A DNA stretch of 64,000 bases from a virus. The notes beneath the pieces were generated by a model. That model was not told the origin of the DNA, ran no database searches, and saw only the letters and a list, made by a program, of their open reading frames with translations. Positions 1 through 64,000 of this stretch are shown here, piece after piece (position 1 is the first letter of the stretch; each line of letters opens with the position of its first letter). Both the position numbers and the translations under genes were made by a program. The stretch lies in the IMG/VR virus record IMGVR_UViG_3300011113_000287, positions 28,156 through 92,155 of that record; one strand, given 5' to 3'.

Positions 1-19
1 ATACAGGGGGACAAACTTG

Positions 20-844
20 TTATGCGTATGCGTAGACATACTCAACGATGGAGAACTCTCCCTTGTCCTCCATCATGTATGCCATCATCTCTGTTACGCC
101 ATCAGGGAAATAAAAAAAGATGCGAGTATCGTGAACTCCAAAACTGTCGCACCCTTCATCAAAGTTTCCCTCATTTTTTTCTTCGTCATAGTCGCCAAAC
201 GACACGTATCCGCCAATGAGACCTTGACGTATGGGGTCATTACCTTTCCAACGATAGGTGATGTTAGCACCAATAGGTTCTTTCGCATTGTATTGTAAGT
301 CAATGGACTGTACCTGCGCCCTGCGCCCGTCGCTCAGTATCAACGTTTGTTCTCCATCAAATGTTTCCTCGCTCGTGTAGACGGCACGAGACCCACGCAC
401 TTGTTCGTAGGACAAATGGCTGTCCTCTCCGTCAATGCGTGCCCAAATGTGGGTACAGCCAGCGAAATACGGTGTCTCCAACACTTCTATCTCAGACACT
501 CCGTCTCCTACTGTGTTATCCCACTCGTCGTCGTTGTCGTCGTACTTGTCCACCAAGATTTCGTAGGCAACGTTGGCATCGGCAGATTTCTCCGTAATGA
601 AGTACCCAATGCGGTTCACGATGTGGTAACCATTAACGATGTACGTGCCTTTGTCCCCGTCAATGTATGTCCACACGGTGCGTTCCGTGTCGGGAGTATT
701 AGCCCTGTCGCACACGTGCTCCACCTCGTCGCCGTAAATCTCAAACATGGTTTGATTAAACGACGAGTCGGGGTCAATGTAGTTAATCATGGGCTTAAAC
801 TCTTTCTCCCATGCGTCATAGTCCATACGCACAACTTCGCTCAC
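20..844 (-). CDS. Hypothetical acidic protein, 274 aa
   Basis: I recognise no domain. The protein is rich in Asp, Glu and Tyr, with an acidic stretch (DKYDDNDDEWDNT) near residue 110, and has no membrane segment. The start chosen is the GTG at 844: it follows GGGAGG with six bases of spacing, and it overlaps the stop of the gene before it as GTGA. An ATG six codons further in (826) is the alternative. It is the most downstream gene of the left-hand run of small acidic genes in this window. Such genes in phages often act on host functions early in infection, but nothing in this sequence shows a specific role. Confidence 0.8.
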   Translation of the reverse strand: MSEVVRMDYDAWEKEFKPMINYIDPDSSFNQTMFEIYGDEVEHVCDRANTPDTERTVWTYIDGDKGTYIVNGYHIVNRIGYFITEKSADANVAYEILVDKYDDNDDEWDNTVGDGVSEIEVLETPYFAGCTHIWARIDGEDSHLSYEQVRGSRAVYTSEETFDGEQTLILSDGRRAQVQSIDLQYNAKEPIGANITYRWKGNDPIRQGLIGGYVSFGDYDEEKNEGNFDEGCDSFGVHDTRIFFYFPDGVTEMMAYMMEDKGEFSIVEYVYAYA

Positions 845-1122
845 TTGTCGCCTCCCAATGCGTTGTTCATCTTGACAAACGCCGTAACGATGTTTGCGTA
901 CGACAGGCATTTGGTCAGCACAGCACGAGACAAGTCATCTGACTTGCGTGTTGCTTCCATGTCAGAGTCGTTTTTATCGTCCAGCATGTACCACTCCTCA
1001 CGTTCGGTGTCCCATACGACACCTGTTTCGGAATAGTGCTCGCCGTACTCGTTGTCTAACCACAGACTGACAATACCATTGTCATCTACTTCGGATACTA
1101 CGGTAAAGTGATGCTGTTTCAT
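841..1122 (-). CDS. Hypothetical small protein, 93 aa
   Basis: No family was recognised. The N-terminal half reads as a short beta-rich domain (QHHFTVVSEVDDNGIVSLWL). The C-terminal half looks helical and contains a Cys-containing stretch (LTKCLSYANIVTAFVKMNN). The start ATG overlaps the upstream stop as TAATG and its own stop overlaps the next start as GTGA, so it is translated as part of a tightly coupled operon. The function cannot be inferred from sequence. Confidence 0.8.
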   Translation of the reverse strand: MKQHHFTVVSEVDDNGIVSLWLDNEYGEHYSETGVVWDTEREEWYMLDDKNDSDMEATRKSDDLSRAVLTKCLSYANIVTAFVKMNNALGGDK

Positions 1123-1349
1123 TAGAACACCAAGAACGTTCGCAACTCGTCGTTTGTGTAAGGCACTTCGGTCTCTTTGTCTCCCAATGCCTGAGTGTCG
1201 TAGAACACGTCCCAGCCACCGTCTCCAACGAATACAACCTTGCCCTCAAACGTGCTAACACCCATCTCCTTAGCCTCCTCCAACGTGTCTGCTTCCACGA
1301 GGATACCAATGTCAATGGTCTTGGAACAATACTTGATAAACTTTGGCAT
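1122..1349 (-). CDS. Hypothetical small protein, 75 aa
   Basis: A small acidic protein with no recognised domain. Its sequence suggests a compact alpha/beta fold: a beta strand (KTIDIGILVEA), a helix (TLEEAKEMGV) and a strand (GKVVFVGDGGW). The upstream Shine-Dalgarno sequence is weak, and the gene starts two bases after the previous stop codon, so translation is probably coupled. Its stop overlaps the downstream start (TAATG). Confidence 0.75.
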   Translation of the reverse strand: MPKFIKYCSKTIDIGILVEADTLEEAKEMGVSTFEGKVVFVGDGGWDVFYDTQALGDKETEVPYTNDELRTFLVF

Positions 1350-1350
1350 G

Positions 1351-1596
1351 TTAGCCTACTTTCTCAACGAACAGGTGTCCTGCTCCGTTGCCTTCTTGGT
1401 CGGACGACGGGACGATTACCGTGCCGTCTGTGAACTCCACGAGGAACGCATAATCTGTGTCGTAGTCCCACGCAAAGATTTCGCACTCGTTGATGGTCAT
1501 AGGACGCACACGCAACACAGTTTTACCAACGAGAAAGCCAAACTCCCTCTTGATTACCGTCCTACGTTCTGCGTGTTCTGCTGTTTCTTTTGCCAT
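1351..1596 (-). CDS. Hypothetical small protein, 81 aa
   Basis: No known family was recognised. The start was placed at the ATG at 1596 (MAKETAEH), which follows a strong GGAGG at seven bases; an in-frame ATG seven codons upstream has no such signal. The protein is basic at the N terminus and then beta-rich (AFLVEFTDGTVIVPSS). It is the first gene behind the promoter centred near 1632, so it probably opens the transcription unit that runs to the left edge of the window. Confidence 0.8.
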   Translation of the reverse strand: MAKETAEHAERRTVIKREFGFLVGKTVLRVRPMTINECEIFAWDYDTDYAFLVEFTDGTVIVPSSDQEGNGAGHLFVEKVG

Positions 1597-1617
1597 GTCA
1601 TTACCTCCAAACGACAA

Positions 1618-1646
1618 CTTATCAAATCACTTACTATCGGTGTCAA
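1618..1646 (-). promoter_or_regulatory. Promoter with TTGACA-N2-GATAGTA element, copy 1
   Basis: On the minus strand a consensus -35 TTGACA (1646-1641) is followed by a 17-base spacer and -10 GATAAG (1623-1618). The spacer begins CCGATAGTA, an element shared with three other promoters at 4.0, 5.7 and 7.9 kb. The site overlaps the 3' end of the upstream gene and would start transcription about 15 bases before the gene that begins at 1596. Confidence 0.7.
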
Positions 1647-1905
1647 GCCCGTCATAGTCAATGGTGAGTTGGTCAGCAAACATAACACTATTAATGTATT
1701 TGCCTACCTCAACGGGGTCGGTGGCAAACTCAATGAGAGCCTCGCCAATGAGGTGCGCTTCATACACACCGCACTCACAGCCTTCCGCCATGTGTTTGCC
1801 GTGCCTCACGGTGTTCCAACCAATGAGGTCAAGATACAAAATGAACGGTGAAGGAAACGGATAGTCCTCACTCATTTCCCACAAGTGTGCTACTGCCTTC
1901 GTCAT
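1627..1905 (-). CDS. Hypothetical small protein, 92 aa
   Basis: An acidic protein of no recognised family, with two Cys in a GCECGVYEAH motif around residue 43 and a predicted helix near LIGEALIEFA. The start follows AGGGGA with suitable spacing, and the first bases overlap the upstream stop. Its last six codons double as the -35 and spacer of the promoter at 1618-1646, so coding and promoter sequence are superimposed here. Confidence 0.8.
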   Translation of the reverse strand: MTKAVAHLWEMSEDYPFPSPFILYLDLIGWNTVRHGKHMAEGCECGVYEAHLIGEALIEFATDPVEVGKYINSVMFADQLTIDYDGLDTDSK

Positions 1906-2450
1906 GATTTCCCCTGTTCATTCGTTGTGATGTACGCTTCTTTCACAGCGTCAATGATGCTGGGCTTGTAGTTCAGCCATGCCATGCTTCCGTTGAGAGC
2001 AAGTTCAGCCACCAACGTAAGCCATGCGTCGTCGGCAAAGTTTGCTCCATAATACACAGCCTTGTAAGTTTCCTTACTATGGGCATCAACGTCAGTAGTA
2101 TTATCAAAGTATCCCTCCTCCAAAAGGTTGGCAAACACTTCACGCAACGCAGACGGGCTGTACGGAATGGCGTTGCTCCACGTCAGGTCTCCACTACGGA
2201 GAGAACGTTCAGCCAACTCTTTGCGAGTCACATCGGCAAGTTTCTTGTAAGGGTTAGCGTCATTAGACGTAATGTCCAACACTTGCGATACATTCTGCCC
2301 ATACTGTTCTGCGATACGAGAGATTTCGCTGTCGTTGCCGTCAGACTCCTCCCACTCGTCACGTGCTTCGGGGGGAAGTTCGTTGGGGTCAAGGAACATA
2401 CAATGCTCCGCCTCTAACACCGTTCCTGTTTGTGAGCAAACTATCAACAT
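1902..2450 (-). CDS. Hypothetical acidic protein, 182 aa
   Basis: No domain was recognised. The start at 2450 (MLIVCSQTGTV) is supported by GGGGAGGAG seven bases upstream; the longer in-frame reading lacks a ribosome site. Features are an acidic stretch (EARDEWEESDGNDSE) near residue 35 and a mostly helical C-terminal half. It overlaps the following gene by four bases (ATGA). The role is unknown. Confidence 0.8.
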   Translation of the reverse strand: MLIVCSQTGTVLEAEHCMFLDPNELPPEARDEWEESDGNDSEISRIAEQYGQNVSQVLDITSNDANPYKKLADVTRKELAERSLRSGDLTWSNAIPYSPSALREVFANLLEEGYFDNTTDVDAHSKETYKAVYYGANFADDAWLTLVAELALNGSMAWLNYKPSIIDAVKEAYITTNEQGKS

Positions 2451-2451
2451 G

Positions 2452-2721
2452 TTACAACTCCTCCCCATGCTCGTCTGTAAATACAAGGTCTTTCAGCCTC
2501 GCTTCGTGTCCGAAACCACACGAGAAGTCGTCCTTTGCGTAATGCTCAACACGTTCCATTACGCTTTCCTCGTCTACGGTGATACCTTCCTCAATAAGGT
2601 TCTCAACGATGCGAACCACGTCGTACGTCACGTGCTTGGCGACGTTAATGTAGTTACCAAACGGCAACTTTTCCACCATTTTCTCCATCGCTTCTAACGA
2701 AACTTTCTGTTTTTTCCTCAT
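2452..2721 (-). CDS. Hypothetical helical protein, 89 aa
   Basis: A charged and predicted largely helical protein (VSLEAMEKMVEKL, DVVRIVENLIEEGI, ESVMERVEHYA). I chose the ATG at 2721 because it overlaps the upstream stop as ATGA and has AGGA upstream; an ATG seven codons earlier lacks a ribosome site. No homologous family was recognised. Confidence 0.75.
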   Translation of the reverse strand: MRKKQKVSLEAMEKMVEKLPFGNYINVAKHVTYDVVRIVENLIEEGITVDEESVMERVEHYAKDDFSCGFGHEARLKDLVFTDEHGEEL

Positions 2722-3005
2722 TGGTTCACATTCCTGTTCCATTGGGTACGAGGGTGGCGTTCCTCTGCCTTTTTAATCCATTCGTTGTATGAAGTAGGAG
2801 TAACGATAAAGGCATGTACGTCGTTAGCAGGAGTTTCAGGGCAAGCCTTTCCCTCTAACACCGAAACGAGTTTGTGTGTGTATCCGTTCGTGCCAGCAGG
2901 AAGGTTGTTCCCACCTGCCGACAGGAACACCATTTGTAACCTGCGAGGATTACCTTCTGGGTCGTCCTTGCTACACGTGATGTGTAATACGTAGCGAGTA
3001 ATCAC
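2718..3005 (-). CDS. Hypothetical small protein, 95 aa
   Basis: A small mixed alpha/beta protein beginning ITRYVLHITCSKDD, with a conserved-looking NLPAGTNGYTHK segment. No known family was recognised. Both ends overlap neighbouring genes by four bases (ATGA), so it is translationally coupled within the left operon. Confidence 0.75.
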   Translation of the reverse strand: MITRYVLHITCSKDDPEGNPRRLQMVFLSAGGNNLPAGTNGYTHKLVSVLEGKACPETPANDVHAFIVTPTSYNEWIKKAEERHPRTQWNRNVNQ

Positions 3006-3313
3006 TTGCTTCCTTTCTTTCCATCTTTGCCACGCTTGCTATCTCCACCAGCGTTGATGGTGATACTAGGTGCGTAGTTGATACTTTGGTCAATGTTGAT
3101 AATAGTATTCTGAGTGTTCCTCAATGCCACGTCGGACGTGAGAACGGACACTCTGCCCGTCTTTGTGTCCTCAACGATGAACACCGTTGCTCCATCTCCA
3201 TGTTTCACAGCGTCCTCCAAACTTGCGAGTGCCATTGACACAACTTCTGTTTCGTCCTCAGCGTCGTCGTACGACATAGACCACGTGACTACCCAACGTC
3301 CAACGTCAGCCAT
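3002..3313 (-). CDS. Hypothetical small protein, 103 aa
   Basis: The first 60 residues read like a small beta-alpha-beta domain (GRWVVTWSMSYDD, MALASLEDAVKHGDGATVFIVED). The C terminus is a basic Gly/Lys tail (GGDSKRGKDGKKGSK) that could bind nucleic acid. The start codon lies inside the final codons of the upstream gene with no independent Shine-Dalgarno, so initiation is probably coupled. No family was recognised. Confidence 0.75.
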   Translation of the reverse strand: MADVGRWVVTWSMSYDDAEDETEVVSMALASLEDAVKHGDGATVFIVEDTKTGRVSVLTSDVALRNTQNTIINIDQSINYAPSITINAGGDSKRGKDGKKGSK

Positions 3314-3530
3314 AAATGACAGGCTCGCAGTCGTCGTTCAGTACGAAGTTGATGCCCAACTCCCGACAATGTTTGCGGAGAAAGGGAACTTCGTCGGAGA
3401 TAGAGGCGAGTTGTGATGCCAACATGTTCCATTCCTCGTCATTCTCAACGTCAGGCAACCGTCCTGCGAGCGTGTGAAACCAGCCAACCGTGTCCCAATG
3501 GTATTTGCGGTGCTCTGCGTACTTGCTCAC
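3306..3530 (-). CDS. Hypothetical small protein, 74 aa
   Basis: Starts with GTG at 3530, overlapping the upstream stop (GTGA) and preceded by GGAGGACAGGGC. The protein is rich in His and Trp at the N terminus and predicted helical in the middle (EEWNMLASQLASISDEV). No recognised domain; the function is unknown. Confidence 0.75.
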   Translation of the reverse strand: MSKYAEHRKYHWDTVGWFHTLAGRLPDVENDEEWNMLASQLASISDEVPFLRKHCRELGINFVLNDDCEPVIYG

Positions 3531-3970
3531 GCCCTGTCCTCCGACACGTCCTTGACGAACGTCTTGGCAAACACCATGCGGTATCCAAACGTGGTATTGA
3601 TGTTAAATGAAATCTCGTAACCACGATACAGCATTTGGTTCGTAATACGGACTATCTTGTCGTGAGTGAACGCCCACTTGGTAGCGTACTTGTAATAGAC
3701 GCTTACCATTTCTTGCTTTTCAGCATCGTAACGCTTAGGGAACGTCACTTCGGACTGTTCTCCGTCGTCGGTAACGATTTCCGTCTTAACGAGGGTGACA
3801 CGAGGTGTAATACCGCCGATGGTGTCCATCGTCCAACCCCAACGGGTAAGCCTGTTTACTTGGTCAAACACTTTTGCCATTGAGCGTGCTTTGATGATGC
3901 GGTAGCGACGGTTGTGAACTCCGAGTTTGTCGTTGTCTACACGAACCTTGCTGGTGAATACGTTTGTCAT
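3527..3970 (-). CDS. Hypothetical basic protein, 147 aa
   Basis: The start at 3970 (MTNVFTSKVRVDN) is backed by AGGAG eight bases upstream and lies about 27 bases after the predicted transcription start of promoter copy 2. Upstream in-frame codons would run through that promoter and are rejected. The protein is basic (KLGVHNRRYRIIKAR) and otherwise mixed alpha/beta. No family was recognised. It is the first gene of its own transcription unit and overlaps the next gene as GTGA. Confidence 0.8.
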   Translation of the reverse strand: MTNVFTSKVRVDNDKLGVHNRRYRIIKARSMAKVFDQVNRLTRWGWTMDTIGGITPRVTLVKTEIVTDDGEQSEVTFPKRYDAEKQEMVSVYYKYATKWAFTHDKIVRITNQMLYRGYEISFNINTTFGYRMVFAKTFVKDVSEDRA

Positions 3971-4003
3971 TTTGTTATCTCCTGTTCTTGTCTTTGTTAT
4001 GAA

Positions 4004-4032
4004 TGTATCACACGGGTTACTATCCGTGTCAA
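4004..4032 (-). promoter_or_regulatory. Promoter with TTGACA-N2-GATAGTA element, copy 2
   Basis: Minus-strand -35 TTGACA (4032-4027), 17-base spacer, -10 GATACA (4009-4004). The spacer contains GGATAGTA and a dyad CACGG-N8-CCGTG that sits between the two promoter boxes, the expected place for a repressor or activator site. It shares 15 of the first 15 bases after the -35 closely with copy 3 at 5740-5768. The stop codon of a 28-residue reading frame lies inside the -35 box. Confidence 0.75.
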
Positions 4033-4115
4033 GTCTTGTCACGAATAAACACGCTGAGAAAGTAGTACCCACATGTCAGTATTACGCATAATGCGATGAT
4101 GGCAAAGTCACTCAT
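4029..4115 (-). CDS. Small membrane peptide, 28 aa
   Basis: A very short gene whose ATG overlaps the stop of the gene before it (ATGA at 4112-4115). The peptide begins MSDFAIIALCVILTCGYYFL and ends in a short basic tail (FIRDK), the layout of a single transmembrane segment with the charged end on one side. Its TGA stop lies inside the -35 box of promoter copy 2. Start overlap and the hydrophobic profile support it, but 28 codons is short enough that chance remains possible. Confidence 0.5.
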   Translation of the reverse strand: MSDFAIIALCVILTCGYYFLSVFIRDKT

Positions 4116-4360
4116 ACGAGAGCCATCTCGTTCTCACGCTCAGGGTCGTGAACGGTGACTGTGGTAGACCACACTCCGTCAGCGTCCTCTTTCGTTACGA
4201 AGTGGAGGTCATAGTTGTCGTCAAACGTCACCCACTCATCACGATTAATGATGTGTGAAAGATAGTTCGTACGACGTTCGCTACACGCCAAGTATCCAAA
4301 CGAGAACCACAGCATTTGGTCTGCGAGTTCGTCGGTTGGCAACCATTCCAACTTATTCAT
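4112..4360 (-). CDS. Hypothetical small protein, 82 aa
   Basis: An acidic protein with aromatic-rich segments (QMLWFSFGYLACSERR; DEWVTFDDNYDLHFV). No family was recognised. It overlaps both the WhiB gene upstream and the 28-codon membrane-peptide gene downstream by four bases, so it is part of the WhiB operon. Confidence 0.75.
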   Translation of the reverse strand: MNKLEWLPTDELADQMLWFSFGYLACSERRTNYLSHIINRDEWVTFDDNYDLHFVTKEDADGVWSTTVTVHDPERENEMALV

Positions 4361-4695
4361 GCTTCCTTCCTCATTTCTTTTGATTTGCGTACAACCATTT
4401 TGTGTTGCTCATGGTAGAACTTCATACGACGTTTACGATTACGGTTCGGCTTACCACGAGGTTGGAAATCAACTCCTCCCCACACCCCGTAGAACTCGTC
4501 CTTAGCCAATGCGAAGTTAAAGCACTCACGCACTACTTCGCACTTAGCACAAATGCTTTGCGTATGCTTTAATTTACTTTTGTAAGTACCTACTTCGTCC
4601 TTCTCGCAGTCAAGAAAGAACAGGTTGGAGGGAAGCCCCCTACAACCTGCCCTTTCGTACCACGACAGGTCTGGTGTCGTGGCGTTGTCCGTCAC
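4357..4695 (-). CDS. whiB: WhiB-family iron-sulfur transcription factor (first copy)
   Basis: WhiB proteins carry a redox-sensitive 4Fe-4S cluster and act with the housekeeping sigma factor to control promoters. The four cluster cysteines are visible (C18, C49, C52, C58) with the spacing CxxC-x5-C, followed by the diagnostic turn GVWGG at 70-74 and a basic tail (KPNRNRKRRMKF) for DNA contact. The 112-residue length is normal. The family is confined to Actinobacteria and their phages, which is the best host clue here. It overlaps the DUF932 gene upstream and a small gene downstream, and probably regulates host or phage early promoters; that role is inferred. Confidence 0.93.
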   Translation of the reverse strand: MTDNATTPDLSWYERAGCRGLPSNLFFLDCEKDEVGTYKSKLKHTQSICAKCEVVRECFNFALAKDEFYGVWGGVDFQPRGKPNRNRKRRMKFYHEQHKMVVRKSKEMRKEA

Positions 4696-5699
4696 ACCAA
4701 CACCAAGTCGTTGATGACCTTCATCACCTGCTCGTCCTGATTAAAGACCTTCCCCGTGAGAGCGTTCATCATGTTGCGCTCAACACGGTTATCGTCTTTA
4801 CCGACGACGTGCTGGTTAAAGGTGTTAAAGGCGTGGATAACTCCGAGTGCCGTGCCCGTGAACGGTGCGACACGTGGGTCATTGACGTACATGTCCTTGA
4901 TGCGCTCCTGTTTGTTCTCAATGCGAGAGACAGCCTGCTTTGGGGCGTTCTCGTCTGAGTTAATCGGCATCAACTTGTTCACGATGGCTTCCCACTCACG
5001 GTCAGACACCTTGATGCTGGCATACTTGTTCACTTCGGCAACGATGTCCTCCGTCATGCGGTGGACGAAACCGAGTGCGTCACGCACATTCTGTAAGCGG
5101 AAGTTGCTGTTCTTGCTGTGACGAGCACGGAACGTTTCGGTCTTTTCGCTAATCGCACGAGCCAGCAAGTTGTCACACTCAACACGAGTGGCAACCTGTT
5201 TGTACGTGGTGCTAATAGACCCGTTGTGGCTCGTGGTAGCCAAGAGCATCGGACGAACGGAGAAGCCGTCAAGCACCTTGATGGTTTCGGGCATCTCAAC
5301 GCTGACGAAACTCACCGCACCGTTTTTCAGGATACCTGCGCTACCAATGTTAAGGTCATCGTCCAAGAGATGCGACACGCTCTCAATGAGCCATGACTTG
5401 TATTGGTGAATGGCATAGGTGTCCTTAAACATGCCCAGCACATCACCGTTGTCGCTACGGACAATGGCTTTGCGGTCAGTCTCCATGCGGTACGTGTCGT
5501 TCCACTTGATGTAGACGGGTGCTTCCTGAGCCTCCCACGAATACAGGCGACGGAGAACGTCCTCAACGGGGATAGCACCCTCGTAGTGATTTGGCTCGTC
5601 GCTCTGACTGTCCATGCGGTAGTGCCACGCCGTGCCACGCTGTTTCGTGTGCCCGATGAGGCAATACTTGTTCAGCCACTCGTATGTTTCCTTACTCAT
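4692..5699 (-). CDS. DUF932 phage/plasmid-like protein
   Basis: Resembles the DUF932 family (TIGR03299 type), proteins of about 300-350 residues common in phages and plasmids with no settled biochemical function. Supporting stretches include the N-terminal MSKETYEWLNKYCLIG, the central VRPMLLATTSHNGSISTTYK and the VECDNLLARAISE segment with the family's Cys-Asn. The length of 335 residues fits. The start has a strong AGGAGGT and lies about 33 bases downstream of the predicted start site of promoter copy 3, making it the first gene of a unit that includes WhiB. Confidence 0.75.
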   Translation of the reverse strand: MSKETYEWLNKYCLIGHTKQRGTAWHYRMDSQSDEPNHYEGAIPVEDVLRRLYSWEAQEAPVYIKWNDTYRMETDRKAIVRSDNGDVLGMFKDTYAIHQYKSWLIESVSHLLDDDLNIGSAGILKNGAVSFVSVEMPETIKVLDGFSVRPMLLATTSHNGSISTTYKQVATRVECDNLLARAISEKTETFRARHSKNSNFRLQNVRDALGFVHRMTEDIVAEVNKYASIKVSDREWEAIVNKLMPINSDENAPKQAVSRIENKQERIKDMYVNDPRVAPFTGTALGVIHAFNTFNQHVVGKDDNRVERNMMNALTGKVFNQDEQVMKVINDLVLV

Positions 5700-5739
5700 T
5701 GTTCCTACCTCCTGTGGTAGTTGTCGTTTGTAACATCAC

Positions 5740-5768
5740 CGTATCACACGGCATACTATTCGTGTCAA
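5740..5768 (-). promoter_or_regulatory. Promoter with TTGACA-N2-GATAGTA element, copy 3
   Basis: Minus-strand -35 TTGACA (5768-5763), 17-base spacer, -10 GATACG (5745-5740), located in the gap between the helicase gene and the DUF932 gene. The spacer starts CGAATAGTA and holds the imperfect dyad CACGG-N8-TCGTG, matching copy 2 almost base for base through the -10. It should drive the DUF932-WhiB unit. Confidence 0.75.
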
Positions 5769-5773
5769 GTCCA

Positions 5774-7681
5774 TTACCGATAATCATTCAGCATGTCCTG
5801 TAACAGTTTTGCCGTCATCGTCCCTGCGTCGGCGTTCAGGTTCTCAGCCCAGCCGTCCAACACCGCCGACGTGCTTTCCGCTTTGGCGTTGAGCAGACTC
5901 CACAACCGCATGTCAATAGTTGGGAACTCAGCGTCCACCGCCGTAATCCACCACGACACCACATGGCTGTCTTGTCCGATACGGTGACACCTGTCCTCAG
6001 CCTGCTGTCCTGTGGACGGGCTGTATGGCATCTCAGCCAACACCACGTGCGATGCGGAGGTCAGGTTCAGTCCCGTACCTGCGCTCTCGTACTGTCCCAA
6101 GAACACGCTGACCTGCTTGCTCGTGAACTTCTCCACGTACCGTTGCTTGGCTTCGGGAGTAGAACCTCCTGCCACCATGACAACGCCATGTCCTTCCAAC
6201 TTCTCGTACAAGGCATTGAGCACCTTACGATGGTATGCGAACACTACTACTTGTTCACCCTCTGCGATGAGTGAGTTCACGTGCTCAACTACCGCATTGA
6301 TTTTGGCGATACCCAGCAGTTCACGCAACTTGTTCATGCGAGTGATGACCTCAGCCTTGCTCGCCCGTTGCCATGCTTCCGTGCCATACTTCTCCATGAC
6401 CCAACGCAAGAAATCACGCTCCGCCGTGCGGTATTCGTCCATCTCCTCGTTGTTAAGTTCTATGTCAAGTTGCGCCCTGCGCTTGGCAGGAAGGTCAGCC
6501 AGCACGTCCTCCTTGCGCCTGCGTACCATACACGTGCCCCGTAACACGGTGTTCAGTTCCGTAGTGTTACTAGCACCATTCATGTTCGGAAATCCGTTCA
6601 CCACACGGTAATCGCAATACTTGATGAGAAACTGCTTACGTGAGCCAAACACGTTGTCCAGCCTTCCAATGATGCGGAGAGGGCTAAGCAACTCGCTGGG
6701 ACGGTTTGGTGTCAGCGTTCCCGACATGAGAGCGACGATGCCACTAACGGGAATACTATTGGCGATGTATCCGACACCACGTGTGCGCTGTGCCTTCTCG
6801 TTCTTGATGCTGTGCGCCTCGTCCACGATGAGCGTGTCATACTTCCCAGCCAACTTCGTAGCCCACGCACTTACCACGCTGTCACCGATGACGAGAACGT
6901 CGTGCTTAGTGAGGGAGTGTGGTTTGCGTCCTTTGACAGTAATGACCTTGATAGACGGTGCGAACCTGCGAAACTCCTTTACCCATTGGAGGCGCAAATG
7001 GGGAGGTACGACAACGAGTGTCTTTCTTTTGTTCATCGTGGTGTCCAACGCCAATGCGATGCCCTGTGCCGTCTTGCCCAAGCCCATGCTGTCTGCCAGC
7101 AAGACACGTCGGGCTTCCAATGCGTACTTAACGCCAGCACGTTGGTATGGCAGTAGTGGCAAGTCCAAGTCAAAGCCAAGTTCAGCGTCATGGGACTTGG
7201 ACAGTTCCACGAGTTCGGGACGAGACACCACAACTCTTGGCATGCGTTCCAGCCCGTACACAAACAGTTCCAAGTTTGCCAGCAACGTCACGCTGTCCCA
7301 TTTCAGTTCGGGCAGTTCGGTGACGGACGGGCAGTTCTCGCTATTGTGGTACGTCAGCCAGCCACCATCGTCAAAGACGTACAGTCCCAGCCCTGCGAGC
7401 ACGTCATTACCGCACAGCGCACAGGTGTCCTTGCGTTTGTTCACGAGGATACGTGTTGCGCTCATTGGCAAGTGAGCCTGCGATGCGGTGCGAGTAATCG
7501 GCAGTACCGACAAGTATTCCAGCAAGTCATTAGCACTTATAAAGGTCAGTTCATCAAGGTTCTGCGCCTTTATCAACTCGTCTACCTGCGTCTCGTCAAG
7601 CAACCCCAAAGGCATACTACGAGCGATAAGTGATGCCCTTATTTGGACTTGCTGTTTGGGCAATACGGCGACGTTAGCCAT
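5774..7681 (-). CDS. SNF2-family DNA helicase/translocase (635 aa)
   Basis: A superfamily 2 ATPase of the SNF2/SMARCAL1 type. Visible motifs in order: Walker A DSMGLGKT (197-204), DEAH box (287-290), motif III SGT (320-322), and motifs V and VI GTGLNLTSA and CHRIGQ (HRIGQ at 566-570). The N-terminal 170 residues are extra and hold a Cys/His set (C87, C90, H112, C117) that could bind zinc. Such enzymes remodel DNA or protein-DNA complexes at forks and recombination intermediates. It starts at ATG behind CAGGAGGAAC and overlaps by eight bases a 50-codon gene. A second SNF2-type gene lies in the replication block at 31.3 kb. Confidence 0.9.
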   Translation of the reverse strand: MANVAVLPKQQVQIRASLIARSMPLGLLDETQVDELIKAQNLDELTFISANDLLEYLSVLPITRTASQAHLPMSATRILVNKRKDTCALCGNDVLAGLGLYVFDDGGWLTYHNSENCPSVTELPELKWDSVTLLANLELFVYGLERMPRVVVSRPELVELSKSHDAELGFDLDLPLLPYQRAGVKYALEARRVLLADSMGLGKTAQGIALALDTTMNKRKTLVVVPPHLRLQWVKEFRRFAPSIKVITVKGRKPHSLTKHDVLVIGDSVVSAWATKLAGKYDTLIVDEAHSIKNEKAQRTRGVGYIANSIPVSGIVALMSGTLTPNRPSELLSPLRIIGRLDNVFGSRKQFLIKYCDYRVVNGFPNMNGASNTTELNTVLRGTCMVRRRKEDVLADLPAKRRAQLDIELNNEEMDEYRTAERDFLRWVMEKYGTEAWQRASKAEVITRMNKLRELLGIAKINAVVEHVNSLIAEGEQVVVFAYHRKVLNALYEKLEGHGVVMVAGGSTPEAKQRYVEKFTSKQVSVFLGQYESAGTGLNLTSASHVVLAEMPYSPSTGQQAEDRCHRIGQDSHVVSWWITAVDAEFPTIDMRLWSLLNAKAESTSAVLDGWAENLNADAGTMTAKLLQDMLNDYR

Positions 7682-7826
7682 GCTGTTCCTCCTGTTCGTT
7701 GTCCACCAAAGATGATACAGCGTCGGTGTTACGACGTGACACAGCCTCGTCGTACAACCTGTCCAACAGGGCTTCCACCTTGCGGTCAGCCTCTTTGCGT
7801 AGTTGTCGTGTGCGTCGGTACGTCAC
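7674..7826 (-). CDS. Small charged protein, 50 aa, GTG start
   Basis: A short gene in the gap before the helicase. GTG at 7826 follows AGGAGG with four bases of spacing, about 14 bases after the expected start of promoter copy 4. The product is very charged and helical (MTYRRTRQLRKEADRKVEAL) with an acidic end (DNEQEEQHG). Its stop lies eight bases inside the helicase gene, and its 3' end carries the helicase ribosome site, so it may act as a translational leader. No family was recognised. Confidence 0.65.
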   Translation of the reverse strand: MTYRRTRQLRKEADRKVEALLDRLYDEAVSRRNTDAVSSLVDNEQEEQHG

Positions 7827-7845
7827 TCAGCCTCCTACCCCAAAC

Positions 7846-7873
7846 GTACTATGCCACCTACTATCGCAGTCAA
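7846..7873 (-). promoter_or_regulatory. Promoter with TTGACT-N2-GATAGTA element, copy 4
   Basis: Minus-strand -35 TTGACT (7873-7868) followed by GCGATAGTA and, 16 bases from the -35, a -10 candidate TAGTAC (7851-7846). It is the weakest of the four related promoters but keeps the same shared element. It lies between the glycosyltransferase gene and the 50-codon gene. A short dyad GTGAC-TAAC-GTCAC (7884-7897) just upstream overlaps the glycosyltransferase stop. Confidence 0.6.
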
Positions 7874-7893
7874 GGGACAATGAGTGACTAACG

Positions 7894-8967
7894 TCACACG
7901 GAGGACAGCACCTCGTTCCATTGTGCGATGCCGTGCTCCATGTCCCGTGTTCGTGCCAACTCGTACAGCCTCTCGCCTTCCTCTTTGCGTAGTTGTCGTG
8001 AGCCAACGAGTTCACGCAAATGGCGCAGCCATTCGTATGGACGACGTGCGATGCGCCCAGCGTTCCACGTTTGCGACAGGCGCACGTACGAGTCGGATGC
8101 GGAGGCGACCCACGGGATACCGCTTGCGGAATACTCCAACAATTTGATTTCAGATTTTGCTTCGTTAAACGGCATTTGGCTCAGGGGTGCAATACCAACG
8201 TCCATAATCAATAATTTGGGATAGTCCTGCGGAGCACACATAGGAAGGGAGTCCACGTATTCTTTTGGCACTCCCGCTTCTTCGGAAAAGTGCGGAGATT
8301 TGTCGTGCCAGCCGCCGTGAAAGTAACGAACCTGTGTGGTCGTATTTTGTGTGGTCGTCAGTTGATGAAGCACGCCACGCAGGATTTGTAAGTCCCCACT
8401 TCGGTGGGCAGTAGAACCAGACCAACCGACATGCACATGTTCCTTTTCTGTGTGGTCGTGTTTTACGAAGGCTTTGGTATCAACCGTATTAGGAAACAGG
8501 ACGACGTTCTTGTTCCATTGACCAATGCGTTCATAAAGGAACGGAGTGGATGCCAATAGCAGGTCGCTGGCTGCGAGTATTGCTTTGTAATGGTTGATGT
8601 TTTCTTTGGGACTGTGCTTAGGGTGCGATGCTTTCCACGCTCCGTTGCTGGGGTTCAGCCCCCAATACCAATCGTCTACATCGTTGATAATGACTTGACC
8701 AATTGCCCGTGCCTTTTTGATGTGGTCAGCCAGTCCCTCATTCATCATTCTCTGCATGATGATGGTGTCTACTTCGTGTAAGTTTCCCTCGTCGTCTTCT
8801 ATTTTTAGTTCGGTGTAGTGCCATACCAATCGTCCAACCACGTAGTCGTAGTTCAGATGTGGTAAATACTTCGCCACACGTGCCCAACCAGAACCTCCCC
8901 AATGGGGAAGTTTGTCTGGAGTTACGGACGGATGGAGGCGGTCAGCGGAAACTACACCGACTCTCAT
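7894..8967 (-). CDS. Glycosyltransferase, GT4-like (GT-B fold)
   Basis: Looks like a GT-B glycosyltransferase that moves a sugar from a nucleotide donor. Motifs: an N-terminal Gly-rich stretch (HWGGSGWARV), the central GWSGSTAHRSGDL (about 181-193) at the donor-domain start, and the EIKLLEYSASGIPWVAS segment (about 273-290) that resembles the family's E-x7-E donor site. No membrane segment is seen. The start at 8967 overlaps the upstream stop as TAATG; an earlier in-frame ATG at 9024 is less likely. It might modify phage DNA, host surface glycans or virion protein; the sequence does not decide. Copies of a TGTGTGGTCGT repeat lie inside it. Confidence 0.75.
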   Translation of the reverse strand: MRVGVVSADRLHPSVTPDKLPHWGGSGWARVAKYLPHLNYDYVVGRLVWHYTELKIEDDEGNLHEVDTIIMQRMMNEGLADHIKKARAIGQVIINDVDDWYWGLNPSNGAWKASHPKHSPKENINHYKAILAASDLLLASTPFLYERIGQWNKNVVLFPNTVDTKAFVKHDHTEKEHVHVGWSGSTAHRSGDLQILRGVLHQLTTTQNTTTQVRYFHGGWHDKSPHFSEEAGVPKEYVDSLPMCAPQDYPKLLIMDVGIAPLSQMPFNEAKSEIKLLEYSASGIPWVASASDSYVRLSQTWNAGRIARRPYEWLRHLRELVGSRQLRKEEGERLYELARTRDMEHGIAQWNEVLSSV

Positions 8968-9614
8968 TAATGTGTGGTCGTCTGTTCCTGTGTGGTCGTG
9001 TCTTGCAAAAGTGCTGGCTTCCACGTTGCCTTAAACGCACGCAAGGCGTTTCCATCCCAAAGCGGAGTAGCAGCGAGGATAACGACGGGTTGCGGGAAAT
9101 CAGCACGCTTACGAAGGGTGTGAATGCGCTGTTTAACGACCCCAAGCACGGCTGCCGCTTCTGCTGTTCCGCAGAGGTCTTTTGTATCAATCAACATGTT
9201 TGTCTCCTGTTGTGTGGTCGTCTTTTGTAGACGGGTTATTATGTTACATGCCCCAGTGCCCTAATCCACCGTTGTCCAGCAGATATTTGGCGACCCTGAG
9301 ATTGCAGTCCAAATCATACAAGACTTCCATGTCCCCGAACGACGAACCGCACGCATTGGCGGTAACGGTTTTCCACGAAGAGTTAACTTGTAACAACCCA
9401 CGGTCAATAGAGCCGTCTTTGTTCAATGTCCAAGTGACGTTGCCCTGGCTGTCCCATCTGGCATTGACCGCCTTTGGGTTGCACCGTGATTCACGCCAAG
9501 CAATGTAGGAAAACGTCTTGACGGGCTTCAGACCGTATTGTCTGAACAAATCCTCGTATTTTGGACAGGTTTCCGTTTCGTTTATTTCGTTTGTCTTTTT
9601 GGTTGTGTGGTCGG
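8333..9614. repeat. Clustered 11-bp repeat TGTGTGGTCGT, seven copies
   Basis: Six exact copies of TGTGTGGTCGT begin at 8333, 8348, 8449, 8971, 8989 and 9211; a seventh at 9604 differs in the last base. They fall in different reading frames of three genes (reading as Thr-Thr-Thr or His-Asp-His-Thr on the minus strand) and also in a noncoding gap, so coding demand does not explain them. Spacing is irregular. I saw no comparable cluster elsewhere in the window. Confidence 0.75.
8967..9197 (-). CDS. Small helix-turn-helix DNA-binding protein, AlpA/MerR-like
   Basis: A 76-residue protein whose first 55 residues fit a winged helix of the excisionase/AlpA class: TAEAAAVLGVVKQRIHTLRK is the helix-turn-helix and DFPQPVVILAATPLWDG the wing, ending in ALRAF. 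The C-terminal tail (TTTQEQTTTH) is low complexity and is encoded by the TGTGTGGTCGT repeat. The start follows ACAGGAG. It could be a regulator or a recombination directionality factor, but no integrase is visible nearby. It overlaps the glycosyltransferase start. Confidence 0.75.
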   Translation of the reverse strand: MLIDTKDLCGTAEAAAVLGVVKQRIHTLRKRADFPQPVVILAATPLWDGNALRAFKATWKPALLQDTTTQEQTTTH

Positions 9615-9843
9615 TTTTTTTAGGCATAGTTATGGTGGTTATGGGTAATTCAATAAGGCGTTGGTCGTAGGTGTATCCAGTGGGATACACCGTCTCCATT
9701 TCTACGACGTCTCCAATGTTTGCTGGCCCGTCTGATGTCCCAAATTGTCCGATTGTCGTTGTTGTAATTGTTCCGATGAATATGACTATGGATGAAACCC
9801 AGTGTCGTAACAGAACGCACTCCTTTGTCGGTGGATAAAGCAA
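9244..9843 (-). CDS. Lytic transglycosylase-like protein with N-terminal membrane anchor
   Basis: The C-terminal half is a lysozyme-like SLT domain that cleaves peptidoglycan: catalytic Glu in YIAWRESRCNP (E118 from the maximal start) and the substrate-cleft motif GLLQVNSSW (149-157). An N-terminal hydrophobic stretch (HWVSSIVIFIGTITTTTIG) suggests secretion or anchoring. The start is uncertain. The first in-frame start, TTG at 9843, lies in the tail of a terminator and lacks a ribosome site, whereas AAAGGAG stands six bases before an in-frame CTG at 9813, which is my preferred start. It is placed away from the lysis genes at 61-63 kb. Confidence 0.75.
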   Translation of the reverse strand: MLYPPTKECVLLRHWVSSIVIFIGTITTTTIGQFGTSDGPANIGDVVEMETVYPTGYTYDQRLIELPITTITMPKKTDHTTKKTNEINETETCPKYEDLFRQYGLKPVKTFSYIAWRESRCNPKAVNARWDSQGNVTWTLNKDGSIDRGLLQVNSSWKTVTANACGSSFGDMEVLYDLDCNLRVAKYLLDNGGLGHWGM

Positions 9844-9887
9844 AAGACCGTAACAAATTGACGACGAGCGTCAGGTGGTTACGGTCT
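9835..9887 (-). terminator. Rho-independent terminator
   Basis: On the minus strand, 10-base arms AGACCGTAAC (9887-9878) and GTTACGGTCT (9854-9845) enclose a second inner stem TGACG/CGTCA, and the outer arm runs into TTTTGCTTT. This is a good intrinsic terminator just downstream of the WhiB-like gene ending at 9908. It separates the 9.9-14.3 kb operon from the lytic transglycosylase gene. Confidence 0.8.
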
Positions 9888-9907
9888 GCTATCCAGCATA
9901 GCAAAGA

Positions 9908-10306
9908 TTATTGCAGGAGTTGGTATAAAATCGTAAACAAATCAAAATTGGTGTCTTGCATACTTGGTACAACGCTTAAATCTTTACTTTGTTTTTTGAT
10001 TGTTTCGTTTACATCAACACACTTTACGCAATGACAATTTTGTCTATATCTTGTAACAGTGCCGTGCGGTTTCAACGCCGTCTTTTTAGGCTTCTTGCTA
10101 AATGCGCTTCTTTCTAACGGAGTGAGTCCTCCCCACATTCCCCATTGTTCATTCAGCCCGTCCTTCAAACATTTCCTCCACACTGGGCACGCATGACATA
10201 CTTCACGAGCAACAGCGTAATACTCGTCTTGATTATCCGCTTCTAACGGCGGATACCACAAGTCAATGTGCTTGCCCTTGCACAGGGCTTCGTCTCTCCA
10301 CGTCAT
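9908..10306 (-). CDS. whiB: WhiB-family iron-sulfur transcription factor (second copy)
   Basis: Cluster cysteines C9, C37, C40 and C46 (CHACPVWRKC) are followed by GMWGG at 56-60 and LTPLERSAF, the classical WhiB core. A basic stretch (SKKPKKTALKPHG) follows. Unlike the first copy it has a C-terminal extension with CHCVKC (around 91-96), which may form an extra metal site. At 132 residues it is slightly long. It is only distantly similar to the copy at 4.4 kb. Its start overlaps the upstream stop (TGATG), and a terminator follows it. It probably acts at a different set of promoters from the first copy. Confidence 0.92.
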   Translation of the reverse strand: MTWRDEALCKGKHIDLWYPPLEADNQDEYYAVAREVCHACPVWRKCLKDGLNEQWGMWGGLTPLERSAFSKKPKKTALKPHGTVTRYRQNCHCVKCVDVNETIKKQSKDLSVVPSMQDTNFDLFTILYQLLQ

Positions 10307-10662
10307 CAGTCATTTGCGTTTCGGAGAGTGCCCTCACGATAAAGTTTTACCACCTTTTGCGACGTCTCTTCTACAAAAATTACCAAGTCACGCATTTTCT
10401 GAGTTTGTACTTCTAATTCTGCTTCTGCTTTCTTTACTGTTTCTTCCAGTGTCCTGATGTAGTTGAACAATGCTTCCCATCCGTCATAGCGAAGTTCAGT
10501 CAAAGACAAATTTGTATGCTTTGAAATGTTATCCAAATTAACGGAATCGTTCATCAACAACGGAGCAATACCACTGAGTGCTTTGCTCATACGTTCTACT
10601 TCTGATAGCAACACGCTTTTGGCAACGGAAGGGCGACCAAGACGGTCAAACAAGTGTTTCAT
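10306..10662 (-). CDS. Hypothetical coiled-coil protein, 118 aa
   Basis: No family was recognised. The region from about residue 65 onward (YIRTLEETVKKAEAELEVQT) reads as a coiled coil, so it is probably oligomeric. The N-terminal half contains LLSEVERMSKAL and further helices. It overlaps the genes on both sides, including the DUF6378-like gene, with which it is translationally coupled. Confidence 0.75.
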   Translation of the reverse strand: MKHLFDRLGRPSVAKSVLLSEVERMSKALSGIAPLLMNDSVNLDNISKHTNLSLTELRYDGWEALFNYIRTLEETVKKAEAELEVQTQKMRDLVIFVEETSQKVVKLYREGTLRNAND

Positions 10663-10993
10663 TATCGTCTGACTCGTCTATTGACACGACGGGAAAGTCA
10701 CGTGTTACACAGTCCCAGCCGCAACCAATGTAGCCAGCAATATCTACCCAATGGTCACGCTTGTCTGGAGTCCAAGACAAACGACTTACTTTTAACAACG
10801 CCATCATTACAGCAACGTCGTGCGGTTCAATGATGAATCCTTTTTTGCGCTCGGTAATGCGAGTCAAATACGACTGCCACAAATCAGCCGTCAATCCAAA
10901 ATCGTCATGTGGGTCTCCGTAATCTTCGTTACGGTCTCCGACAATCAGGCTTGCTGCATCAAGTAGTACTTGTTTGCGTTCGTTGGATGCCAT
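10646..10993 (-). CDS. DUF6378-like phage protein
   Basis: Matches the pattern of a phage family I recall as DUF6378: GDRNEDYGDPHDDFGLTADL near the N terminus, PHDVAVMMALLKVSRL in the middle, and HWVDIAGYIGCGWDC at the end. The conserved acidic and His residues recall the MazG/all-alpha NTP pyrophosphatases, so a role in nucleotide pools is plausible but inferred. The start follows GGGAG. It overlaps the adjacent nucleotidase-like gene by 49 bases, an unusually large overlap that suggests joint evolution. Confidence 0.7.
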   Translation of the reverse strand: MASNERKQVLLDAASLIVGDRNEDYGDPHDDFGLTADLWQSYLTRITERKKGFIIEPHDVAVMMALLKVSRLSWTPDKRDHWVDIAGYIGCGWDCVTRDFPVVSIDESDDNETLV

Positions 10994-11577
10994 GGAATCT
11001 CCCTTTTGTTTACCTTGTCTACTAGCCTAGCGAAGTCTACCAGCGAATTGGCACGAAACGGCACGCTGTATTGACGGTTCCAGGGATGGTCGTGCAGCAC
11101 GGAAAATACGCCAGCGTTATCCAACTGCATGTAGTACAAATAGTGGTCGTCAATCATTGCTGAATGTTCTTTGGCGACGTGGGCAAGGATTGTTTTATCG
11201 TGAGTAAAGTGTAAATGGTCGGGAATGAGGTCATGGTCGTGAAGCCACTCTGCGGTCTGTGCCCATGCCGTGGTGGGACGGGCAGTAATGACGTGCATTT
11301 TGACGCCCATAGACCTCAGTAGTTCCCATCCTGCACAAACCCCTTTCATGGGAGATTCTGAAGCAAAGAGTCGGTGGGTAACAGGGGCTGAATTGAGCAT
11401 CACGTCAAACTCTCGTTTGTTGATTCCCCAATCCTCGTAAAAATCCCAATGGGTTGGTTCGGGAAAGTTTGTCTTTTCAAGTACGTCTTTGCAATACTTT
11501 TTAAAAGCGTTCATAAACGGGTACACCACGCCGTCCATGTCAATCCCGACGTCAGTGATTTTCTTTTGTTCGTACAT
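10945..11577 (-). CDS. HAD-superfamily 5'(3')-deoxyribonucleotidase-like hydrolase
   Basis: HAD motif I is GIDMDGVVYPF (D13 as nucleophile, D15 as acid/base), motif II is VITARPT and motif III is MIDDHYLY with paired Asp. This order and the 210-residue size fit the 5' nucleotidase family that removes phosphate from deoxynucleoside monophosphates. Next to the DUF6378-like protein it may help shape the nucleotide pool during infection. Which nucleotide it prefers cannot be told. The 5' end overlaps a 52-codon zinc-ribbon gene by 26 bases. Confidence 0.82.
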   Translation of the reverse strand: MYEQKKITDVGIDMDGVVYPFMNAFKKYCKDVLEKTNFPEPTHWDFYEDWGINKREFDVMLNSAPVTHRLFASESPMKGVCAGWELLRSMGVKMHVITARPTTAWAQTAEWLHDHDLIPDHLHFTHDKTILAHVAKEHSAMIDDHYLYYMQLDNAGVFSVLHDHPWNRQYSVPFRANSLVDFARLVDKVNKREIPWHPTNANKYYLMQQA

Positions 11578-11710
11578 TTTGTAACTCCATGTTTACGGCA
11601 GCGGTTGAGTGTACGTCTTTATTCGTACAAATGGGAGGGTATTTATTGCTGAGTACTGATACGGTTTTTTTACATTTAGGGCATTTGTAAGTATACGGTA
11701 GGGCTTTCAT
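11552..11710 (-). CDS. Small zinc-ribbon protein, 52 aa
   Basis: A short gene starting at the ATG at 11710, which overlaps the previous stop as ATGA and has GAGGAGCA as ribosome site. The product begins MKALPYTYKCPKCKKTVSVL and has a third Cys (PPICTN), so CxxC plus a later Cys suggests a metal-binding knuckle. It extends 26 bases into the nucleotidase gene in another frame. No precise family was recognised. Confidence 0.65.
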   Translation of the reverse strand: MKALPYTYKCPKCKKTVSVLSNKYPPICTNKDVHSTAAVNMELQNVRTKENH

Positions 11711-13143
11711 TGCTCCTCTTCAATGTCTATCACTTCCTGATAAAACGAGTCCGTTGCCGCTGGTCCTAGTCCACCATGTGGTAGGGCATTGGCTTGGTCG
11801 GCGGCTCGCTGTCCGAACAGTCTAGACAACACGCCGCTTGAACCACGGGCTTCAACCTCAAAGCGTACAAGGTCACGGGTGTCGTTGATGCTCTTGAATT
11901 TCTCAATCATTTCAAAAGCCCTGTCCATTTCAGATGACAAAGAGGAATCAAGTCCTTGTCCCTCCATCTCTTCGGCAAAGCGGGCAAACATAACACGGCT
12001 CACTTGCATCTCAATCATGGCTCTAAGGGCTGCCTGTAGTTGGTCTCTAGTTCGTATCTCCACAGGCAGTTTAAACGCACATTCTGTATGTTCCTTAAAT
12101 GCGGGACATTTTGAGGCCAGATAACAATTATCGCACTGCCGTAAAAGTGCTCCCGTGTAGCGAATTATGTTGGTTTGTTCAGGTGCAATTTCAATAGATT
12201 CCCCATGTTCATCAATGGTTTGAGAACCCATTGAGGTAATGGTTTCCACCCCCATGACGGGTAATAATAAACGCTCATTTTCGTTCCGCTTTTCGGGAGG
12301 GGGGATAACAATACCTGTACCCCTGTTTTCCACATTTGCTAAACTACCACCATGGGGGGGTGTAATAATTATGTCACCACTTTCAGTGTCGTCGGAGTCG
12401 CCTTGATTGCTTGATGTCATGGTGTCATAGCCCCCAAAAATGTGTTCTTCGTAACGTTTCCACGATGTGATTGCCAACTTGCTGACCGCATCAACCTCGT
12501 CAGCCATGACGCTTTCAAACGGAATACCCAAGCGCTCAATGTCCGACCTATGCCGTTTACGGGCAGAGTCTTTTTGTTGGGCGGGGTAACGTCGTAACCC
12601 ATGTCCCGTCCAGACCTGCGTCTCTCCGTAACGCACAGCGCTTGTCCAGGAGTTGACCAATACGGCATCCCATTTGTAGTTTTCAATGTTGTCTGGTTTT
12701 GAGGTCAACCCGACCATTTCGGCGTTCCACCGCATGGCAATGGCATTTAGCCTATTGTGATGGTGTTTAGTCAATGCCTTGTCACTGATGGCTACTCTGC
12801 CGTGCCTTTGGCAAATCCAATTAAGACGTTCAAGGTCGTCGGCGTCGTTCCAAATTGGTACGTACTTTTCGCCCAACCATGTTCCGTCGTAATCTGGGCG
12901 ACCAATGACCAGAGTTAAATCATCAACATAAGACCGTAAAAAAGCATCGTAACGAGACACGTCTTCGTCTGCCTCTGACGTGTAAATCAATAACTCACTA
13001 TTTTCGTATTTCGTGCGTAGGTCTAATTGTTTCTTTTTTGGAATAGCCAAATGGGTCAAATTAAGACCAATACGACGTACTTCGGCTGATAACAGCATTG
13101 AGGCGTACATGCCTTTTTCTGCTCCGCCAAAGTAAATCTTCAC
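11707..13143 (-). CDS. Large conserved-looking protein, unknown function (weak transglycosylase-like resemblance)
   Basis: 478 residues from the GTG at 13143, which overlaps the preceding stop as GTGA. The N-terminal 250 residues (KIYFGGAEKGMYASMLLSAE; RYGETQVWTGHGLRRYP; ITSWKRYEEHIFGG) look like a structured domain. From memory they recall the TIM-barrel tRNA/DNA guanine transglycosylase-like (DpdA-type) proteins of phages, but I cannot confirm this and no preQ0 pathway genes are visible. A disordered Gly/Pro/Glu-rich linker follows, then a cysteine cluster (QCDNCYLASKC; C337, C340, C346, C355) likely to bind a metal or Fe-S cluster, and a helical C terminus. Confidence 0.7.
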   Translation of the reverse strand: MKIYFGGAEKGMYASMLLSAEVRRIGLNLTHLAIPKKKQLDLRTKYENSELLIYTSEADEDVSRYDAFLRSYVDDLTLVIGRPDYDGTWLGEKYVPIWNDADDLERLNWICQRHGRVAISDKALTKHHHNRLNAIAMRWNAEMVGLTSKPDNIENYKWDAVLVNSWTSAVRYGETQVWTGHGLRRYPAQQKDSARKRHRSDIERLGIPFESVMADEVDAVSKLAITSWKRYEEHIFGGYDTMTSSNQGDSDDTESGDIIITPPHGGSLANVENRGTGIVIPPPEKRNENERLLLPVMGVETITSMGSQTIDEHGESIEIAPEQTNIIRYTGALLRQCDNCYLASKCPAFKEHTECAFKLPVEIRTRDQLQAALRAMIEMQVSRVMFARFAEEMEGQGLDSSLSSEMDRAFEMIEKFKSINDTRDLVRFEVEARGSSGVLSRLFGQRAADQANALPHGGLGPAATDSFYQEVIDIEEEQ

Positions 13144-13367
13144 TCCCAGCCTGCTTTGCGCCACACGGCTTGCGATGAGAACGCTTCTACTTCCTTACGG
13201 TGTTCGTCGCTGTGGTAAAGGCGAAGGAGATGAATGCAGGGGTCCTGTCCTTCTTCGTACTGTTCGGCTTCTTCTTGGCTCATAGGCATGCCGTCGTGTG
13301 GGTCGCAGACAGGCGGTGAACACCAACCCATCTTGACTCCAATTTCAATCCATTCATCTTGTCTCAT
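13140..13367 (-). CDS. Small Cys-containing protein, 75 aa
   Basis: Begins MRQDEWIEIGVKMGWCSPPV and contains Cys and His at WCSPPVCDPHDG and again DPCIHLLRLYHS, giving a plausible zinc site. I recall similar short proteins in actinophages but know no function. The ATG at 13367 overlaps the upstream stop as ATGA; longer in-frame readings lack ribosome sites. It overlaps the next gene by GTGA. Confidence 0.75.
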   Translation of the reverse strand: MRQDEWIEIGVKMGWCSPPVCDPHDGMPMSQEEAEQYEEGQDPCIHLLRLYHSDEHRKEVEAFSSQAVWRKAGWE

Positions 13368-13843
13368 GTTTCTCGCCACGTCCTTTCTGCGTTTTTGAGT
13401 GCTTGCGTTTCTATCTCTTTTGTGATTTCGTCCCATCCCACAATTGTACGTGGTTGGTCCCATTCTGGGCGTACTACATGAGGAACGGTTACCAAAAGGG
13501 TGGGAATGCCCTCTTTTATTACTTTGGCAACTGTTTTGGGGTCGGTGTCAACGTACCAGTCAATGCGGGTGTGTGCAGCGTGTATTGCCCTCACTCGGTC
13601 AAGCCTGTTGTCTGGGCCAGTCTCCCAGTGGAAGTCAATTGAACCTGGTTTGAATCCCTCTTTTTTCAACCACTGCATGACCAGTTCGTGATGATGCTTG
13701 TCAACACCGTCCACGAGTAGGCATATGCGTCCGTTGTACGTAGGGAACAACATGTTCCACAGTTTGCGCCCGTGGCTGTTCGGTTGACTAGAGCCAATCT
13801 CAGAAGACCTGTTGGCAATGACGTCAAAGGTAACGACAATCAC
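13364..13843 (-). CDS. HAD-like protein, 159 aa
   Basis: The order of elements suggests a HAD-type fold: an N-terminal strand ending in Asp (IVVTFDVIAN), a middle segment (RICLLVDGVDKHHHELV) and a late WYVDTDPKTVAKVIKEGIPTLLV that resembles motif III. The canonical DxD of motif I is not kept, so it may be catalytically altered or a different Rossmann-like protein. The start is GTG, overlapping the upstream stop (GTGA). It shares an operon with the other small enzymes here. Confidence 0.6.
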   Translation of the reverse strand: MIVVTFDVIANRSSEIGSSQPNSHGRKLWNMLFPTYNGRICLLVDGVDKHHHELVMQWLKKEGFKPGSIDFHWETGPDNRLDRVRAIHAAHTRIDWYVDTDPKTVAKVIKEGIPTLLVTVPHVVRPEWDQPRTIVGWDEITKEIETQALKNAERTWRET

Positions 13844-14325
13844 TTGTCGTACAGTCCCAACATCTTGCGTTCTTTATGGGTGTACCAAGCGGCTGCTGGG
13901 CAGTACATACACAGGTACTGACGCTTGTCCTTGGGGACTCCGATTTTGCGACCAATGGTCTTGGATTCGTCGCACCAATCAATGCAGCCAGTGGTAGGAC
14001 GGTTATGCCTGTTGAAGCAGTTGAGGGCATCCACTTTCAGTTCATCACGGAAGTCCTTGATGATAATGTCGTGGTTCTTCAACTCATTCTTAATTGCCGT
14101 TTCAGCATCCAACTTGTCGGCGGTATCCTTGTCCGTGCGGAAGATGAGAGCACGCCAATTGTCGTAATCCTGATTACGAGCCTTATGGCGTTCCAGCACG
14201 TCCAGCAATTCCATGTCGTATTCAGGAGGTCCGTCGTACGGGCGTAGTTTATAAATAACGCCATCGGTTTTTTTATTACCGACGACACGCCAACAAACGA
14301 GCAGACGATTAGGTTGGTCAGACAT
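13840..14325 (-). CDS. Hypothetical Cys-rich protein, 161 aa
   Basis: The start at the ATG at 14325 follows GGAGAACAAC. The C-terminal third has cysteines in CFNRHNRPTTGCIDWC and YLCMYCPAAAWY, which together could bind zinc or an Fe-S cluster. The N-terminal part is mixed alpha/beta and acidic. I do not recognise a family. It is the first gene after the short gap that follows the 14.4 kb gene and overlaps the HAD-like gene by GTGA. Confidence 0.72.
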   Translation of the reverse strand: MSDQPNRLLVCWRVVGNKKTDGVIYKLRPYDGPPEYDMELLDVLERHKARNQDYDNWRALIFRTDKDTADKLDAETAIKNELKNHDIIIKDFRDELKVDALNCFNRHNRPTTGCIDWCDESKTIGRKIGVPKDKRQYLCMYCPAAAWYTHKERKMLGLYDK

Positions 14326-14358
14326 GTTGTTCTCCAAACGTGGTATATCAGGTTACAG

Positions 14359-14628
14359 TTATTTTTTCATTCTTGGCTTCAGACTATTGTCTAACGCCAA
14401 TCCTAGAAATTTACCGTCTTTAGGGTCTTCTACGTAGGTAAACGGGGAAGGTAAGCGCATGGCGCCAAATTGAGAGCCTTTGGCAACCCTCACCAATGAC
14501 CCTGGTTCAATGTTTAGTTTGGACTTTTCCTTGTCCAATCCTTCGGGGCGCCATTCGTATACTGCTCCAACACGGGGTCTTTGTGGACGACGACGGCTGT
14601 TGTTTTGTTCGTTGTGTCCATGAGGCAT
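14359..14628 (-). CDS. N-terminal-motif family protein 1 (89 aa)
   Basis: Begins MPHGHNEQNNSRRRPQRP, one of five proteins in this region with the same N-terminal signature. The rest is a small beta-rich domain (YEWRPEGLDKEK, GSLVRVAKGSQFGAMRLPSP) ending in KPRMKK. The start at 14628 is six bases after a perfect TATAAT, so the transcript may be leaderless; no Shine-Dalgarno is present. Function unknown. Confidence 0.78.
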   Translation of the reverse strand: MPHGHNEQNNSRRRPQRPRVGAVYEWRPEGLDKEKSKLNIEPGSLVRVAKGSQFGAMRLPSPFTYVEDPKDGKFLGLALDNSLKPRMKK

Positions 14629-14634
14629 GATTAC

Positions 14635-14640
14635 ATTATA
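14635..14640 (-). promoter_or_regulatory. TATAAT -10 box for a leaderless transcript
   Basis: A perfect -10 TATAAT on the minus strand ends seven bases before the A of the start codon at 14628, placing the predicted transcription start on or next to the ATG. Leaderless messages are common in actinobacteria. A clear -35 box is not seen, which lowers confidence. Confidence 0.55.
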
Positions 14641-14670
14641 GTGTACACGACTCAAAGAAGTCTTAAAGTT

Positions 14671-15819
14671 TCACGAGTATTGCGGTTTTTCGTTTGGATA
14701 CATTTCTACGGGCTTTCCACGTGTTACATATACTCGGTAATCTTGAGACGGTACTCCAAAGTGGCTATAGTCGTAATCATCGTCTTCTGGGACCTGCATA
14801 AACCTTGATGGCATGCCAAAGGCTTCTGCGGTATTATCGGTGTATTCAAGTGGTTCAAATACTCCGTCGTCTAAGTCTGCTTGAAAAACGTCGTCTGCAC
14901 GAGCGTTCAAAATACTACGCCGTTTCTTTGGATACTGCTGTTCAAGGCGTTTCTCTTCTTTCAGTGCACCACGTCTAGTCATAAATGGTCGGCTTTCATG
15001 CACCAATTCGCCCTCGTCGTACCACCAGCCTCCCTCTGCTGAGCCGCCGTAAGCATCATGCTCCTCGTAGACACCAACACGGTAAGGTGCAATTCGCTCT
15101 TTTAGTCTGTCAACTCGTGACAAATTCCTTGTTTTTCGTTTATGTAAAGCCTTCCCAACAGCAACAGAGTTTCTTGTGTATTCTCCTTGATACTCATTTC
15201 CGTCGTTGTAATAAACTTTTCCATCGCCTTTTACGTCTTTGTCCGACGATGAGAAAACCTTACGTTCCTCAAGAGCCTTGTCAACAGAGCGCTTTCCCAG
15301 CAGGGCTGCAAGCGTGATGTGTCGGCTCGTTGCACGTGGATAGCCAAAGGACGGAATTTCTCCCGCAAGTACTTGTCTTTCTAATGCTTCAGCCCCTCTT
15401 TTAAGCCTTTGTGACTCTTGTAAGGAATCCACAACGTCAGGATGACTGTTGTAAAAAGACGAACTTCGTTTTGATTTATTTATCCTTATTTGTTCTTGTC
15501 GTTCAAAGGTATCTGGATATTGATACATTCCTTTGTCTTCTATTTCTTTTAAAGTGTCAGCATTTGAGTGCAACGTCTCTATGCGTTTTAGCGTTTCATC
15601 TGTCCATCTTTTTTGACGGTTGAGAGACGTAACGTCCCTGTCTACTGCTTCACTAAATCCAACTTTTTCGTATGAATCACCTTGTGCTTGCTGAAGGCGA
15701 AAAACCTGCTCTCCTGTTGCCGCCGACCCTGGTCGGATTAGTGCTCGTGCAATAGAGTCACGAAAACGTTGACCACGTGTCAATGGCTGTTCTGGTTCTT
15801 GGGTTCCCCAATCACTCAT
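14671..15819 (-). CDS. Hypothetical charged protein, 382 aa
   Basis: A hydrophilic protein rich in Arg, Glu and Tyr with no recognised domain. The N-terminal part reads RGQRFRDSIARALIRPG, then long helical charged stretches, a Gly/Trp segment (YGGSAEGGWWYDEGEL) and an acidic Tyr-rich C terminus (VPEDDDYDYSHFGVPSQDYR). The start at 15819 has AAGGAG and overlaps the upstream stop; an ATG 11 codons earlier is not supported. Composition resembles the 619-residue protein at 19.5-21.3 kb, and both may be virion-associated or disordered effectors; that is speculation. Confidence 0.75.
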   Translation of the reverse strand: MSDWGTQEPEQPLTRGQRFRDSIARALIRPGSAATGEQVFRLQQAQGDSYEKVGFSEAVDRDVTSLNRQKRWTDETLKRIETLHSNADTLKEIEDKGMYQYPDTFERQEQIRINKSKRSSSFYNSHPDVVDSLQESQRLKRGAEALERQVLAGEIPSFGYPRATSRHITLAALLGKRSVDKALEERKVFSSSDKDVKGDGKVYYNDGNEYQGEYTRNSVAVGKALHKRKTRNLSRVDRLKERIAPYRVGVYEEHDAYGGSAEGGWWYDEGELVHESRPFMTRRGALKEEKRLEQQYPKKRRSILNARADDVFQADLDDGVFEPLEYTDNTAEAFGMPSRFMQVPEDDDYDYSHFGVPSQDYRVYVTRGKPVEMYPNEKPQYS

Positions 15820-16162
15820 TAGATTCTCCTTCGCCAGAAAACTGGTCGCCAAGTTTGGGGATACCTGTTGCTTTACGCATACGAGCCTCCCATGTTATTC
15901 TTTGTAACAAACGTGCTCCAGGTGAATCGTAGGTTCCTGGACCTTGATACTCTCCCTCAAAGTCAGAAACGGGAACAGCAGCCGCTCGCATCATAGCACC
16001 ATGCTGCTGCTCAGTGGTCATGCCATGTTCGGCAAGAATGTCGCCTTCAGCCTTTGCTTCTTGCTTTGCTATCAGCCCATCCATGTGTTTCTTGTTTCGT
16101 TTACGGCGAGTTTTTGCCGCTTGCGAACTTCGCTTTTCCATTTTACTTTTCTTTTTAGCCAC
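15812..16162 (-). CDS. Basic protein, 116 aa
   Basis: The N terminus is strongly basic (KRSSQAAKTRRKRNKKHMDG), as in nucleic-acid-binding proteins, followed by a helical part and an Arg-rich segment (ARLLQRITWEARMRKATG). I take the GTG at 16162, five bases after the stop of the preceding gene; it gives the same MAKKK-type start as its neighbours. ATG at 16141 is an alternative. No family was recognised. Confidence 0.65.
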   Translation of the reverse strand: MAKKKSKMEKRSSQAAKTRRKRNKKHMDGLIAKQEAKAEGDILAEHGMTTEQQHGAMMRAAAVPVSDFEGEYQGPGTYDSPGARLLQRITWEARMRKATGIPKLGDQFSGEGESNE

Positions 16163-16166
16163 GGTA

Positions 16167-16445
16167 TTAGCAATCCCAGGCTCGCAGAGACTTATTAATG
16201 CGGCTGTTAGGGTCACGTGCAGTTTTGGCTGACGTGTTCTTCTTCTTCATGCCTTCCATTCGGGCACAGAATGACTTGCGACGGGCAGCAGACTTCTCCG
16301 ATTTGGCGGCTTCTTTTTTCTTCACAGGCGGCTTGAGGTCAGAGCCAGGGTTCTCACGTTCGTAGGACTTGCGTCCCTTTTCGTTGAGACCGCCCTTTTC
16401 GTTCTTGCCTTCTTTGCGCTGCCACGCTGCTGATTTCTTAGCCAT
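16167..16445 (-). CDS. DUF6321-like small basic phage protein
   Basis: The sequence follows a pattern I know from many aquatic phages (DUF6321): AAWQRKEGKNEKGGLNEKGR at the start, PPVKK in the middle, and RRKSFCARMEGMKKKNTSAK then RDPNSRINKSLRAWDC at the end. The protein is very basic with two Cys and is predicted to be small and compact. Function has not been defined. Its start overlaps the upstream stop by one base. Confidence 0.8.
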   Translation of the reverse strand: MAKKSAAWQRKEGKNEKGGLNEKGRKSYERENPGSDLKPPVKKKEAAKSEKSAARRKSFCARMEGMKKKNTSAKTARDPNSRINKSLRAWDC

Positions 16446-16828
16446 TATCTTATGTTAATCCTTCCAACATGTTCTCTCTTTGTAAGTAACTTACCTTCGT
16501 TTGCCGTGGCCCCTACATTAAAATGGTCATCAATGTAACGTGCTGCTTGAATTGCTGATTTAAATGGAAAAGTTCTGTAACTATCCACTGTCTTTGGTTG
16601 TTCATCAAACTCAAGAGTTACATCATACCCAACAACGTGGAGGGGACCAGCCGTATGTCGCCTTTTGCTGCCCATATTAGTTCTCATTTTCGGACGAACG
16701 TCTGGAGAAATTAACACATCTTTGTGGGTGTAATGAGGCCATGTGTCAAAACCCATTCCTGGAATAAGACGCATCTCACGTTTGGGTCTCCGACTTTCAT
16801 TGTGGCGTTCGTCTTTTCCACGTGCCAT
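16445..16828 (-). CDS. N-terminal-motif family protein 2 (127 aa)
   Basis: Starts MARGKDERHNESRRPKREMR, a divergent copy of the shared N-terminal motif. The body is a separate, mixed alpha/beta domain (HVVGYDVTLEFDEQPKTVDS; PFKSAIQAARYIDDHFNVG), so the motif is attached to a different protein from that in the other family members. The ATG overlaps the stop of a 40-codon gene (TAATG). No other family was recognised. Confidence 0.78.
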   Translation of the reverse strand: MARGKDERHNESRRPKREMRLIPGMGFDTWPHYTHKDVLISPDVRPKMRTNMGSKRRHTAGPLHVVGYDVTLEFDEQPKTVDSYRTFPFKSAIQAARYIDDHFNVGATANEGKLLTKREHVGRINIR

Positions 16829-16950
16829 TACTTCTTCTTTTTCTTTTTGACCACAATTTTGCGGTTCTTTTCTTTCACGGTCATACCAGCATCCTCGGTC
16901 TGCCCTTTTAGTTGGGCATACTTTTCAGCCGCTGTGAGTTTCTTTGCCAT
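16828..16950 (-). CDS. Lysine-rich small protein, 40 aa
   Basis: A short gene in a gap, starting MAKKLTAAEKYAQLKGQ and ending in seven basic residues (VVKKKKKK). Both ends overlap neighbours as TAATG, which is good evidence of expression. Roughly a third of its residues are Lys, so it is probably nucleic-acid binding or packaged with DNA. The sequence does not identify a family. Confidence 0.65.
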   Translation of the reverse strand: MAKKLTAAEKYAQLKGQTEDAGMTVKEKNRKIVVKKKKKK

Positions 16951-17111
16951 TACTTCTTCTTTTTGGCAACAGCCATGTTGTCCACGAGGTTGGGGTAGGG
17001 GCGACCTGCTTTTTTGGCACGAGCCTTTGCCTCAGCCTTTTCAGACGGGTCAAGTTTTTCCGACTTCTTTTTTGGGTTCTTCTTGTCCCATACTTGTTTC
17101 TTTTTAGCCAT
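16950..17111 (-). CDS. Lysine-rich small protein, 53 aa
   Basis: Begins MAKKKQVWDKKNPKKKSEKL and contains KAGRPYPNLVDNMAV before a KKKK tail; the RAKKAGRPYPNLVDN part recalls small proteins of other phages. It overlaps the following gene by TAATG and is preceded by AGGTTAG as a weak ribosome site. Very basic; function unknown. Confidence 0.68.
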   Translation of the reverse strand: MAKKKQVWDKKNPKKKSEKLDPSEKAEAKARAKKAGRPYPNLVDNMAVAKKKK

Positions 17112-17122
17112 GTTCTAACCTT

Positions 17123-17368
17123 TCAGTCTTCAGGCCAATCTAGACCCCAGTCATCAATTGGCTTTTGTGGATATCCGTATTTCTTTTTTACTTTACCGTA
17201 GCCTGCCAACTTATCAAGTCGGTCAAACAATGCGTCAAGGTCTTCTTGACTCTTTGGTTCTGGACCCGACTCTGCTGGAACGCCGTTTGGAAACGCATTG
17301 GAGTAACCGTCAGGTGGGCGAACTGGTTTCCTTTTGGGATTAAACGATTCGTCGTTACCTTTTGCCAT
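17123..17368 (-). CDS. N-terminal-motif family protein 3 (81 aa)
   Basis: Starts MAKGNDESFNPKRKPVRP, the shared motif. Positions 4-9 match the next gene (GNDES) and the two share the DNA string GGTAACGACGAATC, so they are probably recent duplicates in this segment. The rest is acidic and helical (KSQEDLDALFDRLDKLAGYG) with a Pro/Trp-rich end. No domain was recognised. Confidence 0.78.
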   Translation of the reverse strand: MAKGNDESFNPKRKPVRPPDGYSNAFPNGVPAESGPEPKSQEDLDALFDRLDKLAGYGKVKKKYGYPQKPIDDWGLDWPED

Positions 17369-17373
17369 GATTG

Positions 17374-17691
17374 TTAATACAAATCTCCAGCCTTATGCGC
17401 TTTGTAGGCGTTGTAGTCGTCTCCAAAAGCCTCTTTCTCGGCGTCGGATTCCGCTGTGCGGTAGTAGGAGTCTGCCATGTCGCTGTACTCAGCGCTGCCT
17501 TCCTGCTCCATTCGTAATGCCTCTGCTTCATCTTCAGGAGTTGGCACATACGAATCAGCCTTTTTGTAATCAGTGTTTACTTCCCTGGCGTTGGGGAACA
17601 CTTGTTTGACAATAGCCATCTTCTCTTCGTCCGTCTGGGGACGCTGAGGGCGCCTGCGTGGGTTATTGGATTCGTCGTTACCTCGTGCCAT
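17374..17691 (-). CDS. N-terminal-motif family protein 4 (105 aa)
   Basis: Starts MARGNDESNNPRRRPQRP, the clearest copy of the shared motif. After it the protein is acidic and Tyr-rich (SAEYSDMADSYYRTAESDAE), unlike the other members. The start has AGGAGTAACT. The sharp switch from a basic tag to an acidic body suggests that the tag is a separate functional unit. No other family was recognised. Confidence 0.8.
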   Translation of the reverse strand: MARGNDESNNPRRRPQRPQTDEEKMAIVKQVFPNAREVNTDYKKADSYVPTPEDEAEALRMEQEGSAEYSDMADSYYRTAESDAEKEAFGDDYNAYKAHKAGDLY

Positions 17692-17700
17692 AGTTACTCC

Positions 17701-17862
17701 TTAGTTGAATGGGGGCATGTTTTTGCGACGTCGGTTCTGCGAAGGGCCAGCCACTGCGCCCAATCCAGTAAACGTACGGATACGGTCAACGGCTTCCTTC
17801 ATCAAACGACGATTGTCCGTCCTGTTACCTGCAACGGGTTCTCCACGATGCGTGTACGGCAT
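17701..17862 (-). CDS. Small basic protein, 53 aa
   Basis: Found in the gap between two genes: ATG at 17862 overlaps the previous stop as TAATG. The product (MPYTHRGEPVAGNRTDNRRL at the start, SQNRRRKNMPPFN at the end) is Arg/Asn-rich with one helix (MKEAVDRIRTFTGLG). Function unknown, though composition matches its neighbours. Confidence 0.68.
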   Translation of the reverse strand: MPYTHRGEPVAGNRTDNRRLMKEAVDRIRTFTGLGAVAGPSQNRRRKNMPPFN

Positions 17863-18068
17863 TATCGCCTACCGTACTCAGCCGTAGGAAGGTCGGCAAG
17901 TTCCGAACGCTCCACGATGTTGTATTGCATCTGCAACTCATGACCACGCATGGTAACGCTGGTCATTTCAACCTCTCCACCACGGTTAGGAACGATGGTC
18001 TTGAACTTACCATCGGTTGCCCCCATGATGAGGTCTCGGTTCATTGAACGTGATTCATTAACAGCCAT
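17862..18068 (-). CDS. Hypothetical small protein, 68 aa
   Basis: A short mixed protein (NRDLIMGATDGKFKTIVPN; VEMTSVTMRGHELQMQYNIV) predicted to be beta-rich. No family was recognised. It overlaps the genes on both sides by one base each (TAATG), so it is coupled to the histone-H1-like gene upstream. Confidence 0.75.
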   Translation of the reverse strand: MAVNESRSMNRDLIMGATDGKFKTIVPNRGGEVEMTSVTMRGHELQMQYNIVERSELADLPTAEYGRR

Positions 18069-19156
18069 TATTCTTCCTCTTCCTTGGTTACTTTGCCTGC
18101 GGTCTTTTTCTTGGTTACCTTGCCTTTAGCAACAGCGGAGGGCGGAGTCTTTTTGGTTGCTGATTCAAGGTCGCTCTTAGCCTTGTCCTTGACGGCGCTG
18201 CGTTCCTCGGTCTCTTTGACCTTTGCCTCGGTAGCCGCCTTGGTTTTCTTGGCTGGCTTCTTTTCTGCTGGCTTGCTAGGAGTAGGCGACTTGCCAGCAG
18301 GCTTTTCAGCGGGCGATTTACCAGCGGGTTTCTCAGCAGGTTTTGCAACAGGCTTTGCGGGTTCTGTTGCGGGTTTCTTGGGGTCTGGCTTCTTGCTTGC
18401 AGGACCTTCTTTTGCAGGAGGCATTTTGCGAGCATCGGTAGTTGTCTTAACCGTAGTTGTCTTTCGGTTGTCGCTCATGTCGTCACGACCAGTGAATTTG
18501 TTACGACCAACTTGGGCGGTTGGATTACCAAACTTTACTCCGCTGAAATCAGCCATTGAGTCTCCAACGTCTCCTCCACGAGCAGCGTTACCGCCTGCCC
18601 CTCCACGACCTGCGCCACTTGTGCCACCCTTCCCTGCGCCGCCATCGCCGCCACGAGAAGAACCAGCCTTACCGCCAGCAAAGGTCGGAGCGTACTTTTG
18701 AGATTGGTCAATCTTGCTGCCGACCATGCTATCTTTTGTTGTAGCACCCATGCCAAGTGAGCCGACTGAACCCTTGATATCACCAGTCTGCGTCTTACCA
18801 ATGCTCAAATCAAACTTAATGTCACCACCAGCAGTCATTCCACTGCCGCCACCTTTGGTTGCACCTGCGCCCATACCGCCAAATGCGGTTCGGCGTCCTT
18901 CTCGTGCGGGAGCCTCTGGCGCTCCACGACCATAATCGGGTCTTCCAATATCTGCTTTACCCATGGGCATTGCACCTTTCGCTTGGGGTGTTGGTTTTAG
19001 TTCTCCGTAAGTTGGTCCTTGCATGTTTGCTTGTGAACGATGACCTTGACCAGACAAACTTCCAGCGCCCATTTGGTTAGTTCCACGTTGCTGTGCTCGG
19101 AGGTTTACTCCAGCAAATCCAGCCTCTTGGTACTGTTGAAATGGATTAATTGGCAT
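18068..19156 (-). CDS. Low-complexity Gly-rich protein with histone-H1-like Ala/Lys/Pro tail
   Basis: Residues 1-100 are Gln/Gly-rich, 100-200 are Gly/Ser-rich (GKGGTSGAGRGGAGGNAARG), and from about 225 the protein becomes an Ala-Lys-Pro repeat (AEKPAGKSP twice in tandem, then KPAEKKPAKKTKAATEAK), ending in an acidic cluster. This tail resembles histone H1 and bacterial H1-like proteins (HctB/Hc1-type), which coat DNA. It may compact phage DNA or bind host nucleoid; localisation in the virion is an open possibility. The low complexity could also yield artefactual similarity. Confidence 0.75.
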   Translation of the reverse strand: MPINPFQQYQEAGFAGVNLRAQQRGTNQMGAGSLSGQGHRSQANMQGPTYGELKPTPQAKGAMPMGKADIGRPDYGRGAPEAPAREGRRTAFGGMGAGATKGGGSGMTAGGDIKFDLSIGKTQTGDIKGSVGSLGMGATTKDSMVGSKIDQSQKYAPTFAGGKAGSSRGGDGGAGKGGTSGAGRGGAGGNAARGGDVGDSMADFSGVKFGNPTAQVGRNKFTGRDDMSDNRKTTTVKTTTDARKMPPAKEGPASKKPDPKKPATEPAKPVAKPAEKPAGKSPAEKPAGKSPTPSKPAEKKPAKKTKAATEAKVKETEERSAVKDKAKSDLESATKKTPPSAVAKGKVTKKKTAGKVTKEEEE

Positions 19157-19453
19157 TTATACCCACAAACTTTGCATTGAATATCTACTAGAACCCTGGA
19201 ACGTGTCGTCTACCAAACCGTTACGGAACATGACGGGCGCCCCTGAGACCCAGGAACGATACGTCGGTGTGTAACGTTGTAATGATAACACATCCATTAT
19301 ACCCGATTCACGCTTGGCAAATCCATAACGCTCTGGCATAAGTTGCTGCGGAACAACGGGGCGAATTTGACGGATGGTGTCGGGGTCGGAGATAGCCGAT
19401 TCCAACGCAAGGTCAACCAACATCTCTTGACGGGAAGCCCAAGGTTTAGCCAT
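19157..19453 (-). CDS. Hypothetical protein, 98 aa
   Basis: Contains a helical N-terminal segment (RQEMLVDLALESAISDPDTI) followed by a beta-rich part (RYTPTYRSWVSGAPVMFRNG). No recognised family. It begins two bases after the stop of the 619-residue gene and ends one base before the next start, so it is tightly packed into the operon. Confidence 0.75.
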   Translation of the reverse strand: MAKPWASRQEMLVDLALESAISDPDTIRQIRPVVPQQLMPERYGFAKRESGIMDVLSLQRYTPTYRSWVSGAPVMFRNGLVDDTFQGSSRYSMQSLWV

Positions 19454-19455
19454 TG

Positions 19456-21315
19456 TTAGTCCTCAACGTTCGGTCTTGCTTGGGGAGAATAACCCATTGT
19501 TATTGGATATTGCATGATTTGCCTGTTTCGTTCACCATACGTTTCTCTCCTATAATCCCCACTATTTGACCACGTTAAGTTTCCATCTGGCATTGGACCC
19601 TCAAATGGAAGCCTCAACTGACCAGCATCTTCTAGCCGCAATTGTTGCCTTCGTGTGAATGGCTTACGACTGTTACGAGGACGCCTTGCTGAAGCGGCTG
19701 CGTTTGCACGTTGTTTCTGCCTGACCGTTTCGTAATGGGCGTCGGCAATGGAAGCGCCCATTTGCTGAGCAGTCTCCCTGGACCTGACGAACTCATGAGC
19801 ACCGTGTTCTGGGAAATAATGTTTGAACCCAACGGGGCTTCCCGCCGTCTGTTTGTGGCGGTCCTGTTGGTATGCAGCCCTCAACATGTTGTCTGCAATT
19901 TGTTGGGGAGAGTGATATCCAGAATCAGAAAGGGCACGGGTAACCGCTGCCCGATGCCTGTTCGTTGTCTTGCTGTGCCTTTGGGTGGGGACGACAATAG
20001 TGTCGTCGTGCTGCCTCCACGCAATCGGAGTATTGTAAGAATATACAACGTTTCTGTCGCTGCTGTCTGGCTGGTGCTCAGGAGCAAGTCTGCTCGTGTC
20101 TAGCCAACCAACACTGCCCATTGCACTGTGGTCTCCAAAATGGCTCATACTATCCCTAGGAGTAGCCGCTCCTCTAATCACGTCATCCCTGTTTACAAAT
20201 GACTGAGCAACTCCTTCAATGTTGCGACGTCGTGGACCATCGGTTCTACGTGTGCGACGACCTTGCTGTCGTGAACCGCTGGGAGGTATGACGTTAGAAG
20301 ATTCGTCTCGTCTTGTAACTGAGTTAATCCATGTACGGTCTAAGTTTTTTAAGTGTCTTCGTGTGTTTTCTTCTACCCGTGTTTTTGCTAAACTGTGATG
20401 GGCTGGACTGTTAACACTCTGCGGGTTAATGGGAACTACGGTATTTACAACGTCTTCTTTCAATTTAGCAAAACGTTCTTTCCACTCGGTGTCATCTACT
20501 CCCGTTTCACTAACTTCTTTACGGTGCTTTTCTGCCCAATCTTTGACATTTCGTAGGTCAATTTCGTGCGGGGCGTTTTGACTTTCTTCAACAACTGGGA
20601 GTACGTTTCCCTGGAACAGTTGAATCCTGTCATCACGACCTTCACGTACGTCACGTGTGGTGGGAACTGTGTAATAAGCCGCACTTCTACGTGGCTGAAG
20701 TTCCCCACGCATCCATAATTCTTGGTCACTTAGCGGTACGTCTTCTACACGACCTCGGTCAAGGGAGGTTTCAACTTCGTCTGACGTCCGTCCTGCCTGA
20801 CTGTATTCAAACGGGGCATACCCAGACTGTTCTTCAACTTCATCTGGTGTCAGTGATTCTGCCCATTTTCCAGTTCCAACAATGTCGGTGTTTGCTGCTC
20901 TGGTAGCAGCATCAAGATAGGCTTCTTCTTCTGCTTTTGTCCACGGAGCAACCTCTCCACCAAGAGTGGGGTCTGTGCTTGTGAAATCCGTTGTACTGTG
21001 TACGTCTTTGTGCAGCCTTCGTCGCATTGGTTGGTGCGTTTCACTGTAACTATTCTCAGCACGCACGGCGAAGTCACGTGGATAATACTTGGGGTCTGGC
21101 ATATACATGCCCGCAGGACTCTGCTCGTCCTCGGTTACCCCAGGAAAAGACTTTTCAATCTCCGCATTTACACGGCGACGATTTTCTTCTTGTTCAAGTT
21201 CTCCGTAATTAATTAATGCACTGTTGATTGACTGCTCAGCACGACGTGTTTCCCTAAGCAAACGAGCACGGCGTTGCGCCCGTGACTCTGCTGGAGGTAC
21301 TACTGGGTCTGTCAT
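19456..21315 (-). CDS. Large Arg-rich hypothetical protein, 619 aa
   Basis: The longest protein of the 14-24 kb block. It is rich in Arg, Gln, Ser, Asp and Thr, with an Arg-rich helical start (ESRAQRRARLLRETRRAEQS), an Arg cluster (RQQGRRTRRTDGPRRRN) in the middle and a basic stretch near the end (ARRPRNSRKPFTRRQQLRL). No enzyme motif or membrane segment is visible, and it is likely largely disordered. The start overlaps the upstream stop by four bases. Virion-internal or host-directed roles are both possible. Confidence 0.75.
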   Translation of the reverse strand: MTDPVVPPAESRAQRRARLLRETRRAEQSINSALINYGELEQEENRRRVNAEIEKSFPGVTEDEQSPAGMYMPDPKYYPRDFAVRAENSYSETHQPMRRRLHKDVHSTTDFTSTDPTLGGEVAPWTKAEEEAYLDAATRAANTDIVGTGKWAESLTPDEVEEQSGYAPFEYSQAGRTSDEVETSLDRGRVEDVPLSDQELWMRGELQPRRSAAYYTVPTTRDVREGRDDRIQLFQGNVLPVVEESQNAPHEIDLRNVKDWAEKHRKEVSETGVDDTEWKERFAKLKEDVVNTVVPINPQSVNSPAHHSLAKTRVEENTRRHLKNLDRTWINSVTRRDESSNVIPPSGSRQQGRRTRRTDGPRRRNIEGVAQSFVNRDDVIRGAATPRDSMSHFGDHSAMGSVGWLDTSRLAPEHQPDSSDRNVVYSYNTPIAWRQHDDTIVVPTQRHSKTTNRHRAAVTRALSDSGYHSPQQIADNMLRAAYQQDRHKQTAGSPVGFKHYFPEHGAHEFVRSRETAQQMGASIADAHYETVRQKQRANAAASARRPRNSRKPFTRRQQLRLEDAGQLRLPFEGPMPDGNLTWSNSGDYRRETYGERNRQIMQYPITMGYSPQARPNVED

Positions 21316-21719
21316 TTGTCATCAATGTCTTTGTCTATGATTTTTCCAAGGGTTTTGTCCCACATCTTCTCCATCATGGTTTTATTGGCGGGGTTGCGGT
21401 CAATGAAGTCACGTTCTTCTGAATAGTTTTTGGCGGCTTTGGGACGAGGGATTCCCTTATAAGGAGTCGGGTCTGTGTCTTCAGAAACTCTGTTCTCCCG
21501 TTTCGTTGCTTTCTTTTCCTCTTCCACGTAATCGTAGATTTCACGAGACCTGTTAGTTGGATGCTTTATGCGTGCGTTTCCCTTTGCAACGGCATCCGAC
21601 CTTTCTTGAAGGTTGACTTCACGGACGTCCTTTACTTGACCAGTTTCCCTAAAATGATTGAGGTCAATGATTTTTGGGCGACGGCGAGGGTCGTTCTCGG
21701 AATTCCTACCTCTAGGCAT
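21312..21719 (-). CDS. N-terminal-motif family protein 5 (135 aa)
   Basis: From the ATG at 21719 it begins MPRGRNSENDPRRRPKIIDL, the shared motif with an altered centre. The body is charged and helical (REVNLQERSDAVAKGNARIK; EERDFIDRNPANKTMMEKMW) and unlike the other members. The start has GAAGGTGG upstream and overlaps the upstream gene by eight bases. No other family was recognised. Confidence 0.75.
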   Translation of the reverse strand: MPRGRNSENDPRRRPKIIDLNHFRETGQVKDVREVNLQERSDAVAKGNARIKHPTNRSREIYDYVEEEKKATKRENRVSEDTDPTPYKGIPRPKAAKNYSEERDFIDRNPANKTMMEKMWDKTLGKIIDKDIDDK

Positions 21720-21906
21720 TTGCACCACCTTCGTATTCGCTGTCGTACCAATCTAAAAAACGACCATAGCGACCAGCAGAACGGTGTAGCCCAGTTTCAC
21801 GAATGGCTTGTGCCACATCGTGCACGTTCTCTTCCGTCACGTTTCCCTCATCAAAGTCAATGATGTGGTCCATATAAGACTTTGGGCGACGTGTTTTTTT
21901 AGGCAT
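21712..21906 (-). CDS. Small protein, 64 aa
   Basis: Starts MPKKTRRPKSYMDHIIDFDE, a basic N terminus that then turns acidic, and includes a helix (NVHDVAQAIRETG). It is short and has no recognised family. The overlap with the next gene and its position fit the surrounding operon. Confidence 0.7.
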   Translation of the reverse strand: MPKKTRRPKSYMDHIIDFDEGNVTEENVHDVAQAIRETGLHRSAGRYGRFLDWYDSEYEGGANA

Positions 21907-21923
21907 GCTCTATTCTCCCCCAA

Positions 21924-22412
21924 TTAGCGCCAAGCAGGAGCAAGTACTTTCATACGTGCCCGACGTTCTGGGTTAACTTCTTGTTGTTGGTTCTCGTTGT
22001 TGCGACCAAGACCACGTGGAACGTAGTTGCCATCACGCATCAAACGGACTGGCTCAGCCCCAGGAGGGGCATACTTCATTCCCTGCGCTTGGATATTGAG
22101 AGCAGTCCATTTGTTGAATTCGTCAGGCCACATGTAGTCACCAGCATTGATTCGCTCACCTTTGTGAACGCCACGTGAGTATTGGCGTGCGTTCATTCGG
22201 CTCAGTGTTCCAAGAACCTTGTCCTGTCGTCGGTTGGACGACATCGTGCCAAGGTACCCATCTGGATACTGTGCGTCTGGACTTGCTCGGTAACCAGACA
22301 AAGCCTGGTCTTTGGCGTTGCGAAAAACTGGAGATGGTCCGAACGTTACTGCCGTGCCAGCACCAGGCGGCTCTGATGGACTGTTCCACGAAGTAAATGA
22401 TTGTTTAGCCAT
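21924..22412 (-). CDS. Hypothetical protein, 162 aa
   Basis: Gly/Pro/Asn-rich with little regular structure (SWNSPSEPPGAGTAVTFGPS), one helical stretch (RRQDKVLGTLSRMNARQYS) and a basic C terminus (NPERRARMKVLAP). The start has AAGGAC upstream. I recognise no domain. The composition resembles virion proteins more than enzymes, but that is a loose impression. Confidence 0.75.
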   Translation of the reverse strand: MAKQSFTSWNSPSEPPGAGTAVTFGPSPVFRNAKDQALSGYRASPDAQYPDGYLGTMSSNRRQDKVLGTLSRMNARQYSRGVHKGERINAGDYMWPDEFNKWTALNIQAQGMKYAPPGAEPVRLMRDGNYVPRGLGRNNENQQQEVNPERRARMKVLAPAWR

Positions 22413-22413
22413 G

Positions 22414-22563
22414 TCAGCGTCCTTGTGTAAGCCCTTGACTCATCATCATTCCGCCCGCACCACCGCCAAACGGAGAAACAGGGCGAACTTGCCCACGCTT
22501 CCTGTAATAGCGAGACTTGTTACGGGACGATGGTTTGCGTCGTCCTTCGGACATTGACGCCAT
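22414..22563 (-). CDS. Small Arg/Ser/Gly-rich protein, 49 aa
   Basis: Starting at the ATG at 22563 (MASMSEGRRKPSSRNKSRYY) it is a basic N-terminal segment followed by a Gly/Met-rich tail (PFGGGAGGMMMSQG). An in-frame start upstream lies inside the preceding gene and is less likely. Its stop is one base before the next gene's coding end. Function unknown. Confidence 0.62.
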   Translation of the reverse strand: MASMSEGRRKPSSRNKSRYYRKRGQVRPVSPFGGGAGGMMMSQGLTQGR

Positions 22564-22565
22564 CG

Positions 22566-23177
22566 TCAGTTTACCTTGTTTTCCTTGTATGTACTCGTTC
22601 CACGAACTACGTCGCTGACATCGGTCCACTCGTCAGGTTTGTTTTGTGGGTCGTTAGGCGCCCCTCTCTTATGAGCAACACCGCTGAGTGAACTGTCTTT
22701 ATCAACACTCAATGATTTTCCAGAGGCAGTAGTTCCAAATTCATTTGTCTGCGTTCCACCACCAATGCTGTCTCTGCTTTCAATAATGCTTCCAGTTCCT
22801 TTATGTTGGTACATTCGTGTAGCGTTTCGTTTGATACCAACACCAGCGTTGTCAAGGTGTGCCATACGTGCAGCAGTTCCCCTACTTCCAGCATTACTCT
22901 GTGTTGCTTTTGGCATGTAGTCTATTGCTGGGTCTTCTTGCATGCGTGTTTCATGACCATCGCCCCAACCAGATTTGGTCGTATACGTTACTATTTCAGG
23001 ACGGCCTGGATTACTTCCCCACGATTCACTAACACGGGGTCCTACAAAACCATCGGCATGAGCAATGGTGTGCTGGTCGGTCTCTTCTTGGGTTGGTATA
23101 CGTCCTGCACGTTCTGCATTGGTTTTTGCTTTAGCAGGAGACCCGTATGCGTTGCCTGCTCGGTCATGTGTTGCCAT
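22566..23177 (-). CDS. Hypothetical low-complexity protein, 203 aa
   Basis: A Gly/Asn/Thr/Ser-rich hydrophilic protein with no recognisable domain or membrane segment; it contains HKGTGSIIESRDSIGGGTQ and a charged C terminus. The start has GGAG at seven bases. It sits between two similar small genes. It could be an unstructured virion or effector protein, but nothing in the sequence indicates which. Confidence 0.72.
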   Translation of the reverse strand: MATHDRAGNAYGSPAKAKTNAERAGRIPTQEETDQHTIAHADGFVGPRVSESWGSNPGRPEIVTYTTKSGWGDGHETRMQEDPAIDYMPKATQSNAGSRGTAARMAHLDNAGVGIKRNATRMYQHKGTGSIIESRDSIGGGTQTNEFGTTASGKSLSVDKDSSLSGVAHKRGAPNDPQNKPDEWTDVSDVVRGTSTYKENKVN

Positions 23178-23179
23178 AA

Positions 23180-23503
23180 TTACTCCATCATTCCACGTCG
23201 CTCTTGACGTGCTGCGTCTTCGTACCCGCCTTCTGCGTACGGTGCTCCAAGTTCCATTCGTCGGTCTTCATCCATTTCATGTTCATAGTCGCCACCCATA
23301 ATTCTTTCAGCACTTTCATAACGTTCCGTTTTGTAGAGTTGGTCCATAGCGGTTAAAATGGCATTATGACTCAGATTGGGATACGCCGCCTTGAGTCTTC
23401 CGTATTTTTCTTTGTCTTCAAGCGAAAGCCCTTTAAGACGGTCTACGTTCCGTTTTGCTGGAGTATTGTTATTTAGTGGTCGCCCACGATGGTCAGTTCC
23501 CAT
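23180..23503 (-). CDS. Hypothetical protein, 107 aa
   Basis: N-terminal Asn/Arg-rich stretch (DHRGRPLNNNTPAKRNVD), then a predicted helical domain (SLEDKEKYGRLKAAYPNLSH; AILTAMDQLYKTERYESAER) and an acidic-to-basic tail (DEDRRMELG, RQERRGMME). The start has a GAGG-type ribosome site. No family was recognised. Confidence 0.75.
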   Translation of the reverse strand: MGTDHRGRPLNNNTPAKRNVDRLKGLSLEDKEKYGRLKAAYPNLSHNAILTAMDQLYKTERYESAERIMGGDYEHEMDEDRRMELGAPYAEGGYEDAARQERRGMME

Positions 23504-23505
23504 GA

Positions 23506-23796
23506 TTACCTCACAACGGGTTTAATGGAGATAGCAGAAATACTTTCTCCGTTCTCTCCAATAATATCATCAAAACCAATAATGTAAAGAAGGTCAATAC
23601 CACGTGGGGCAACAAAACCACGTGCAATAGCACATGCCTTGACTGCTTGGTTCACGGCGCTTGCGCCGATTGCTCTGACCTTTGGATACTGCCCTGCAAC
23701 TACAGAACGGGCGAGGATGGAGCCAACCGCTTGCGGATTGCTGCTTCCAGAAACTTTGAGGAACTCATCTACGTTGGCATTTAATTCTTGAGACAT
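23506..23796 (-). CDS. SpoVS-like Alba-fold protein
   Basis: The sequence fits the SpoVS family end to end: LKVSGSSNPQAVGSILARSV, KVRAIGASAVNQAVKACAIA, RGFVAPRGIDLLYIIGFDD and a closing SAISIKPVV. SpoVS is a 90-residue Alba-superfamily protein needed for a late step of sporulation in Bacillus; Alba relatives bind DNA or RNA. Length 96 aa is typical. It is the first gene of the operon that runs through the small-protein block, with AGGAG before it. A nucleic-acid-binding or host-regulating role for this phage copy is inferred. Confidence 0.88.
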   Translation of the reverse strand: MSQELNANVDEFLKVSGSSNPQAVGSILARSVVAGQYPKVRAIGASAVNQAVKACAIARGFVAPRGIDLLYIIGFDDIIGENGESISAISIKPVVR

Positions 23797-23832
23797 AATA
23801 CTCCTGATAGGTCAAATTGTGACTTATACAGG

Positions 23833-24198
23833 TTACTTGTATTGTGCGTCATCCAGCAGTTCTACAAAATCATCTAACCTCATCACAACATACGACTCAC
23901 CGACTGCTTTTGCGCCCTTGCCTGGGCGTTTTACAATGAGCACAGGAAGTGCGTTCTTCAGCCGTTTGGCTTGTTCAATTGTAGCGTCTAGCCATCCGCT
24001 CAAATCCCACTTCTTTTGGTTCTTACATTGTAAACACGCATTACGAAGCGTTGTGCGCTGTTGTATGCCGTGGATATCACCCGTATCGTTTTCCCCTGCG
24101 AGAACGGCTCTCCGTGCGTCTGGGAAGCCTTTGGAGATGAGGTAATCCTTTATCAGTGTTTCAAATGCTGTGCCCTTGGCTTTGTGCTTGTTACCCAT
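23833..24198 (-). CDS. Small PD-(D/E)XK-type nuclease, Holliday-junction-resolvase-like
   Basis: The reading from the ATG at 24198 (MGNKHKAKGTAFETLIKDYL) matches the layout of small resolvase-type nucleases: an N-terminal helix with the first Glu (FETL), TGDIHGI with the catalytic Asp, and LQCKNQKKWD with the last basic residue of the motif (here QxK instead of ExK). A 121-residue size fits. Such enzymes cut branched DNA before packaging. A second PD-(D/E)XK-like gene lies 1.4 kb upstream, so the division of labour is unclear. Confidence 0.7.
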   Translation of the reverse strand: MGNKHKAKGTAFETLIKDYLISKGFPDARRAVLAGENDTGDIHGIQQRTTLRNACLQCKNQKKWDLSGWLDATIEQAKRLKNALPVLIVKRPGKGAKAVGESYVVMRLDDFVELLDDAQYK

Positions 24199-24355
24199 CA
24201 ATCTTTTCCCACTCGGCTTGGCTAAAGCCTCTAATGCGTCCATCTGTTTCAATGTACACCCATGTAGGCGCATCTGGGTCGCAACCACATCCTGATATCT
24301 GACGTGGGTTGTGCTCCACCACCGTGTCGCACTTTAAGCATTTTACTTTAATCAT
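24191..24355 (-). CDS. Small zinc-ribbon-like protein, 54 aa
   Basis: Starts MIKVKCLKCDTVVEHNPRQI and continues SGCGCDPDAPTWVYIET, giving CxxC and CxC pairs that should bind one zinc. I recall similar short proteins in other phages but no function. The ATG at 24355 overlaps the upstream stop as ATGA, and the gene overlaps the resolvase-like start by eight bases. Confidence 0.75.
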   Translation of the reverse strand: MIKVKCLKCDTVVEHNPRQISGCGCDPDAPTWVYIETDGRIRGFSQAEWEKIDG

Positions 24356-24843
24356 GGTTGGTATCGGTGCAGTCGTCGGTCTTGGGGGGCTGTACTAATG
24401 CGACGACTCAATTCCCGTGAAAGGATTTGAGTACCACGTTCACATCGTTCAAACACAGATTCTACCAGTTTGCGGTACGCCCGTGCTCCCAAATGCTTGT
24501 CCTGCGTCTCCAAGACTTGTGGGTCAGTGTCACGTCGTGCCTTTGCCAAGGTCACTGTGTCTCCTTTTTCCCCACTCCATTGTCCGATAAGCGTTTGTGC
24601 TTCCATTAGACGCAGGTTGTTTGCACAACGTTCTTCGTCAATTTCTGCTACAACGAGTTCGGTCTTTGCGTATGACAGCCATGCCATGAATTCAGAATAC
24701 GTGTTCATTAGGTCTGCATCCGACAACTCATCAAGGTTCTTGGGTATGTCGGGCACGGCTCCGTGTGGCCTATCAGGAAGATTGAACTTCTCCAGGAAGT
24801 TCTGCATCGCTTGATTTGTTTCCTGTGTTGTCTCCGTGAACAT
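24352..24843 (-). CDS. Hypothetical helical protein, 163 aa
   Basis: The start was chosen at 24843, after GGAGG and overlapping the nuclease gene by 71 bases. The sequence is mainly helical and charged (DLMNTYSEFMAWLSYAKTEL; VAEIDEERCANNLRLMEAQT), with a basic C terminus (SRELSRRISTAPQDRRLHRY). No recognised domain. Its position in the recombination cluster suggests a recombination accessory factor, but that is only context. Confidence 0.72.
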   Translation of the reverse strand: MFTETTQETNQAMQNFLEKFNLPDRPHGAVPDIPKNLDELSDADLMNTYSEFMAWLSYAKTELVVAEIDEERCANNLRLMEAQTLIGQWSGEKGDTVTLAKARRDTDPQVLETQDKHLGARAYRKLVESVFERCERGTQILSRELSRRISTAPQDRRLHRYQP

Positions 24844-25630
24844 CATTCCTCCAGCATACGTCCTTGTATGGACACTGTTTACATGTTTTGTGGTCTTTTT
24901 CTGCCCAGTGAGGTCGGTCAATCAACGTGCCGTTTTGTAGGTGTTGTTTAACCAACGCTGCTGCCGCAAGGATATGTTGGATAAGGGCAGGTTGATACTT
25001 GACCTCAAACTCCTTGCAGTCCTGTGTCGCCTTCCATTCATACAAGATAATTCCCTGATGAATCCCTGTTACGTACATGTACAGGTTTAGTTGGCGAAGA
25101 TGTGTGATAAACGGTTGTCGTATTCGTTTGAACAGTTCGTTGTCCGTTATCTTTTTTGATTCATACTCTTTGTACAACTCAACGTTTTCATAACGAACCG
25201 TACCCGTTCCCACGCTCTTGATTTCAAGAATGGCTTTGCCGTTTACGTCCTCAATGAGTCCGTCAGCGGTTCCCATGATGTGGTGCTCTTCGTCAAAGAT
25301 TGGAAGTTCAGTTTGCTTCATTACTCCAGCACGTTCAAGCCACCCTTGCCATTTACTGTGAATCAAGTGACCCGTGGCAAAGATGTTCAACGTGGTAAAG
25401 ACATGTTGTCTTTCTTTGGCTTCATCATTGCCAAGTATCTTGTACATGGAAGACCGTGGACACCAATCTCGTTTACATATTTCGCTGGGATGCAAATACT
25501 TGGTGTCACGTTTTTCCGTTTGTTGATTGTTCTCCACCGCTGCTTGGGCAGATACCACAGGTATGAGACGACCCTTCACCCTCATACCAGTCTTGATGCT
25601 GTCAAGGTCGGCTTTGCTCAACTCAGCCAT
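24773..25630 (-). CDS. Cas4/RecB-like PD-(D/E)XK exonuclease
   Basis: A 285-residue nuclease with the RecB-type core: GTADGLIEDVNG (catalytic Asp), ILEIKSVG (the ExK), and QLNLYMYVTG for motif IV. Cysteines in EICKRDWCP and KTCKQCPYKDVCW would hold a 4Fe-4S cluster as in Cas4 and AddB. These proteins resect DNA ends to make single-stranded tails for RecA. It lies two genes downstream of the phage recA gene, which fits that role. The start at 25630 follows GGAG at seven bases; an upstream ATG is not supported. Confidence 0.85.
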   Translation of the reverse strand: MAELSKADLDSIKTGMRVKGRLIPVVSAQAAVENNQQTEKRDTKYLHPSEICKRDWCPRSSMYKILGNDEAKERQHVFTTLNIFATGHLIHSKWQGWLERAGVMKQTELPIFDEEHHIMGTADGLIEDVNGKAILEIKSVGTGTVRYENVELYKEYESKKITDNELFKRIRQPFITHLRQLNLYMYVTGIHQGIILYEWKATQDCKEFEVKYQPALIQHILAAAALVKQHLQNGTLIDRPHWAEKDHKTCKQCPYKDVCWRNDVHGDNTGNKSSDAELPGEVQSS

Positions 25631-25952
25631 TGAAGTACTCCATGAAATCGTCTTCATACATCGTGATAAAGCGTACTCCGCCTATCTCAACTTGCAGCAC
25701 GGGTATCCTGTCCTCCATCAACGCCTGTTTACGTAGTTCGCTCATGTCTTTTACTTTGATGGAATACTGTTTAACGTTGTCGGTGAACTTGTTCTCAATC
25801 AAAAGATTGTTGGTTCGGACGTCATTCTTTCGCAACCATCCAGCCCCAGAGCCTGCGTTCCTGCTGCCTTTGTAACGGTCAGCAGTCTGCTTCTCTTGTT
25901 TGCGTGACTTCTTGAGTCTCCGCTTTTGTTCTCCGTCACTTCCAAACAGCAT
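25623..25952 (-). CDS. PD-(D/E)XK-like small nuclease, possible Holliday junction resolvase
   Basis: A basic N terminus (QKRRLKKSRKQEKQTADRYK) is followed by GSGAGWLRKNDVRTNNLLIE and NKF, which together give the D-x-E-x-K arrangement of archaeal-type Hjc resolvases. The 109-residue size is typical. It overlaps the RecA stop by one base and precedes the Cas4-like nuclease. Function is inferred from motif and context; residue-level confirmation would need structural modelling. Confidence 0.68.
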   Translation of the reverse strand: MLFGSDGEQKRRLKKSRKQEKQTADRYKGSRNAGSGAGWLRKNDVRTNNLLIENKFTDNVKQYSIKVKDMSELRKQALMEDRIPVLQVEIGGVRFITMYEDDFMEYFNG

Positions 25953-26977
25953 CAGGCGGGTACTGTCAAATTAAAGTAGCCGAATGCTTGGTTCTTCAAC
26001 TCACGTTGTAACTCAATGTCCTCACGAACGGCTGCGGTAAGTGCATCTTTCCCCTGCCATTTTTGTTGACCAAATGAATAATAAGGACCAGACCGTGTGA
26101 TGATTCCCACGGCGATTCCGATGTTCACCACGTCCTTAACAGTGTCAAACTCTCCAAGGCGGAAGCCTCCTGTGCTCGTGAAGTAGAAGTCAACTACTGC
26201 CGTTTGTTGTGGACGGTATGTCTTGTTCTTGATGGTACGAGCCTTGATGGTCTGTCCAATGGCTTCGTCTTTTTCTTTAATCCACTCGTCACGTTTTACC
26301 TCAACACGACTGAAATAATGGAAGTTCTTTGCCTTCCCACCTGGGGTGGTGCGGTTGTCTCCCCACATTACGCCAATCTTTTCACGCCACTGGTTGATGA
26401 CCAAACCAGTGCAGGCTCTGTCTTCATTAATGAGTGAGCGACGTTGAGCCTTGGAGGACTTGCGAAAGAACTTGCCCGTCAAACGAGCACCCAAGCCAAC
26501 GGTGAAGTCTTCCATCATTTTCTCTGCCTCGTCCCCAGGAACAAGCGAAGGCAATGAGTCAATGACAATCATGTCAACTGCACGGTTGTCAAGTGCTTTG
26601 ATGATGAGGTCATACACCTGTTCCATTACGTTCGTCTCAACTACCCACAGGCGGTCAGTGTCTACGCCGATTGCTCGTGCGTACTGCGGAACGTACGTCT
26701 CTGCCGCAATCCACAGTGCCGTGAAGTCAGGGTTGATTTTCTGATTGGCGGCGATGGTTTTGTATGCCAACGCAGTCTTTCCCGATGACTCTTCTCCGAT
26801 GATTTCCGACCATTGGTTCAAGGGCCAACCACCACCAAGCATCAAGTCAAAAGCCAAGATGCCAGTGGTGATGCGTGGGACGTCCTCTTTTATTTCAGAA
26901 CCTTTGATTAAAACATCATCGCCATACTTCTTTGAGATGGCGGCAACGATTGATTCCAATGACTCATAGTCTCTCAT
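25952..26977 (-). CDS. recA: RecA-like recombinase
   Basis: The core is that of RecA: ITTGILAFDLMLGGG at 37-50, Walker A GEESSGKT (61-68), catalytic Glu in AAET (93), Walker B VDMIVIDS around 134-141 with LPSLVP, and a later INQWREKIGVMWG that corresponds to the L2/QxR region. It is 341 residues, near RecA length. It would drive homologous recombination and repair of phage DNA. The start has GGAGCACAACATG, a leader seen before three other genes in the window. It opens the recombination sub-cluster. Confidence 0.93.
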   Translation of the reverse strand: MRDYESLESIVAAISKKYGDDVLIKGSEIKEDVPRITTGILAFDLMLGGGWPLNQWSEIIGEESSGKTALAYKTIAANQKINPDFTALWIAAETYVPQYARAIGVDTDRLWVVETNVMEQVYDLIIKALDNRAVDMIVIDSLPSLVPGDEAEKMMEDFTVGLGARLTGKFFRKSSKAQRRSLINEDRACTGLVINQWREKIGVMWGDNRTTPGGKAKNFHYFSRVEVKRDEWIKEKDEAIGQTIKARTIKNKTYRPQQTAVVDFYFTSTGGFRLGEFDTVKDVVNIGIAVGIITRSGPYYSFGQQKWQGKDALTAAVREDIELQRELKNQAFGYFNLTVPA

Positions 26978-26987
26978 GTTGTGCTCC

Positions 26988-27356
26988 TTAGACGACCCAG
27001 TTTACCTGTGATGCTTGCTCATACAAACCATTCCAACCACATTCAAAACAATGTGGCGCTGGTGCTGCTCCGTGAATCATACTGTTTGCACCTCTTCCAG
27101 TACGACTAAATACATTCTTACTTCCGCAACTTGGGCAAGACAAGTGACCATCACGTTTCATTGCTTCCCCGCCTTTCCAGATGCGTATGGCAGTTCCCAT
27201 GCCAATTTGTGCGTCTGGTGCAATGTTTTCAACGGGCGCTTGTGGCGTTGGTTGTTGTGTTGGTAGCGGTCTATTGCTGTACGCTGCTGGATTTGGGTAA
27301 CTTGGTTGTGGAGAAGGCTTTTCGCCTTTTAGTTTTTTAGACCACCAGTCACTCAT
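26988..27356 (-). CDS. Zinc-ribbon protein, 122 aa
   Basis: A disordered Pro/Gln-rich N-terminal half (QPSYPNPAAYSNRPLPTQQP) precedes a zinc ribbon, CPSCGSKNVF and HCFECGWN, separated by about 22 residues. Such proteins often bind nucleic acid or RNA polymerase. The start at 27356 overlaps the upstream gene by eight bases, with AGAAGA. No further family was recognised. Confidence 0.78.
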   Translation of the reverse strand: MSDWWSKKLKGEKPSPQPSYPNPAAYSNRPLPTQQPTPQAPVENIAPDAQIGMGTAIRIWKGGEAMKRDGHLSCPSCGSKNVFSRTGRGANSMIHGAAPAPHCFECGWNGLYEQASQVNWVV

Positions 27357-27723
27357 CGTCTTCTTCAACCATCCAATCCTTCAAGGTTTCTTCGTCAATT
27401 ACTATAGAAATGTTGCCATTTTCCAAAAGCCTGTTGATTAGAGACATGCCGTAGGCGGTAAGTATTGGAATCAACTCTTCTTTTGGAGTACCTAGTTTAT
27501 CGTTCTTTTCTAGCAAATCCAGCACCCATGCGGCTGATTCTTCGGCGTTATGGGCAATGCCTTGATTAACAAACAACGCCCACCTGCTGGCTATGTCAAA
27601 AGTCTCAGCATCAGCAACGTCTTTTGACGGCGTAGAAAACCCCATGAAGTTGGCAAAAGATTGTCCTTGGGCAATTGACAACATTAAATAAAACAATCTT
27701 TTGTCTGCAATGCTATTTTCCAT
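27349..27723 (-). CDS. Hypothetical protein, 124 aa
   Basis: Predicted all-alpha with no recognised family (LFYLMLSIAQGQSFANFMG; SAAWVLDLLEKNDKLGTPKE). The start at 27723 is placed after AAAGGA and just after the polymerase stop. Its position directly downstream of the polymerase suggests a replication accessory role, inferred only from context. The protein ends in acidic residues (MVEEDDE). Confidence 0.72.
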   Translation of the reverse strand: MENSIADKRLFYLMLSIAQGQSFANFMGFSTPSKDVADAETFDIASRWALFVNQGIAHNAEESAAWVLDLLEKNDKLGTPKEELIPILTAYGMSLINRLLENGNISIVIDEETLKDWMVEEDDE

Positions 27724-27725
27724 GT

Positions 27726-29786
27726 CTATTCCTTTGCCTCCGCCCAACTCTTTGCGAACTGGTACGAAACTTTGATGGGAACCTTGTCTAGAACCTTACC
27801 GTCTCCCATTGCTTCTAAGAACGGGGTAATTATTGATGGTGCTTCGTTTTGTTTTACGGTAGCCACAAGTTCGTCATGCACTTGTACTACCAATTTTACA
27901 CTTGTATCTTTCATGGCGTAGTAAACATCAATCATTGCTTGTTTACAAAGGTCTGCCGCAGTTCCTTGAACAATGGCGTTGACAGCCTGCCGTTCTGCAC
28001 GTGCCCTCAGTTCTTTGTCCGTTGACCGAAGGTCGGGAAGGCGGCGGCGTCTACCGTAAAGCGTGCTGACATATCCGTCCTTACGGGCTTTTTCTACGAG
28101 ATGTCGTTTCCAATCCGTGAGTTCAGAGAACGTCCTGTAGTAACTGCTTAGAATCTCCTGTGCATCTTTTTCGGAGATGCCAGTAACACGAGCAAGTTTG
28201 ACTGAGCCGCCTCCATACGCAGTGAGGAAGTTGACACCCTTTCCAATCTGACGTTCTTCGGAGGTCACGTCTTCTGGCTTCTTCTTAAATACGGCTGATG
28301 CTGTTGCCGTGTGGATGTCTTCCTCGTTAGCAAACGTGTGCAAAAGCCTGCTGTCTTGGCTAAACATAGCCATGATGCGAAGTTCAATCTGGTCATAGTC
28401 GGCAACCAACAGCGTGTTGTCTCCATTGGCTACAAACAGTTTGCGAATGTTTGAAGTCCTTGGAATGTTTTGAAGGTTGGGGTCGGAGGAAGAAAGGCGA
28501 CCAGTGGCTGTGCGATGCAGGTGAAACGATGGGTGCAGCCTGCTCTTGTGTAATTTTGGTAAAAGACCGTCCACATAGGTGCTCTTCAACTTTTGCAACT
28601 CCGCCCATGTAAGAAGCATGGGAATGACTGGATGCTTGTTTTGCAGGCTCTTGAGGGACTCTTCGTCCACCGATGGTGCGCCTTTGCCAGTCATTTTGTA
28701 TGGCTTTAATCCCAAGCCTCCCTCCGACTTTTTGGAGAACAGGAACGTTTGCTTGTGCTTGTTGGAGTCGGGGTTGAACCCAACGGGGGCGTAGGACAAA
28801 ATGGAGTTAAGAGTGTCCTGCATCTCTTTGTCTAACTCATTGCCTAGTGCAGAAAGGTTGTTGGCGTCAACTGGGATGCCCTCGTTTTCTATGTGCATGA
28901 GGACTTCCAAAACACGGCTGTCCAATTCCAACGCTTTGGTCAGGTCAGAATGGGCACGTACTTTCTGAATCAATTTCTTGTAGAGCAACCATGTCCAACG
29001 TGCATCACGATGAACGTACAAAGCCGTTGAATCAAAGGCTGTGTTGGAAACAGTCTTTCCTAACTTTCCGCCGTTTTCGTAGGCTTTGTGTCCACCGTAG
29101 TTAGTTTCAATCAGAGTCTCTAGTGCATAATTTAGTAAGTTTTCATTTACAATGTGTTGGGTAATCATCGTGTCTACGTATGGACCAGGTGGTATTTCTC
29201 CGTAATACTTTGAGATTGACCGAGCGTCAAATTTTACGTTGTGCCCCACCTTGATAAGGTCACTAAAAAACAACGGACGCAGGCGTTCAAATACTTCGCT
29301 ACGTGACAATTGTTTAGGTGGTTCTCCGTACACGGCTGGTTTTACGTAACGAGCCTTAGCCATTGACTCCTGCCCGTTCTTCAGTAATTTACGAAAGCCA
29401 GGAGGAGGCACGGTGCTGCCGTCGCCAACTTCTTCTTTTTCCAACACTGACCCAAGGCGATGACCCATGGGGATTGCCCACGACCTGCCACTGGTAGCAA
29501 TGCCTATCCAGAACACCTCGTTACGTAGGGGATTGACGGCAATGTCTTTTAAATACTGGTTTGTGATGTTGTCGTGCGCCCGTTGAAGGATGTCTGGACT
29601 CTTGTTCTTAAGCCCTTTAACGTGCTCTTGAAAGTCCTTCTCCAAATGCTCCATGAGGTCGGGGTGATGCTCCAGCGTGGCTTGTGATTCCACGTCAAAG
29701 GCAAATGCCCCGACCCCACGAACGACTTTAATAAGTTCGTCTAATTCTTGGAGCGTACTGACAACGGGAGGTATTGAACTCCCCAT
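27726..29786 (-). CDS. polA: Family A DNA polymerase (polymerase I-like)
   Basis: The replicative polymerase. It carries a proofreading 3'-5' exonuclease domain (AFDVESQ, VGHNVKFDARS, YVHRDARWTWL) and the family A polymerase domain with motif A LLVADYDQIELRIMAMFS, motif B RQIGKGVNFLTAYGG and motif C VQVHDELVA. At 686 residues it lacks the N-terminal 5'-3' exonuclease of bacterial Pol I, like other phage polymerases. It lies next to the ssDNA-binding protein gene and within the helicase-primase cluster, and its start follows the upstream stop by four bases. Confidence 0.97.
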   Translation of the reverse strand: MGSSIPPVVSTLQELDELIKVVRGVGAFAFDVESQATLEHHPDLMEHLEKDFQEHVKGLKNKSPDILQRAHDNITNQYLKDIAVNPLRNEVFWIGIATSGRSWAIPMGHRLGSVLEKEEVGDGSTVPPPGFRKLLKNGQESMAKARYVKPAVYGEPPKQLSRSEVFERLRPLFFSDLIKVGHNVKFDARSISKYYGEIPPGPYVDTMITQHIVNENLLNYALETLIETNYGGHKAYENGGKLGKTVSNTAFDSTALYVHRDARWTWLLYKKLIQKVRAHSDLTKALELDSRVLEVLMHIENEGIPVDANNLSALGNELDKEMQDTLNSILSYAPVGFNPDSNKHKQTFLFSKKSEGGLGLKPYKMTGKGAPSVDEESLKSLQNKHPVIPMLLTWAELQKLKSTYVDGLLPKLHKSRLHPSFHLHRTATGRLSSSDPNLQNIPRTSNIRKLFVANGDNTLLVADYDQIELRIMAMFSQDSRLLHTFANEEDIHTATASAVFKKKPEDVTSEERQIGKGVNFLTAYGGGSVKLARVTGISEKDAQEILSSYYRTFSELTDWKRHLVEKARKDGYVSTLYGRRRRLPDLRSTDKELRARAERQAVNAIVQGTAADLCKQAMIDVYYAMKDTSVKLVVQVHDELVATVKQNEAPSIITPFLEAMGDGKVLDKVPIKVSYQFAKSWAEAKE

Positions 29787-29789
29787 CGG

Positions 29790-30452
29790 CTAGTTACCAA
29801 GGTCTTCCGAAGCGATTGCCAACAGTTCCGCATAGGTGGGAACTTTGATGATGGATGAGTCGTACTTCTCTTCCTTGAACTTGATAAGCGACGATTCCGA
29901 AATGGGTTCAATCTTCCACTCTTCGGCAATGTCACGCTCACGGATGACCTGCAAATTGTACGACGTCGTTGCGCCCTTACCCGTACGGCTGATTGCCCAG
30001 TAGTGCTTGGTCAACGGACCAGTTTGCGGAGCCTTGTTCAGATTACGAAGTTGGTCAACAACACGGGGTCCAATTTCCAACGAACGCAGGACAGGGGACG
30101 CACCCACCGACAACAATACGACGTTGAAAGAAACACGCTGTGATGGACGATTTCCAAGTTCACAAATCGGGCATCCACGCTCTTCAAGTTCACGGATGCA
30201 GACAAACGACTTCTGTCCGTCACGCTCAACCCAGTGTTGGTGCCAAGCGGCGTACGGTTCGTCCTCAATGAACTTGATGACCTGTACGTCTTCGCTGACC
30301 TTGAGACGCTGTGCGTAGTTGGAGTCGGCGCTCTTCAAAGCGTCCACCTGCTGCCATCCGCCACGCAAGAGTTTGCGCTCAGTTACAGGTGCGACAGGAG
30401 TGTCCTGTTCTGTGTTGGGTGTCATTTCATCTGTGTCGTAATTACGGGGCAT
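29790..30452 (-). CDS. Single-stranded DNA-binding protein (phage gp32-like)
   Basis: Predicted phage SSB of 220 residues: KFIEDEPYAAWHQHWVERDG and FVCIRELEERGCPICELGN form an OB-fold zinc-binding region with CxxC, followed by HYWAISRTGKGA. Similar proteins in other phages are annotated as ssDNA-binding; the T4 gp32 fold also has a zinc subdomain. It sits between the polymerase and a helix-turn-helix gene. The acidic C-terminal tail expected for an SSB is only weak (EDLGN). Confidence 0.7.
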   Translation of the reverse strand: MPRNYDTDEMTPNTEQDTPVAPVTERKLLRGGWQQVDALKSADSNYAQRLKVSEDVQVIKFIEDEPYAAWHQHWVERDGQKSFVCIRELEERGCPICELGNRPSQRVSFNVVLLSVGASPVLRSLEIGPRVVDQLRNLNKAPQTGPLTKHYWAISRTGKGATTSYNLQVIRERDIAEEWKIEPISESSLIKFKEEKYDSSIIKVPTYAELLAIASEDLGN

Positions 30453-30473
30453 GTTCTTTTTTCCTTTGTGTGT

Positions 30474-30917
30474 TTAGTGGGGCCATTGCTCTTTGATGTA
30501 TTTTCTGAAACCGTTCCAATCTGCATTGTGAATGTCATGTATCTTGAAACGGTCTATTGCTTCCAGCAAGAACTCTACCTGCTCAACGCTGTAGAGCCTC
30601 CTTCCTTTTGAAGGTTTTTCTGGAAGTTGTTGCTTGACAGGTTTTGGAGTCCTGTACTTGGCTTTGGGTAGCCAACCACGGTGTTCCCATACCCTGAGCG
30701 TTGAGGGACTTTTTCGTAGGGCAATCGCAAGTTGTCCAATGGTGAACATGTGCACTTCTTGCCCATTGATTACGTACTTCTTTGGTTTTGCTCCGTTGAA
30801 ACGGTCTTCCGCAATTGCCGTATCTTTTTTCTGCCTGTTCTTGGGCGTGCGTCCTCCAGGAAAATCGGGAAGGTTGTTGAAGAAGTCCAACGGGTCTTTC
30901 ACGCTTTGAACGCCCAT
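30474..30917 (-). CDS. MerR-like helix-turn-helix protein
   Basis: The reading from the ATG at 30917 has a basic middle (PKNRQKKDTAIAEDRFNGAK) and a MerR-type winged helix: MFTIGQLAIALRKSPSTLRV with WEHRGWLPKAKYR, then a second half GRRLYSVEQVEFLLEAI. Proteins of this type bind promoter or origin DNA. It may regulate the replication operon in which it lies. The upstream in-frame GTG (30974) is less likely because this ATG better fits the overlap with the gene before it. Confidence 0.75.
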   Translation of the reverse strand: MGVQSVKDPLDFFNNLPDFPGGRTPKNRQKKDTAIAEDRFNGAKPKKYVINGQEVHMFTIGQLAIALRKSPSTLRVWEHRGWLPKAKYRTPKPVKQQLPEKPSKGRRLYSVEQVEFLLEAIDRFKIHDIHNADWNGFRKYIKEQWPH

Positions 30918-31294
30918 GTCTCTTTCTCTACGTAAAAACTTTGAACGGTAGGGAGGAGCGACTTGTCGTTCCACGCCACGGCAAGCAGTTTATCTTCGCT
31001 CAGACGCTCAACGACTTCCTTAACGTCGTCCCACAGTCCGTTTTCTTTTGCCCATTCCTCTGCTGTCCCGACATTGAACGTCTTGCTTACCCGACGCTCA
31101 CGCTTAAGTTCGTGACCACCAACGTTGAGCCAAATGTGCCCGCTGTCGTCAGGAGTTCCATGCTGTTCCACGACGGTGCTCAACTCTTTCTTGAGTTTGT
31201 CCACCCGTGCTTCCAATTGGCTGAGCAGTTTCTTTTGAGAAACAAACTCTTCAACCATTTTTGTGTAGTAAGACTCGTCAAATTGTTCTGACAT
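30899..31294 (-). CDS. Hypothetical coiled-coil protein, 131 aa
   Basis: An N-terminal coiled coil (EEFVSQKKLLSQLEARVDKL) followed by a mixed domain (GHIWLNVGGHELKRERRVSK; WAKENGLWDDVKEVVERL). It resembles small phage proteins of unknown role; I considered a Gam-like nuclease inhibitor but see no convincing match. It overlaps the MerR-like gene and starts two bases after the SNF2 gene stop. Confidence 0.7.
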   Translation of the reverse strand: MSEQFDESYYTKMVEEFVSQKKLLSQLEARVDKLKKELSTVVEQHGTPDDSGHIWLNVGGHELKRERRVSKTFNVGTAEEWAKENGLWDDVKEVVERLSEDKLLAVAWNDKSLLPTVQSFYVEKETWAFKA

Positions 31295-31295
31295 T

Positions 31296-32840
31296 TTATA
31301 CCTCCGAATGTTGTAGGAATTCTGTTAGTGAACTTAACGTCAACTCAAATCTACCTTGCGTGTCATAACCTTTGTCAATGAACGCTTCGTTGATTCCTCG
31401 TTTCTGCTGGAGCATCTCGTACTGTCGTTCCTCAATGCTCCCTTTCATAACAAAGGATGCTATCGTAACATGGGGGTGTTGCGAGGATAGGCGAATAATG
31501 CGAGCCTCCCGTTGGTCCAATTTTCCTGCGCTCCACGGCAGGTCGTACGAAATCAGATAGTTTGCTTGTGGTAAGTCCACGCCGTATCCACCAGCATCGG
31601 ATGACAGGAACAAGCGGGTATTTGGGTCCGTGGTAAACTTTTGTTTGGCTGCGTCTTTTTCTGATGCGTCCATGTCGCCCGTAAACAATACGCACGATGT
31701 AAGGCTTTTTGTGCGCTCTGCCAATAACTTAAGATTGTTTTTAAAGAAAGAAAATAAAACTACTTTGTTGTCGGGGTCTTCGTTCAGGATGTCCGTGATG
31801 TAGTCTATAACAGCATCCATTTTTGGGGTGTTGAACGGTTTTGTAAGCCATTGCATGTCCATGACTTCTTTGGCGTATTTACTGCCTCCATCACCATCAT
31901 TGTCTGTGTATTGTTTTGCTGACAACTCAACGAGCATTGGGTTGTCACACAACATTCTCAAAATGGTGAGGCGTGACATTATTTGTCCTTGCGCTTCGTT
32001 GGCAGCGGCGTTTCCGTGATAATGCGCCCATAAATCAAACCCTTTGCCATGAGTGTTAACGGCTTTCTTTATTTGGGACAACAGGTCATTTGCAATATTT
32101 GTATACGCCTGCGCTCCCTTTTCATCAAACTGGACGGGAATGACTGTTGAAATTACTTTGGGAAGTTGGTCTTCAATATCTTTTCTGTTTTTACGAACCA
32201 TTGCTTTTTCCATTGACTTGTTTAACAGGTTCAGATTGCGATACCTCGTCGGCCTTCCAAACTTGTCACGTACTATGAACGTTTTGTCAAATACGTCAAA
32301 CTTGCCCAGCACGTTTGCGTCAACAAATTCCATGATGGAAAACAGTTCTTCTGGTTTGTTTTCAATGGGCTGACCCGTAAGTGCAAAACGGTATTGGCAT
32401 TTCTTTCCCAGTTTTTTCAACAAACGTGAACGCTTGGCACGTGGAGATTTAATCATCGTTGCTTCATCAATGACCATGGCTTCAAACCGTAGTGAGTTAA
32501 AAAGGTGTACGTCGTTAACAAGGGTTTCAGGATTCACAATGACGTACTTGGCACGGAGAGCAGACCTCCATAACGTTTCCCTTGTTCTGGCATTGCCGTC
32601 AATAACTACGGCTCGTGAGTTTGTGAACTTGTTGATTTCTCGCAACCATTGGTATTTGAGAGCCGCTGGAACAACAATGATGGCCCTTGAGATTTCTTGT
32701 TGGTCAAACAAGGTTTCAAGAGAGTTGATGGTAATTACGGTTTTACCGCCACCCATGACAACGGCGAGGAGCATCTTGCCCCTGTCAATCATTTTCTCCC
32801 GTGCATCTTCTTGAAACGGGTACAGAGCGCCCTTAAACAT
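31296..32840 (-). CDS. SNF2-type helicase/ATPase (514 aa)
   Basis: Superfamily 2 ATPase with Walker A VVMGGGKTVITI (GGGKT at 30-34), a motif II DEAT at 125-128 (not DEAH), motif III LTGQP, and a C-terminal domain with VLFSFFKNN, SSDAGGYGVDLPQANYLI and a motif VI-like REARIIRLS. It resembles phage SNF2-family helicases of about 500 residues near replication genes. The companion SNF2 gene at 5.8-7.7 kb has the usual DEAH and HRIGQ. The start is the ATG eight bases inside the primase gene. Confidence 0.88.
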   Translation of the reverse strand: MFKGALYPFQEDAREKMIDRGKMLLAVVMGGGKTVITINSLETLFDQQEISRAIIVVPAALKYQWLREINKFTNSRAVVIDGNARTRETLWRSALRAKYVIVNPETLVNDVHLFNSLRFEAMVIDEATMIKSPRAKRSRLLKKLGKKCQYRFALTGQPIENKPEELFSIMEFVDANVLGKFDVFDKTFIVRDKFGRPTRYRNLNLLNKSMEKAMVRKNRKDIEDQLPKVISTVIPVQFDEKGAQAYTNIANDLLSQIKKAVNTHGKGFDLWAHYHGNAAANEAQGQIMSRLTILRMLCDNPMLVELSAKQYTDNDGDGGSKYAKEVMDMQWLTKPFNTPKMDAVIDYITDILNEDPDNKVVLFSFFKNNLKLLAERTKSLTSCVLFTGDMDASEKDAAKQKFTTDPNTRLFLSSDAGGYGVDLPQANYLISYDLPWSAGKLDQREARIIRLSSQHPHVTIASFVMKGSIEERQYEMLQQKRGINEAFIDKGYDTQGRFELTLSSLTEFLQHSEV

Positions 32841-33753
32841 TTACCCACCATGGTAGTACAGTTGCCGTCTTTACCGCAATTCCAAGTTCTTCGTCTGACA
32901 TCTCACCAATGTCTTTGGCTTTAGTGTGTTTATAGTACAACCATCTTACACCGTTACGAAAAGATGGTAGTGCAGTCATCAACTTGTTACCAACGGTAAT
33001 ACCAGCCTCATCATTGTCAAGAGCGACAATGAGAAGGTCGCACGCCTTTTCAAGAATGTCAATCTGTTTTTTACTAACCTGTACCCCAAAACTGGCAAGG
33101 CATTGAAAGCCCGAATAAGCGGATGCAAAACGAACTACGTCAAGTGGTGACTCCACAAGCACTGCGGTGCGTGAGGTAAAGCGGTCAATACCAAACAAAG
33201 TATCTGACTTCTTTACACCGTTTGGTTGGTTGAGTACCCCGTATGATGACTTCTCTTGCCAACCAAGAAGGTCTCCCGTTGGGGAAATGATAGGAATAAT
33301 CCACGCTCTTTTGGATGTATCCCATCGGATACCATATTTTTCGGCTGCGCTTGCCTTGAGGTTGCGTTTGACCAATTGGTCATACGGGGGCTTGTCAAAC
33401 GACATGTACGTTTCCCAATCAACGTCCGACTTAATCTTCTGTACTTTGGGCTTGGTAAGTTGTTCCATTCCTGCGTTCATGAGCAGGTGATAGATGGACG
33501 ACACCGACTCGTAACTGCCCGTAATTTCTGCAATCAACTGCGGAAGGTTTCCACGTGACCCGCACGAATGGCATAACCACAGTCCTGTAGTGGCGTTCAT
33601 TGACCACGACGGTGACCTGTCTGGTTTCCCCGTAGCCTTCTCGTGCACGGGGCAGCAACCGATTAATTCGTTTCCAGACTCACGACGCACATCCACGCCA
33701 AGGGCGTCAAGCACGTCACGAAAATTAGTAATACCAGTTGTCATTGTCATCAT
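32833..33753 (-). CDS. DnaG-like DNA primase (CHC2 zinc finger and TOPRIM)
   Basis: The zinc finger ligands are CCPVHE and WLCHSCGSRG (C33/34, H37, C61, C64), and the TOPRIM metal site has AVLVESPLDVVRF with the Glu and IVALDNDEAG with the DxD. At 306 residues it is a compact primase; the C-terminal helicase-interacting domain of bacterial DnaG is missing, but a separate DnaB-like helicase is next door. The start at 33753 follows GGAGGAAGG. Overlap with the helicase gene suggests coupled synthesis. Confidence 0.88.
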   Translation of the reverse strand: MMTMTTGITNFRDVLDALGVDVRRESGNELIGCCPVHEKATGKPDRSPSWSMNATTGLWLCHSCGSRGNLPQLIAEITGSYESVSSIYHLLMNAGMEQLTKPKVQKIKSDVDWETYMSFDKPPYDQLVKRNLKASAAEKYGIRWDTSKRAWIIPIISPTGDLLGWQEKSSYGVLNQPNGVKKSDTLFGIDRFTSRTAVLVESPLDVVRFASAYSGFQCLASFGVQVSKKQIDILEKACDLLIVALDNDEAGITVGNKLMTALPSFRNGVRWLYYKHTKAKDIGEMSDEELGIAVKTATVLPWWVNV

Positions 33754-34993
33754 CGGGACCTTCCTCCACTTCTGAGAAGTCCATGTTGCTCCAATCCCAT
33801 TTAATCCTGACCTCTCCCTTTGGTGCGGTACGAGCAAGTACGACACGCAGGATTGCTTGGTCATCAATGTCTGGGTCCGATTCAACGCCGATAACTAAGT
33901 CTGAGTCCTGTGCAAATGATGACGTGTAGCCAATGGCGTCGGCGGTAATCTGTCTACTCTTGCGGTTGCCAAGTTTCCAACTGAGCACCTGCGTGGTTCC
34001 AATGATTGGAATGTCGTAACGCTGTGCCAACCTCTTCAACGAACGTGTGATGTTGGTCAATGCCTGCGGAGAGCCTTTGGGTTCGCCCTGCTCGTCGTCC
34101 ATCAGATAAACGCCGTCAACGACCAGCAGGTCTGGTTTGTGTTGCTGGAGTTTTCCTGCAATTGCGCTGACAGTCGTGAGTGACGAGATGTCCTCGGAAA
34201 TAATAAACGGGTGCATGTTCTTTCTAAGAGAGATTGACTTTCGTATCTTTTCAATCTCTGCGTTCGTAAGGTCTCCACGCATCAACTTGGTGTGTGAGAT
34301 TCCAGCGACTATTGCGTCGTAACGTGCCGATTGCTCCTCTGCGCTCATCTCAAACGAAATGTACAACGGAACTTTGCCGTGGTTGTGTACGGCATTTGAA
34401 ATGATGAGCGTAATGAGTGACTTACCTTTCTTGGCTTCACCAACCAACGTAATCAACTGTTGAGGACGTAAGCCAGAGGTAATCCTGTCCAATCCTGCAA
34501 AGCCAGTGGGAATACCACGAATGGCGTTGGGAGTGTCCTTCATCAACAAATATCGCTCAATGCGCTGTTCCCACGTTTCAATGAGGTTGATGTCACGAAG
34601 TCGGGCGGTGTCTGCGGAAGCAACTTGCAGTCCTTGTGCAATGACGTTTATCGCCTCTTGTGTTTCGTTTTCGTTGAGCAGTGGAACGGCTGACGAAAGG
34701 GTCTCCACCATCTTTTGGTGACGGTACGAGGTAATCAATTCCTCAATGAGGTTTGAAAACTGCTCACGAGATGCATCCAACAATGAGACGTTTCCGTACT
34801 CTTGGTTGAACGCTCGTTCTGAGGGAACGGCGCTGTGGTCACGCCAGTATGTAACTACCCATTCCCAAATGTCCGACCACTGCGCTGAGAAATGCTGTGG
34901 CTTTAGTCCTGCCTCCACCACTGGAAGAACTTCGTTTTCTTGAATGACCTTGCTGATTAAAAGGTGCTCTGTACTTGCCACTAAACAATCCAC
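33725..34993 (-). CDS. dnaB: DnaB-like replicative helicase
   Basis: A 422-residue hexameric helicase: N-terminal DnaB-N domain (EHLLISKVIQENEVLPVVEA), a linker, and a RecA-type core with Walker A LVGEAKKGKS (183-192) and Walker B DLLVVDGVYLM (288-298). DnaB helicases unwind DNA ahead of the polymerase and recruit primase. It lies beside a DnaC-like loader and the primase, as in a typical phage replisome. The gene ahead of it has a 13-base overlap. Confidence 0.93.
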   Translation of the reverse strand: MDCLVASTEHLLISKVIQENEVLPVVEAGLKPQHFSAQWSDIWEWVVTYWRDHSAVPSERAFNQEYGNVSLLDASREQFSNLIEELITSYRHQKMVETLSSAVPLLNENETQEAINVIAQGLQVASADTARLRDINLIETWEQRIERYLLMKDTPNAIRGIPTGFAGLDRITSGLRPQQLITLVGEAKKGKSLITLIISNAVHNHGKVPLYISFEMSAEEQSARYDAIVAGISHTKLMRGDLTNAEIEKIRKSISLRKNMHPFIISEDISSLTTVSAIAGKLQQHKPDLLVVDGVYLMDDEQGEPKGSPQALTNITRSLKRLAQRYDIPIIGTTQVLSWKLGNRKSRQITADAIGYTSSFAQDSDLVIGVESDPDIDDQAILRVVLARTAPKGEVRIKWDWSNMDFSEVEEGPDDDNDNWYY

Positions 34994-35412
34994 GCTTTCT
35001 TTTTGTCCACTACGTGAGAACGCAACCCAATACTAGAGGCTTGTTCTTGATTTGCAACGTAGATGGTTTTCAACGAACGTTGAAATTTTAAGTCGTACGC
35101 CAACTCTTCAACGTTGAGATAATAAAACACGGCAACTGATACCCCTTTGCGTGACAACCAGCGTTCAATGGGGTCTACTGCTTCTGGGTCAATAAAAGTG
35201 TAAACGTCGGTTGCAATACCTAAACGAACGCACGAGTCAATCATTGCTTTTAACGGTAGTTCGTGGGGTATAGCGGATTGTATATAACGCTCCCAATTGT
35301 TTCGTTGTTTGTAGAACTTGGCGGTCAGAGTGTCGGGAAGGGTTGCAAGCACTCCCTCAAAAATAACGCCCTGTCCCCTTACCCAATGTTCAGCAATGTC
35401 ATTTCCCTGCAT
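34981..35412 (-). CDS. Hypothetical protein, 143 aa
   Basis: No recognised family. The middle (AMIDSCVRLGIATDVYTFID) and the C terminus (LKTIYVANQEQASSIGLRSH) suggest a mixed alpha/beta fold. It is encoded between the DnaC-like loader and the helicase and overlaps both, so it probably takes part in replication initiation, but this is context only. Confidence 0.75.
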   Translation of the reverse strand: MQGNDIAEHWVRGQGVIFEGVLATLPDTLTAKFYKQRNNWERYIQSAIPHELPLKAMIDSCVRLGIATDVYTFIDPEAVDPIERWLSRKGVSVAVFYYLNVEELAYDLKFQRSLKTIYVANQEQASSIGLRSHVVDKKKAWIV

Positions 35413-36034
35413 TGCGTTGGTCCGTCCCTGATACAGGAACGAGTCGGCACGCCGATTGCAGGATTGACACGAATCGTTCTCCGTAGCGCATAGTCAGTTT
35501 CTTGGGGTTGTACAGGCTGGTGATAACCGTGGGAAGGTTGGCATTGATGCGTTGGTACAGGAGGTTGGAAATTGAACGGGTGGTGAACTCCGTTTCGTTC
35601 TCGTCACCAAGTCCGTCTAACACCACCACGTCGTACACCGACCTGACGTACTTTGAAATGTAAGGATTGACGTACTCATCGGGCAACGAACCGTCGTTGT
35701 TCAACTCGTCGTACATCATCTCAATGTATGTTGTGGCAGGGATGAAATAACCACTGACTGCATTTGCAGTAATTGCCTGTTTTAACAAACCAACCGCAAG
35801 GTGCGTTTTTCCTACGCCAGTTCCGCCGAACAAGTACAAACCAGTCCCATTGGATACGTTTTCGTCAGTGTGTTTCAACCATGTCATGACGGCATAGTGA
35901 ACGTCGTAGTCACCAATTGACTTGTCGTAGTTGTCCAGCGTCATCGGCTCAAACCTCTTGGGTATGCGAGCGTTCTTCAGCCGTTCTTCTACTGGTCGGT
36001 TTTTCCAGTAGCGATTGCCTTTCCATTCAGTCAT
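35399..36034 (-). CDS. dnaC: DnaC-like helicase loader (AAA+ ATPase)
   Basis: A 211-residue AAA+ protein from the ATG at 36034 (after AGGAC). Walker A is GGTGVGKT (70-77), Walker B is VVLDGLGDE (137-145), and the sensor-like region reads NLPTVITSLYNPKK. The N-terminal part (RPVEERLKNARIPKRFEPMT) fits DnaC/IstB-type loaders, which place DnaB on single-stranded DNA. It is directly upstream of the helicase in the operon. A C-terminal arginine-finger-like stretch (GERFVSILQSACRLVPV) follows. Confidence 0.87.
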   Translation of the reverse strand: MTEWKGNRYWKNRPVEERLKNARIPKRFEPMTLDNYDKSIGDYDVHYAVMTWLKHTDENVSNGTGLYLFGGTGVGKTHLAVGLLKQAITANAVSGYFIPATTYIEMMYDELNNDGSLPDEYVNPYISKYVRSVYDVVVLDGLGDENETEFTTRSISNLLYQRINANLPTVITSLYNPKKLTMRYGERFVSILQSACRLVPVSGTDQRNAGK

Positions 36035-36263
36035 CTTCTGTCCTAATCTCAAACGGGTCTTCGGGAAATATGTTGTGCGGAACCGTGCAAGTGTCCATTC
36101 TGAAGTGCATCAGATATGAGTCCTTGTCGGCAAACAACGTGTCACACATCGTACAGTGGTACAACTCAATGGTTTCTTCCGTTTCTTTTAAAGGCTCGTT
36201 GTCGGTGATGGAGCCACGAAACAACGTCTGAAGTTTAGTAACGAAGAACCACCAGGCACTCAT
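36027..36263 (-). CDS. Small zinc-finger protein, 78 aa
   Basis: Starts MSAWWFFVTKLQTLF, an aromatic N-terminal helix that may associate with membranes, and then carries a C2HC finger (YHCTMCDTLFADKDSYLMHF then TC). The start at 36263 overlaps the upstream stop as ATGA and is preceded by GGAGTGGAA. Function unknown; it lies between replication genes and may bind DNA. Confidence 0.7.
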   Translation of the reverse strand: MSAWWFFVTKLQTLFRGSITDNEPLKETEETIELYHCTMCDTLFADKDSYLMHFRMDTCTVPHNIFPEDPFEIRTEDD

Positions 36264-36622
36264 TTCCACTCCGACACGTCGTTGTTGGAAGAGTTCTTGG
36301 TAACCCACGCAAGCAAATCGTCCTTTCGTTTAATGAACGCCGTCCATAGCGGAACGTGGTACGGCAAGGGCTTGTTCTTAATTTCGTAAAAGAATCTGTC
36401 AATCATGGAGTGCAGTTCATCATACGACGTACCGCTGTCACGGAGGGTCTTGAATGTCTTGGACAACGCCAATGCATTTACTTCGCTGTTCATCGGATAC
36501 TCAATGGATTTGTTGAAGTGATAAACGAGAGCCGTGACGGTGTTCTTGGTCTTAGTAGTCATTTTGGTTGTCACGGTCTTGGCTTCGTCGGCACCAATCG
36601 GTTTGCCCCAGTCGTCGGTCAC
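36260..36622 (-). CDS. Hypothetical replication-operon protein, 120 aa
   Basis: Predicted helical (TALVYHFNKSIEYPMNSEVN; LSKTFKTLRDSGTSYDELHS) and basic at the N terminus (DEAKTVTTKMTTKTKNT). It resembles in position the small loader/partner proteins that often accompany phage replication initiators. No family was recognised with confidence. Its start overlaps the winged-helix gene upstream by four bases. Confidence 0.7.
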   Translation of the reverse strand: MTDDWGKPIGADEAKTVTTKMTTKTKNTVTALVYHFNKSIEYPMNSEVNALALSKTFKTLRDSGTSYDELHSMIDRFFYEIKNKPLPYHVPLWTAFIKRKDDLLAWVTKNSSNNDVSEWK

Positions 36623-37128
36623 TTGAGCAACTCCCCGTCAATCGTATAGCCACTTGTTACATCATTCATTTCTCCCCCCTTCTTGTAAAGAAGATTCTTG
36701 TTATGGTTATTCTTGTTTATAGTTATTCTTGATTGGGTGTCACCCGTGACACTGGGGGTGGTGTCTGGGGAGTCACTCCTAGGGGTGTCAGGTGTGTCAC
36801 TGGGTAGTGTCTCCGCAGACACTAGGCTAGATGGATTGTTAAAGTTTACGATGTAGCGATTGCTCATTTGACCCTTGGCACCTATGCGTGCCCTACGAAT
36901 AAGCACGTTAGAAGAAACCAAACGGTTAACGGCACGGATTACCGTTCGCCGTGAGTACCCTGTCAACTTAGCCACGTGTCCATAGGACGTAGTAACTTCC
37001 TGAGTGTCTGAATCCATGTACAGCAGTATGGTTAATAATACTACTTTGCCAATTGAGTCGTTGCCCAAATACTGAAGAACCCACCGTGGAAACGGCAGGA
37101 ACGGTCCTGAAAATTTGCTTTTAGCCAA
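36619..37128 (-). CDS. Winged-helix replication or regulatory protein, TTG start
   Basis: Contains a helix-turn-helix: ATSYGHVAKLTGYSRRTVIR-type element (TTSYGHVAKLTGYSRRTVIR at about 46-65) followed by VNRLVSSNVLIRRARI as wing. The remainder is a disordered Ser/Thr/Pro/Asp-rich tail. Such phage proteins often initiate replication at the origin or regulate the operon. The start is TTG at 37128 behind AAAGGA with eight bases of spacing; no better start is present. It is the first gene of the replication operon, after a candidate promoter. Confidence 0.75.
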   Translation of the reverse strand: MAKSKFSGPFLPFPRWVLQYLGNDSIGKVVLLTILLYMDSDTQEVTTSYGHVAKLTGYSRRTVIRAVNRLVSSNVLIRRARIGAKGQMSNRYIVNFNNPSSLVSAETLPSDTPDTPRSDSPDTTPSVTGDTQSRITINKNNHNKNLLYKKGGEMNDVTSGYTIDGELLK

Positions 37129-37167
37129 GTGTGTTGTCCTTTGTGTTGTCCAATTTAAAAACGCTTT

Positions 37168-37195
37168 GGTATACTGATGAAGGCGTCATGTCCAA
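37168..37195 (-). promoter_or_regulatory. Candidate promoter of the replication operon
   Basis: Minus-strand -35 TTGGAC (37195-37190), 16-base spacer and -10 TATACC (37173-37168), directly upstream of the winged-helix gene. It lacks the GATAGTA element found in the four left-end promoters, so it may be used at a different time. The boxes are good but not perfect. Confidence 0.5.
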
Positions 37196-37199
37196 CGCC

Positions 37200-37257
37200 G
37201 CACGGGGTGCGGGCTGGTGGTCTTTCCACCTCCTTTCTGCCGCCAGTCCCCCCGTGC
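37200..37257 (-). ncRNA. Structured intergenic RNA with anti-Shine-Dalgarno complementarity
   Basis: Perfect 8-base arms GCACGGGG (37200-37207) and CCCCGTGC (37250-37257) enclose a second hairpin GGTGG-TCTTT-CCACC (37216-37230). The plus strand contains CACCTCCTTTCT (37227-37238), equal to the 3' tail of actinobacterial 16S rRNA as I remember it; GGTGCGG and GGCTGG of that 16S tail also appear just upstream. On the expected transcript (minus strand) this reads as a 12-base perfect Shine-Dalgarno sequence with no start codon at usable distance. The stem overlaps the stop codon of the gene to the right and could end transcription, though it has no T-tract. Confidence 0.45.
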
Positions 37258-37943
37258 TATTTCTTCAAGAAAGAGTTGATGTCATGAACTGTGCTTTTGA
37301 ACGTCTTTGTTGTCTGGTCTTTGAACACAACCACCACGACTACAGTGTCGTCTTCCGCAATCTTTTTTTCTTCTGAATCGTCCGTCAAGAACTCAATGAT
37401 TGCTTCCTTTGACTCCATGTCTTTAATTGCCGCACCCTGCGCTTTTGCCTGTTGACGCAACGTCGCAATCGGCATCTCTTCGTACTCTTTCTTGGTAACT
37501 GGTGGAAGCGAATCAACGGTATCGTTCTTTACGTCATCAACCAATTGGAAAGGTGTCAATCCCTGCGTCAAATCAATGACGGTAAATCCGTTGTCAATCA
37601 ATGACGTCACCTGCTGAGTTGAACCAAACTCATCTGCGTCGTTCCACAAATAGAGCACGCTCATCTTTCCAGCCTTGGCAACGCTAAGCATTACGGACTG
37701 CGGGTCATTGTCACTGACGGCTTTTACCGCACTGTCACACAACACGGTGGGTGCGTTGCCGTTATGGTATGCAACATACTTTTCGCCGTTGTCAAGTAGC
37801 CAGTCGTATACACGACAGATTCCTTCAAGACTTGTCTTTTCCGCAACGATATGAAACGTGCGTGGAGTCGGCAAATCCGAAAGGCTGTCTTCAATTACCG
37901 AAGTGGACGAGTTACCTGCGCCCATAATTACATATTGATTCAT
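37257..37943 (-). CDS. Hypothetical protein with SAP/HeH-like motif, 228 aa
   Basis: The first 130 residues look like an alpha/beta domain that is possibly Rossmann-like (NQYVIMGAGNSSTSVI; KMSVLYLWNDADEFGSTQQV; TVIDLTQGLTP). The region KEYEEMPIATLRQQAKAQGA followed by ESKEAIIEFL resembles the helix-extended-loop-helix/SAP-type DNA-binding motif. It ends in a beta-rich piece (VVVVVVFKDQTTKTF). The start has the GGAGCACAACATG leader. It lies at the border of the virion and replication blocks; function unknown. Confidence 0.65.
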   Translation of the reverse strand: MNQYVIMGAGNSSTSVIEDSLSDLPTPRTFHIVAEKTSLEGICRVYDWLLDNGEKYVAYHNGNAPTVLCDSAVKAVSDNDPQSVMLSVAKAGKMSVLYLWNDADEFGSTQQVTSLIDNGFTVIDLTQGLTPFQLVDDVKNDTVDSLPPVTKKEYEEMPIATLRQQAKAQGAAIKDMESKEAIIEFLTDDSEEKKIAEDDTVVVVVVFKDQTTKTFKSTVHDINSFLKK

Positions 37944-37952
37944 GTTGTGCTC

Positions 37953-38207
37953 CTATTTAAGTGAACGTGTCCTAGCCATGTCGCCCATGAGTGTAATCAT
38001 GCGAATGGTGCTGTGGACTATACCAGCAAGAGTTGCAACGACAAGGCCGTCCATCCAAATCTTGTCGGTCCACAATACGGCGACCACAGCGTAAGAAACC
38101 ACTAATGTTGCAACGACCTTTACCCACGGCATCGGTTCCTTTGGCAACATCATGTCAACGATTTGTACAATTTTGTAAACGGCTAGTGCCGCAAATAAAA
38201 GTCCCAT
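37953..38207 (-). CDS. Small membrane protein, three hydrophobic segments, 84 aa
   Basis: From the ATG at 38207 (TAATG overlap, AGGAGAGTA upstream) three hydrophobic helices are visible: MGLLFAALAVYKIVQIVDMM, WVKVVATLVVSYAVVAVLWT and MDGLVVATLAGIVHSTIRMI. The C terminus is basic (RTRSLK). A holin role is possible, but the gene lies beyond the baseplate genes rather than with the endolysin, so this is not certain. Confidence 0.72.
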   Translation of the reverse strand: MGLLFAALAVYKIVQIVDMMLPKEPMPWVKVVATLVVSYAVVAVLWTDKIWMDGLVVATLAGIVHSTIRMITLMGDMARTRSLK

Positions 38208-40171
38208 TACTCTCCTGGAATAGTGTCCCATTCAATTGTGTATTGACCAATCATGTTAACAGGTATTAAGTACTCTTCAACAATGCGTTCGGTAGCCGTA
38301 ACAATGCGTTCGTAGTCAAGAGTGTAGTATGAAAAATCTTCGTTGGTGTTTCCCCCACTTTTACCCCAACGGTAGTCGGACACGCCAACTACGCTTGGTT
38401 GATTTGCCTCCTGTACAAACCCTCCATAAATGTTGTCGCCATCAAAGTAACGACCCACTGCGTTTGGCTCAACTAACCAACGTGAGACAACGATAGTTTC
38501 TCCAGGGTTAGCAAAAAATACCAAGGCTGGAACAATTGCCTTTTCTACGTTTTCCACGCTAGGGGTGTCTGGTTGTTGGATGCTAAAACGACCAGCCGTT
38601 GCTAATCCAGGAGCGCTGGCGTTATAAAAAGCACCGTTGCCGTACAAGAAGATGTTTTGATTTGCAGCACTTTCGGTATTCCAAGTATCGTAATACAAAG
38701 ACGAACCAAGTGAATCAGGAGGATTAGTTTCTAAGTAATTAATAATGTTGTCATTGTCAATCATTCTAAAGTTAACAAAAGATGCGCCTGACAAGTTACA
38801 ATCAAATGAAGTATAGTAAATAACGTCGTTACGATAGTAAAATGGTTTTCTTCCGTAAACCACCACAACTTGAGAACCAGTTGCGTTTGATGGAATAGTG
38901 ATTTTTAATCCAGTACCGCCTGAATTAACTACAGCCACAGAACCACTTGGAATTGATTCTCCGTTGTAATCTACTTGTTCAATTATTGGAATTGCTGAAG
39001 CGGCATTAAAGGCAGCGCCGTATGTATAAACGCCCCAACCAACCGACGCCGCAGAATCAACAAACACGTTTGTCGTGTACGACGCCAAAGCACTTGCCGC
39101 CGTGGGATTTGCGTTGTAGTTACGAATAGCATCATCGTTGTTGTCAGTATTACGCAGAGCAGAACCACCGTCAGTTTTACGCAACGTAAAAGGGGTGCGG
39201 TCAACGTTGCTGGGAGTTCCTGTGTAAAAGTTTAAATCCTGCTGCCTGAATTTAGGGTCAGACACAAAGTTTATACGCTGTGTATCTATGTAAAACGTAT
39301 CAGTGGCTGCATCAAAACGAGAACGACAACCAGTAAGTGCAGCAATAAAAGAAGCAATGCCGTCAGCAGTTCCCTTCCTTTGACGAAGGTTGAATATGTT
39401 GGACAAGACGTTTCGTAGGCGATAAGTACCAATTTCTACTGAATTGGTGGGAACACCCAACTGTGCAGCAATCGCATCTAATGAAGGAGTAGGGCTGGTT
39501 AGTGGGTCATTGATGCTTACCAAACTGTCAATTAACGTACGTGCCTTGTCCAATTCCCATCCAAACAACGACAGAAACCGACGAAGGTCGCCGTTTCCGT
39601 CCGAATAATCCAGTGCCCTGTAGTACTCAGGGATGCGTTGCCACAAACTTTCTAATGATTGGTAATAGCGAGGGATTTGCACTCGTAATTCAGACGCACG
39701 TTCAAACCATTCCGTAGCCCCATCAGAATACTTAATGTAGAATCCGTAATAAAGCCAAGTGCCAGGTTTGTACAAGGTACTGGAATGTCGGTAGGTTTGT
39801 ACAAAGTTTGATGCGTTGCACGAAAAAACGGAAACACCGTCCTCAACAGTCAACGGCTCCCCGTATTGATTAACAACAATGTGCACTTCAATTGGTGATG
39901 TTTGCGAAGGGTTTTCTACAAGCGCTGTTTCCAAAGTCCACGCAAGGTCCACCTCAGACACATAGACATCGTAAGAACCACCTGGTCGTGAGTTGTCCAC
40001 CACTGTTTGCTTTGTGAGATTGAAAACTTGAGACGAAAACGTAGAGGAACCAAAATCTCCACTAGGTGCAATGAAGTTGTCACTACGCACGGCGGAGTCA
40101 AGCCGCCCCTGTTCACGTACGTAAGAACCTACGTCGTCAGTTCTGCGAAGGCGGAAAGAAACTAAAGCCAT
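38207..40171 (-). CDS. Phage tail protein I-like (baseplate/fibre attachment)
   Basis: At 654 residues it has a P2 gpI-like domain in its middle (WQRIPEYYRALDYSDGNGDL, SVEIGTYRLRNVLSNIFNLR) with the RKGTADGIASFIAALTG motif, and an N-terminal beta domain. The C-terminal 300 residues are beta-rich and probably bind the tail fibres or the receptor. It follows the baseplate J-like gene as gpI does in P2. The start overlaps the upstream gene's stop closely. Confidence 0.8.
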   Translation of the reverse strand: MALVSFRLRRTDDVGSYVREQGRLDSAVRSDNFIAPSGDFGSSTFSSQVFNLTKQTVVDNSRPGGSYDVYVSEVDLAWTLETALVENPSQTSPIEVHIVVNQYGEPLTVEDGVSVFSCNASNFVQTYRHSSTLYKPGTWLYYGFYIKYSDGATEWFERASELRVQIPRYYQSLESLWQRIPEYYRALDYSDGNGDLRRFLSLFGWELDKARTLIDSLVSINDPLTSPTPSLDAIAAQLGVPTNSVEIGTYRLRNVLSNIFNLRQRKGTADGIASFIAALTGCRSRFDAATDTFYIDTQRINFVSDPKFRQQDLNFYTGTPSNVDRTPFTLRKTDGGSALRNTDNNDDAIRNYNANPTAASALASYTTNVFVDSAASVGWGVYTYGAAFNAASAIPIIEQVDYNGESIPSGSVAVVNSGGTGLKITIPSNATGSQVVVVYGRKPFYYRNDVIYYTSFDCNLSGASFVNFRMIDNDNIINYLETNPPDSLGSSLYYDTWNTESAANQNIFLYGNGAFYNASAPGLATAGRFSIQQPDTPSVENVEKAIVPALVFFANPGETIVVSRWLVEPNAVGRYFDGDNIYGGFVQEANQPSVVGVSDYRWGKSGGNTNEDFSYYTLDYERIVTATERIVEEYLIPVNMIGQYTIEWDTIPGE

Positions 40172-41620
40172 TTAGCCAGTCACTCCACCAACAGTAGTGA
40201 TGGTGTATGTTCCCTTTTTTAACAAACCATATTGACCAGACGACACCGTTTCAGTGTTTGGCAGTGACACACTCACGTAATCCACCCCAGGAACATCCAT
40301 TATCTTTCTATAAATTTCACCTTTAGACAGAGTTTGGTTAAAGAAGACATTATCAAATTCAAACAAAGTATCCAAAGCAGTTACAACGTTTTCTGAAACG
40401 TTGCTTGCGATGTAGCCAGGAAGAACATTTACAGTTGCCGTAACGTTTACTGCGGTAAGGTTTATCGTGCTGGCGGCGGTGACGCTTGCACCAACCATTT
40501 GCCGTGGTTCGTAGTACGCAACAATCGCATCTCGCAATTCGCTGCTAACCGACAAAGCACCACTTCCATAAGTCAAGTAATTTGTTGTGAACGGTGCGGC
40601 GTAAATCGTTACAGTTCCAGAACTGTACGAAGCGGTTCCTTTTGCAACACCAGCAACGTTAAGAACCAATGCTTTATAGTCGCTTAATGAAACGGCCCTG
40701 TCTTGAGTTGCAAACGAGTTTGGGATGTTGGCTCGCAGCGACTCCAAAGATTCAGCATTTGCTCCATTGATAGCCGCCGTAGAACCAGAGACAAACACAT
40801 ACTGACTAGGTGGGTTTTGAATCTGAGTAATTGCGTTAACTGGAACGTTTCCACGGATGCCTACACCTTTTCGGTAGTTCACAATGATGTCTTGTCCAGC
40901 GTTTGGAATCTTTCCGTTAATGCCATTTCCAAATACAATTTCAGTTTCATTGTTTGCAGTTGTGGCAATTGTAAACACTTTGTCGTTAAACGCAGAGTCA
41001 ATAAGTTTGTTTACATATTGGTACTCTACAAGAGACGGAGAACCGTTTAACACTGTTCCTTCCTCTACAAACACCCGAACACTGTCTCCAATTACACCTG
41101 AATAAAACAAAACAAAACGTTGGTTTGCAGTACCATTAGACGAACCAACTGTTTCGTTGTTTATAGGCTCTCCTTCAACAACTGATATGACTGGGTTTAC
41201 AGACGCAGACGCAGATGCAGACGCTGTAGATGAAAAATAAACAATGGGCGTTTCTGATGTTGCTGGGGCAACAAAAACAGTGCCAGCAGGAATAGTCACT
41301 GTTTGCCCAGCAGGAACGTTTACGCCAGAAACGGTAACAGTGGCTTCTGAAGCAGTCTGTAATTGAGGCGAGTAGTCAAAAAGACTAGCCAATGAAAGTA
41401 ATGACTCTCGTTGAGTAGCCGTCGTAATAAACGCTTCTCCAGCGGCTTTGTCCACGTAATAATGAAGAACGTCTCCCATGTACGCCCACAAATCAACAAG
41501 AAGAACACCAAAGTCAGACGATTCACGGGTAGTCCATTCAGGAACTATCTCAGAAGCACGAGCCAACAGGTCGGCTTTGATTGAATCGTAATCCCTGTTT
41601 GAATAGTCAATAGTCGCCAT
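40172..41620 (-). CDS. Baseplate J-like protein (T4 gp6 / P2 gpJ type)
   Basis: 482 residues with the baseplate J layout: ADLLARASEIVPEWTTRESS at the N terminus, a middle with VNVPAGQTVTIPAGTVFVAP, NVPVNAITQIQNPPSQYVFV, AESLESLRANIPNSFATQDR, and a C-terminal YEPRQMVGASVTA region. It forms the baseplate wedge with the gp25 protein encoded just upstream. The sequence of genes hub, spike, gp25, J, I is the usual one for contractile tails. Confidence 0.9.
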   Translation of the reverse strand: MATIDYSNRDYDSIKADLLARASEIVPEWTTRESSDFGVLLVDLWAYMGDVLHYYVDKAAGEAFITTATQRESLLSLASLFDYSPQLQTASEATVTVSGVNVPAGQTVTIPAGTVFVAPATSETPIVYFSSTASASASASVNPVISVVEGEPINNETVGSSNGTANQRFVLFYSGVIGDSVRVFVEEGTVLNGSPSLVEYQYVNKLIDSAFNDKVFTIATTANNETEIVFGNGINGKIPNAGQDIIVNYRKGVGIRGNVPVNAITQIQNPPSQYVFVSGSTAAINGANAESLESLRANIPNSFATQDRAVSLSDYKALVLNVAGVAKGTASYSSGTVTIYAAPFTTNYLTYGSGALSVSSELRDAIVAYYEPRQMVGASVTAASTINLTAVNVTATVNVLPGYIASNVSENVVTALDTLFEFDNVFFNQTLSKGEIYRKIMDVPGVDYVSVSLPNTETVSSGQYGLLKKGTYTITTVGGVTG

Positions 41621-42018
41621 TAGATTGGACTCTCTTCCGTAAACGTTGTATTAACTACCAATTTTACTGTAGATATTGTACGTGGTGCTACAGAGTAACG
41701 AACAACCAATGTAGCAACGTTATTCTCTGCCGAAAGGTCGTTAGTAGAGTCCACAAATCCAAAATCAAGGACTTTTCCAAAAGACAAGTATGAGTTAACT
41801 TCTGATAATGCATCAACTTTGTAATCAGCAAAGATTAAAGGGTCGTTTATTTCAAATACCAAATTTGGCAAATTTCCCCCGTAATTAGAGTTCATAATAC
41901 GTTCGCCAATGTTTGTCATAAAGTAATTGACAATTTGTTGTTTGACAACAGTGTCTACATTTTGCGTAGCAAGCACAGAGCCTTCTTCAAAGCGAAATGG
42001 AATGCGGATGGTCTTCAC
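41620..42018 (-). CDS. Baseplate wedge protein, T4 gp25-like
   Basis: 132 residues with the gp25 pattern: RIPFRFEEGSVLATQNVDTV at the start, IGERIMNSNYGGNLPNLVF with the conserved GER, and NNVATLVVRYSVAPRT at the end. gp25 connects the baseplate wedge to the sheath initiator. It overlaps the J-like gene by one base and the OB-fold gene by four. Confidence 0.9.
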   Translation of the reverse strand: MKTIRIPFRFEEGSVLATQNVDTVVKQQIVNYFMTNIGERIMNSNYGGNLPNLVFEINDPLIFADYKVDALSEVNSYLSFGKVLDFGFVDSTNDLSAENNVATLVVRYSVAPRTISTVKLVVNTTFTEESPI

Positions 42019-42341
42019 GGCAATGCCTCCAGTATGGACGCTACTTGGGCCTCAAGTGTGGCTATCCTCTCTTCTAGTTTAGACGTTCCATCGGTCTGAA
42101 TCCAGAATACGTTGGAAAACGTATTGTCATCGGTGCCTACAAGTATCTGGTCTCCAACAACAGGGACTGCCCAACCAGAGGAGGTTAAAGAACGACCAAA
42201 GAGGGAAAGGGCAACTTCAGACTTACCCAAAACGGCGGGAATTACAACACGCACTTGCCCAGAAACCGAATCTGCATAAGTAACCACTGCTCGGTAAGGA
42301 CCTCCCGAAACAACTCCATGAATATGTTTAGTTGTAGACAT
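42015..42341 (-). CDS. Baseplate spike OB-fold protein (gp5/gpV-like)
   Basis: A 108-residue protein with an OB-type N-terminal domain (GGPYRAVVTYADSVSGQVRV; AVPVVGDQILVGTDDNT) and a short C-terminal coiled coil (LEERIATLEAQVASILEAL) that may trimerise. This corresponds to the tail spike hub-binding domain of gp5/gpV without a lysozyme or needle. It overlaps the hub gene by 14 bases. Confidence 0.8.
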   Translation of the reverse strand: MSTTKHIHGVVSGGPYRAVVTYADSVSGQVRVVIPAVLGKSEVALSLFGRSLTSSGWAVPVVGDQILVGTDDNTFSNVFWIQTDGTSKLEERIATLEAQVASILEALP

Positions 42342-43500
42342 TTGTGTACTCCGTTCTCATTACCCATTTGTCTTTGATTAATACAGGAATAGGTGGTTGA
42401 ACATATCGTTGAACGGTTGGAAACTTTGGCAAGATGTCGTAAGAACCTTTCTTTATTAATTTCAAATTAGTTAATAAAGTATCCGTAAACAAATCATGAG
42501 ACACGGATTGAACGTACCAAAACCCGTCAAAATCTCCGCCGTACCCATCAACCCGTACAATGCCTCCAGGAGTTATTGACGGGTCACCGTACACCATTGC
42601 ATCAGCAGATTGTGAAAAAGACGATTTTACTTTTGACTGAATGTACCTAGTTGCCTTTTCAAACGAATCAACGTTGGCAACAAGTTTGTTATCAAACCGA
42701 CTTGCGGGAGGGGTGCCTAAAGAAGCGTCCTGAGACAGTTGGAAGGCATCAACGGACACAAGTTTACCGTGCTCGTCAACGTAAGAAACAAACTTGTCTC
42801 CAGACTGTTGTGCGACGTTGGGAGTTCCTACTGTGGATTCAATAGAAACGATGTCACCTGGATAAGGGTTGTAATCTCCACGCTTTACGTTTACACCACG
42901 AAGTATTGTGTATGACGTTTGTCGGGCAATAGATTTGTCAATATCCCACACGTGTATGTGAGAGTTTGTCATAGTTACATTGTAGCCAAGTTGTTCGCAA
43001 GCCTTTACCAACAATCTCCACAACGACTCTTCTGTTTGCACCAAACGTTTAAACACGTAATCATCTTTTGGAATTGAGTAACCCAAACGGTATGTTTTAG
43101 CAATGTCTGAAACAATGTCTTCTAAACGAACGTTATCCCAAGAAAGCGTATTCATACTGCGAAGGACGTGAGATGACCCAAAACAAACCATTCGTATAAT
43201 TTGGAATGGGCTGTTATTTACTGTTCCTTCATGCGTTACCGAACGAGCCTCGGCATGGGAAACGTACCCATAAAAGTTTGCCGACTTTCCGCCTTTGATG
43301 CTGATGTAAATATGTATTGGTTTTTCTACATACTCAGAAATATAACTAGACGGTATTCCAACTAATTCCACGATTGCCACGTCATGCTGGTTTTGAGAAA
43401 AAGACACGTTTACACGTTGTACATTCCTTGAAGCAAATGGCGCATCGTTGATACGAACAGACCATGTAATGCCAAGAGGTGACAAGTTAGTTGTAATCAT
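42328..43500 (-). CDS. Baseplate hub protein, gpD/gp27-like
   Basis: 390 residues with the features of the hub (P2 gpD or T4 gp27): an N-terminal beta domain (VQRVNVSFSQNQHDVAIVEL), the WRLLVKACEQLGYNV helix region, and a C-terminal TPGGIVRVDGYGGDFDGFWY-WVQSV segment. The hub joins the tube end to the spike. It is encoded just before the spike protein and just after a LysM-like protein, the usual order. Confidence 0.85.
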   Translation of the reverse strand: MITTNLSPLGITWSVRINDAPFASRNVQRVNVSFSQNQHDVAIVELVGIPSSYISEYVEKPIHIYISIKGGKSANFYGYVSHAEARSVTHEGTVNNSPFQIIRMVCFGSSHVLRSMNTLSWDNVRLEDIVSDIAKTYRLGYSIPKDDYVFKRLVQTEESLWRLLVKACEQLGYNVTMTNSHIHVWDIDKSIARQTSYTILRGVNVKRGDYNPYPGDIVSIESTVGTPNVAQQSGDKFVSYVDEHGKLVSVDAFQLSQDASLGTPPASRFDNKLVANVDSFEKATRYIQSKVKSSFSQSADAMVYGDPSITPGGIVRVDGYGGDFDGFWYVQSVSHDLFTDTLLTNLKLIKKGSYDILPKFPTVQRYVQPPIPVLIKDKWVMRTEYTNVYN

Positions 43501-43751
43501 TGCAATGGAATCCTTACCAAAACCCCAACTGGAAGATAATCAGCAAACTTTATTTGCGGATTTTGGTCAGCAATGTACCAGTAGAGTCGTTCATCGTTTA
43601 AATACTTAAAAGCAAGGGATGCAAAAGAGTCTTTCTCTTGGGCAACATGTGTAAAGTACGGAACCGAACGGGTGGCATAGCGGTCAGCAATAAGGCGAGC
43701 CTCATCATCTGCCGTGTTGTAATATCTACCAAAGTAACGTGAAGTAGTCAT
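43497..43751 (-). CDS. LysM-like tail protein (gp53/gpX type)
   Basis: 84 residues; FTHVAQEKDSFASLAFKYLN followed by YWYIADQNPQIKFADYLPVG and a short beta strand VLVRIPLQ fits the short LysM-like tail protein family that sits between the tube and the baseplate. It overlaps the genes on either side by four bases. The N-terminal part (YFGRYYNTADDEARLIADRY) is outside the fold. Confidence 0.82.
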   Translation of the reverse strand: MTTSRYFGRYYNTADDEARLIADRYATRSVPYFTHVAQEKDSFASLAFKYLNDERLYWYIADQNPQIKFADYLPVGVLVRIPLQ

Positions 43752-45670
43752 TGTATGTTCCTGGGACCCGCTCCAGTTCCTTTACGAACAGTCAAAGCAC
43801 CAATTGTTTTCAACTGGTTTGATGCACTGTTTGAGATAAAGGGAGTGTTGAAGTTGTAAGGAATAGCCTGTTCTTTTAATTGAACAGTTCCTTTGCTTTC
43901 TTGCACTTGTTTTGAAATTTCCCATTTAAAGAGTAATTGACAATTGTCAGTGTGGTTAATTGCTTCTTTATCACCAACGTCAGCAGGATTAAGCCAAAAC
44001 ACACGCATGTATTGAGTCATTGTGGAAGGAGAAGATGGTGCTGCAATACCGTACCACTGACGAAGTATGCTAATAGAATGACTGTCGTCCCCAACCTTTT
44101 CCCACGAGTACCACGCTGTTGAATTACCACCACCACCGCCAGGAGTTGTTCGGCTAAGTGCTTTTATATTAATGGTCTTAGTTAACTGCGGAGTCGTTGA
44201 TGTTGTTTTTACAACAGGGTTTCCGCTGGCTTCTACGGATACTCCTAAATCAGCAAGATTGTTTGGCATCTCTTTAGTAGTCATTCGGGACGTAACCGAA
44301 CCTTCTTTATAAGGGTTCATGACGTCAATCACCACAAGAATTGGTGTCCAACCAACTAAGTTATTTGGTAAATTGTTAACGGTTTGACCATTTGTAAACA
44401 CTTCATAAATTTGTTTAGCCTTACTACCAGCCGTTGTTATTTTACCGTCAGAAAATGCGTTAAACCACTGTGGCAACGTCATAAACGAGGAACTATTTCC
44501 CGAATAGTATTGACCAATGGACGTGCCACGCCATATTTTCATTCCATCACTATTTTGGTTAGGAAGGTCAAGGTTGTAGTCGTCTTCTGAAAGAACTCCC
44601 TCAGTGGACGAGTTGATAACATATTGAAACTTTTGCAACATGTTTGCAACTACCTGCTCGGCGTTTTTCGTGTCTTTTTCTTCTTGTTCATCCTTGGTAA
44701 GTTCAGACTCATACCAGGCTTCTAAATTGTCCGTAACAAACGCCGACTTCTTTGCAAACCCAAAATACAAAGCAGACAGATTGCAGTTAATTTGACAAAT
44801 AGTAGGAATCATTTGACGGTTAAATTTTTGAAAGGCTACTGCCGAACCAGTCACAAAGCCTTCAACCATGAACAAATCACCAAAAACAATACGCACAGGA
44901 AGGGGGTTTAAAAATGCAGAGTTTCCAATGTTTTTATTTAAATTTTGACCATACGTCTCTGCGTCAAATGTTGTCGCTGTTTCATCTTCCTCGTCAGGGT
45001 TTAGTTCTGCGGATTTTTCAGTAAATCGCAGTAGCGTGTTAACAAGTTCTTCACTAATTCCCTGACCGATTATTTTGTCAAAAATTGAAAGGTCGTGCAT
45101 TACACCAACCATGCTTGGGTCATTCAGTAATTCAAGAGCATTTTCATTGTTTTCTGAAAAGTTAAAAGCGGCATCACGTGCCCTGTCCCCACGCATTGCC
45201 ACCTCGTGTTCACGGTTAAATGTAATGGTGAAATTAAATTGTGCGGTTCCAGGAACTGGCTGAGTAAGATTTGTGACACTTTGAAGCAACGGATTTACTG
45301 CACCAGGGGACTGGCTTACGTCACGCTGAATATATTCAGGGTTAAATTGAAAATTTAAACGGATTCCAGTTCTCTCAGTGCCATCTACTTTCCCAGTTCC
45401 AATAGACTGGTACAAAATGCTTCTCATAAATCCACGAACCAGTGGCTTTGTGCGACCACTAATATCGGTATAAGTTGGTCCAGGCCACATAAAGTTGGCA
45501 TTTTCTAAAACGTTTTCACGCTCTCCTAATTTTCCATACGATACAAAATCCTGGTTACGAGCCTGCTGATAGGTCCACGTGGGCCTAATAAATGAACCAG
45601 ACAGGTTTGTGGGGTTGTTTCCACGTGGGTTATAAATTGGAAATTCGTCGTTATCACGATTTCTAACCAT
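43748..45670 (-). CDS. Tail/baseplate structural protein, 640 aa
   Basis: A large virion protein between the tape measure and the LysM-like gene. It has beta-rich and Asn/Gly-rich segments (GIRLNFQFNPEYIQRDVSQS; AQFNFTITFNREHEVAMRGD), an acidic linker (ELNPDEEDETATTFDAETYG) and a Gly-rich loop (RTTPGGGGGNSTAWYSW). No family is certain, but position and size suggest a baseplate or tail-tip component. The start overlaps the tape measure stop by one base. Confidence 0.75.
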   Translation of the reverse strand: MVRNRDNDEFPIYNPRGNNPTNLSGSFIRPTWTYQQARNQDFVSYGKLGERENVLENANFMWPGPTYTDISGRTKPLVRGFMRSILYQSIGTGKVDGTERTGIRLNFQFNPEYIQRDVSQSPGAVNPLLQSVTNLTQPVPGTAQFNFTITFNREHEVAMRGDRARDAAFNFSENNENALELLNDPSMVGVMHDLSIFDKIIGQGISEELVNTLLRFTEKSAELNPDEEDETATTFDAETYGQNLNKNIGNSAFLNPLPVRIVFGDLFMVEGFVTGSAVAFQKFNRQMIPTICQINCNLSALYFGFAKKSAFVTDNLEAWYESELTKDEQEEKDTKNAEQVVANMLQKFQYVINSSTEGVLSEDDYNLDLPNQNSDGMKIWRGTSIGQYYSGNSSSFMTLPQWFNAFSDGKITTAGSKAKQIYEVFTNGQTVNNLPNNLVGWTPILVVIDVMNPYKEGSVTSRMTTKEMPNNLADLGVSVEASGNPVVKTTSTTPQLTKTINIKALSRTTPGGGGGNSTAWYSWEKVGDDSHSISILRQWYGIAAPSSPSTMTQYMRVFWLNPADVGDKEAINHTDNCQLLFKWEISKQVQESKGTVQLKEQAIPYNFNTPFISNSASNQLKTIGALTVRKGTGAGPRNIQ

Positions 45671-48468
45671 TACGAGTTCCTCACAGTCATCATTTGCATC
45701 TCACGTTCAATGAGTTTAGACACCTCTTTGGCAAGGCGAGCCGCATCAACAGGCGCAGACCCCGTTGAAGTTACATTTATAGTCGGATTGATATTGTAAG
45801 AATTGTTATTGGTTGTTGAGTTAGCAACTGCTTTTTGAGACGACATCACTTGTTGTTTAGGCATTGGCATATACCCAGTATCAAACGGGTCTCCAGTTAC
45901 AGGCAGCCCAACAGAAGTTGCTACTTCTTTTGCCCACTTTACTGTTGTGTCTGGAATACCACCAAGCGGATTACCACCGTGGCTCCAATGTTTAATACCT
46001 TTTCCGTCTCCGTACAACATACGTGCAGCACGCACGTTTACATTTGGGTCAAACAATTCTTCGTCGTTTGTAATTCGGTATTGTTTGCGACGACCAGGAC
46101 CCAAATCTCCCAACATGTTGATTTGGTACAATCCGTAAGAATCGTCATCACTGTCTCGTACATGCGCCCTAGGGTTTAAACGAGATTCACGCCAAGCAAT
46201 AGCAAGCATCTTCCAAACATCATTCTTTTGGAAACCTTTTTTCTCAAGCATCCTGGCAAGGTCTTGTGGGTTGACAGCGTTACCACTAAGGTCAACATTA
46301 GACTTGGTTTTGCTCGCAGTGCCTCGGTCTTTGTCCTTTTGACCAAACTTCTTTTTTGGATTGCCCAAATTAAGCCCACCAACGCCCTGTTCCTGAAACA
46401 CCGCCATAGATTCTGACATGGACAGTTGTTGTTTAATCTCTGCTCCCATGACCATGCCGACTCCAGATTGCCCTTCTGGACCAGTTTCCGTAATTACGCC
46501 AACGGTTTCTGGGGTGTATTTTGTTTCTGGGTCTTCAACGGTTCCGTACGTAGCGCCTTCTTCTTCGTAATGTCGTCGGCTTGCAGGAACGGCTTTTGGT
46601 TGCACGTGCCATGGTTCTCCGTGACGTGAGAACTCATCAAGACCGTATTTGGCTGCATTTGCCTGTAGGTATTGCCTATCAGCATCCGAAGCAAACACAA
46701 GGTCTGCCGCCAACCCAATCTCGTGATATGACAACCCTGGAGGAGCAGCCATTGCCACTCCTGGTTTTTTCTCCCAATAAGACCCATCCCAGTATGTGTT
46801 AGTTTCTTTGTCCGTGCGGTAATACCGTTCCAAAAACATTTTCTTCTGGGCTTCTGCGCTTCGGTAACCCTGTCCAATTGAGATACCAGGGCGGTCAGAC
46901 AACAAGCGTGAAAGAGGTTCACGAAGGACTGGCTTTAATTGAGAAAGTGCAGCAGTGTTTTGCGGTTTTGTGGTTGGGTTTTCTTTGGCAATGCTCCCAG
47001 GACTTGCGGCCCCACGCTCGGCGGCATCGCCAAAAAAACCGCCAACCGCAGAACCTATTCCATATCCAGCCATTGCGCCCATGGGACCACCGCCGCCAAT
47101 AAATCCAGCAATGCCGCCAAGAATGCCAAGCCCTGGTCGCAGCAAATCACCAAATCCACGAACATTGGTTTTTGCCCCAATTACACCAGATAGTCGGTCT
47201 TCAAACTCTTTCAAAACTTTGTTTACATTTTGAATGTTTTCTTCCATTTGTGCATAATTGTCAGCCTGACGTTTGTACATCTGCTCTTCACGGTCCATTC
47301 GTACACGGTCAGTTTCTTCAGCCTGGGTTGCATAGTTATCTTCAATACCCATAAGTTTCCTATGGCCTTTTTGCGACGGGTCATAGAAACCAGTTCCGCC
47401 TTTTTCACGGAAACTAATATTGGATTCGGCGTATTGCAACAACATATCCTGTGCGCCCTCGTCCAGTCCAGCCATTGCCATGCGTTGACGAAGCATTGAC
47501 CCACTTTGACGACCACCCTGAATAACTTCACGGTTGTTTAAGCCAAGACGTTGAATAAGGTCCTGATTGACTTGTTGAGCAGACTTTTGTTTACCGCCTA
47601 TACCATAAAGGCTGGTTCCAGTCATCATGAACATTTGGTTTACAGTGTCAGCCTGTCCCATACTCTCAATGTAGTTAGTGATGTCCCCAGCAGAATACGC
47701 ATAGCCAGACAACGCACGCATAGACTCAACAGAACTTGCTTGCATTCGTGCGCTAAGCCCCGTTCGGGATTGCATGGCAAGAAGTTCGTTGATTCCGCCA
47801 GCCCCTAATTTGTATTGACGCAAAGGGCCACGTAATTGCGTCATTACGTCCATCTGACTCATTCCGTACTGTTGCTGTAATTGGACACTGAGCCTGTCAG
47901 CAGGAAGTGCGTAAGCCTTATTTCGGTCTACACGGTTGTCAATTGTTGCTCCTACGGCTTGTATTGCTTGACCAGCCACTTGAACATAAGGGTTGTTACC
48001 AAACGCCTTTAATCCCCCAAGAATCTTCCCGCCACCGCCGCCACCAAGACCCATTCCAGATGCGATACCACCGCCCTTTCCAAGCGCCCCCAGGATGCGT
48101 TCAACGCTCTGCAACTGCATCTCACGCATTGCATTAATGTCAGCAGCAGCAGGCATGCCCTTAGACGTGTCCATGTAGCCAGCACCGCTACCCTTACCAG
48201 TAACCTTGCCCATGGCAGTTGCTGCTTTATTTAATTGGGCGGTAAGGTCTTTTGCCTCTTTGGTTAAAGAACTAAACTTATCTTTAATTTTTTTGACGTT
48301 GCCGTCAAGTTTGGTAAGTTCTTCGTTGAGACCCTTAAGCATGGTCAAATCAACGCTTAGGCGTGAGTTAACAACAGAGTTACCCATGGCGCTGGCAGCA
48401 GCACCTTCGGCGGGACTATCCCCGCCTAGACCGCCTCCTGCAAGATTAGGTTCGTTGTTTGCAACCAC
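45670..48468 (-). CDS. Tape measure protein with peptidase M15 and lytic transglycosylase domains
   Basis: 932 residues from a GTG at 48468 behind GGAGG. The N-terminal part is long and helical (LKGLNEELTKLDGNVKKIKD), with a Gly-rich hydrophobic segment around 460-490. An M15-type peptidase follows at about 525-627 (H582, D589, and H621 in EPWHVQ), then an SLT transglycosylase at about 750-830 (catalytic E761 in AWRESRLNP; YGLYQINMLGD). The Lys/Asn-rich C terminus is disordered. It sets tail length and locally cuts the cell wall during DNA entry. Two muralytic domains in one tape measure is notable. Confidence 0.9.
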   Translation of the reverse strand: MVANNEPNLAGGGLGGDSPAEGAAASAMGNSVVNSRLSVDLTMLKGLNEELTKLDGNVKKIKDKFSSLTKEAKDLTAQLNKAATAMGKVTGKGSGAGYMDTSKGMPAAADINAMREMQLQSVERILGALGKGGGIASGMGLGGGGGGKILGGLKAFGNNPYVQVAGQAIQAVGATIDNRVDRNKAYALPADRLSVQLQQQYGMSQMDVMTQLRGPLRQYKLGAGGINELLAMQSRTGLSARMQASSVESMRALSGYAYSAGDITNYIESMGQADTVNQMFMMTGTSLYGIGGKQKSAQQVNQDLIQRLGLNNREVIQGGRQSGSMLRQRMAMAGLDEGAQDMLLQYAESNISFREKGGTGFYDPSQKGHRKLMGIEDNYATQAEETDRVRMDREEQMYKRQADNYAQMEENIQNVNKVLKEFEDRLSGVIGAKTNVRGFGDLLRPGLGILGGIAGFIGGGGPMGAMAGYGIGSAVGGFFGDAAERGAASPGSIAKENPTTKPQNTAALSQLKPVLREPLSRLLSDRPGISIGQGYRSAEAQKKMFLERYYRTDKETNTYWDGSYWEKKPGVAMAAPPGLSYHEIGLAADLVFASDADRQYLQANAAKYGLDEFSRHGEPWHVQPKAVPASRRHYEEEGATYGTVEDPETKYTPETVGVITETGPEGQSGVGMVMGAEIKQQLSMSESMAVFQEQGVGGLNLGNPKKKFGQKDKDRGTASKTKSNVDLSGNAVNPQDLARMLEKKGFQKNDVWKMLAIAWRESRLNPRAHVRDSDDDSYGLYQINMLGDLGPGRRKQYRITNDEELFDPNVNVRAARMLYGDGKGIKHWSHGGNPLGGIPDTTVKWAKEVATSVGLPVTGDPFDTGYMPMPKQQVMSSQKAVANSTTNNNSYNINPTINVTSTGSAPVDAARLAKEVSKLIEREMQMMTVRNS

Positions 48469-48471
48469 CGA

Positions 48472-48639
48472 TTAGCCTCCAGTGGAATTTCTCCAACGAG
48501 CCATACGAAACCAGTATGCTCGTTGACGAATTGTCATGGACTTCAGGTCGTTAAGACCAAAACCCCTATACGTAGAGGCAATCGCTTCGTACTCCCAGTA
48601 TATTCTGACCAGATTAGCCAAATAGAAGTGAGACCCAAT
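48472..48639 (-). CDS. Tail assembly chaperone frameshift extension
   Basis: A +1-frame reading open from 48639 to the stop at 48472-48474, covering the gap between chaperone and tape measure. The peptide is Trp/Tyr/Arg-rich (YLANLVRIYWEYEAIASTYR then GFGLNDLKSMTIRQRAYWFR), as in second products of tail assembly chaperones, and it ends exactly at the tape measure ribosome site. It has no ATG or GTG near its start and no ribosome site. The upstream gene ends at 48614 in another frame, so ribosomes probably shift +1 (or -2) between 48639 and 48617. Confidence 0.6.
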   Translation of the reverse strand: MGSHFYLANLVRIYWEYEAIASTYRGFGLNDLKSMTIRQRAYWFRMARWRNSTGG

Positions 48640-49411
48640 CTAGTGCTAATACAATCTTAGCATTACAGTGGGCGCATTGGGTTTCCACCTCTTCCATGCG
48701 AGGCCCTGGCTGCGCTGAGAAGAGGGTCTTGATGACCTTATTACGGTCAGCCAATGACAACCCCCTTGCCCACGCCTCTTTTTCAGCAGTGGTTTTACCG
48801 TCTAGTAACACGCATCGGGCAAGCATGAGCGTGTTTTGTTCTGCCGTGGTCTTCCCACGTTTGCTGACAAACTGGCTGTCTCCGCCAGTAGGGTAGCGCA
48901 ATTGAACGGCTGACTTGTTCTTAAGTTTAACCTCTAATGGCTTATGAAGGTCATGCTTGGGGTCTTCCATTTTAAAATCAGTTTCAAGGTCCATTGTTAC
49001 GTCGTTACTTTCCTCACACTCACGACAAGTGACCTGAAACTCCCTGTAACGACCATACGTTGCTTTGAGCACGCCCAGAAACAACAAATCACGGTCACCC
49101 GTAATCAAATCATCTACGAGTTCCGCACGCCCATTGATTTCAACATTCCCAATGCTGACAACACCACGCTTCAACAATTGTGTCATGTATTCCGAATATG
49201 TGACGTTTTTCTGAACGTCATATGCCGCCAATGCTTCTTCATCCGTTCCATTCAGTTCACGAACGGTGGCAGAAGTAAACCACTGAGAGGAGGCGGGGTC
49301 GTACAAACCACGCAACAAGTCAACTTTTAGGCTTGTTGGAAGGTCAATTTTTGGTGCAGGGTCCTGCAAGGCGTCGTTGACGGCTTCGGCAGAAGATGCC
49401 AAATCACTCAT
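48614..49411 (-). CDS. Tail assembly chaperone candidate with zinc-ribbon cysteines
   Basis: 265 residues between the tube and the tape measure, the standard position for the chaperone. CRECEESNDVTMDLE and QCAHCNAKIVLALDW give two CxxC pairs, which suggests a zinc ribbon similar to T4-type baseplate hub assembly proteins. It begins MSDLASSAEAVNDALQDPA with the leader GGAGCACAATATG. The frame ends at 48614 while an open +1 frame continues to 48472, consistent with a programmed frameshift that makes a longer second form. Confidence 0.7.
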   Translation of the reverse strand: MSDLASSAEAVNDALQDPAPKIDLPTSLKVDLLRGLYDPASSQWFTSATVRELNGTDEEALAAYDVQKNVTYSEYMTQLLKRGVVSIGNVEINGRAELVDDLITGDRDLLFLGVLKATYGRYREFQVTCRECEESNDVTMDLETDFKMEDPKHDLHKPLEVKLKNKSAVQLRYPTGGDSQFVSKRGKTTAEQNTLMLARCVLLDGKTTAEKEAWARGLSLADRNKVIKTLFSAQPGPRMEEVETQCAHCNAKIVLALDWVSLLFG

Positions 49412-49451
49412 ATTGTGCTCCTTGTAATAACGTTGTTGTTAGACGGTTAGT

Positions 49452-50093
49452 TTAGCGAATGGTTCCGATGTTGTTGATATCTGCTTCCGTGAAGGCGACG
49501 TAGAAGCCCTCATGGTGAACGGTCATCTGTTGAATCAAAATGCCGTTGTCGCCAGCGTTGAGACCGTTCATCGCAAAGACACCAGGCCAGCAATTGAAGA
49601 GTCGGAACGCAAGTTGAACACGACCAGGCTTGGTATCACCATTGGGCAAATCCGTTGCCTGATACGAGCCACCGATTCCGTCATTGCGAGTGTACGGGTG
49701 GTCAAAGACTCGCACAACAATGTCGCAACGATAGTCGTTTGCACCACTCTGTTGCAACAATCCAGTGCTTCCAGTAGCCGTGCTACCTTGCTGCCACGAG
49801 TGGATGAACGTCTGCCACTTCCACATTTGGTCCTGTCGGGCAAACACACCACGACTAAACGAAACGGGCGGGAAGTCAGACTGACCCACCATCTTGTGTG
49901 GGTGCGTATTCATTCCACCCTCACGGTAAGCAATGAGTTCGTTGGTAACGCTGAGACCCGACATTTCGGCAAAGCCCAAACCGTCAAGACCAACGCCAGT
50001 TGAACCAGTGTGTCCCGAAAGGTTTGGTCCACCTACAATCTGAACTTGGAATTTAAAGTTACGAAGCGGGTCTGTGCGCTGTGAAATAGGCAT
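49452..50093 (-). CDS. Contractile tail tube protein (gp19-like)
   Basis: 213 residues: ISQRTDPLRNFKFQVQIVGG at the start is the tube N terminus; GFAEMSGLSVTNELIAYREG with the MSGLS motif and the C-terminal DNGILIQQMTVHHEGFYVAF are characteristic of the T4 gp19/gpFII type. It polymerises inside the sheath. It is encoded right after the sheath with AGGAGTAAT as ribosome site. Confidence 0.92.
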   Translation of the reverse strand: MPISQRTDPLRNFKFQVQIVGGPNLSGHTGSTGVGLDGLGFAEMSGLSVTNELIAYREGGMNTHPHKMVGQSDFPPVSFSRGVFARQDQMWKWQTFIHSWQQGSTATGSTGLLQQSGANDYRCDIVVRVFDHPYTRNDGIGGSYQATDLPNGDTKPGRVQLAFRLFNCWPGVFAMNGLNAGDNGILIQQMTVHHEGFYVAFTEADINNIGTIR

Positions 50094-50102
50094 GATTACT
50101 CC

Positions 50103-51590
50103 TTAGAGGTTTTCCGTGAGGGAAGAGCCGCCAGTAAACTGGCTGACTTCAATGACAATGAATTCGGCGGGAGTTTGCAGTGCAACCCCGACCTCAACAT
50201 GGACTTCCCCGTTTTCAATCGTGTTTGACGTGTTGTTCGTTGAATCACACAAGACGTAGAACGCCTCGTTTGCGGTGCGACCCTTGAGTCCACCAGCCGC
50301 CCAGAATTCAGCAAGGAACTTGGACAGACGGACTTGAATGGTCGTCCACAAACGGTCATTGTTTGGTTCAAAAACCGCAAACTCCGTCAAACGCCTTGAC
50401 TCTGCCTTAATGTAGTTAAGACTGCGACGTGTTGGAACAAACTTAGTGATATCGGTCTTCTTCAAAGTACGAGCACCATTGACGATTACACCAGCACCAG
50501 GAACGGTTTTCAACGTGTTGACGTGTGCATCGTAAAGGGTTCCTTGCTCCGCTTCCGTAAACGAGGTCACAAGACCAAAGGCTCCACGAATGTCGTAGGC
50601 GTAACCAGCGGGTGCCTTGGCAACCGTGCGCTCAGCCTCAACACGTGAGTACAGCCCCAAGAGTGCACCACCAGGAGCGGTGTCACGGATGGCTGCCGCA
50701 CCAGTCTTTGATGGGTCTACCATCTTCAACTTTGGATAGTACACAGCGCCGTAAGAAGACGCACTGTATGCGCTAGTTGCGGAAACAGCGTCAGCGCCGT
50801 TTGTGACCGAAGCAGGGTCAATGACCACAAACACATCACCACGAGTTTCCGCATAAGTAAGAGCGTTGTTCACCACGGCAGCCGTCGTCATATTAACAAG
50901 GTTGATAACTAGTTCTTCGTTAACTGCGTCAAAGCGGCTAACTGCGTCATTCCAGTCATTGTTGACAACGCCAGTACCATTGGAACCAGAAGCCAACGAC
51001 GAGTTTGACACAGCCGTGACCGTAAACGCCGAAGTGTACGTCGCTACGTTAGAAACACGGATGTAAGTTGAATAAGTATTCACAACCGTCGTGAGATAAC
51101 GATTTGACGATGGGTCAAGACTGACCTCACCCCAACGCTCAACTTCGGCACCGCTCAACTTTACAATCAAATTAAAAGTCGGCTCATTACCAGTAACAAG
51201 GCCAGCAGTAGTGGTAACCGTAAGACTATTGCCCCATGTGCCAGGGTTTTCAGCAGTGACTACAAAGACCGTAGTAGAACCACCTCCATTGACAGTTCCA
51301 GCAACGTTTACTGAAGCGGCAGCAGCGTGTGACGAGTCATACACACGAGAAACAAACGCACTGCGACCACCGTTTGCAAAATAGTGATAAACGGCGTACG
51401 GCAAATCATAAGCAGTGTCAATATCTCCGTACAGTGCCTTGTACGCAGTCCACGAGTTCACTCGTGTTGGGATAACTGGGCCACGGGAAGTCGTGCCGAC
51501 AAAACCAGCAGAAACCGTTGCCGCACCAGCGGTGGACGTGGTAGCAAAAGCGCCTTCTGTGACGTAAACGCCAGGTCGTGAATAAGCCAT
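50103..51590 (-). CDS. Tail sheath protein
   Basis: 495 residues with the classical N terminus AYSRPGVYVTEGAF and the C-terminal sheath region (KFLAEFWAAGGLKGRTANEA; VEVGVALQTPAEFIVIEVSQ). This is the contractile protein that drives the tube into the cell, so the virion is of myovirus type. The start follows AGGAGTAAT at eight bases. Like other tail genes, it shows no extra domain beyond the core. Confidence 0.95.
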   Translation of the reverse strand: MAYSRPGVYVTEGAFATTSTAGAATVSAGFVGTTSRGPVIPTRVNSWTAYKALYGDIDTAYDLPYAVYHYFANGGRSAFVSRVYDSSHAAAASVNVAGTVNGGGSTTVFVVTAENPGTWGNSLTVTTTAGLVTGNEPTFNLIVKLSGAEVERWGEVSLDPSSNRYLTTVVNTYSTYIRVSNVATYTSAFTVTAVSNSSLASGSNGTGVVNNDWNDAVSRFDAVNEELVINLVNMTTAAVVNNALTYAETRGDVFVVIDPASVTNGADAVSATSAYSASSYGAVYYPKLKMVDPSKTGAAAIRDTAPGGALLGLYSRVEAERTVAKAPAGYAYDIRGAFGLVTSFTEAEQGTLYDAHVNTLKTVPGAGVIVNGARTLKKTDITKFVPTRRSLNYIKAESRRLTEFAVFEPNNDRLWTTIQVRLSKFLAEFWAAGGLKGRTANEAFYVLCDSTNNTSNTIENGEVHVEVGVALQTPAEFIVIEVSQFTGGSSLTENL

Positions 51591-51668
51591 TGTGAATTAC
51601 TCCTTAGAAAAAGTATACCTTAAATAACGGGACTTTACACGTAGTAGTGAATGTAGTATTCATAGAAG

Positions 51669-52397
51669 TTAATCAGAAAACGCTTCTGAAGAACCCTCAG
51701 CCATGTTGTAAACGCTTCCGTTGACGCTGTTGATTCGTTCAACATTGCCAACAATTTCCTCCACCGCATGACGACCAACAATGCGAGATGATGGAATCTC
51801 TGCGGTCATTTGTACGGTGTAAACCTTACGAAAAATACGCTTGCGATAGCCTGCTTCTGGGTCAAGAAGGTCAGCCGTTGTCCAGTCCAGCAGGTCAAGA
51901 CGTCGGATGGTGTTGTCTGCGCCAATGTCAATAAAACCACGACGCCATGGAAATACTTCAGTGAGCATCTTTGCCGTCAACTGACGGTCATGCAATGCTG
52001 TTCGGGTAAACGTTGAAACCTGGTACAACAAATCAACGGGAACATGTTCGTTTGCCTCCAGATACCCATAATTATTTTTACCAGTTTTAAAACTAAAATC
52101 ACTAGAAACGCTAGGCCAATAATCCATTCGGTTAGACGAATTGGCTGGAATAGCGGGAACATTCCCTGCCCCAGTTCTAAAAAAGATGTCCGATTCAGAA
52201 TGTTGGCGGTTTCTGGCATGAATAATGTCAATATGCTCAATAGTGATAAACGGATAGGAACGCTCGGTTTCACCTTCTGGATAACGGAAAAAGACTTCAA
52301 CAGGACGGGCATTATTGCGGTCATCCGTAACCGTCAAATTACCAAGAATACCTTTTACGGCTTCATCTTCGGCAAGGAGGAACCCTACACGGCTCAT
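51669..52397 (-). CDS. Tail terminator or neck protein candidate
   Basis: 242 residues, predicted mixed alpha/beta with Tyr/Phe-rich strands (NARPVEVFFRYPEGETERSY; FPWRRGFIDIGADNTIRR). It lies between the connector genes and the sheath, where tail terminator and completion proteins are normally found. No family was recognised outright. It overlaps the previous gene by four bases. The 78-base gap to the sheath gene has a possible -10 box (TATACT near 51614) and a 19-codon open frame but no clear feature. Confidence 0.62.
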   Translation of the reverse strand: MSRVGFLLAEDEAVKGILGNLTVTDDRNNARPVEVFFRYPEGETERSYPFITIEHIDIIHARNRQHSESDIFFRTGAGNVPAIPANSSNRMDYWPSVSSDFSFKTGKNNYGYLEANEHVPVDLLYQVSTFTRTALHDRQLTAKMLTEVFPWRRGFIDIGADNTIRRLDLLDWTTADLLDPEAGYRKRIFRKVYTVQMTAEIPSSRIVGRHAVEEIVGNVERINSVNGSVYNMAEGSSEAFSD

Positions 52398-52822
52398 CGG
52401 TACTTTTCTTTCAACTTGGCATGAACCTTATTGGCAATACGGTCACCCAGTTCTTTTTGATTACTAATGGCATGAGACCGCAACAAAGGTTGTGGGGCGT
52501 TCTGTTTAGGTACTCCGTACTCCAAATCAGTTGCGACTCTGGCATTTGTTGTACGTTGGTCCATAACGCCAAATTCAAAATTACCCGTTTTTTCGTTGTA
52601 ACGGGATTCAAGGTCAGCCGAAACCCTCGCCCATGCAGTGCTGGACTCTTTTGCTTTTTTACGAAGTTCTTTTGTTTCTTCTTGAGCAACTTCTTTGATA
52701 GATTTAGCCAACGCTTTTGCGTATTCCTTAGACAAGAATTCTGCGTACTTTACAATTTCTAAAGTGCCTGATAAGAACGACGGTCTAGAAGAACGGGCAG
52801 ACGGCATTGATTCAGTGCTCAT
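52394..52822 (-). CDS. Head-tail connector candidate (HK97 gp10-like)
   Basis: 142 residues with a helical N-terminal half (KYAEFLSKEYAKALAKSIKE; TKELRKKAKESS) and a C-terminal GVPKQNAPQPLLRSHAISNQ with KVHAKLKEKYR. The pattern of helix followed by PLLRSA-type loop is seen in HK97 gp10-like/virion morphogenesis proteins of the neck. The start is backed by GGAG. It precedes the 51.7 kb gene with a four-base overlap. Confidence 0.65.
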   Translation of the reverse strand: MSTESMPSARSSRPSFLSGTLEIVKYAEFLSKEYAKALAKSIKEVAQEETKELRKKAKESSTAWARVSADLESRYNEKTGNFEFGVMDQRTTNARVATDLEYGVPKQNAPQPLLRSHAISNQKELGDRIANKVHAKLKEKYR

Positions 52823-52852
52823 AGCACTCCGATTCTTCTAGGCAGTTGTACC

Positions 52853-52870
52853 CTTTGACGCTCGTCAAAG
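52853..52870. other. Perfect 18-bp inverted repeat in a connector-gene gap
   Basis: CTTTGACG (52853-52860) and CGTCAAAG (52863-52870) form eight-base arms with a two-base loop in the gap between the 52.9 kb and 52.4 kb genes. No T-tract follows on the minus strand, so it is not a standard terminator. It could be an RNA-processing site, an operator or a weak stem that paces transcription. Confidence 0.45.
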
Positions 52871-52884
52871 TTAAACCAATTTTA

Positions 52885-53424
52885 TCAGATAGTGGGAAGC
52901 GAAGAAGGCCAAGGAAGAGACGAGACACCGCTAAACGTGGTTGTAGGGTCAAACGGGTATTCCTGATTCATGTATATTTCCAAGCCTTCAACAACGATAA
53001 TAATGTCGTCTCGTGCCCTGCCTCGTACTTTGTACGACGTTACAGTGAAGTACCTACCGTCATAAATAAACAGGTCGTTTAGATGCTGTTTGTATTCAAA
53101 CGGGTCGGTTATCCCAGCCCTGCGAAACTCATCAATAGATGCCACAAAATTAACAACTTCTACGGGCTGGCGACCTTCAGGAATAGAGCGTTTTTGGTCT
53201 TCAGTTTCGGTAATCATTAAGACAGGAACGACCACCCCGTTTTTGTATTTACGACCACCCGTTCCAGAAATACCCTCGTCGTACACATGGTCGTAATAGG
53301 AACCGCTTGCGCTTGCCGCCGCCCCAAACGGTAGAAACTCGTACCAGACTACGTGTTCACCAGCATGTCGGCTGTATTCCCTGTAATGCTTGCGAATCAA
53401 GTCCAGTTCAACACGGGTATCCAT
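52885..53424 (-). CDS. Head-closure/connector-like protein, 179 aa
   Basis: The sequence has ELDLIRKHYREYSRHAGEHV and a Gly/Ser-rich loop (YYDHVYDEGISGTGGRKYKN), then GRYFTVTSYKVRGRARDDII with VVEGLEIY at the end. The profile is that of small connector and head-closure proteins but I cannot assign a family. It overlaps the previous gene by one base (TAATG). Confidence 0.65.
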   Translation of the reverse strand: MDTRVELDLIRKHYREYSRHAGEHVVWYEFLPFGAAASASGSYYDHVYDEGISGTGGRKYKNGVVVPVLMITETEDQKRSIPEGRQPVEVVNFVASIDEFRRAGITDPFEYKQHLNDLFIYDGRYFTVTSYKVRGRARDDIIIVVEGLEIYMNQEYPFDPTTTFSGVSSLPWPSSLPTI

Positions 53425-54233
53425 TAAAAGAATCCAGTGTTGTAAAGACTGCCTGGTGGTGTTGTATCAACAAACACGTCCTCACGCAATTCGTCCTCTT
53501 GGTTAGCAATGTCAATTGTGCCCCTATCTCGTTCTGGGAACACTCGCTTAATCGGACCATAATCACCAATTTCACGGGCAACGTAAATCGGCACGTAGCG
53601 GTTGGTGGTGCGAGACACACGGCTTAGCGTCATTACTTCAATGCGGTTTACGCCAATGTTCAACGCCTTGGCCTGATTCTCGTACTCTTTTTGCCAATAC
53701 TCAAGAAGGCTCTGCACCATTCTGTATCGCTGGCTTCCAGGAATATGAACCGACTCAGAAGTCATCACGTCAATATCACGGCTGTACTCTCCCAATAAAG
53801 CCCACAAGGATTTGACAACTGTCGCTAATCCAATCGTATTGATAACGATGTCTGACATGTTCTCAAGCGGAACTGACAAATTATAAACGTGCTCTTCAAT
53901 GGCATGGTGTGCGTAGTAAGCCATGTCGTCTGGAGAAACCCATTCGTAATAGTAACCTTCAACCATCAAACGACTGTTGGGGGCAGGGGTTGCTCCCAAA
54001 CGCACAATACCGTTTCTGGAATCAAGAGAGAACGCCGACGCTGCCAATTCGTTTGCGGCATTTGAAGTGTATACGGCGATGTACAAACTGTCTTTATCAA
54101 TGTTTGGATGACCCAGTTCGTAAGTCCTGGAAACGTTATCAAACGCAACCTGAAAAAACCGTGGAAAGTCACGGAGATACGAACGTGCAATTTCTGTAAC
54201 CTTGTTTGTAATTGCTTGGTCAAAATGTGCCAT
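53424..54233 (-). CDS. Head-tail adaptor-like protein, 269 aa
   Basis: Helical N terminus (HFDQAITNKVTEIARSYLRD), then VSRTYELGHPNIDKDSLYIA and a helix-rich C-terminal half (MVQSLLEYWQKEYENQAKAL). By position between the capsid and sheath genes it is probably an adaptor at the portal or neck. No convincing family match was found. The start has only a weak ribosome site. Confidence 0.65.
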   Translation of the reverse strand: MAHFDQAITNKVTEIARSYLRDFPRFFQVAFDNVSRTYELGHPNIDKDSLYIAVYTSNAANELAASAFSLDSRNGIVRLGATPAPNSRLMVEGYYYEWVSPDDMAYYAHHAIEEHVYNLSVPLENMSDIVINTIGLATVVKSLWALLGEYSRDIDVMTSESVHIPGSQRYRMVQSLLEYWQKEYENQAKALNIGVNRIEVMTLSRVSRTTNRYVPIYVAREIGDYGPIKRVFPERDRGTIDIANQEDELREDVFVDTTPPGSLYNTGFF

Positions 54234-54236
54234 AAA

Positions 54237-54392
54237 CTATTCGTCCGATGAGTCTGGGCCAGGAAGCGTGTCTTCTTCTGGCGAATTGATAGAGGGTTGC
54301 GTCTCACGATGACGACGAACGGTTGTTCTCTTAATTGCTAAGATGTCTTCAACCGTTCCAGCAGGACGTGGAATTGGGCGTTCTAAAGACAT
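54237..54392 (-). CDS. Small protein in the virion block, 51 aa
   Basis: A short gene between two larger virion genes: starts MSLERPIPRPAGTVEDILAI and ends in an acidic tail (PEEDTLPGPDSSDE). The 51 codons fill the gap almost fully, with a basic middle (KRTTVRRHRETQ). The start lacks a clear Shine-Dalgarno sequence, so the evidence is mostly spacing and composition. Confidence 0.55.
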   Translation of the reverse strand: MSLERPIPRPAGTVEDILAIKRTTVRRHRETQPSINSPEEDTLPGPDSSDE

Positions 54393-54397
54393 AGTTT

Positions 54398-55012
54398 TTA
54401 ACTGAATACCTGTCCACCAATTACAATGCCAGCGTCCCCACCGTCAATAGTAGTAACAATGGTTGCGTTTACCCAAGCGGTTCCATTCCATTGAAGAACT
54501 TGATTTGTAGAAGGAGACGGTGCGGTTACGTCAGACAAACTATCAAGGGTTGTAGGAACTGGGACATTAGAAAGAACAAAAGCACGTTTATCAATAATGT
54601 CATTGGCAACAATTGATTCATTTGTTCGGCGCAAAATAGCCGCTAAAACCACGTCCGTGCTTGGGAGGGCAGGAAACACTGGATTGGTGGTGCTGGCAAC
54701 GCCAGTGATGGTTTGAATAGTCACTGCGCTGCTTGCATAGCGTGCTACCACTAAGTCAAACCTATTTCCAGACGAAGGAGCAGCGGATAGGGCGTAAGCG
54801 CCGTTGGCAGAAAGTGAGTAGTCAGTGCCCTCATAGGCAATAGTGCCCGAAGCAACGGCAACGGTATTGCCAGAAACTGCGGTTACGGCAGCGTTAGAAA
54901 CAACGCCTTTTCTACGGTTGCCTAGGATTTCAAAATCTACACGGTCTGGCTCTGACTGGTCTAGTGTTGATTTGTCAGTATCAGGGGCATTGGGAATTGT
55001 AAACCCTGGCAT
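54398..55012 (-). CDS. Beta-rich virion protein (decoration- or fibre-like), 204 aa
   Basis: The body alternates short strands and Ala/Ser/Thr-rich turns (VTAVSGNTVAVASGTIAYEG; NRFDLVVARYASSAVTIQTI), ending in LDSLSDVTAPSPSTNQVLQW and a Gly-rich C terminus. The late segment resembles repeated blocks in phage fibre and decoration proteins. It is encoded between capsid and connector genes, so it is probably a head fibre or decoration protein; that is inferred. Confidence 0.65.
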   Translation of the reverse strand: MPGFTIPNAPDTDKSTLDQSEPDRVDFEILGNRRKGVVSNAAVTAVSGNTVAVASGTIAYEGTDYSLSANGAYALSAAPSSGNRFDLVVARYASSAVTIQTITGVASTTNPVFPALPSTDVVLAAILRRTNESIVANDIIDKRAFVLSNVPVPTTLDSLSDVTAPSPSTNQVLQWNGTAWVNATIVTTIDGGDAGIVIGGQVFS

Positions 55013-55020
55013 GTTACTCC

Positions 55021-55257
55021 CTACTCAAGAGTGTCGTAAATATTACCATTCTTACGCAGGTAGTTGTACAAATCCTTGGGGATGTTGAATCGTTTTCCGT
55101 CCACAAAATTATACACCGAACCGCCCCAGTACATGGTCCATGTACCTTTGACACGGGCTTGCTTCAAGTTGCTTTCTTCCGTAGGAACGGGCATTGCAAC
55201 TTCAATCTCGGTATCGTCTTCAACGGGTTCCGCAAACTGATTACTTTTCTTAGCCAT
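55021..55257 (-). CDS. Small virion-block protein, 78 aa
   Basis: N-terminal half is acidic and disordered (EPVEDDTEIEVAMPVPTEES) and the C-terminal half is a small basic beta/alpha domain (WTMYWGGSVYNFVDGKRFNI). It follows the capsid terminator and precedes the 54.4 kb gene. It could be a head-decoration or a completion factor. Starts after AGGAGATAATC, a good ribosome site. Confidence 0.68.
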   Translation of the reverse strand: MAKKSNQFAEPVEDDTEIEVAMPVPTEESNLKQARVKGTWTMYWGGSVYNFVDGKRFNIPKDLYNYLRKNGNIYDTLE

Positions 55258-55291
55258 GATTATCTCCTAGTTGTGTTCCGTAAAGTATAGC

Positions 55292-55328
55292 GGGGTCGGT
55301 GGGTGTTTATTACCACCCATCCGACCCC
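55292..55328 (-). terminator. Strong hairpin downstream of the major capsid gene
   Basis: Arms GGGGTCGG-GGGTG and CACCC-CCGACCCC are separated by about seven bases, with one mismatched base and a two-base bulge, and the stem begins 20 bases after the capsid stop. The loop is AT-rich (TTTATTA) and the sequence after it on the minus strand has no T-tract. It may terminate or reduce transcription past the capsid gene, or protect the capsid mRNA 3' end, and so keep capsid levels high. Confidence 0.75.
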
Positions 55329-55347
55329 GACTATTCGGTTGTCGCTA

Positions 55348-56436
55348 TCAGGAAGCCCCGATTGCGCCACCCTTGGTGTTGATGAGCACACGGCTCTCGT
55401 GAGTGATGACTCCAAAGCCCCAGATGGCGTACCACGCCAAACCGTGCTCACGACCAAAGTCAATGACGCCACCGTCACGGAGTTCAACAGGAAGTGCAAT
55501 TGCCTGACCGAAAGCGTTGTCACCAATCATGATGGCACTGTACGAGTCGGCAGTTGGGTCCTGCACACCACCGCTGGACGGGTTCACGTCAACGTAGCCG
55601 TTTGGTCCCCTGAGAACCTGAGTGGTCTCAATGAACACGACGTCGTAGAGGCGACCAATTTCACCCAGCATGAAGTTGCCAGGAGCAGCGTATTTGGTGA
55701 CTTCAATGAACTCAGGCCAGTCACGGAGCGAGCGGCTCTGCGACGGGTGAACGAAGCACACGTAGGTGTCGCCAAGGCGAGGAATGTTCTGACCAGCCAA
55801 AATTTCAACTGCGTCCTTAATGGTCGCAGGCGAGAGGTAGCCAGGAGCATTTGCCGAACCAGCGGCGCTGTACTCGTACGGGGCGATAGAACCACGGGTG
55901 GAACCGTTGGTCAAACGACCAAACACCACGCTTGGCGGAACGGCTGCGCCACCACCAAAGGGGACGCCTGAAGCGTACAGCGTGTTGCGAGCCTGAATGT
56001 CCATGGACTGTGCCATGTGACGACCAAGGAGACGGGAAGCCGACGCCATGACGTCATCAAATGCCGCATTGAGCAGCAACTCGGTGACGGCAACTGCGTT
56101 GCCCTGTTCCTTGACCGTAATTTGAATCTGCGAAGCAGACAAGGCGTTCGGCTCCAAGCGCACACCTTCGGTCAACTCTGCGCCAACAGAAGCGTTGGTG
56201 GAGAGGTTGGTGTAACGCATGAAGTTAACCGTGAGACCAGGCATGACGCCCAATTCGGTCTTCTTAACGGCGAACTGCTCAAAGCGCAGAACGGGCATTG
56301 CCTGGAACAAGATTTCCTTGCTCCAGATTGTCTGGATTGCGGGCGACAGCGTGGAATCAGACGAGTAACCAGTCGTCGTAATTGACGCCAGGTTTGCACC
56401 CGTAATTGAACCACCTGCTGGTGCTGGAAGTGCCAT
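55348..56436 (-). CDS. Major capsid protein (N4gp56-family, HK97 fold)
   Basis: 362 residues. The N-terminal half fits the N4gp56 family: SPAIQTIWSKEILFQAMPVL, RFEQFAVKKTELGVMPGLTV, NFMRYTNLSTNASVGAELTE, GVRLEPN, then IQITVKEQGNAVAVTELLLN. The family is a HK97-fold capsid protein. It is followed by the strong hairpin at 55.3 kb, and a coiled-coil scaffold candidate lies directly upstream. No N-terminal delta domain is obvious, so scaffolding is probably provided by the separate protein. Confidence 0.9.
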   Translation of the reverse strand: MALPAPAGGSITGANLASITTTGYSSDSTLSPAIQTIWSKEILFQAMPVLRFEQFAVKKTELGVMPGLTVNFMRYTNLSTNASVGAELTEGVRLEPNALSASQIQITVKEQGNAVAVTELLLNAAFDDVMASASRLLGRHMAQSMDIQARNTLYASGVPFGGGAAVPPSVVFGRLTNGSTRGSIAPYEYSAAGSANAPGYLSPATIKDAVEILAGQNIPRLGDTYVCFVHPSQSRSLRDWPEFIEVTKYAAPGNFMLGEIGRLYDVVFIETTQVLRGPNGYVDVNPSSGGVQDPTADSYSAIMIGDNAFGQAIALPVELRDGGVIDFGREHGLAWYAIWGFGVITHESRVLINTKGGAIGAS

Positions 56437-56494
56437 TGGGAATATCCTCCGTGGATAGTTGTTGTTTGTTAGTTGTTTGTTCTAAACGGTTTCG

Positions 56495-57295
56495 TTAGAA
56501 ACGTCCCCGTGAAGAACGTGCGTTCAAGAGTCTCTCACGCATTTTCTGATACTGTTCCATTGACATGTTCCGAATGTCTTCGGCTGTCAACGTCTGCTGC
56601 TCCATCTGAGTTTCCATTGGCCCAACGGGTGGGGCTGTAACCCCCGCACCCTTCAAGCGACTTTGGGATTCCGCAGTTGCTCGCTGAACGTTTTCAAGAA
56701 TAGCAGAACTAACTTCCTTGTACCTGTTAATTTGTGATTCAATTTCTTCTTCGGTTGAACCACTAACCAAACCCAAAAGTTCGGGAATAATGTGTTCTTG
56801 CTCTTCCTGCATACGGCGACCAATGTAATTTTGTAACTCTTGATGGCGGCGTTCCTTTTCCAAAAGGGCTGCCTGTGCCTGACGGTCACGGTCAATTTCC
56901 TCAAGACGAGCCTTCCACTCATTCTCAACAGTGTTGAGTTTCTGATTGAACTCGGTTTCCTGACGGAGGAGGAGTTCCTTAGCCGACAACTCCTCAAACT
57001 CCTTTTCCTTGAGAGCCTTGGCTTCCGCCTTTGCACGCTTCTCGGCTTCTTTGATAGCCGCCTCACGCTCCTCAGCAAGGACCTTCAACTTCTCTTCCAA
57101 GGCTTTGACACGACCATCGGCGTCATCAACCTTCTTGTACAACTTGTCTTTTTCCTGCTTACGAATGTTCTCCACCTCATCTTCGGTGAAGATACGCCCC
57201 TTTGGAGCCTGACCAGTTACCTGGGCAGCCTCCTCTTTGAACGTTTCAGTCGCCTCCACTGGAATGACGACTTCATCCTGTGCTTGCTTTGCCAT
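56495..57295 (-). CDS. Scaffold-like coiled-coil protein, 266 aa
   Basis: Almost entirely charged and helical (VDDADGRVKALEEKLKVLAE; EREAAIKEAEKRAKAEAKAL), with a long coiled coil between residues about 50 and 200 and a Gln/Met-rich C-terminal tail that ends in Arg (SSRGRF). A protein of this composition between portal and capsid is a typical capsid scaffold. Phage scaffolds of similar kind are degraded in maturation; the candidate protease is the HslV-like protein at 59.4 kb. Confidence 0.82.
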   Translation of the reverse strand: MAKQAQDEVVIPVEATETFKEEAAQVTGQAPKGRIFTEDEVENIRKQEKDKLYKKVDDADGRVKALEEKLKVLAEEREAAIKEAEKRAKAEAKALKEKEFEELSAKELLLRQETEFNQKLNTVENEWKARLEEIDRDRQAQAALLEKERRHQELQNYIGRRMQEEQEHIIPELLGLVSGSTEEEIESQINRYKEVSSAILENVQRATAESQSRLKGAGVTAPPVGPMETQMEQQTLTAEDIRNMSMEQYQKMRERLLNARSSRGRF

Positions 57296-57345
57296 AAGTG
57301 TTACCTCGCTAGTTTGGCTGATATTAACTTGTGTAATTAAACGTT

Positions 57346-59028
57346 TTATTCTTCACTAGGACTACGACGCTGGGCGAACCTAGCACCGTAAGCCTTACTT
57401 ACCAATTGATTCATCAAATCTGATTCTACAGGGCCGACAGCCGTTCCAGGCATGCCTGCTCCAGAATCTCCCGTAGACGACACGTCAGAACCACCTGCCG
57501 AAGTCGCTGCGGGACCCTCACCTCCTGGAACCATGCCCGTTGCGAGCATGACCGCCATTTGGATTTGAGAATTGAGCATGGTTAACGCACCTTGGTCAAT
57601 GGCGTCGTCCATAAGTTCTTCAAAGATTTCTTCCATCTTTTCGTTCGGGAACTCTTCGCCAAGGATACGCAAGGCTCCACGCTTGGATTCAAGCCCAAGA
57701 CCCATCTTGGCTTGAACCTCATTAAGTTTGATAAGAACATCCACGGGCAACGGTTCGGGCCAGTGAACGCTAGTTTTGTAGGTAATAGGGTCTGCTGGGT
57801 CCAACTGGGTCAAATGGTCACGCTCAGGACGGGCAGCCCTCATAGGGTTGTATACGAGCATTTCAGGACGGAATACAGCAGCAGTACGGATAACAAGTTC
57901 GTTGATGCTTTCAAGTCCCTTTGTGAAATGGGTCTTCTTCATTGAGTAACGGTTCATCAATGGCTGGTATTGGATGGCAAGGGCAACGCCGCTGGTGTTG
58001 GAAACGGGCTGGAATTGACCAAGGGCTGCTTCAGGGATGCCCGTAATTTCGTGCATCGTGCGCTTCAAGAATTGAATGTACTCCAAAGCACCAGACATCT
58101 CACCACGTGATTCAAGGTTGAATACATTGGCGTCTTTGGGGAGACCAGCCCACACCTTCTTCGGCCCACGCTCAAGTTGGCTTGCTTTTGCACCAGTAAT
58201 AATGGTGACGGGAGCAGCGTGATAGTTGATGATGTCGGACACCTCAACCATTTTTTCGTTCAACTCACGGTTGAGGGGAATGATATCCCAAATGTCTGAT
58301 TGACCCCAAGGCGAAGAAGAGATACTAACGTTTGGAATATGTACAACTGGCACGGAGCCAATAGCATTTGGATACTCGTCAATCAGTTCATCGTTGATGA
58401 ATTGCTGAACCATTTCGTCAGACAAGATTTCCGTGAACGTGTAAACCTGACGAGTGCCTTCGGCAGAGGTTCCCCAAAAACGATACTTAAGTTTAAACCT
58501 CAACAAACGGTCACGGTCATGCGGATGGTACTCAGGAAAGCAGTGCGCTGGGTTTAGAGGAATGACACGAATACGCCCCTCGTGCGGGATACCAACGGTG
58601 TCTACATAAGGCTCCTCGTAGGCAACCTTGACAAAGCAGTCTCCAGTGACGCCAGCCAATTGCCCCATTTCCCACAGCACTTTATGCTTGTTGTTGTGAC
58701 CGTTCCAAACGTCGTCTAGCAAGTGGGGAATAATTGCAGTGTTTTGTTCTGGGCATTTGAATTGAACACCTTTACCAAAACAAAAGTTGGTAATGTAATC
58801 CGCCATTGTGCGAACGTAGTTAAGGTAAAACGCCGATTCTCCCATTTCACGGCGATATGACCAATGGTGTCCCAAATACCACGCCCATGCCGACGAGTAG
58901 CGGTTCAGGCGAGGACCATGAACCTCAAACTCTTCATCGGCAAGTTCCACCAACCCCAACGGGCTGATGGCTACCGTCAGGTCACTGGCAGCAGCACGAT
59001 AAGATGGTGACCAAAAGTCAATTGCCAT
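57346..59028 (-). CDS. Portal protein (SPP1 gp6-like)
   Basis: 560 residues. The N-terminal region SAWAWYLGHHWSYRREMGES, GDCFVKVAYEEPY and NRELNEKMVEVSDIINYHAA, and FLKRTMHEITGIPEAALGQF in the middle are typical for phage portal proteins, which form the dodecameric ring at the head vertex and are needed for DNA packaging. The C-terminal tail is Gly/Ser-rich. Next downstream lie scaffold and capsid genes, which confirms the role. The terminase is not in the window. Confidence 0.92.
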   Translation of the reverse strand: MAIDFWSPSYRAAASDLTVAISPLGLVELADEEFEVHGPRLNRYSSAWAWYLGHHWSYRREMGESAFYLNYVRTMADYITNFCFGKGVQFKCPEQNTAIIPHLLDDVWNGHNNKHKVLWEMGQLAGVTGDCFVKVAYEEPYVDTVGIPHEGRIRVIPLNPAHCFPEYHPHDRDRLLRFKLKYRFWGTSAEGTRQVYTFTEILSDEMVQQFINDELIDEYPNAIGSVPVVHIPNVSISSSPWGQSDIWDIIPLNRELNEKMVEVSDIINYHAAPVTIITGAKASQLERGPKKVWAGLPKDANVFNLESRGEMSGALEYIQFLKRTMHEITGIPEAALGQFQPVSNTSGVALAIQYQPLMNRYSMKKTHFTKGLESINELVIRTAAVFRPEMLVYNPMRAARPERDHLTQLDPADPITYKTSVHWPEPLPVDVLIKLNEVQAKMGLGLESKRGALRILGEEFPNEKMEEIFEELMDDAIDQGALTMLNSQIQMAVMLATGMVPGGEGPAATSAGGSDVSSTGDSGAGMPGTAVGPVESDLMNQLVSKAYGARFAQRRSPSEE

Positions 59029-59035
59029 TTGTTAC

Positions 59036-59341
59036 TTACTTCTTCTTTTTCTTAGCAACGGCTTTCTTAGTAGCAGAAACCTGAGCGACAGCAGTCGGCT
59101 TAGCAACGGTTTCCTTAACAACAGCATCAATGACCTTCTTGTGCTTTACAAAGAAATTGGCAACAGACGGGTCGCCAACCCATGTGCTGGCAGCGTTAAG
59201 AAAGTACAAAAGCACGGGAAGAATGACGACGTTAAGGGCGGGGTCAACGTTCCACGTAGAAAGAAGGTACGATGCGACTCCGACTGCACCGCCCTTGGTT
59301 GCGACGTCGGCTAGTTCGGATACTTGCAGTTTCTTAGACAT
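59036..59341 (-). CDS. Small hydrophobic protein with lysine-rich tail, 101 aa
   Basis: One or two membrane helices (GAVGVASYLLSTWN; LNVVILPVLLYFLNAASTWV) followed by a helical segment and an Ala/Lys-rich tail ending KKAVAKKKKK. It lies between the HslV-like peptidase and the portal. Holin-like proteins have this size and topology, and the basic tail fits a cytoplasmic end, but the position in the head-gene cluster makes a structural role equally possible. The start has AGGAG. Confidence 0.7.
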   Translation of the reverse strand: MSKKLQVSELADVATKGGAVGVASYLLSTWNVDPALNVVILPVLLYFLNAASTWVGDPSVANFFVKHKKVIDAVVKETVAKPTAVAQVSATKKAVAKKKKK

Positions 59342-59368
59342 ATGTTCTCCTATAGGTGATTGTGATAA

Positions 59369-59998
59369 TTATACCGTTTTGCGTCGTTTTGTGCTCACCT
59401 TTTGCCCTTGCACAAACGCTTGGTACGGTGCGCCTGTTCCAGAGTCGTATTTGGAGGCGACAGCCAAGGCACGAAGAGCAATGCTTCTTGCCTGCTGTGA
59501 GTTAAGTTTTTTGTTACGAATTAAAACAGTCATGGCTCCCAAGGCATAGGCTGACCCACTTCCAAGTGAGTACAACCCAGACGCTTCAGAAGACCAAGAG
59601 TAATCAGACTCAATTACGTATATTTGAGAATTAATAGCAACGATAATAGAAGACCCTTGCTCCGCAATATGGCTTTTATCATCACGGTCTGGGACCGAAT
59701 AACCCTGTGTGTCAAAACATTCACGTAATGCTGGTATGAACTTAGAGGTAAAGAACTGGTCTAGTTTTTTACCACGTAGGTTTTGAGGGGGCTGTGGCGG
59801 TTGAAACACATGATGAAGAATGTTTATTGCCCGAACGTCTCCAGCGGCTCCAATTAAGTATTTACCATTTTGTGCCAATTTACCAGAACCTTCTCGCAAC
59901 GTTCCAATTTGGTATCCACCATCACTTTCGGTGCTGATACGTGAGTCAGCACAAATTACCGCAAACTCTTCTCCCTGAATACCAACAATGGTTGTCAT
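59369..59998 (-). CDS. HslV/proteasome beta-like Ntn-hydrolase peptidase
   Basis: 209 residues starting MTTIVGIQGEEFAVICADSR; after removal of Met, the exposed Thr (T2) equals the catalytic Thr1 of HslV. D18 matches the conserved Asp17, K40 in GSGKLAQ is the probable catalytic Lys, and the GLYSLGSGSAYALGAM segment is the conserved GSG region of proteasome beta subunits. No propeptide is needed. No HslU or other AAA+ partner is encoded nearby. It lies with portal and scaffold genes and no other prohead protease is visible, so it may be the head maturation protease; this is inference. Confidence 0.85.
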   Translation of the reverse strand: MTTIVGIQGEEFAVICADSRISTESDGGYQIGTLREGSGKLAQNGKYLIGAAGDVRAINILHHVFQPPQPPQNLRGKKLDQFFTSKFIPALRECFDTQGYSVPDRDDKSHIAEQGSSIIVAINSQIYVIESDYSWSSEASGLYSLGSGSAYALGAMTVLIRNKKLNSQQARSIALRALAVASKYDSGTGAPYQAFVQGQKVSTKRRKTV

Positions 59999-60000
59999 GG

Positions 60001-61152
60001 TTACTCGGCAACAAGTTCAACGCCTCGGTACATGCCCCAACCGTTGTAAATAGGCATCACCTCGTACGAGAATTTATGGTCTCCCTTGTCTTCGTACGTG
60101 ACTACTCCGACGCCTTGTTGCCAGTTTTCGTACCGAACAATCGGACGCCCGTCAAGGTCCACACCACCTTTTGTAGACGGTACAGCACCATCAATACGGG
60201 CAAGACAACCAGGGGAAGCAGCCATAATAGTGCGAGGCCCGTCAAAATCTTCCCTTGTTTTAAACGCTGTTTCAATCCTGTGGATGTGTCCATATATCAC
60301 GCTCGTCTTTTCGTTGTTCAAATAAACGTGAGCCGTTGAGCCAGAAGACTTCACACGGTCACCGTGAATGATTCTGAGTTTCTCATTAATCCAATAATCA
60401 GACGCAGGATAACCAGGGCGGTATTCCACTTTGTATTCATCCATACGGCACAAGTATGGGACAGTGAGAACGGGCCATGATTCTGGTGTATTTCCTTTGC
60501 GAAGACCGTAGGCCGCAGCCGCATTGGTAAGAAGATACTTAGGCATGCGTTCTTCGTGGTTACCAGCAAGCCATGCAATCTTTGCGTACGGTGCGGCATC
60601 ACGAAGTTCGGCGCACAGCAGCGCAGCCCTGTCAATGGCGGCTTGTGTAGTTTGTTGGTAGGCAGGAGTAGTTAGGTACTTGCCCATTTCAGGAAAGTCA
60701 AGGTTGTCACCAACACAAACAACCGTGTCTGGTTCCACCAACCGAATCAATTCAAGAACTATACGTATTGCACGTTCGTCGTGAGTTGGTTCCAATTTCC
60801 CGTCACGACCACGGTAGTAACCGATTTGTGCGTCTGGAACTACAACGCACTTTTTGAATTTTGTTTTTTTCAACGTGCGTGCTTTTTTAGGTGGTAGTTT
60901 TACCACAGGACCCTGTTGGATAACAGGCCACTTTGGACCACTATCCCACGTTGGTGCAAATTGAATTGCGGCGAGGTCGTGTACCTCTGCCTCACCCTCT
61001 TCGTTTTTTGTCAATGATTGGTAAATGGAAACACGGCTAACGTCACCAATGTCGGCAACATCAATGTTCTTTCGTTTCAAAAGTTCAAGGAGGTCTCCCA
61101 AAACCTTTTCACGTTTTTCTGGTCCGTTTAAGTCATCCTTCAAGTTGGTCAC
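60001..61152 (-). CDS. Calcineurin-like metallophosphoesterase
   Basis: 383 residues with all the metal-binding motifs in order: VVVPDAQIGYY (first Asp), VCVGDNLDFPEMGKYL (GDN), AWLAGNHEERMPKYL (GNHE), IIHGDRV (His) and VIYGHIHR (GHxH). The first 100 residues are a separate helical/basic region. Such enzymes hydrolyse phosphodiesters or phosphomonoesters and are frequent in phages near packaging genes. A role in DNA-end processing is possible, but the substrate is unknown. Confidence 0.85.
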   Translation of the reverse strand: MTNLKDDLNGPEKREKVLGDLLELLKRKNIDVADIGDVSRVSIYQSLTKNEEGEAEVHDLAAIQFAPTWDSGPKWPVIQQGPVVKLPPKKARTLKKTKFKKCVVVPDAQIGYYRGRDGKLEPTHDERAIRIVLELIRLVEPDTVVCVGDNLDFPEMGKYLTTPAYQQTTQAAIDRAALLCAELRDAAPYAKIAWLAGNHEERMPKYLLTNAAAAYGLRKGNTPESWPVLTVPYLCRMDEYKVEYRPGYPASDYWINEKLRIIHGDRVKSSGSTAHVYLNNEKTSVIYGHIHRIETAFKTREDFDGPRTIMAASPGCLARIDGAVPSTKGGVDLDGRPIVRYENWQQGVGVVTYEDKGDHKFSYEVMPIYNGWGMYRGVELVAE

Positions 61153-61417
61153 AAGAGCACTCCTTGTTTACGTGTCGTTGTACTGTACTTACGCTTATTT
61201 GGTAACCGTTCTTACGTAACACTTTAGCAAGCCACACACTGCTATGCGACCTGTTTTTACCGTTGAAACTTGATGAGCGAATAAGGTCAACGGCTTTTAC
61301 CAAAGCCTCACGCTCGTCTCCTTCCAATGATTCAATCAACCGACCTATTTTGCAAGGGTAGTTTTTTACTTGTTTTGATTGGTTTGTGAGGTCGTTTAGC
61401 AGCGACGACTTGTCCAT
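61133..61417 (-). CDS. HTH protein, possible small terminase subunit
   Basis: 94 residues from the ATG at 61417, with the GGAGCACAACATG leader. WLAKVLRKNGYQISVSTVQR followed by HVNKECSCDQ looks like a DNA-binding helix-turn-helix plus a Cys pair. Proteins with this layout occur next to terminase genes in other phages, so a small terminase subunit is a candidate, but this rests on weak resemblance. It overlaps the phosphoesterase by 20 bases. Confidence 0.58.
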   Translation of the reverse strand: MDKSSLLNDLTNQSKQVKNYPCKIGRLIESLEGDEREALVKAVDLIRSSSFNGKNRSHSSVWLAKVLRKNGYQISVSTVQRHVNKECSCDQLEG

Positions 61418-61441
61418 GTTGTGCTCCAAGTTGTTGACGAA

Positions 61442-62245
61442 TTACGCAGTGAGTGCATCCCACGTACGTTGATTGCAAACACCATTGGTTTGTAGGTTAG
61501 CAGACTTTTTGAAATAGTTGACGGCCTTCTGAGTAGCAAGGTCAAAATCACCGTTGACAGGGCAGGCAAACCCTTTTTTATTTAGAAGGTTTTGCAGTTC
61601 TTTTACCTTTTCTCCCTTGTCGCCCAACTTCAGTTTTAGACCTCCGTCGTCTTCTTTTTGCTGGACGATAGGTTCCGTTTTACCTTCTGGGGCTTTAATA
61701 CCGTTTTTATCCATGTAGGCTTTGACCGCAGCAGGAACATCGTCACCGTTTACATATCGCAGATGCCATGGTTCTTCTGGCACAACTTCCCAACTAAAAC
61801 CAAAAGTTTTAACGTTGTCAATCAACCACTTAAGACGCTTTGTCTCAGCAGCAGTATGAACGTCAACAGCCAAACCGCTATTATGCTGACTCGTACCAGG
61901 CGCAGCAAGGCTGGCAAGTTTTGGGTCTTTTTTATACCACTTGACACCTTCAAACGTCCTCGTTGCGTTACCGTTGGGTTCTTTGGTGTAACGCTGTTTG
62001 AACGCTGCAAGTTGGGAATCATACGTGCGGTAGGTATCGCCAGCCGAGACGGGCTTAAGTTCTACGCCGTCAGCCTTTGCCTTTTCAACCATGGCTGCCC
62101 ACGCTGCTGCGGCAAGCCAATGCAGTTTGCCACCACCAACGGCGGGACGGAGCAAGTGCTCAGGCAACCTACCAGGCTGCACGCCTTTCAAATCGGCAGG
62201 CATCTTTACTGGAACAACGTAGTCCCAATCAACTTTCTTGGACAT
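61442..62245 (-). CDS. Endolysin: VanY/M15-type carboxypeptidase with peptidoglycan-binding domain
   Basis: 267 residues. The M15B zinc-peptidase site is HNSGLAVDVH (H121, D128) with EEPWHLRY (H161); the region around 70-85 (AGDTYRTYDSQLAAF) is also typical. The C-terminal domain at about 205-265 (LKLGDKGEKVKELQNLLNKK; NGDFDLATQKAVNYFKKSAN) is a PG_binding_1 domain. It cuts the peptide cross-bridges of the host wall at lysis. It is surrounded by small membrane proteins. No signal peptide is present, so it needs a holin. Confidence 0.93.
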   Translation of the reverse strand: MSKKVDWDYVVPVKMPADLKGVQPGRLPEHLLRPAVGGGKLHWLAAAAWAAMVEKAKADGVELKPVSAGDTYRTYDSQLAAFKQRYTKEPNGNATRTFEGVKWYKKDPKLASLAAPGTSQHNSGLAVDVHTAAETKRLKWLIDNVKTFGFSWEVVPEEPWHLRYVNGDDVPAAVKAYMDKNGIKAPEGKTEPIVQQKEDDGGLKLKLGDKGEKVKELQNLLNKKGFACPVNGDFDLATQKAVNYFKKSANLQTNGVCNQRTWDALTA

Positions 62246-62510
62246 TATCTATCTCCTCATTGGTAGTTTCTTTATTACGACCAGTTGAAATCATCAAACC
62301 AGCCAACGTTCCAGTGATAAACGTGGCTACTGACGACAACACGCCAAAGAACATTTTATCGTTCTCTGACTGCACACCGATAGGCTGGGTGACAAACACC
62401 AAAGCGTACAACACTCCCGCAGTGGTAATTGTTAATACGGCTGCTAATACACACCCAACAACAAACTTAAGTCGTGCATCAAGGTCCTCTGGAGTAAGTC
62501 TATTTTTCAT
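62229..62510 (-). CDS. Two-segment membrane protein, holin candidate, 93 aa
   Basis: From the ATG at 62510 (GGGAGGAAACC before it) the protein has two hydrophobic segments: LKFVVGCVLAAVLTITTAGV with LYALVFVTQ, and FFGVLSSVATFITGTLAGLM. Its acidic C terminus (NKETTNEEIDNVQES) would be cytoplasmic. Located next to the endolysin gene and overlapping it by 17 bases, this is a strong candidate for the holin. Confidence 0.75.
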   Translation of the reverse strand: MKNRLTPEDLDARLKFVVGCVLAAVLTITTAGVLYALVFVTQPIGVQSENDKMFFGVLSSVATFITGTLAGLMISTGRNKETTNEEIDNVQES

Positions 62511-62688
62511 TGGTTTCCTCCCAATCAAATCCGATAAGGTCTTTTGAGCAAGCGCCATCTACTTTGCATAGTGGCGGATTGCACTCTTCTTTTGCCCAAT
62601 TAACTGGGTCTTGGCATTCGTACCTATAATGTCCATCGTAGCCACAGCCAGACAATAGTAACCCAATGCTGAAAAGTATACGTTTCAT
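62500..62688 (-). CDS. Small lipoprotein
   Basis: A 62-residue protein with a lipoprotein signal: MKRILFSIGLLLSGCGYDGH, with lipobox LSGC. After the lipidated Cys come several Cys residues (YECQDP, EECNPPLCKV, GACSKD), which probably form disulfides. Similar small lipoproteins are common in aquatic phages. It may act as a superinfection-exclusion or lysis accessory protein, but this is not shown. Confidence 0.8.
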   Translation of the reverse strand: MKRILFSIGLLLSGCGYDGHYRYECQDPVNWAKEECNPPLCKVDGACSKDLIGFDWEETNEK

Positions 62689-62735
62689 GCCTCTTCTATT
62701 CTACACCACCACTGTTTGTAGTATAGACTGTATGT

Positions 62736-63026
62736 ATGGTTGTAACCTATCAAGTGCTGACGCTCAGCAACGCCTCAGCAACAGCCGTCTCTCTTGAAAA
62801 CAACGAATTAGTTGAACACGACATTGAGTTGTACGTCCAAAATCTTAGTGACACCGCCTATGTTTATATTGGCAATTCAAGTGTTACATCATCATCATTT
62901 GGCATGCGTCTTGGACCAAATGATTCAATGACTTTTGATTACCGTGGTTACGACAGCAGGCCAACCTTTTACGGCATTGCAAGTGCTAACAATACATTGG
63001 TAAGTGTGTTTAGAGTACAACGATGA
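62736..63026 (+). CDS. Beta-rich protein on the plus strand, 96 aa
   Basis: One of only two plus-strand genes. It is beta-rich and Ser/Asn-rich (YQVLTLSNASATAVSLENNE; ELYVQNLSDTAYVYIGNSSV; GPNDSMTFDYRGYDSRPTFY), like virion decoration proteins that carry Ig-like or jelly-roll folds. No Shine-Dalgarno precedes the ATG, but TATAGA (62722-62727) lies eight bases before it, so its mRNA may be leaderless. It overlaps the next gene as ATGA. Confidence 0.72.
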   Translation: MVVTYQVLTLSNASATAVSLENNELVEHDIELYVQNLSDTAYVYIGNSSVTSSSFGMRLGPNDSMTFDYRGYDSRPTFYGIASANNTLVSVFRVQR

Positions 63027-63484
63027 CCGCACCTGGTCTTCATCGCCTCATTGCTCCCATTAGCACTGGTGGTATTACTGGTAAGTCAATTCCATATTCT
63101 CCTGTGTGGTCATCTTTAGGAAATGGTATTGTTCCTTCAAACGGTGGCACTGGTGCCGTTGTTGGTAGTTATTCACTGGTTGGAAATTTAGTTTATTTTG
63201 AAGTTAAGATAACTCTTACTAATGTTACTGATTTTGGCACTGGTCAATACACACTGACCGTTCCTTTTGCACCAGCACAAAACCAAGCATTTCGCACTGC
63301 TGGACTACACGAAGGGTCTAACCATTACGCATTGATGTTAGACGTGATTGGTGGAAACACTACAGGAAAATTGTATTATGCTGGTTCAAATGGTCAGGAC
63401 TTACCAATGTCCAAAAATGACCCCCACGTCATTGATACGCTGGATTTCTTCTACGTTTCTGGCCTGTATTTGCGCCAGATTTAA
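63023..63484 (+). CDS. Beta-rich virion-type protein on the plus strand, 153 aa
   Basis: Begins MTAPGLHRLIAPISTGGITG and contains NGGTGAVVGSYSLVGNLVYF and GTGQYTLTVPFAPAQ, a pattern seen in phage fibre knobs and head decoration proteins. Its stop overlaps the stop of a minus-strand gene (TTAA, 63481-63484). Together with the gene before it, it forms a separate plus-strand unit facing the rest of the genome. Function by composition only. Confidence 0.72.
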   Translation: MTAPGLHRLIAPISTGGITGKSIPYSPVWSSLGNGIVPSNGGTGAVVGSYSLVGNLVYFEVKITLTNVTDFGTGQYTLTVPFAPAQNQAFRTAGLHEGSNHYALMLDVIGGNTTGKLYYAGSNGQDLPMSKNDPHVIDTLDFFYVSGLYLRQI

Positions 63485-63735
63485 AGTTCTTCCTCTTTTG
63501 GCGCCTTTTTATCTACTTTTGAAAATACTTCATTAATTTCTTCAAGGTCAAGTTTTCCGTCGTCTAAGAACTCACGTGACAAACCCTCAACAACGGTGGC
63601 AACACCAGCAATTCCCGCCATGAAAACGGCCTTCCAAACTGGAACGCCAGCGATAGTTCCAGCGCCGATAACTCCAAGACCGCTGGCGGCAAATGTCGCA
63701 ACGATTCGTAGCAAGATGTTTTTTGCAGTTTCCAT
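63481..63735 (-). CDS. Membrane protein, holin-like, 84 aa
   Basis: Two hydrophobic segments (LLRIVATFAASGLGVIGAGT and VPVWKAVFMAGIAGVATVVE) and an acidic-then-basic tail (SREFLDDGKLDLEEINEVFS). The topology fits a class II holin or a phage membrane pair with the next gene. It is the first gene to the left of the single-helix protein at 63.7-64.0 kb. Confidence 0.75.
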   Translation of the reverse strand: METAKNILLRIVATFAASGLGVIGAGTIAGVPVWKAVFMAGIAGVATVVEGLSREFLDDGKLDLEEINEVFSKVDKKAPKEEEL

Positions 63736-63743
63736 ACCATTCC

Positions 63744-63959
63744 TTACTTTTTCTTACGAAGATGCCACTGAACATGGTCATGTAGGTCGCCCTTTACTTC
63801 CCGAACATCCGTTTTCAAGTCGTTGATGGCTTCCATCACAATGTTGTGGTCCTTGCGGTTTTCTTCACGAAAGTCTAAGACAAACTTGATTAGCCATCCA
63901 ATACCAGCCCCAATTACGGGAACGGCTGCGACGACGATTGCAACCCATGCTTCGTTCAT
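63744..63959 (-). CDS. Single-helix membrane protein with coiled-coil tail, 71 aa
   Basis: A hydrophobic N-terminal helix (AWVAIVVAAVPVIGAGIGWL), then a charged coiled coil (REENRKDHNIVMEAINDLKT, DVREVKGDLHDH). This layout is that of DUF2746-type/spanin-like phage membrane proteins that assist holins. It overlaps the partial gene at the right edge as ATGA. Confidence 0.75.
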   Translation of the reverse strand: MNEAWVAIVVAAVPVIGAGIGWLIKFVLDFREENRKDHNIVMEAINDLKTDVREVKGDLHDHVQWHLRKKK

Positions 63960-64000
63960 GCCAACCGACCAAACCCAATCCCACGGTCTTTTGGTCCAAA
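63956..64000 (-). CDS. Partial gene at the right edge (last 14 codons)
   Basis: An open minus-strand frame enters from the right edge and ends in TGA, which overlaps the start of the membrane protein as ATGA. The visible tail reads FGPKDRGIGFGRLA. It is too short to identify, but the overlap makes a real upstream gene likely. It shows that the phage continues beyond the window. Confidence 0.5.
   Translation of the reverse strand, partial: FGPKDRGIGFGRLA

Follow-up and report, generated by a model that had tools for sequence, protein, structure and literature searches.

A proteasome homolog encoded beside the head genes of an apparent actinophage is probably an accessory peptidase of the infected cell and not a head-maturation protease

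INTRODUCTION

Fuchs et al. (2021) defined 22 new proteasome homologs, among them PPH and AAH in phages, and could report neither a function nor co-occurring AAA+ partners for these proteins (PMC8665760). AAH was known from many phages, but no Actinobacteria-specific phage carrying it was found (PMC8665760). PPH is short (ca. 140 residues) and is built without helix H2 (PMC8665760). In the cellular homolog BPH, the start methionine is removed and epoxomicin binds to Thr1; its pore loop is elongated and acidic, and no partner unfoldase has been found (PMC5777263). HslV, in contrast, has a short linker and a basic cluster (PMC5777263; PMC8665760). The Salmonella jumbo phage pSal-SNUABM-04 is reported to encode an HslV without HslU (PMC7823757).

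Here, we describe a relative of these proteins that is encoded next to the head genes of an uncultivated virus. The DNA analysed (the window) is a 64-kb stretch forming the right-hand part of the 92,155-base IMG/VR record IMGVR_UViG_3300011113_000287. An original prediction, made from this stretch alone, held that the protein is an HslV/proteasome-like peptidase with a Thr-first active site and that it may be a head-maturation protease built on an Ntn-hydrolase fold, or may borrow an ATPase of the host. The family, the Thr-first site, and the absence of both a prohead protease (S78, S49, or S14) and an unfoldase have stood up to our analysis; the head-maturation role has not.

RESULTS

The protease gene lies in the late region. 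The ORF was found exactly where it had been predicted, together with the portal, scaffold, and capsid genes (Table 1). In the direction of transcription, the order is endolysin, 98-aa ORF, metallophosphoesterase, protease, 101-aa protein, portal, scaffold-like protein, and N4-gp56-type capsid. Only 2 bp separate the metallophosphoesterase stop from the protease start, a spacing from which we infer that the protease gene is probably cotranscribed with the late genes. The terminase gene is at the far end of the record and in relatives lies ca. 4 to 7 kb upstream of the portal gene; this placement marks the protease neighborhood as late region, as does the endolysin-like gene, which puts the protease between lysis and head genes. 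Most late-module loci retain the metallophosphoesterase (PHROG_20266/221), whether or not they have the protease, and it also precedes the protease in phages whose neighborhoods are otherwise different. The 101-aa protein likewise occurs in some protease-less relatives (L181, L190, and L221). The nearest relatives of the head proteins belong to Streptomyces phages, every one of the 233 phage records that the metallophosphoesterase matches is that of an actinophage, and homologous loci carry WhiB. Judged by these resemblances, the virus and its hosts look actinobacterial.

Table 1. Coordinates of features in the window and in related records
Record	Feature	Position	Strand	Remarks
Window	HslV/BPH/AAH-like proteasome homolog	59369..59998	-	209 aa, ATG start; predicted group-I-like compact fold
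Window	Thr2 codon, predicted nucleophile (Thr1 after Met removal)	59993..59995	-	invariant in 27 homologs
Window	Asp18 codon	59945..59947	-	aligns with HslV/proteasome Asp17; invariant
Window	Lys40 codon	59879..59881	-	aligns with HslV/proteasome Lys33; invariant
Window	calcineurin-like metallophosphoesterase	60001..61152	-	383 aa, GTG start
Window	98-aa ORF upstream of metallophosphoesterase	61133..61429	-	weak phrog_1738 match; conserved in module
Window	endolysin-like protein, VanY + PG_binding_1	61442..62245	-	
Window	101-aa protein, hydrophobic segment and Lys-rich tail	59036..59341	-	between protease and portal genes
Window	portal protein, SPP1 type	57346..59028	-	
Window	scaffold-like coiled-coil protein	56495..57295	-	32% identity, colinear with annotated GiJojo scaffolding protein
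Window	major capsid protein, N4-gp56 family (TIGR04387)	55348..56436	-	colinear with GiJojo capsid (61%)
Window	tail-region protein, lysozyme/SLT-like and VanY-like domains	45670..48468	-	932 aa
L179	98-116-aa slot protein (example)	5108..5452		protease-less locus
L181	98-116-aa slot protein (example)	4419..4715		protease-less locus
L224	98-116-aa slot protein (example)	5116..5466		protease-less locus
L245	ClpB-D2-like AAA+	1171..2598	-	475 aa
L146	WhiB-type ORF downstream of protease	10646..10963		
L001	WhiB annotation	12715..12954		DSL-LC01
L236	cellular relative	3001..3546		annotated hypothetical protein
L237	cellular relative	3001..3543		annotated hypothetical protein
L238	cellular relative	2001..2564		annotated hypothetical protein
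L241	cellular relative			annotated hypothetical protein

The protein is a proteasome homolog with a conserved Thr-first site. The Pfam Proteasome model (PF00227) is matched above its gathering score (E value, 2.4e-7; 31 versus 22.4 bits), as it is by 25 of 27 family members; PHROG_1040, "peptidase HslV family," is matched at 9e-23, and the best sequence match among solved chains is BPH (1.7e-5). Matches to the NCBIfam models all fall far below cutoff, both for HslV (TIGR03692, 23.4 versus 157.75 bits; NF003964, 25.4 versus 137 bits) and for the 20S proteasome beta subunit (TIGR03690, 25.9 versus 191.9 bits; TIGR03634, 29.5 versus 224 bits), which places the protein in the superfamily but outside both HslV and the 20S beta subunits. 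HslV proper is ruled out by these curated cutoffs together with the lack of HslU in the 92-kb record, and PPH by the length of the protein and its predicted helix H2 (residues 76 to 97).

The ORF begins Met-Thr and has no propeptide. Across an alignment of 27 diverse viral and Streptomyces relatives, M1-T2, D18, S19, K40, G50, G53, G146, and G148 are invariant. Profile alignment pairs T2 with Thr1 and D18 with Asp17 of HslV, and a joint alignment with Escherichia coli HslV and BPH sets K40, named at first only as the probable lysine, on the catalytic Lys, so that the whole Thr1-Asp17-Lys33 triad has its counterpart. dN/dS values of 0.05 to 0.15 between close relatives indicate purifying selection, and the ORF is thus not a chance one.

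Modelling of the fold, proposed earlier as a check, gave a proteasome-subunit sandwich (AlphaFold; pLDDT, 85; pTM, 0.82). In Foldseek, this model matched more than 1,000 PDB entries below 0.001, headed by BPH 5ovs (1.1e-11; TM score, 0.69 by query and 0.77 by target), with HslV and 20S beta subunits ranking next; the best viral structure match was a phage protein named HslV. The segment corresponding to the H2-S7 pore loop has 22 residues and a net charge of -3 in the window protein and 19 to 23 residues and -1 to -5 in the phage family, compared with 22 residues and -5 in BPH. Taken together, the gene is predicted to encode a catalytically competent AAH/BPH-like (group I) proteasome homolog.

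Of the described systems, AAH and BPH come closest. Like AAH, the window protein is a compact group I proteasome-like protein without a propeptide, and the distribution of AAH is matched by its cellular relatives, which reside on Streptomyces chromosomes and plasmids and on plasmids of Rhizobium, Sinorhizobium, and Mesorhizobium. The window branch, however, shares only ca. 30% identity with these cellular proteins and stands as a separate phage group, apparently of actinophages. In our tree, the Streptomyces and rhizobial relatives, together with proteins of Psychrobacter phage D'Alembert and Moorella phage MTATph1, make up one group (support, 98/99) next to the window phage family. It is from the distribution of these relatives that we infer AAH membership at this level of identity. 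Several of the cellular relatives, from Rhizobium and Mesorhizobium plasmids and Streptomyces genomes, are annotated as hypothetical proteins (Table 1), and Streptomyces olivoreticuli has at least two of them besides its 20S proteasome genes. With BPH (PDB entries 5ovs, 5ovt, and 5ovu), the window protein shares the Thr1/Asp/Lys center, the long acidic H2-S7 pore loop, and the lack of a propeptide; the two are only ca. 22% identical, and the window protein differs in being phage borne. BPH (5ovs) falls outside the phage branch of the tree but itself sits on a very long branch (7.5). HslV (ClpQ) has the fold, the Thr-Asp-Lys center, and the GSG region in common with the window protein, which departs from it in its distance below the NCBIfam cutoffs, its longer acidic pore loop, and the absence of an encoded HslU. 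PPH is similar in being phage borne and proteasome-like. Other phage-borne relatives are annotated as "peptidase HslV family" or similar (PHROG_1040; DSL-LC01, MTATph1, and pSal-SNUABM-04, the last likened by description).

No S78, S49, or S14 prohead protease and no Clp/HslU-type unfoldase was detected. The S78/U35 (PF04586), S49 (PF01343), and S14 (PF00574) families are absent from the whole 92-kb record, in searches whose positive controls matched, which extends the same observation made earlier for the window. The statement covers these three families; controls for the T4-type S77 search themselves gave no match. A scan of the late-region ORFs against PHROGs also yielded no protease. On the strength of the three controlled searches and the PHROGs scan, we rejected the possibility that another part of the genome hides a prohead protease. 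Prohead proteases of all four families (S78/U35, S49, S14, and S77) are likewise encoded near portal and capsid genes, but they are unrelated to the protein described here.

The predicted lack of an HslU-like ATPase also held for the whole record, in which no Clp/HslU-type AAA_2 unfoldase was found while the positive controls matched. Four large carriers of the protease (records of 216, 202, 169, and 86 kb; L245 and L246 to L248) encode a single-ring ClpB-D2-like AAA+, 475 aa long in L245 (Table 1) and present as open frames of 304 to 476 aa in L246 to L248. These genes lie far from the protease gene, and the AAA+ is absent from the window phage and from its nearest relatives tested. Possibly, it serves the large carriers as a phage-encoded unfoldase partnering the protease.

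The same head module occurs without the gene. IMG/VR contigs that share the head module of the window have capsid proteins 76 to 84% identical to its own. Eighty IMG/VR loci, 77 of them new, carry a window-type capsid; of these 77, 29 have the protease, 19 have the region but lack the protease, and the remainder are too short for its presence to be judged. Several protease-less loci display the complete terminase-to-capsid interval. The five longest of the protease-less records checked (72 to 93 kb) were searched whole and contained no proteasome homolog, with positive controls matched in the same run, and no S78 protease, S78 being the one protease family searched with a working control in these records. 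Two isolates, the Streptomyces phages GiJojo and BRock, share the head module (portal, 51 to 52%; scaffold, 32% and colinear; capsid, 61% and colinear), and their whole genomes contain no proteasome homolog and no S78, S49, or S14 protease. Since IMG/VR records may be fragments, absence at the level of the whole genome rests on the longest contigs and these two isolates.

The head proteins themselves point the same way. In the window, the portal, scaffold, and capsid genes are contiguous, and no N-terminal prodomain is seen in the capsid protein, which is colinear with that of relatives lacking the protease. Our searches turned up no close relative of the capsid protein with a solved structure and nothing directly usable in the literature on the processing of N4-type capsids. 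Judged by presence and absence across loci and isolates, then, the protease is not needed to mature this head type. That close relatives build the same head without the gene suggests that its product is probably an optional enzyme of the infected cell and not a head-maturation protease.

In most protease-less loci, the slot between phosphoesterase and portal genes holds a protein of 98 to 116 aa with the consensus WLDAFDGPTGW or a variant of it (examples in Table 1), which is absent from all loci carrying the protease; a few protease-less loci add a protein of 208 to 216 aa. Four slot proteins, including two WLDAFDGPTGW-like ones, had no significant match in Pfam. A substitute protease in this slot was considered and rejected, its occupants being mostly small unrelated ORFs of the 98- to 116-aa and 101-aa types and the four tested being without a significant Pfam match.

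Orthologs occur in unrelated neighborhoods. Of 133 IMG/VR loci with the protease, 102 have the phosphoesterase upstream and the portal downstream, and 22 have no portal downstream despite room to see one. Orthologs that are 55 to 63% identical occupy nonhead contexts. In L153, the ortholog lies between DnaB-like helicase/primase and RusA resolvase genes; in the L150 type, it follows thymidylate synthase; in phages of 169 to 216 kb (L114 type), weak SSB- and DNA-polymerase-like genes are nearby; and in the L146 type, it is flanked by the phosphoesterase and a WhiB regulator. In Actinomycetia phage DSL-LC01, the ortholog (46% identical) lies in a group of small ORFs ca. 6 kb ahead of the terminase and adjoins WhiB. 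Next to the capsid gene of this phage are ORFs annotated "capsid maturation protease," one of them with an S78 domain, and two more phage records pair the protease gene with an S78-type domain. Unlike the window gene, those of DSL-LC01, D'Alembert, MTATph1 (a weaker relative), and Microbacterium phage Pumpernickel (a more distant one) stand outside the head cluster; the latter three are in nonhead regions.

Several phages with different head modules have a small ORF directly downstream of the protease. It is of WhiB type in L146 and is annotated as WhiB in DSL-LC01 (Table 1), and in L122, L128, L139, L142, L143, and L149 it belongs to cluster c46. The adjacency of protease and WhiB may hint at function.

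The head-linked copies do not form one clade. In a context tree of 50 rows, in which some internal branches are weakly supported, contexts being known before the clade was tested, copies linked to head genes interleave with others: L115 and L151 group with L146 (support, 100/96), and L119, L131, L133, and L135 fall beside copies in the thymidylate synthase context (87/68). The tree calls for at least five changes of state, and a single head-linked clade is rejected (p-AU, 3.1e-5). The slot therefore exchanged the gene repeatedly, or lost and regained it, alternatives of gain and loss between which the tree does not discriminate.

DISCUSSION

We conclude that this gene very probably encodes an accessory, catalytically competent proteasome homolog that the head does not require. 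With somewhat less assurance, we take it to be a compartmental AAH/BPH-like peptidase of actinophages that acts in the infected cell and not in head maturation. In the mechanism that we propose, removal of the initiator Met would expose Thr2 as the N-terminal nucleophile, with Asp18 and Lys40 completing the catalytic center. By analogy with BPH and HslV, we expect the subunits to form a closed double ring that encloses the active sites and, inside infected actinobacteria, cleaves peptides or unfolded proteins. The ring, its peptidase activity, its substrate, and the timing of its action are predictions. The gene would be an accessory one that has repeatedly been exchanged into the slot between metallophosphoesterase and portal. 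Given the tight linkage to these two genes in 102 of 133 loci, a slim chance is left for a late or assembly-related role in the closest lineage.

How such a ring would obtain its substrates is less certain. We tentatively favor, at somewhat less than even odds, a self-assembled ring that acts on unfolded proteins or specific peptides with no dedicated unfoldase, since no recognizable Clp/HslU-type unfoldase is encoded and the pore loop is long, acidic, and BPH-like. The main rival to this unfoldase-independent mode is a peptidase core that docks on an AAA+ protein of the host, such as the actinobacterial ARC/Mpa or ClpC/ClpX, and so diverts the protein turnover of the host. The same lack of a viral AAA_2 unfoldase would suit docking equally, as would the 20S proteasome subunits found in a Streptomyces genome with cellular relatives and the ClpB-D2-like AAA+ of the four large phages. 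Docking nevertheless seems unlikely to us, considering that the pore loop resembles that of BPH, for which no unfoldase is known (PMC5777263), and that no AAA+ partners were seen by Fuchs et al. to co-occur with homologs of this kind (PMC8665760).

We consider it quite improbable that the protein is a proteasome-fold enzyme other than a general peptidase (a specific peptidase, an amidase, or a connectase-like ligase), perhaps one that counters a host defense or regulator. Connectase proves that the fold can serve as a specific ligase (PMC8665760), and the recurrent neighbors (the metallophosphoesterase and, in other phages, WhiB regulators) are compatible with a specialized role; against this, the active site and the compact BPH/HslV-like form fit a classical peptidase, and the model shows no apparent insertion where connectase has its own (S3/S4). 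A prohead protease on an Ntn-hydrolase fold, packaged with the scaffold and cutting scaffold or capsid inside the prohead, would explain why most copies sit in a head cluster and why the genome has no S78, S49, or S14 protease, yet it is highly improbable in the face of 19 loci and two isolates with the same head module and no gene, contiguous and colinear head genes with a prodomain-free capsid, orthologs in nonhead contexts, a separate ORF annotated as capsid maturation protease in DSL-LC01, and the polyphyly of the head-linked copies.

Viral proteasome homologs as such were already known (Fuchs et al., 2021), although those borne by viruses had no known function and no actinophage with AAH had then been found; what is new here is the actinophage branch and a corrected functional reading. 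Adjacency to portal and capsid genes does not make a protein the prohead protease, and in this case a tempting misannotation was settled by comparison. The branch is abundant, with at least 534 matching IMG/VR stretches. Together with the intact, conserved active site and the movement of the gene among unrelated neighborhoods, this abundance suggests that the gene has a portable function under selection during infection of the cell, and the named carriers DSL-LC01 and, more distantly, Pumpernickel make that function testable. One speculative and, at present, doubtful possibility is that actinophages use a mobile viral compartmental protease to remove specific host regulators or defense proteins during infection, the larger phages perhaps with their own ClpB-D2-like ATPase and the window phage alone or with an ATPase of the host. 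If true, a proteasome-type machine would for the first time have a defined role in a bacterial virus.
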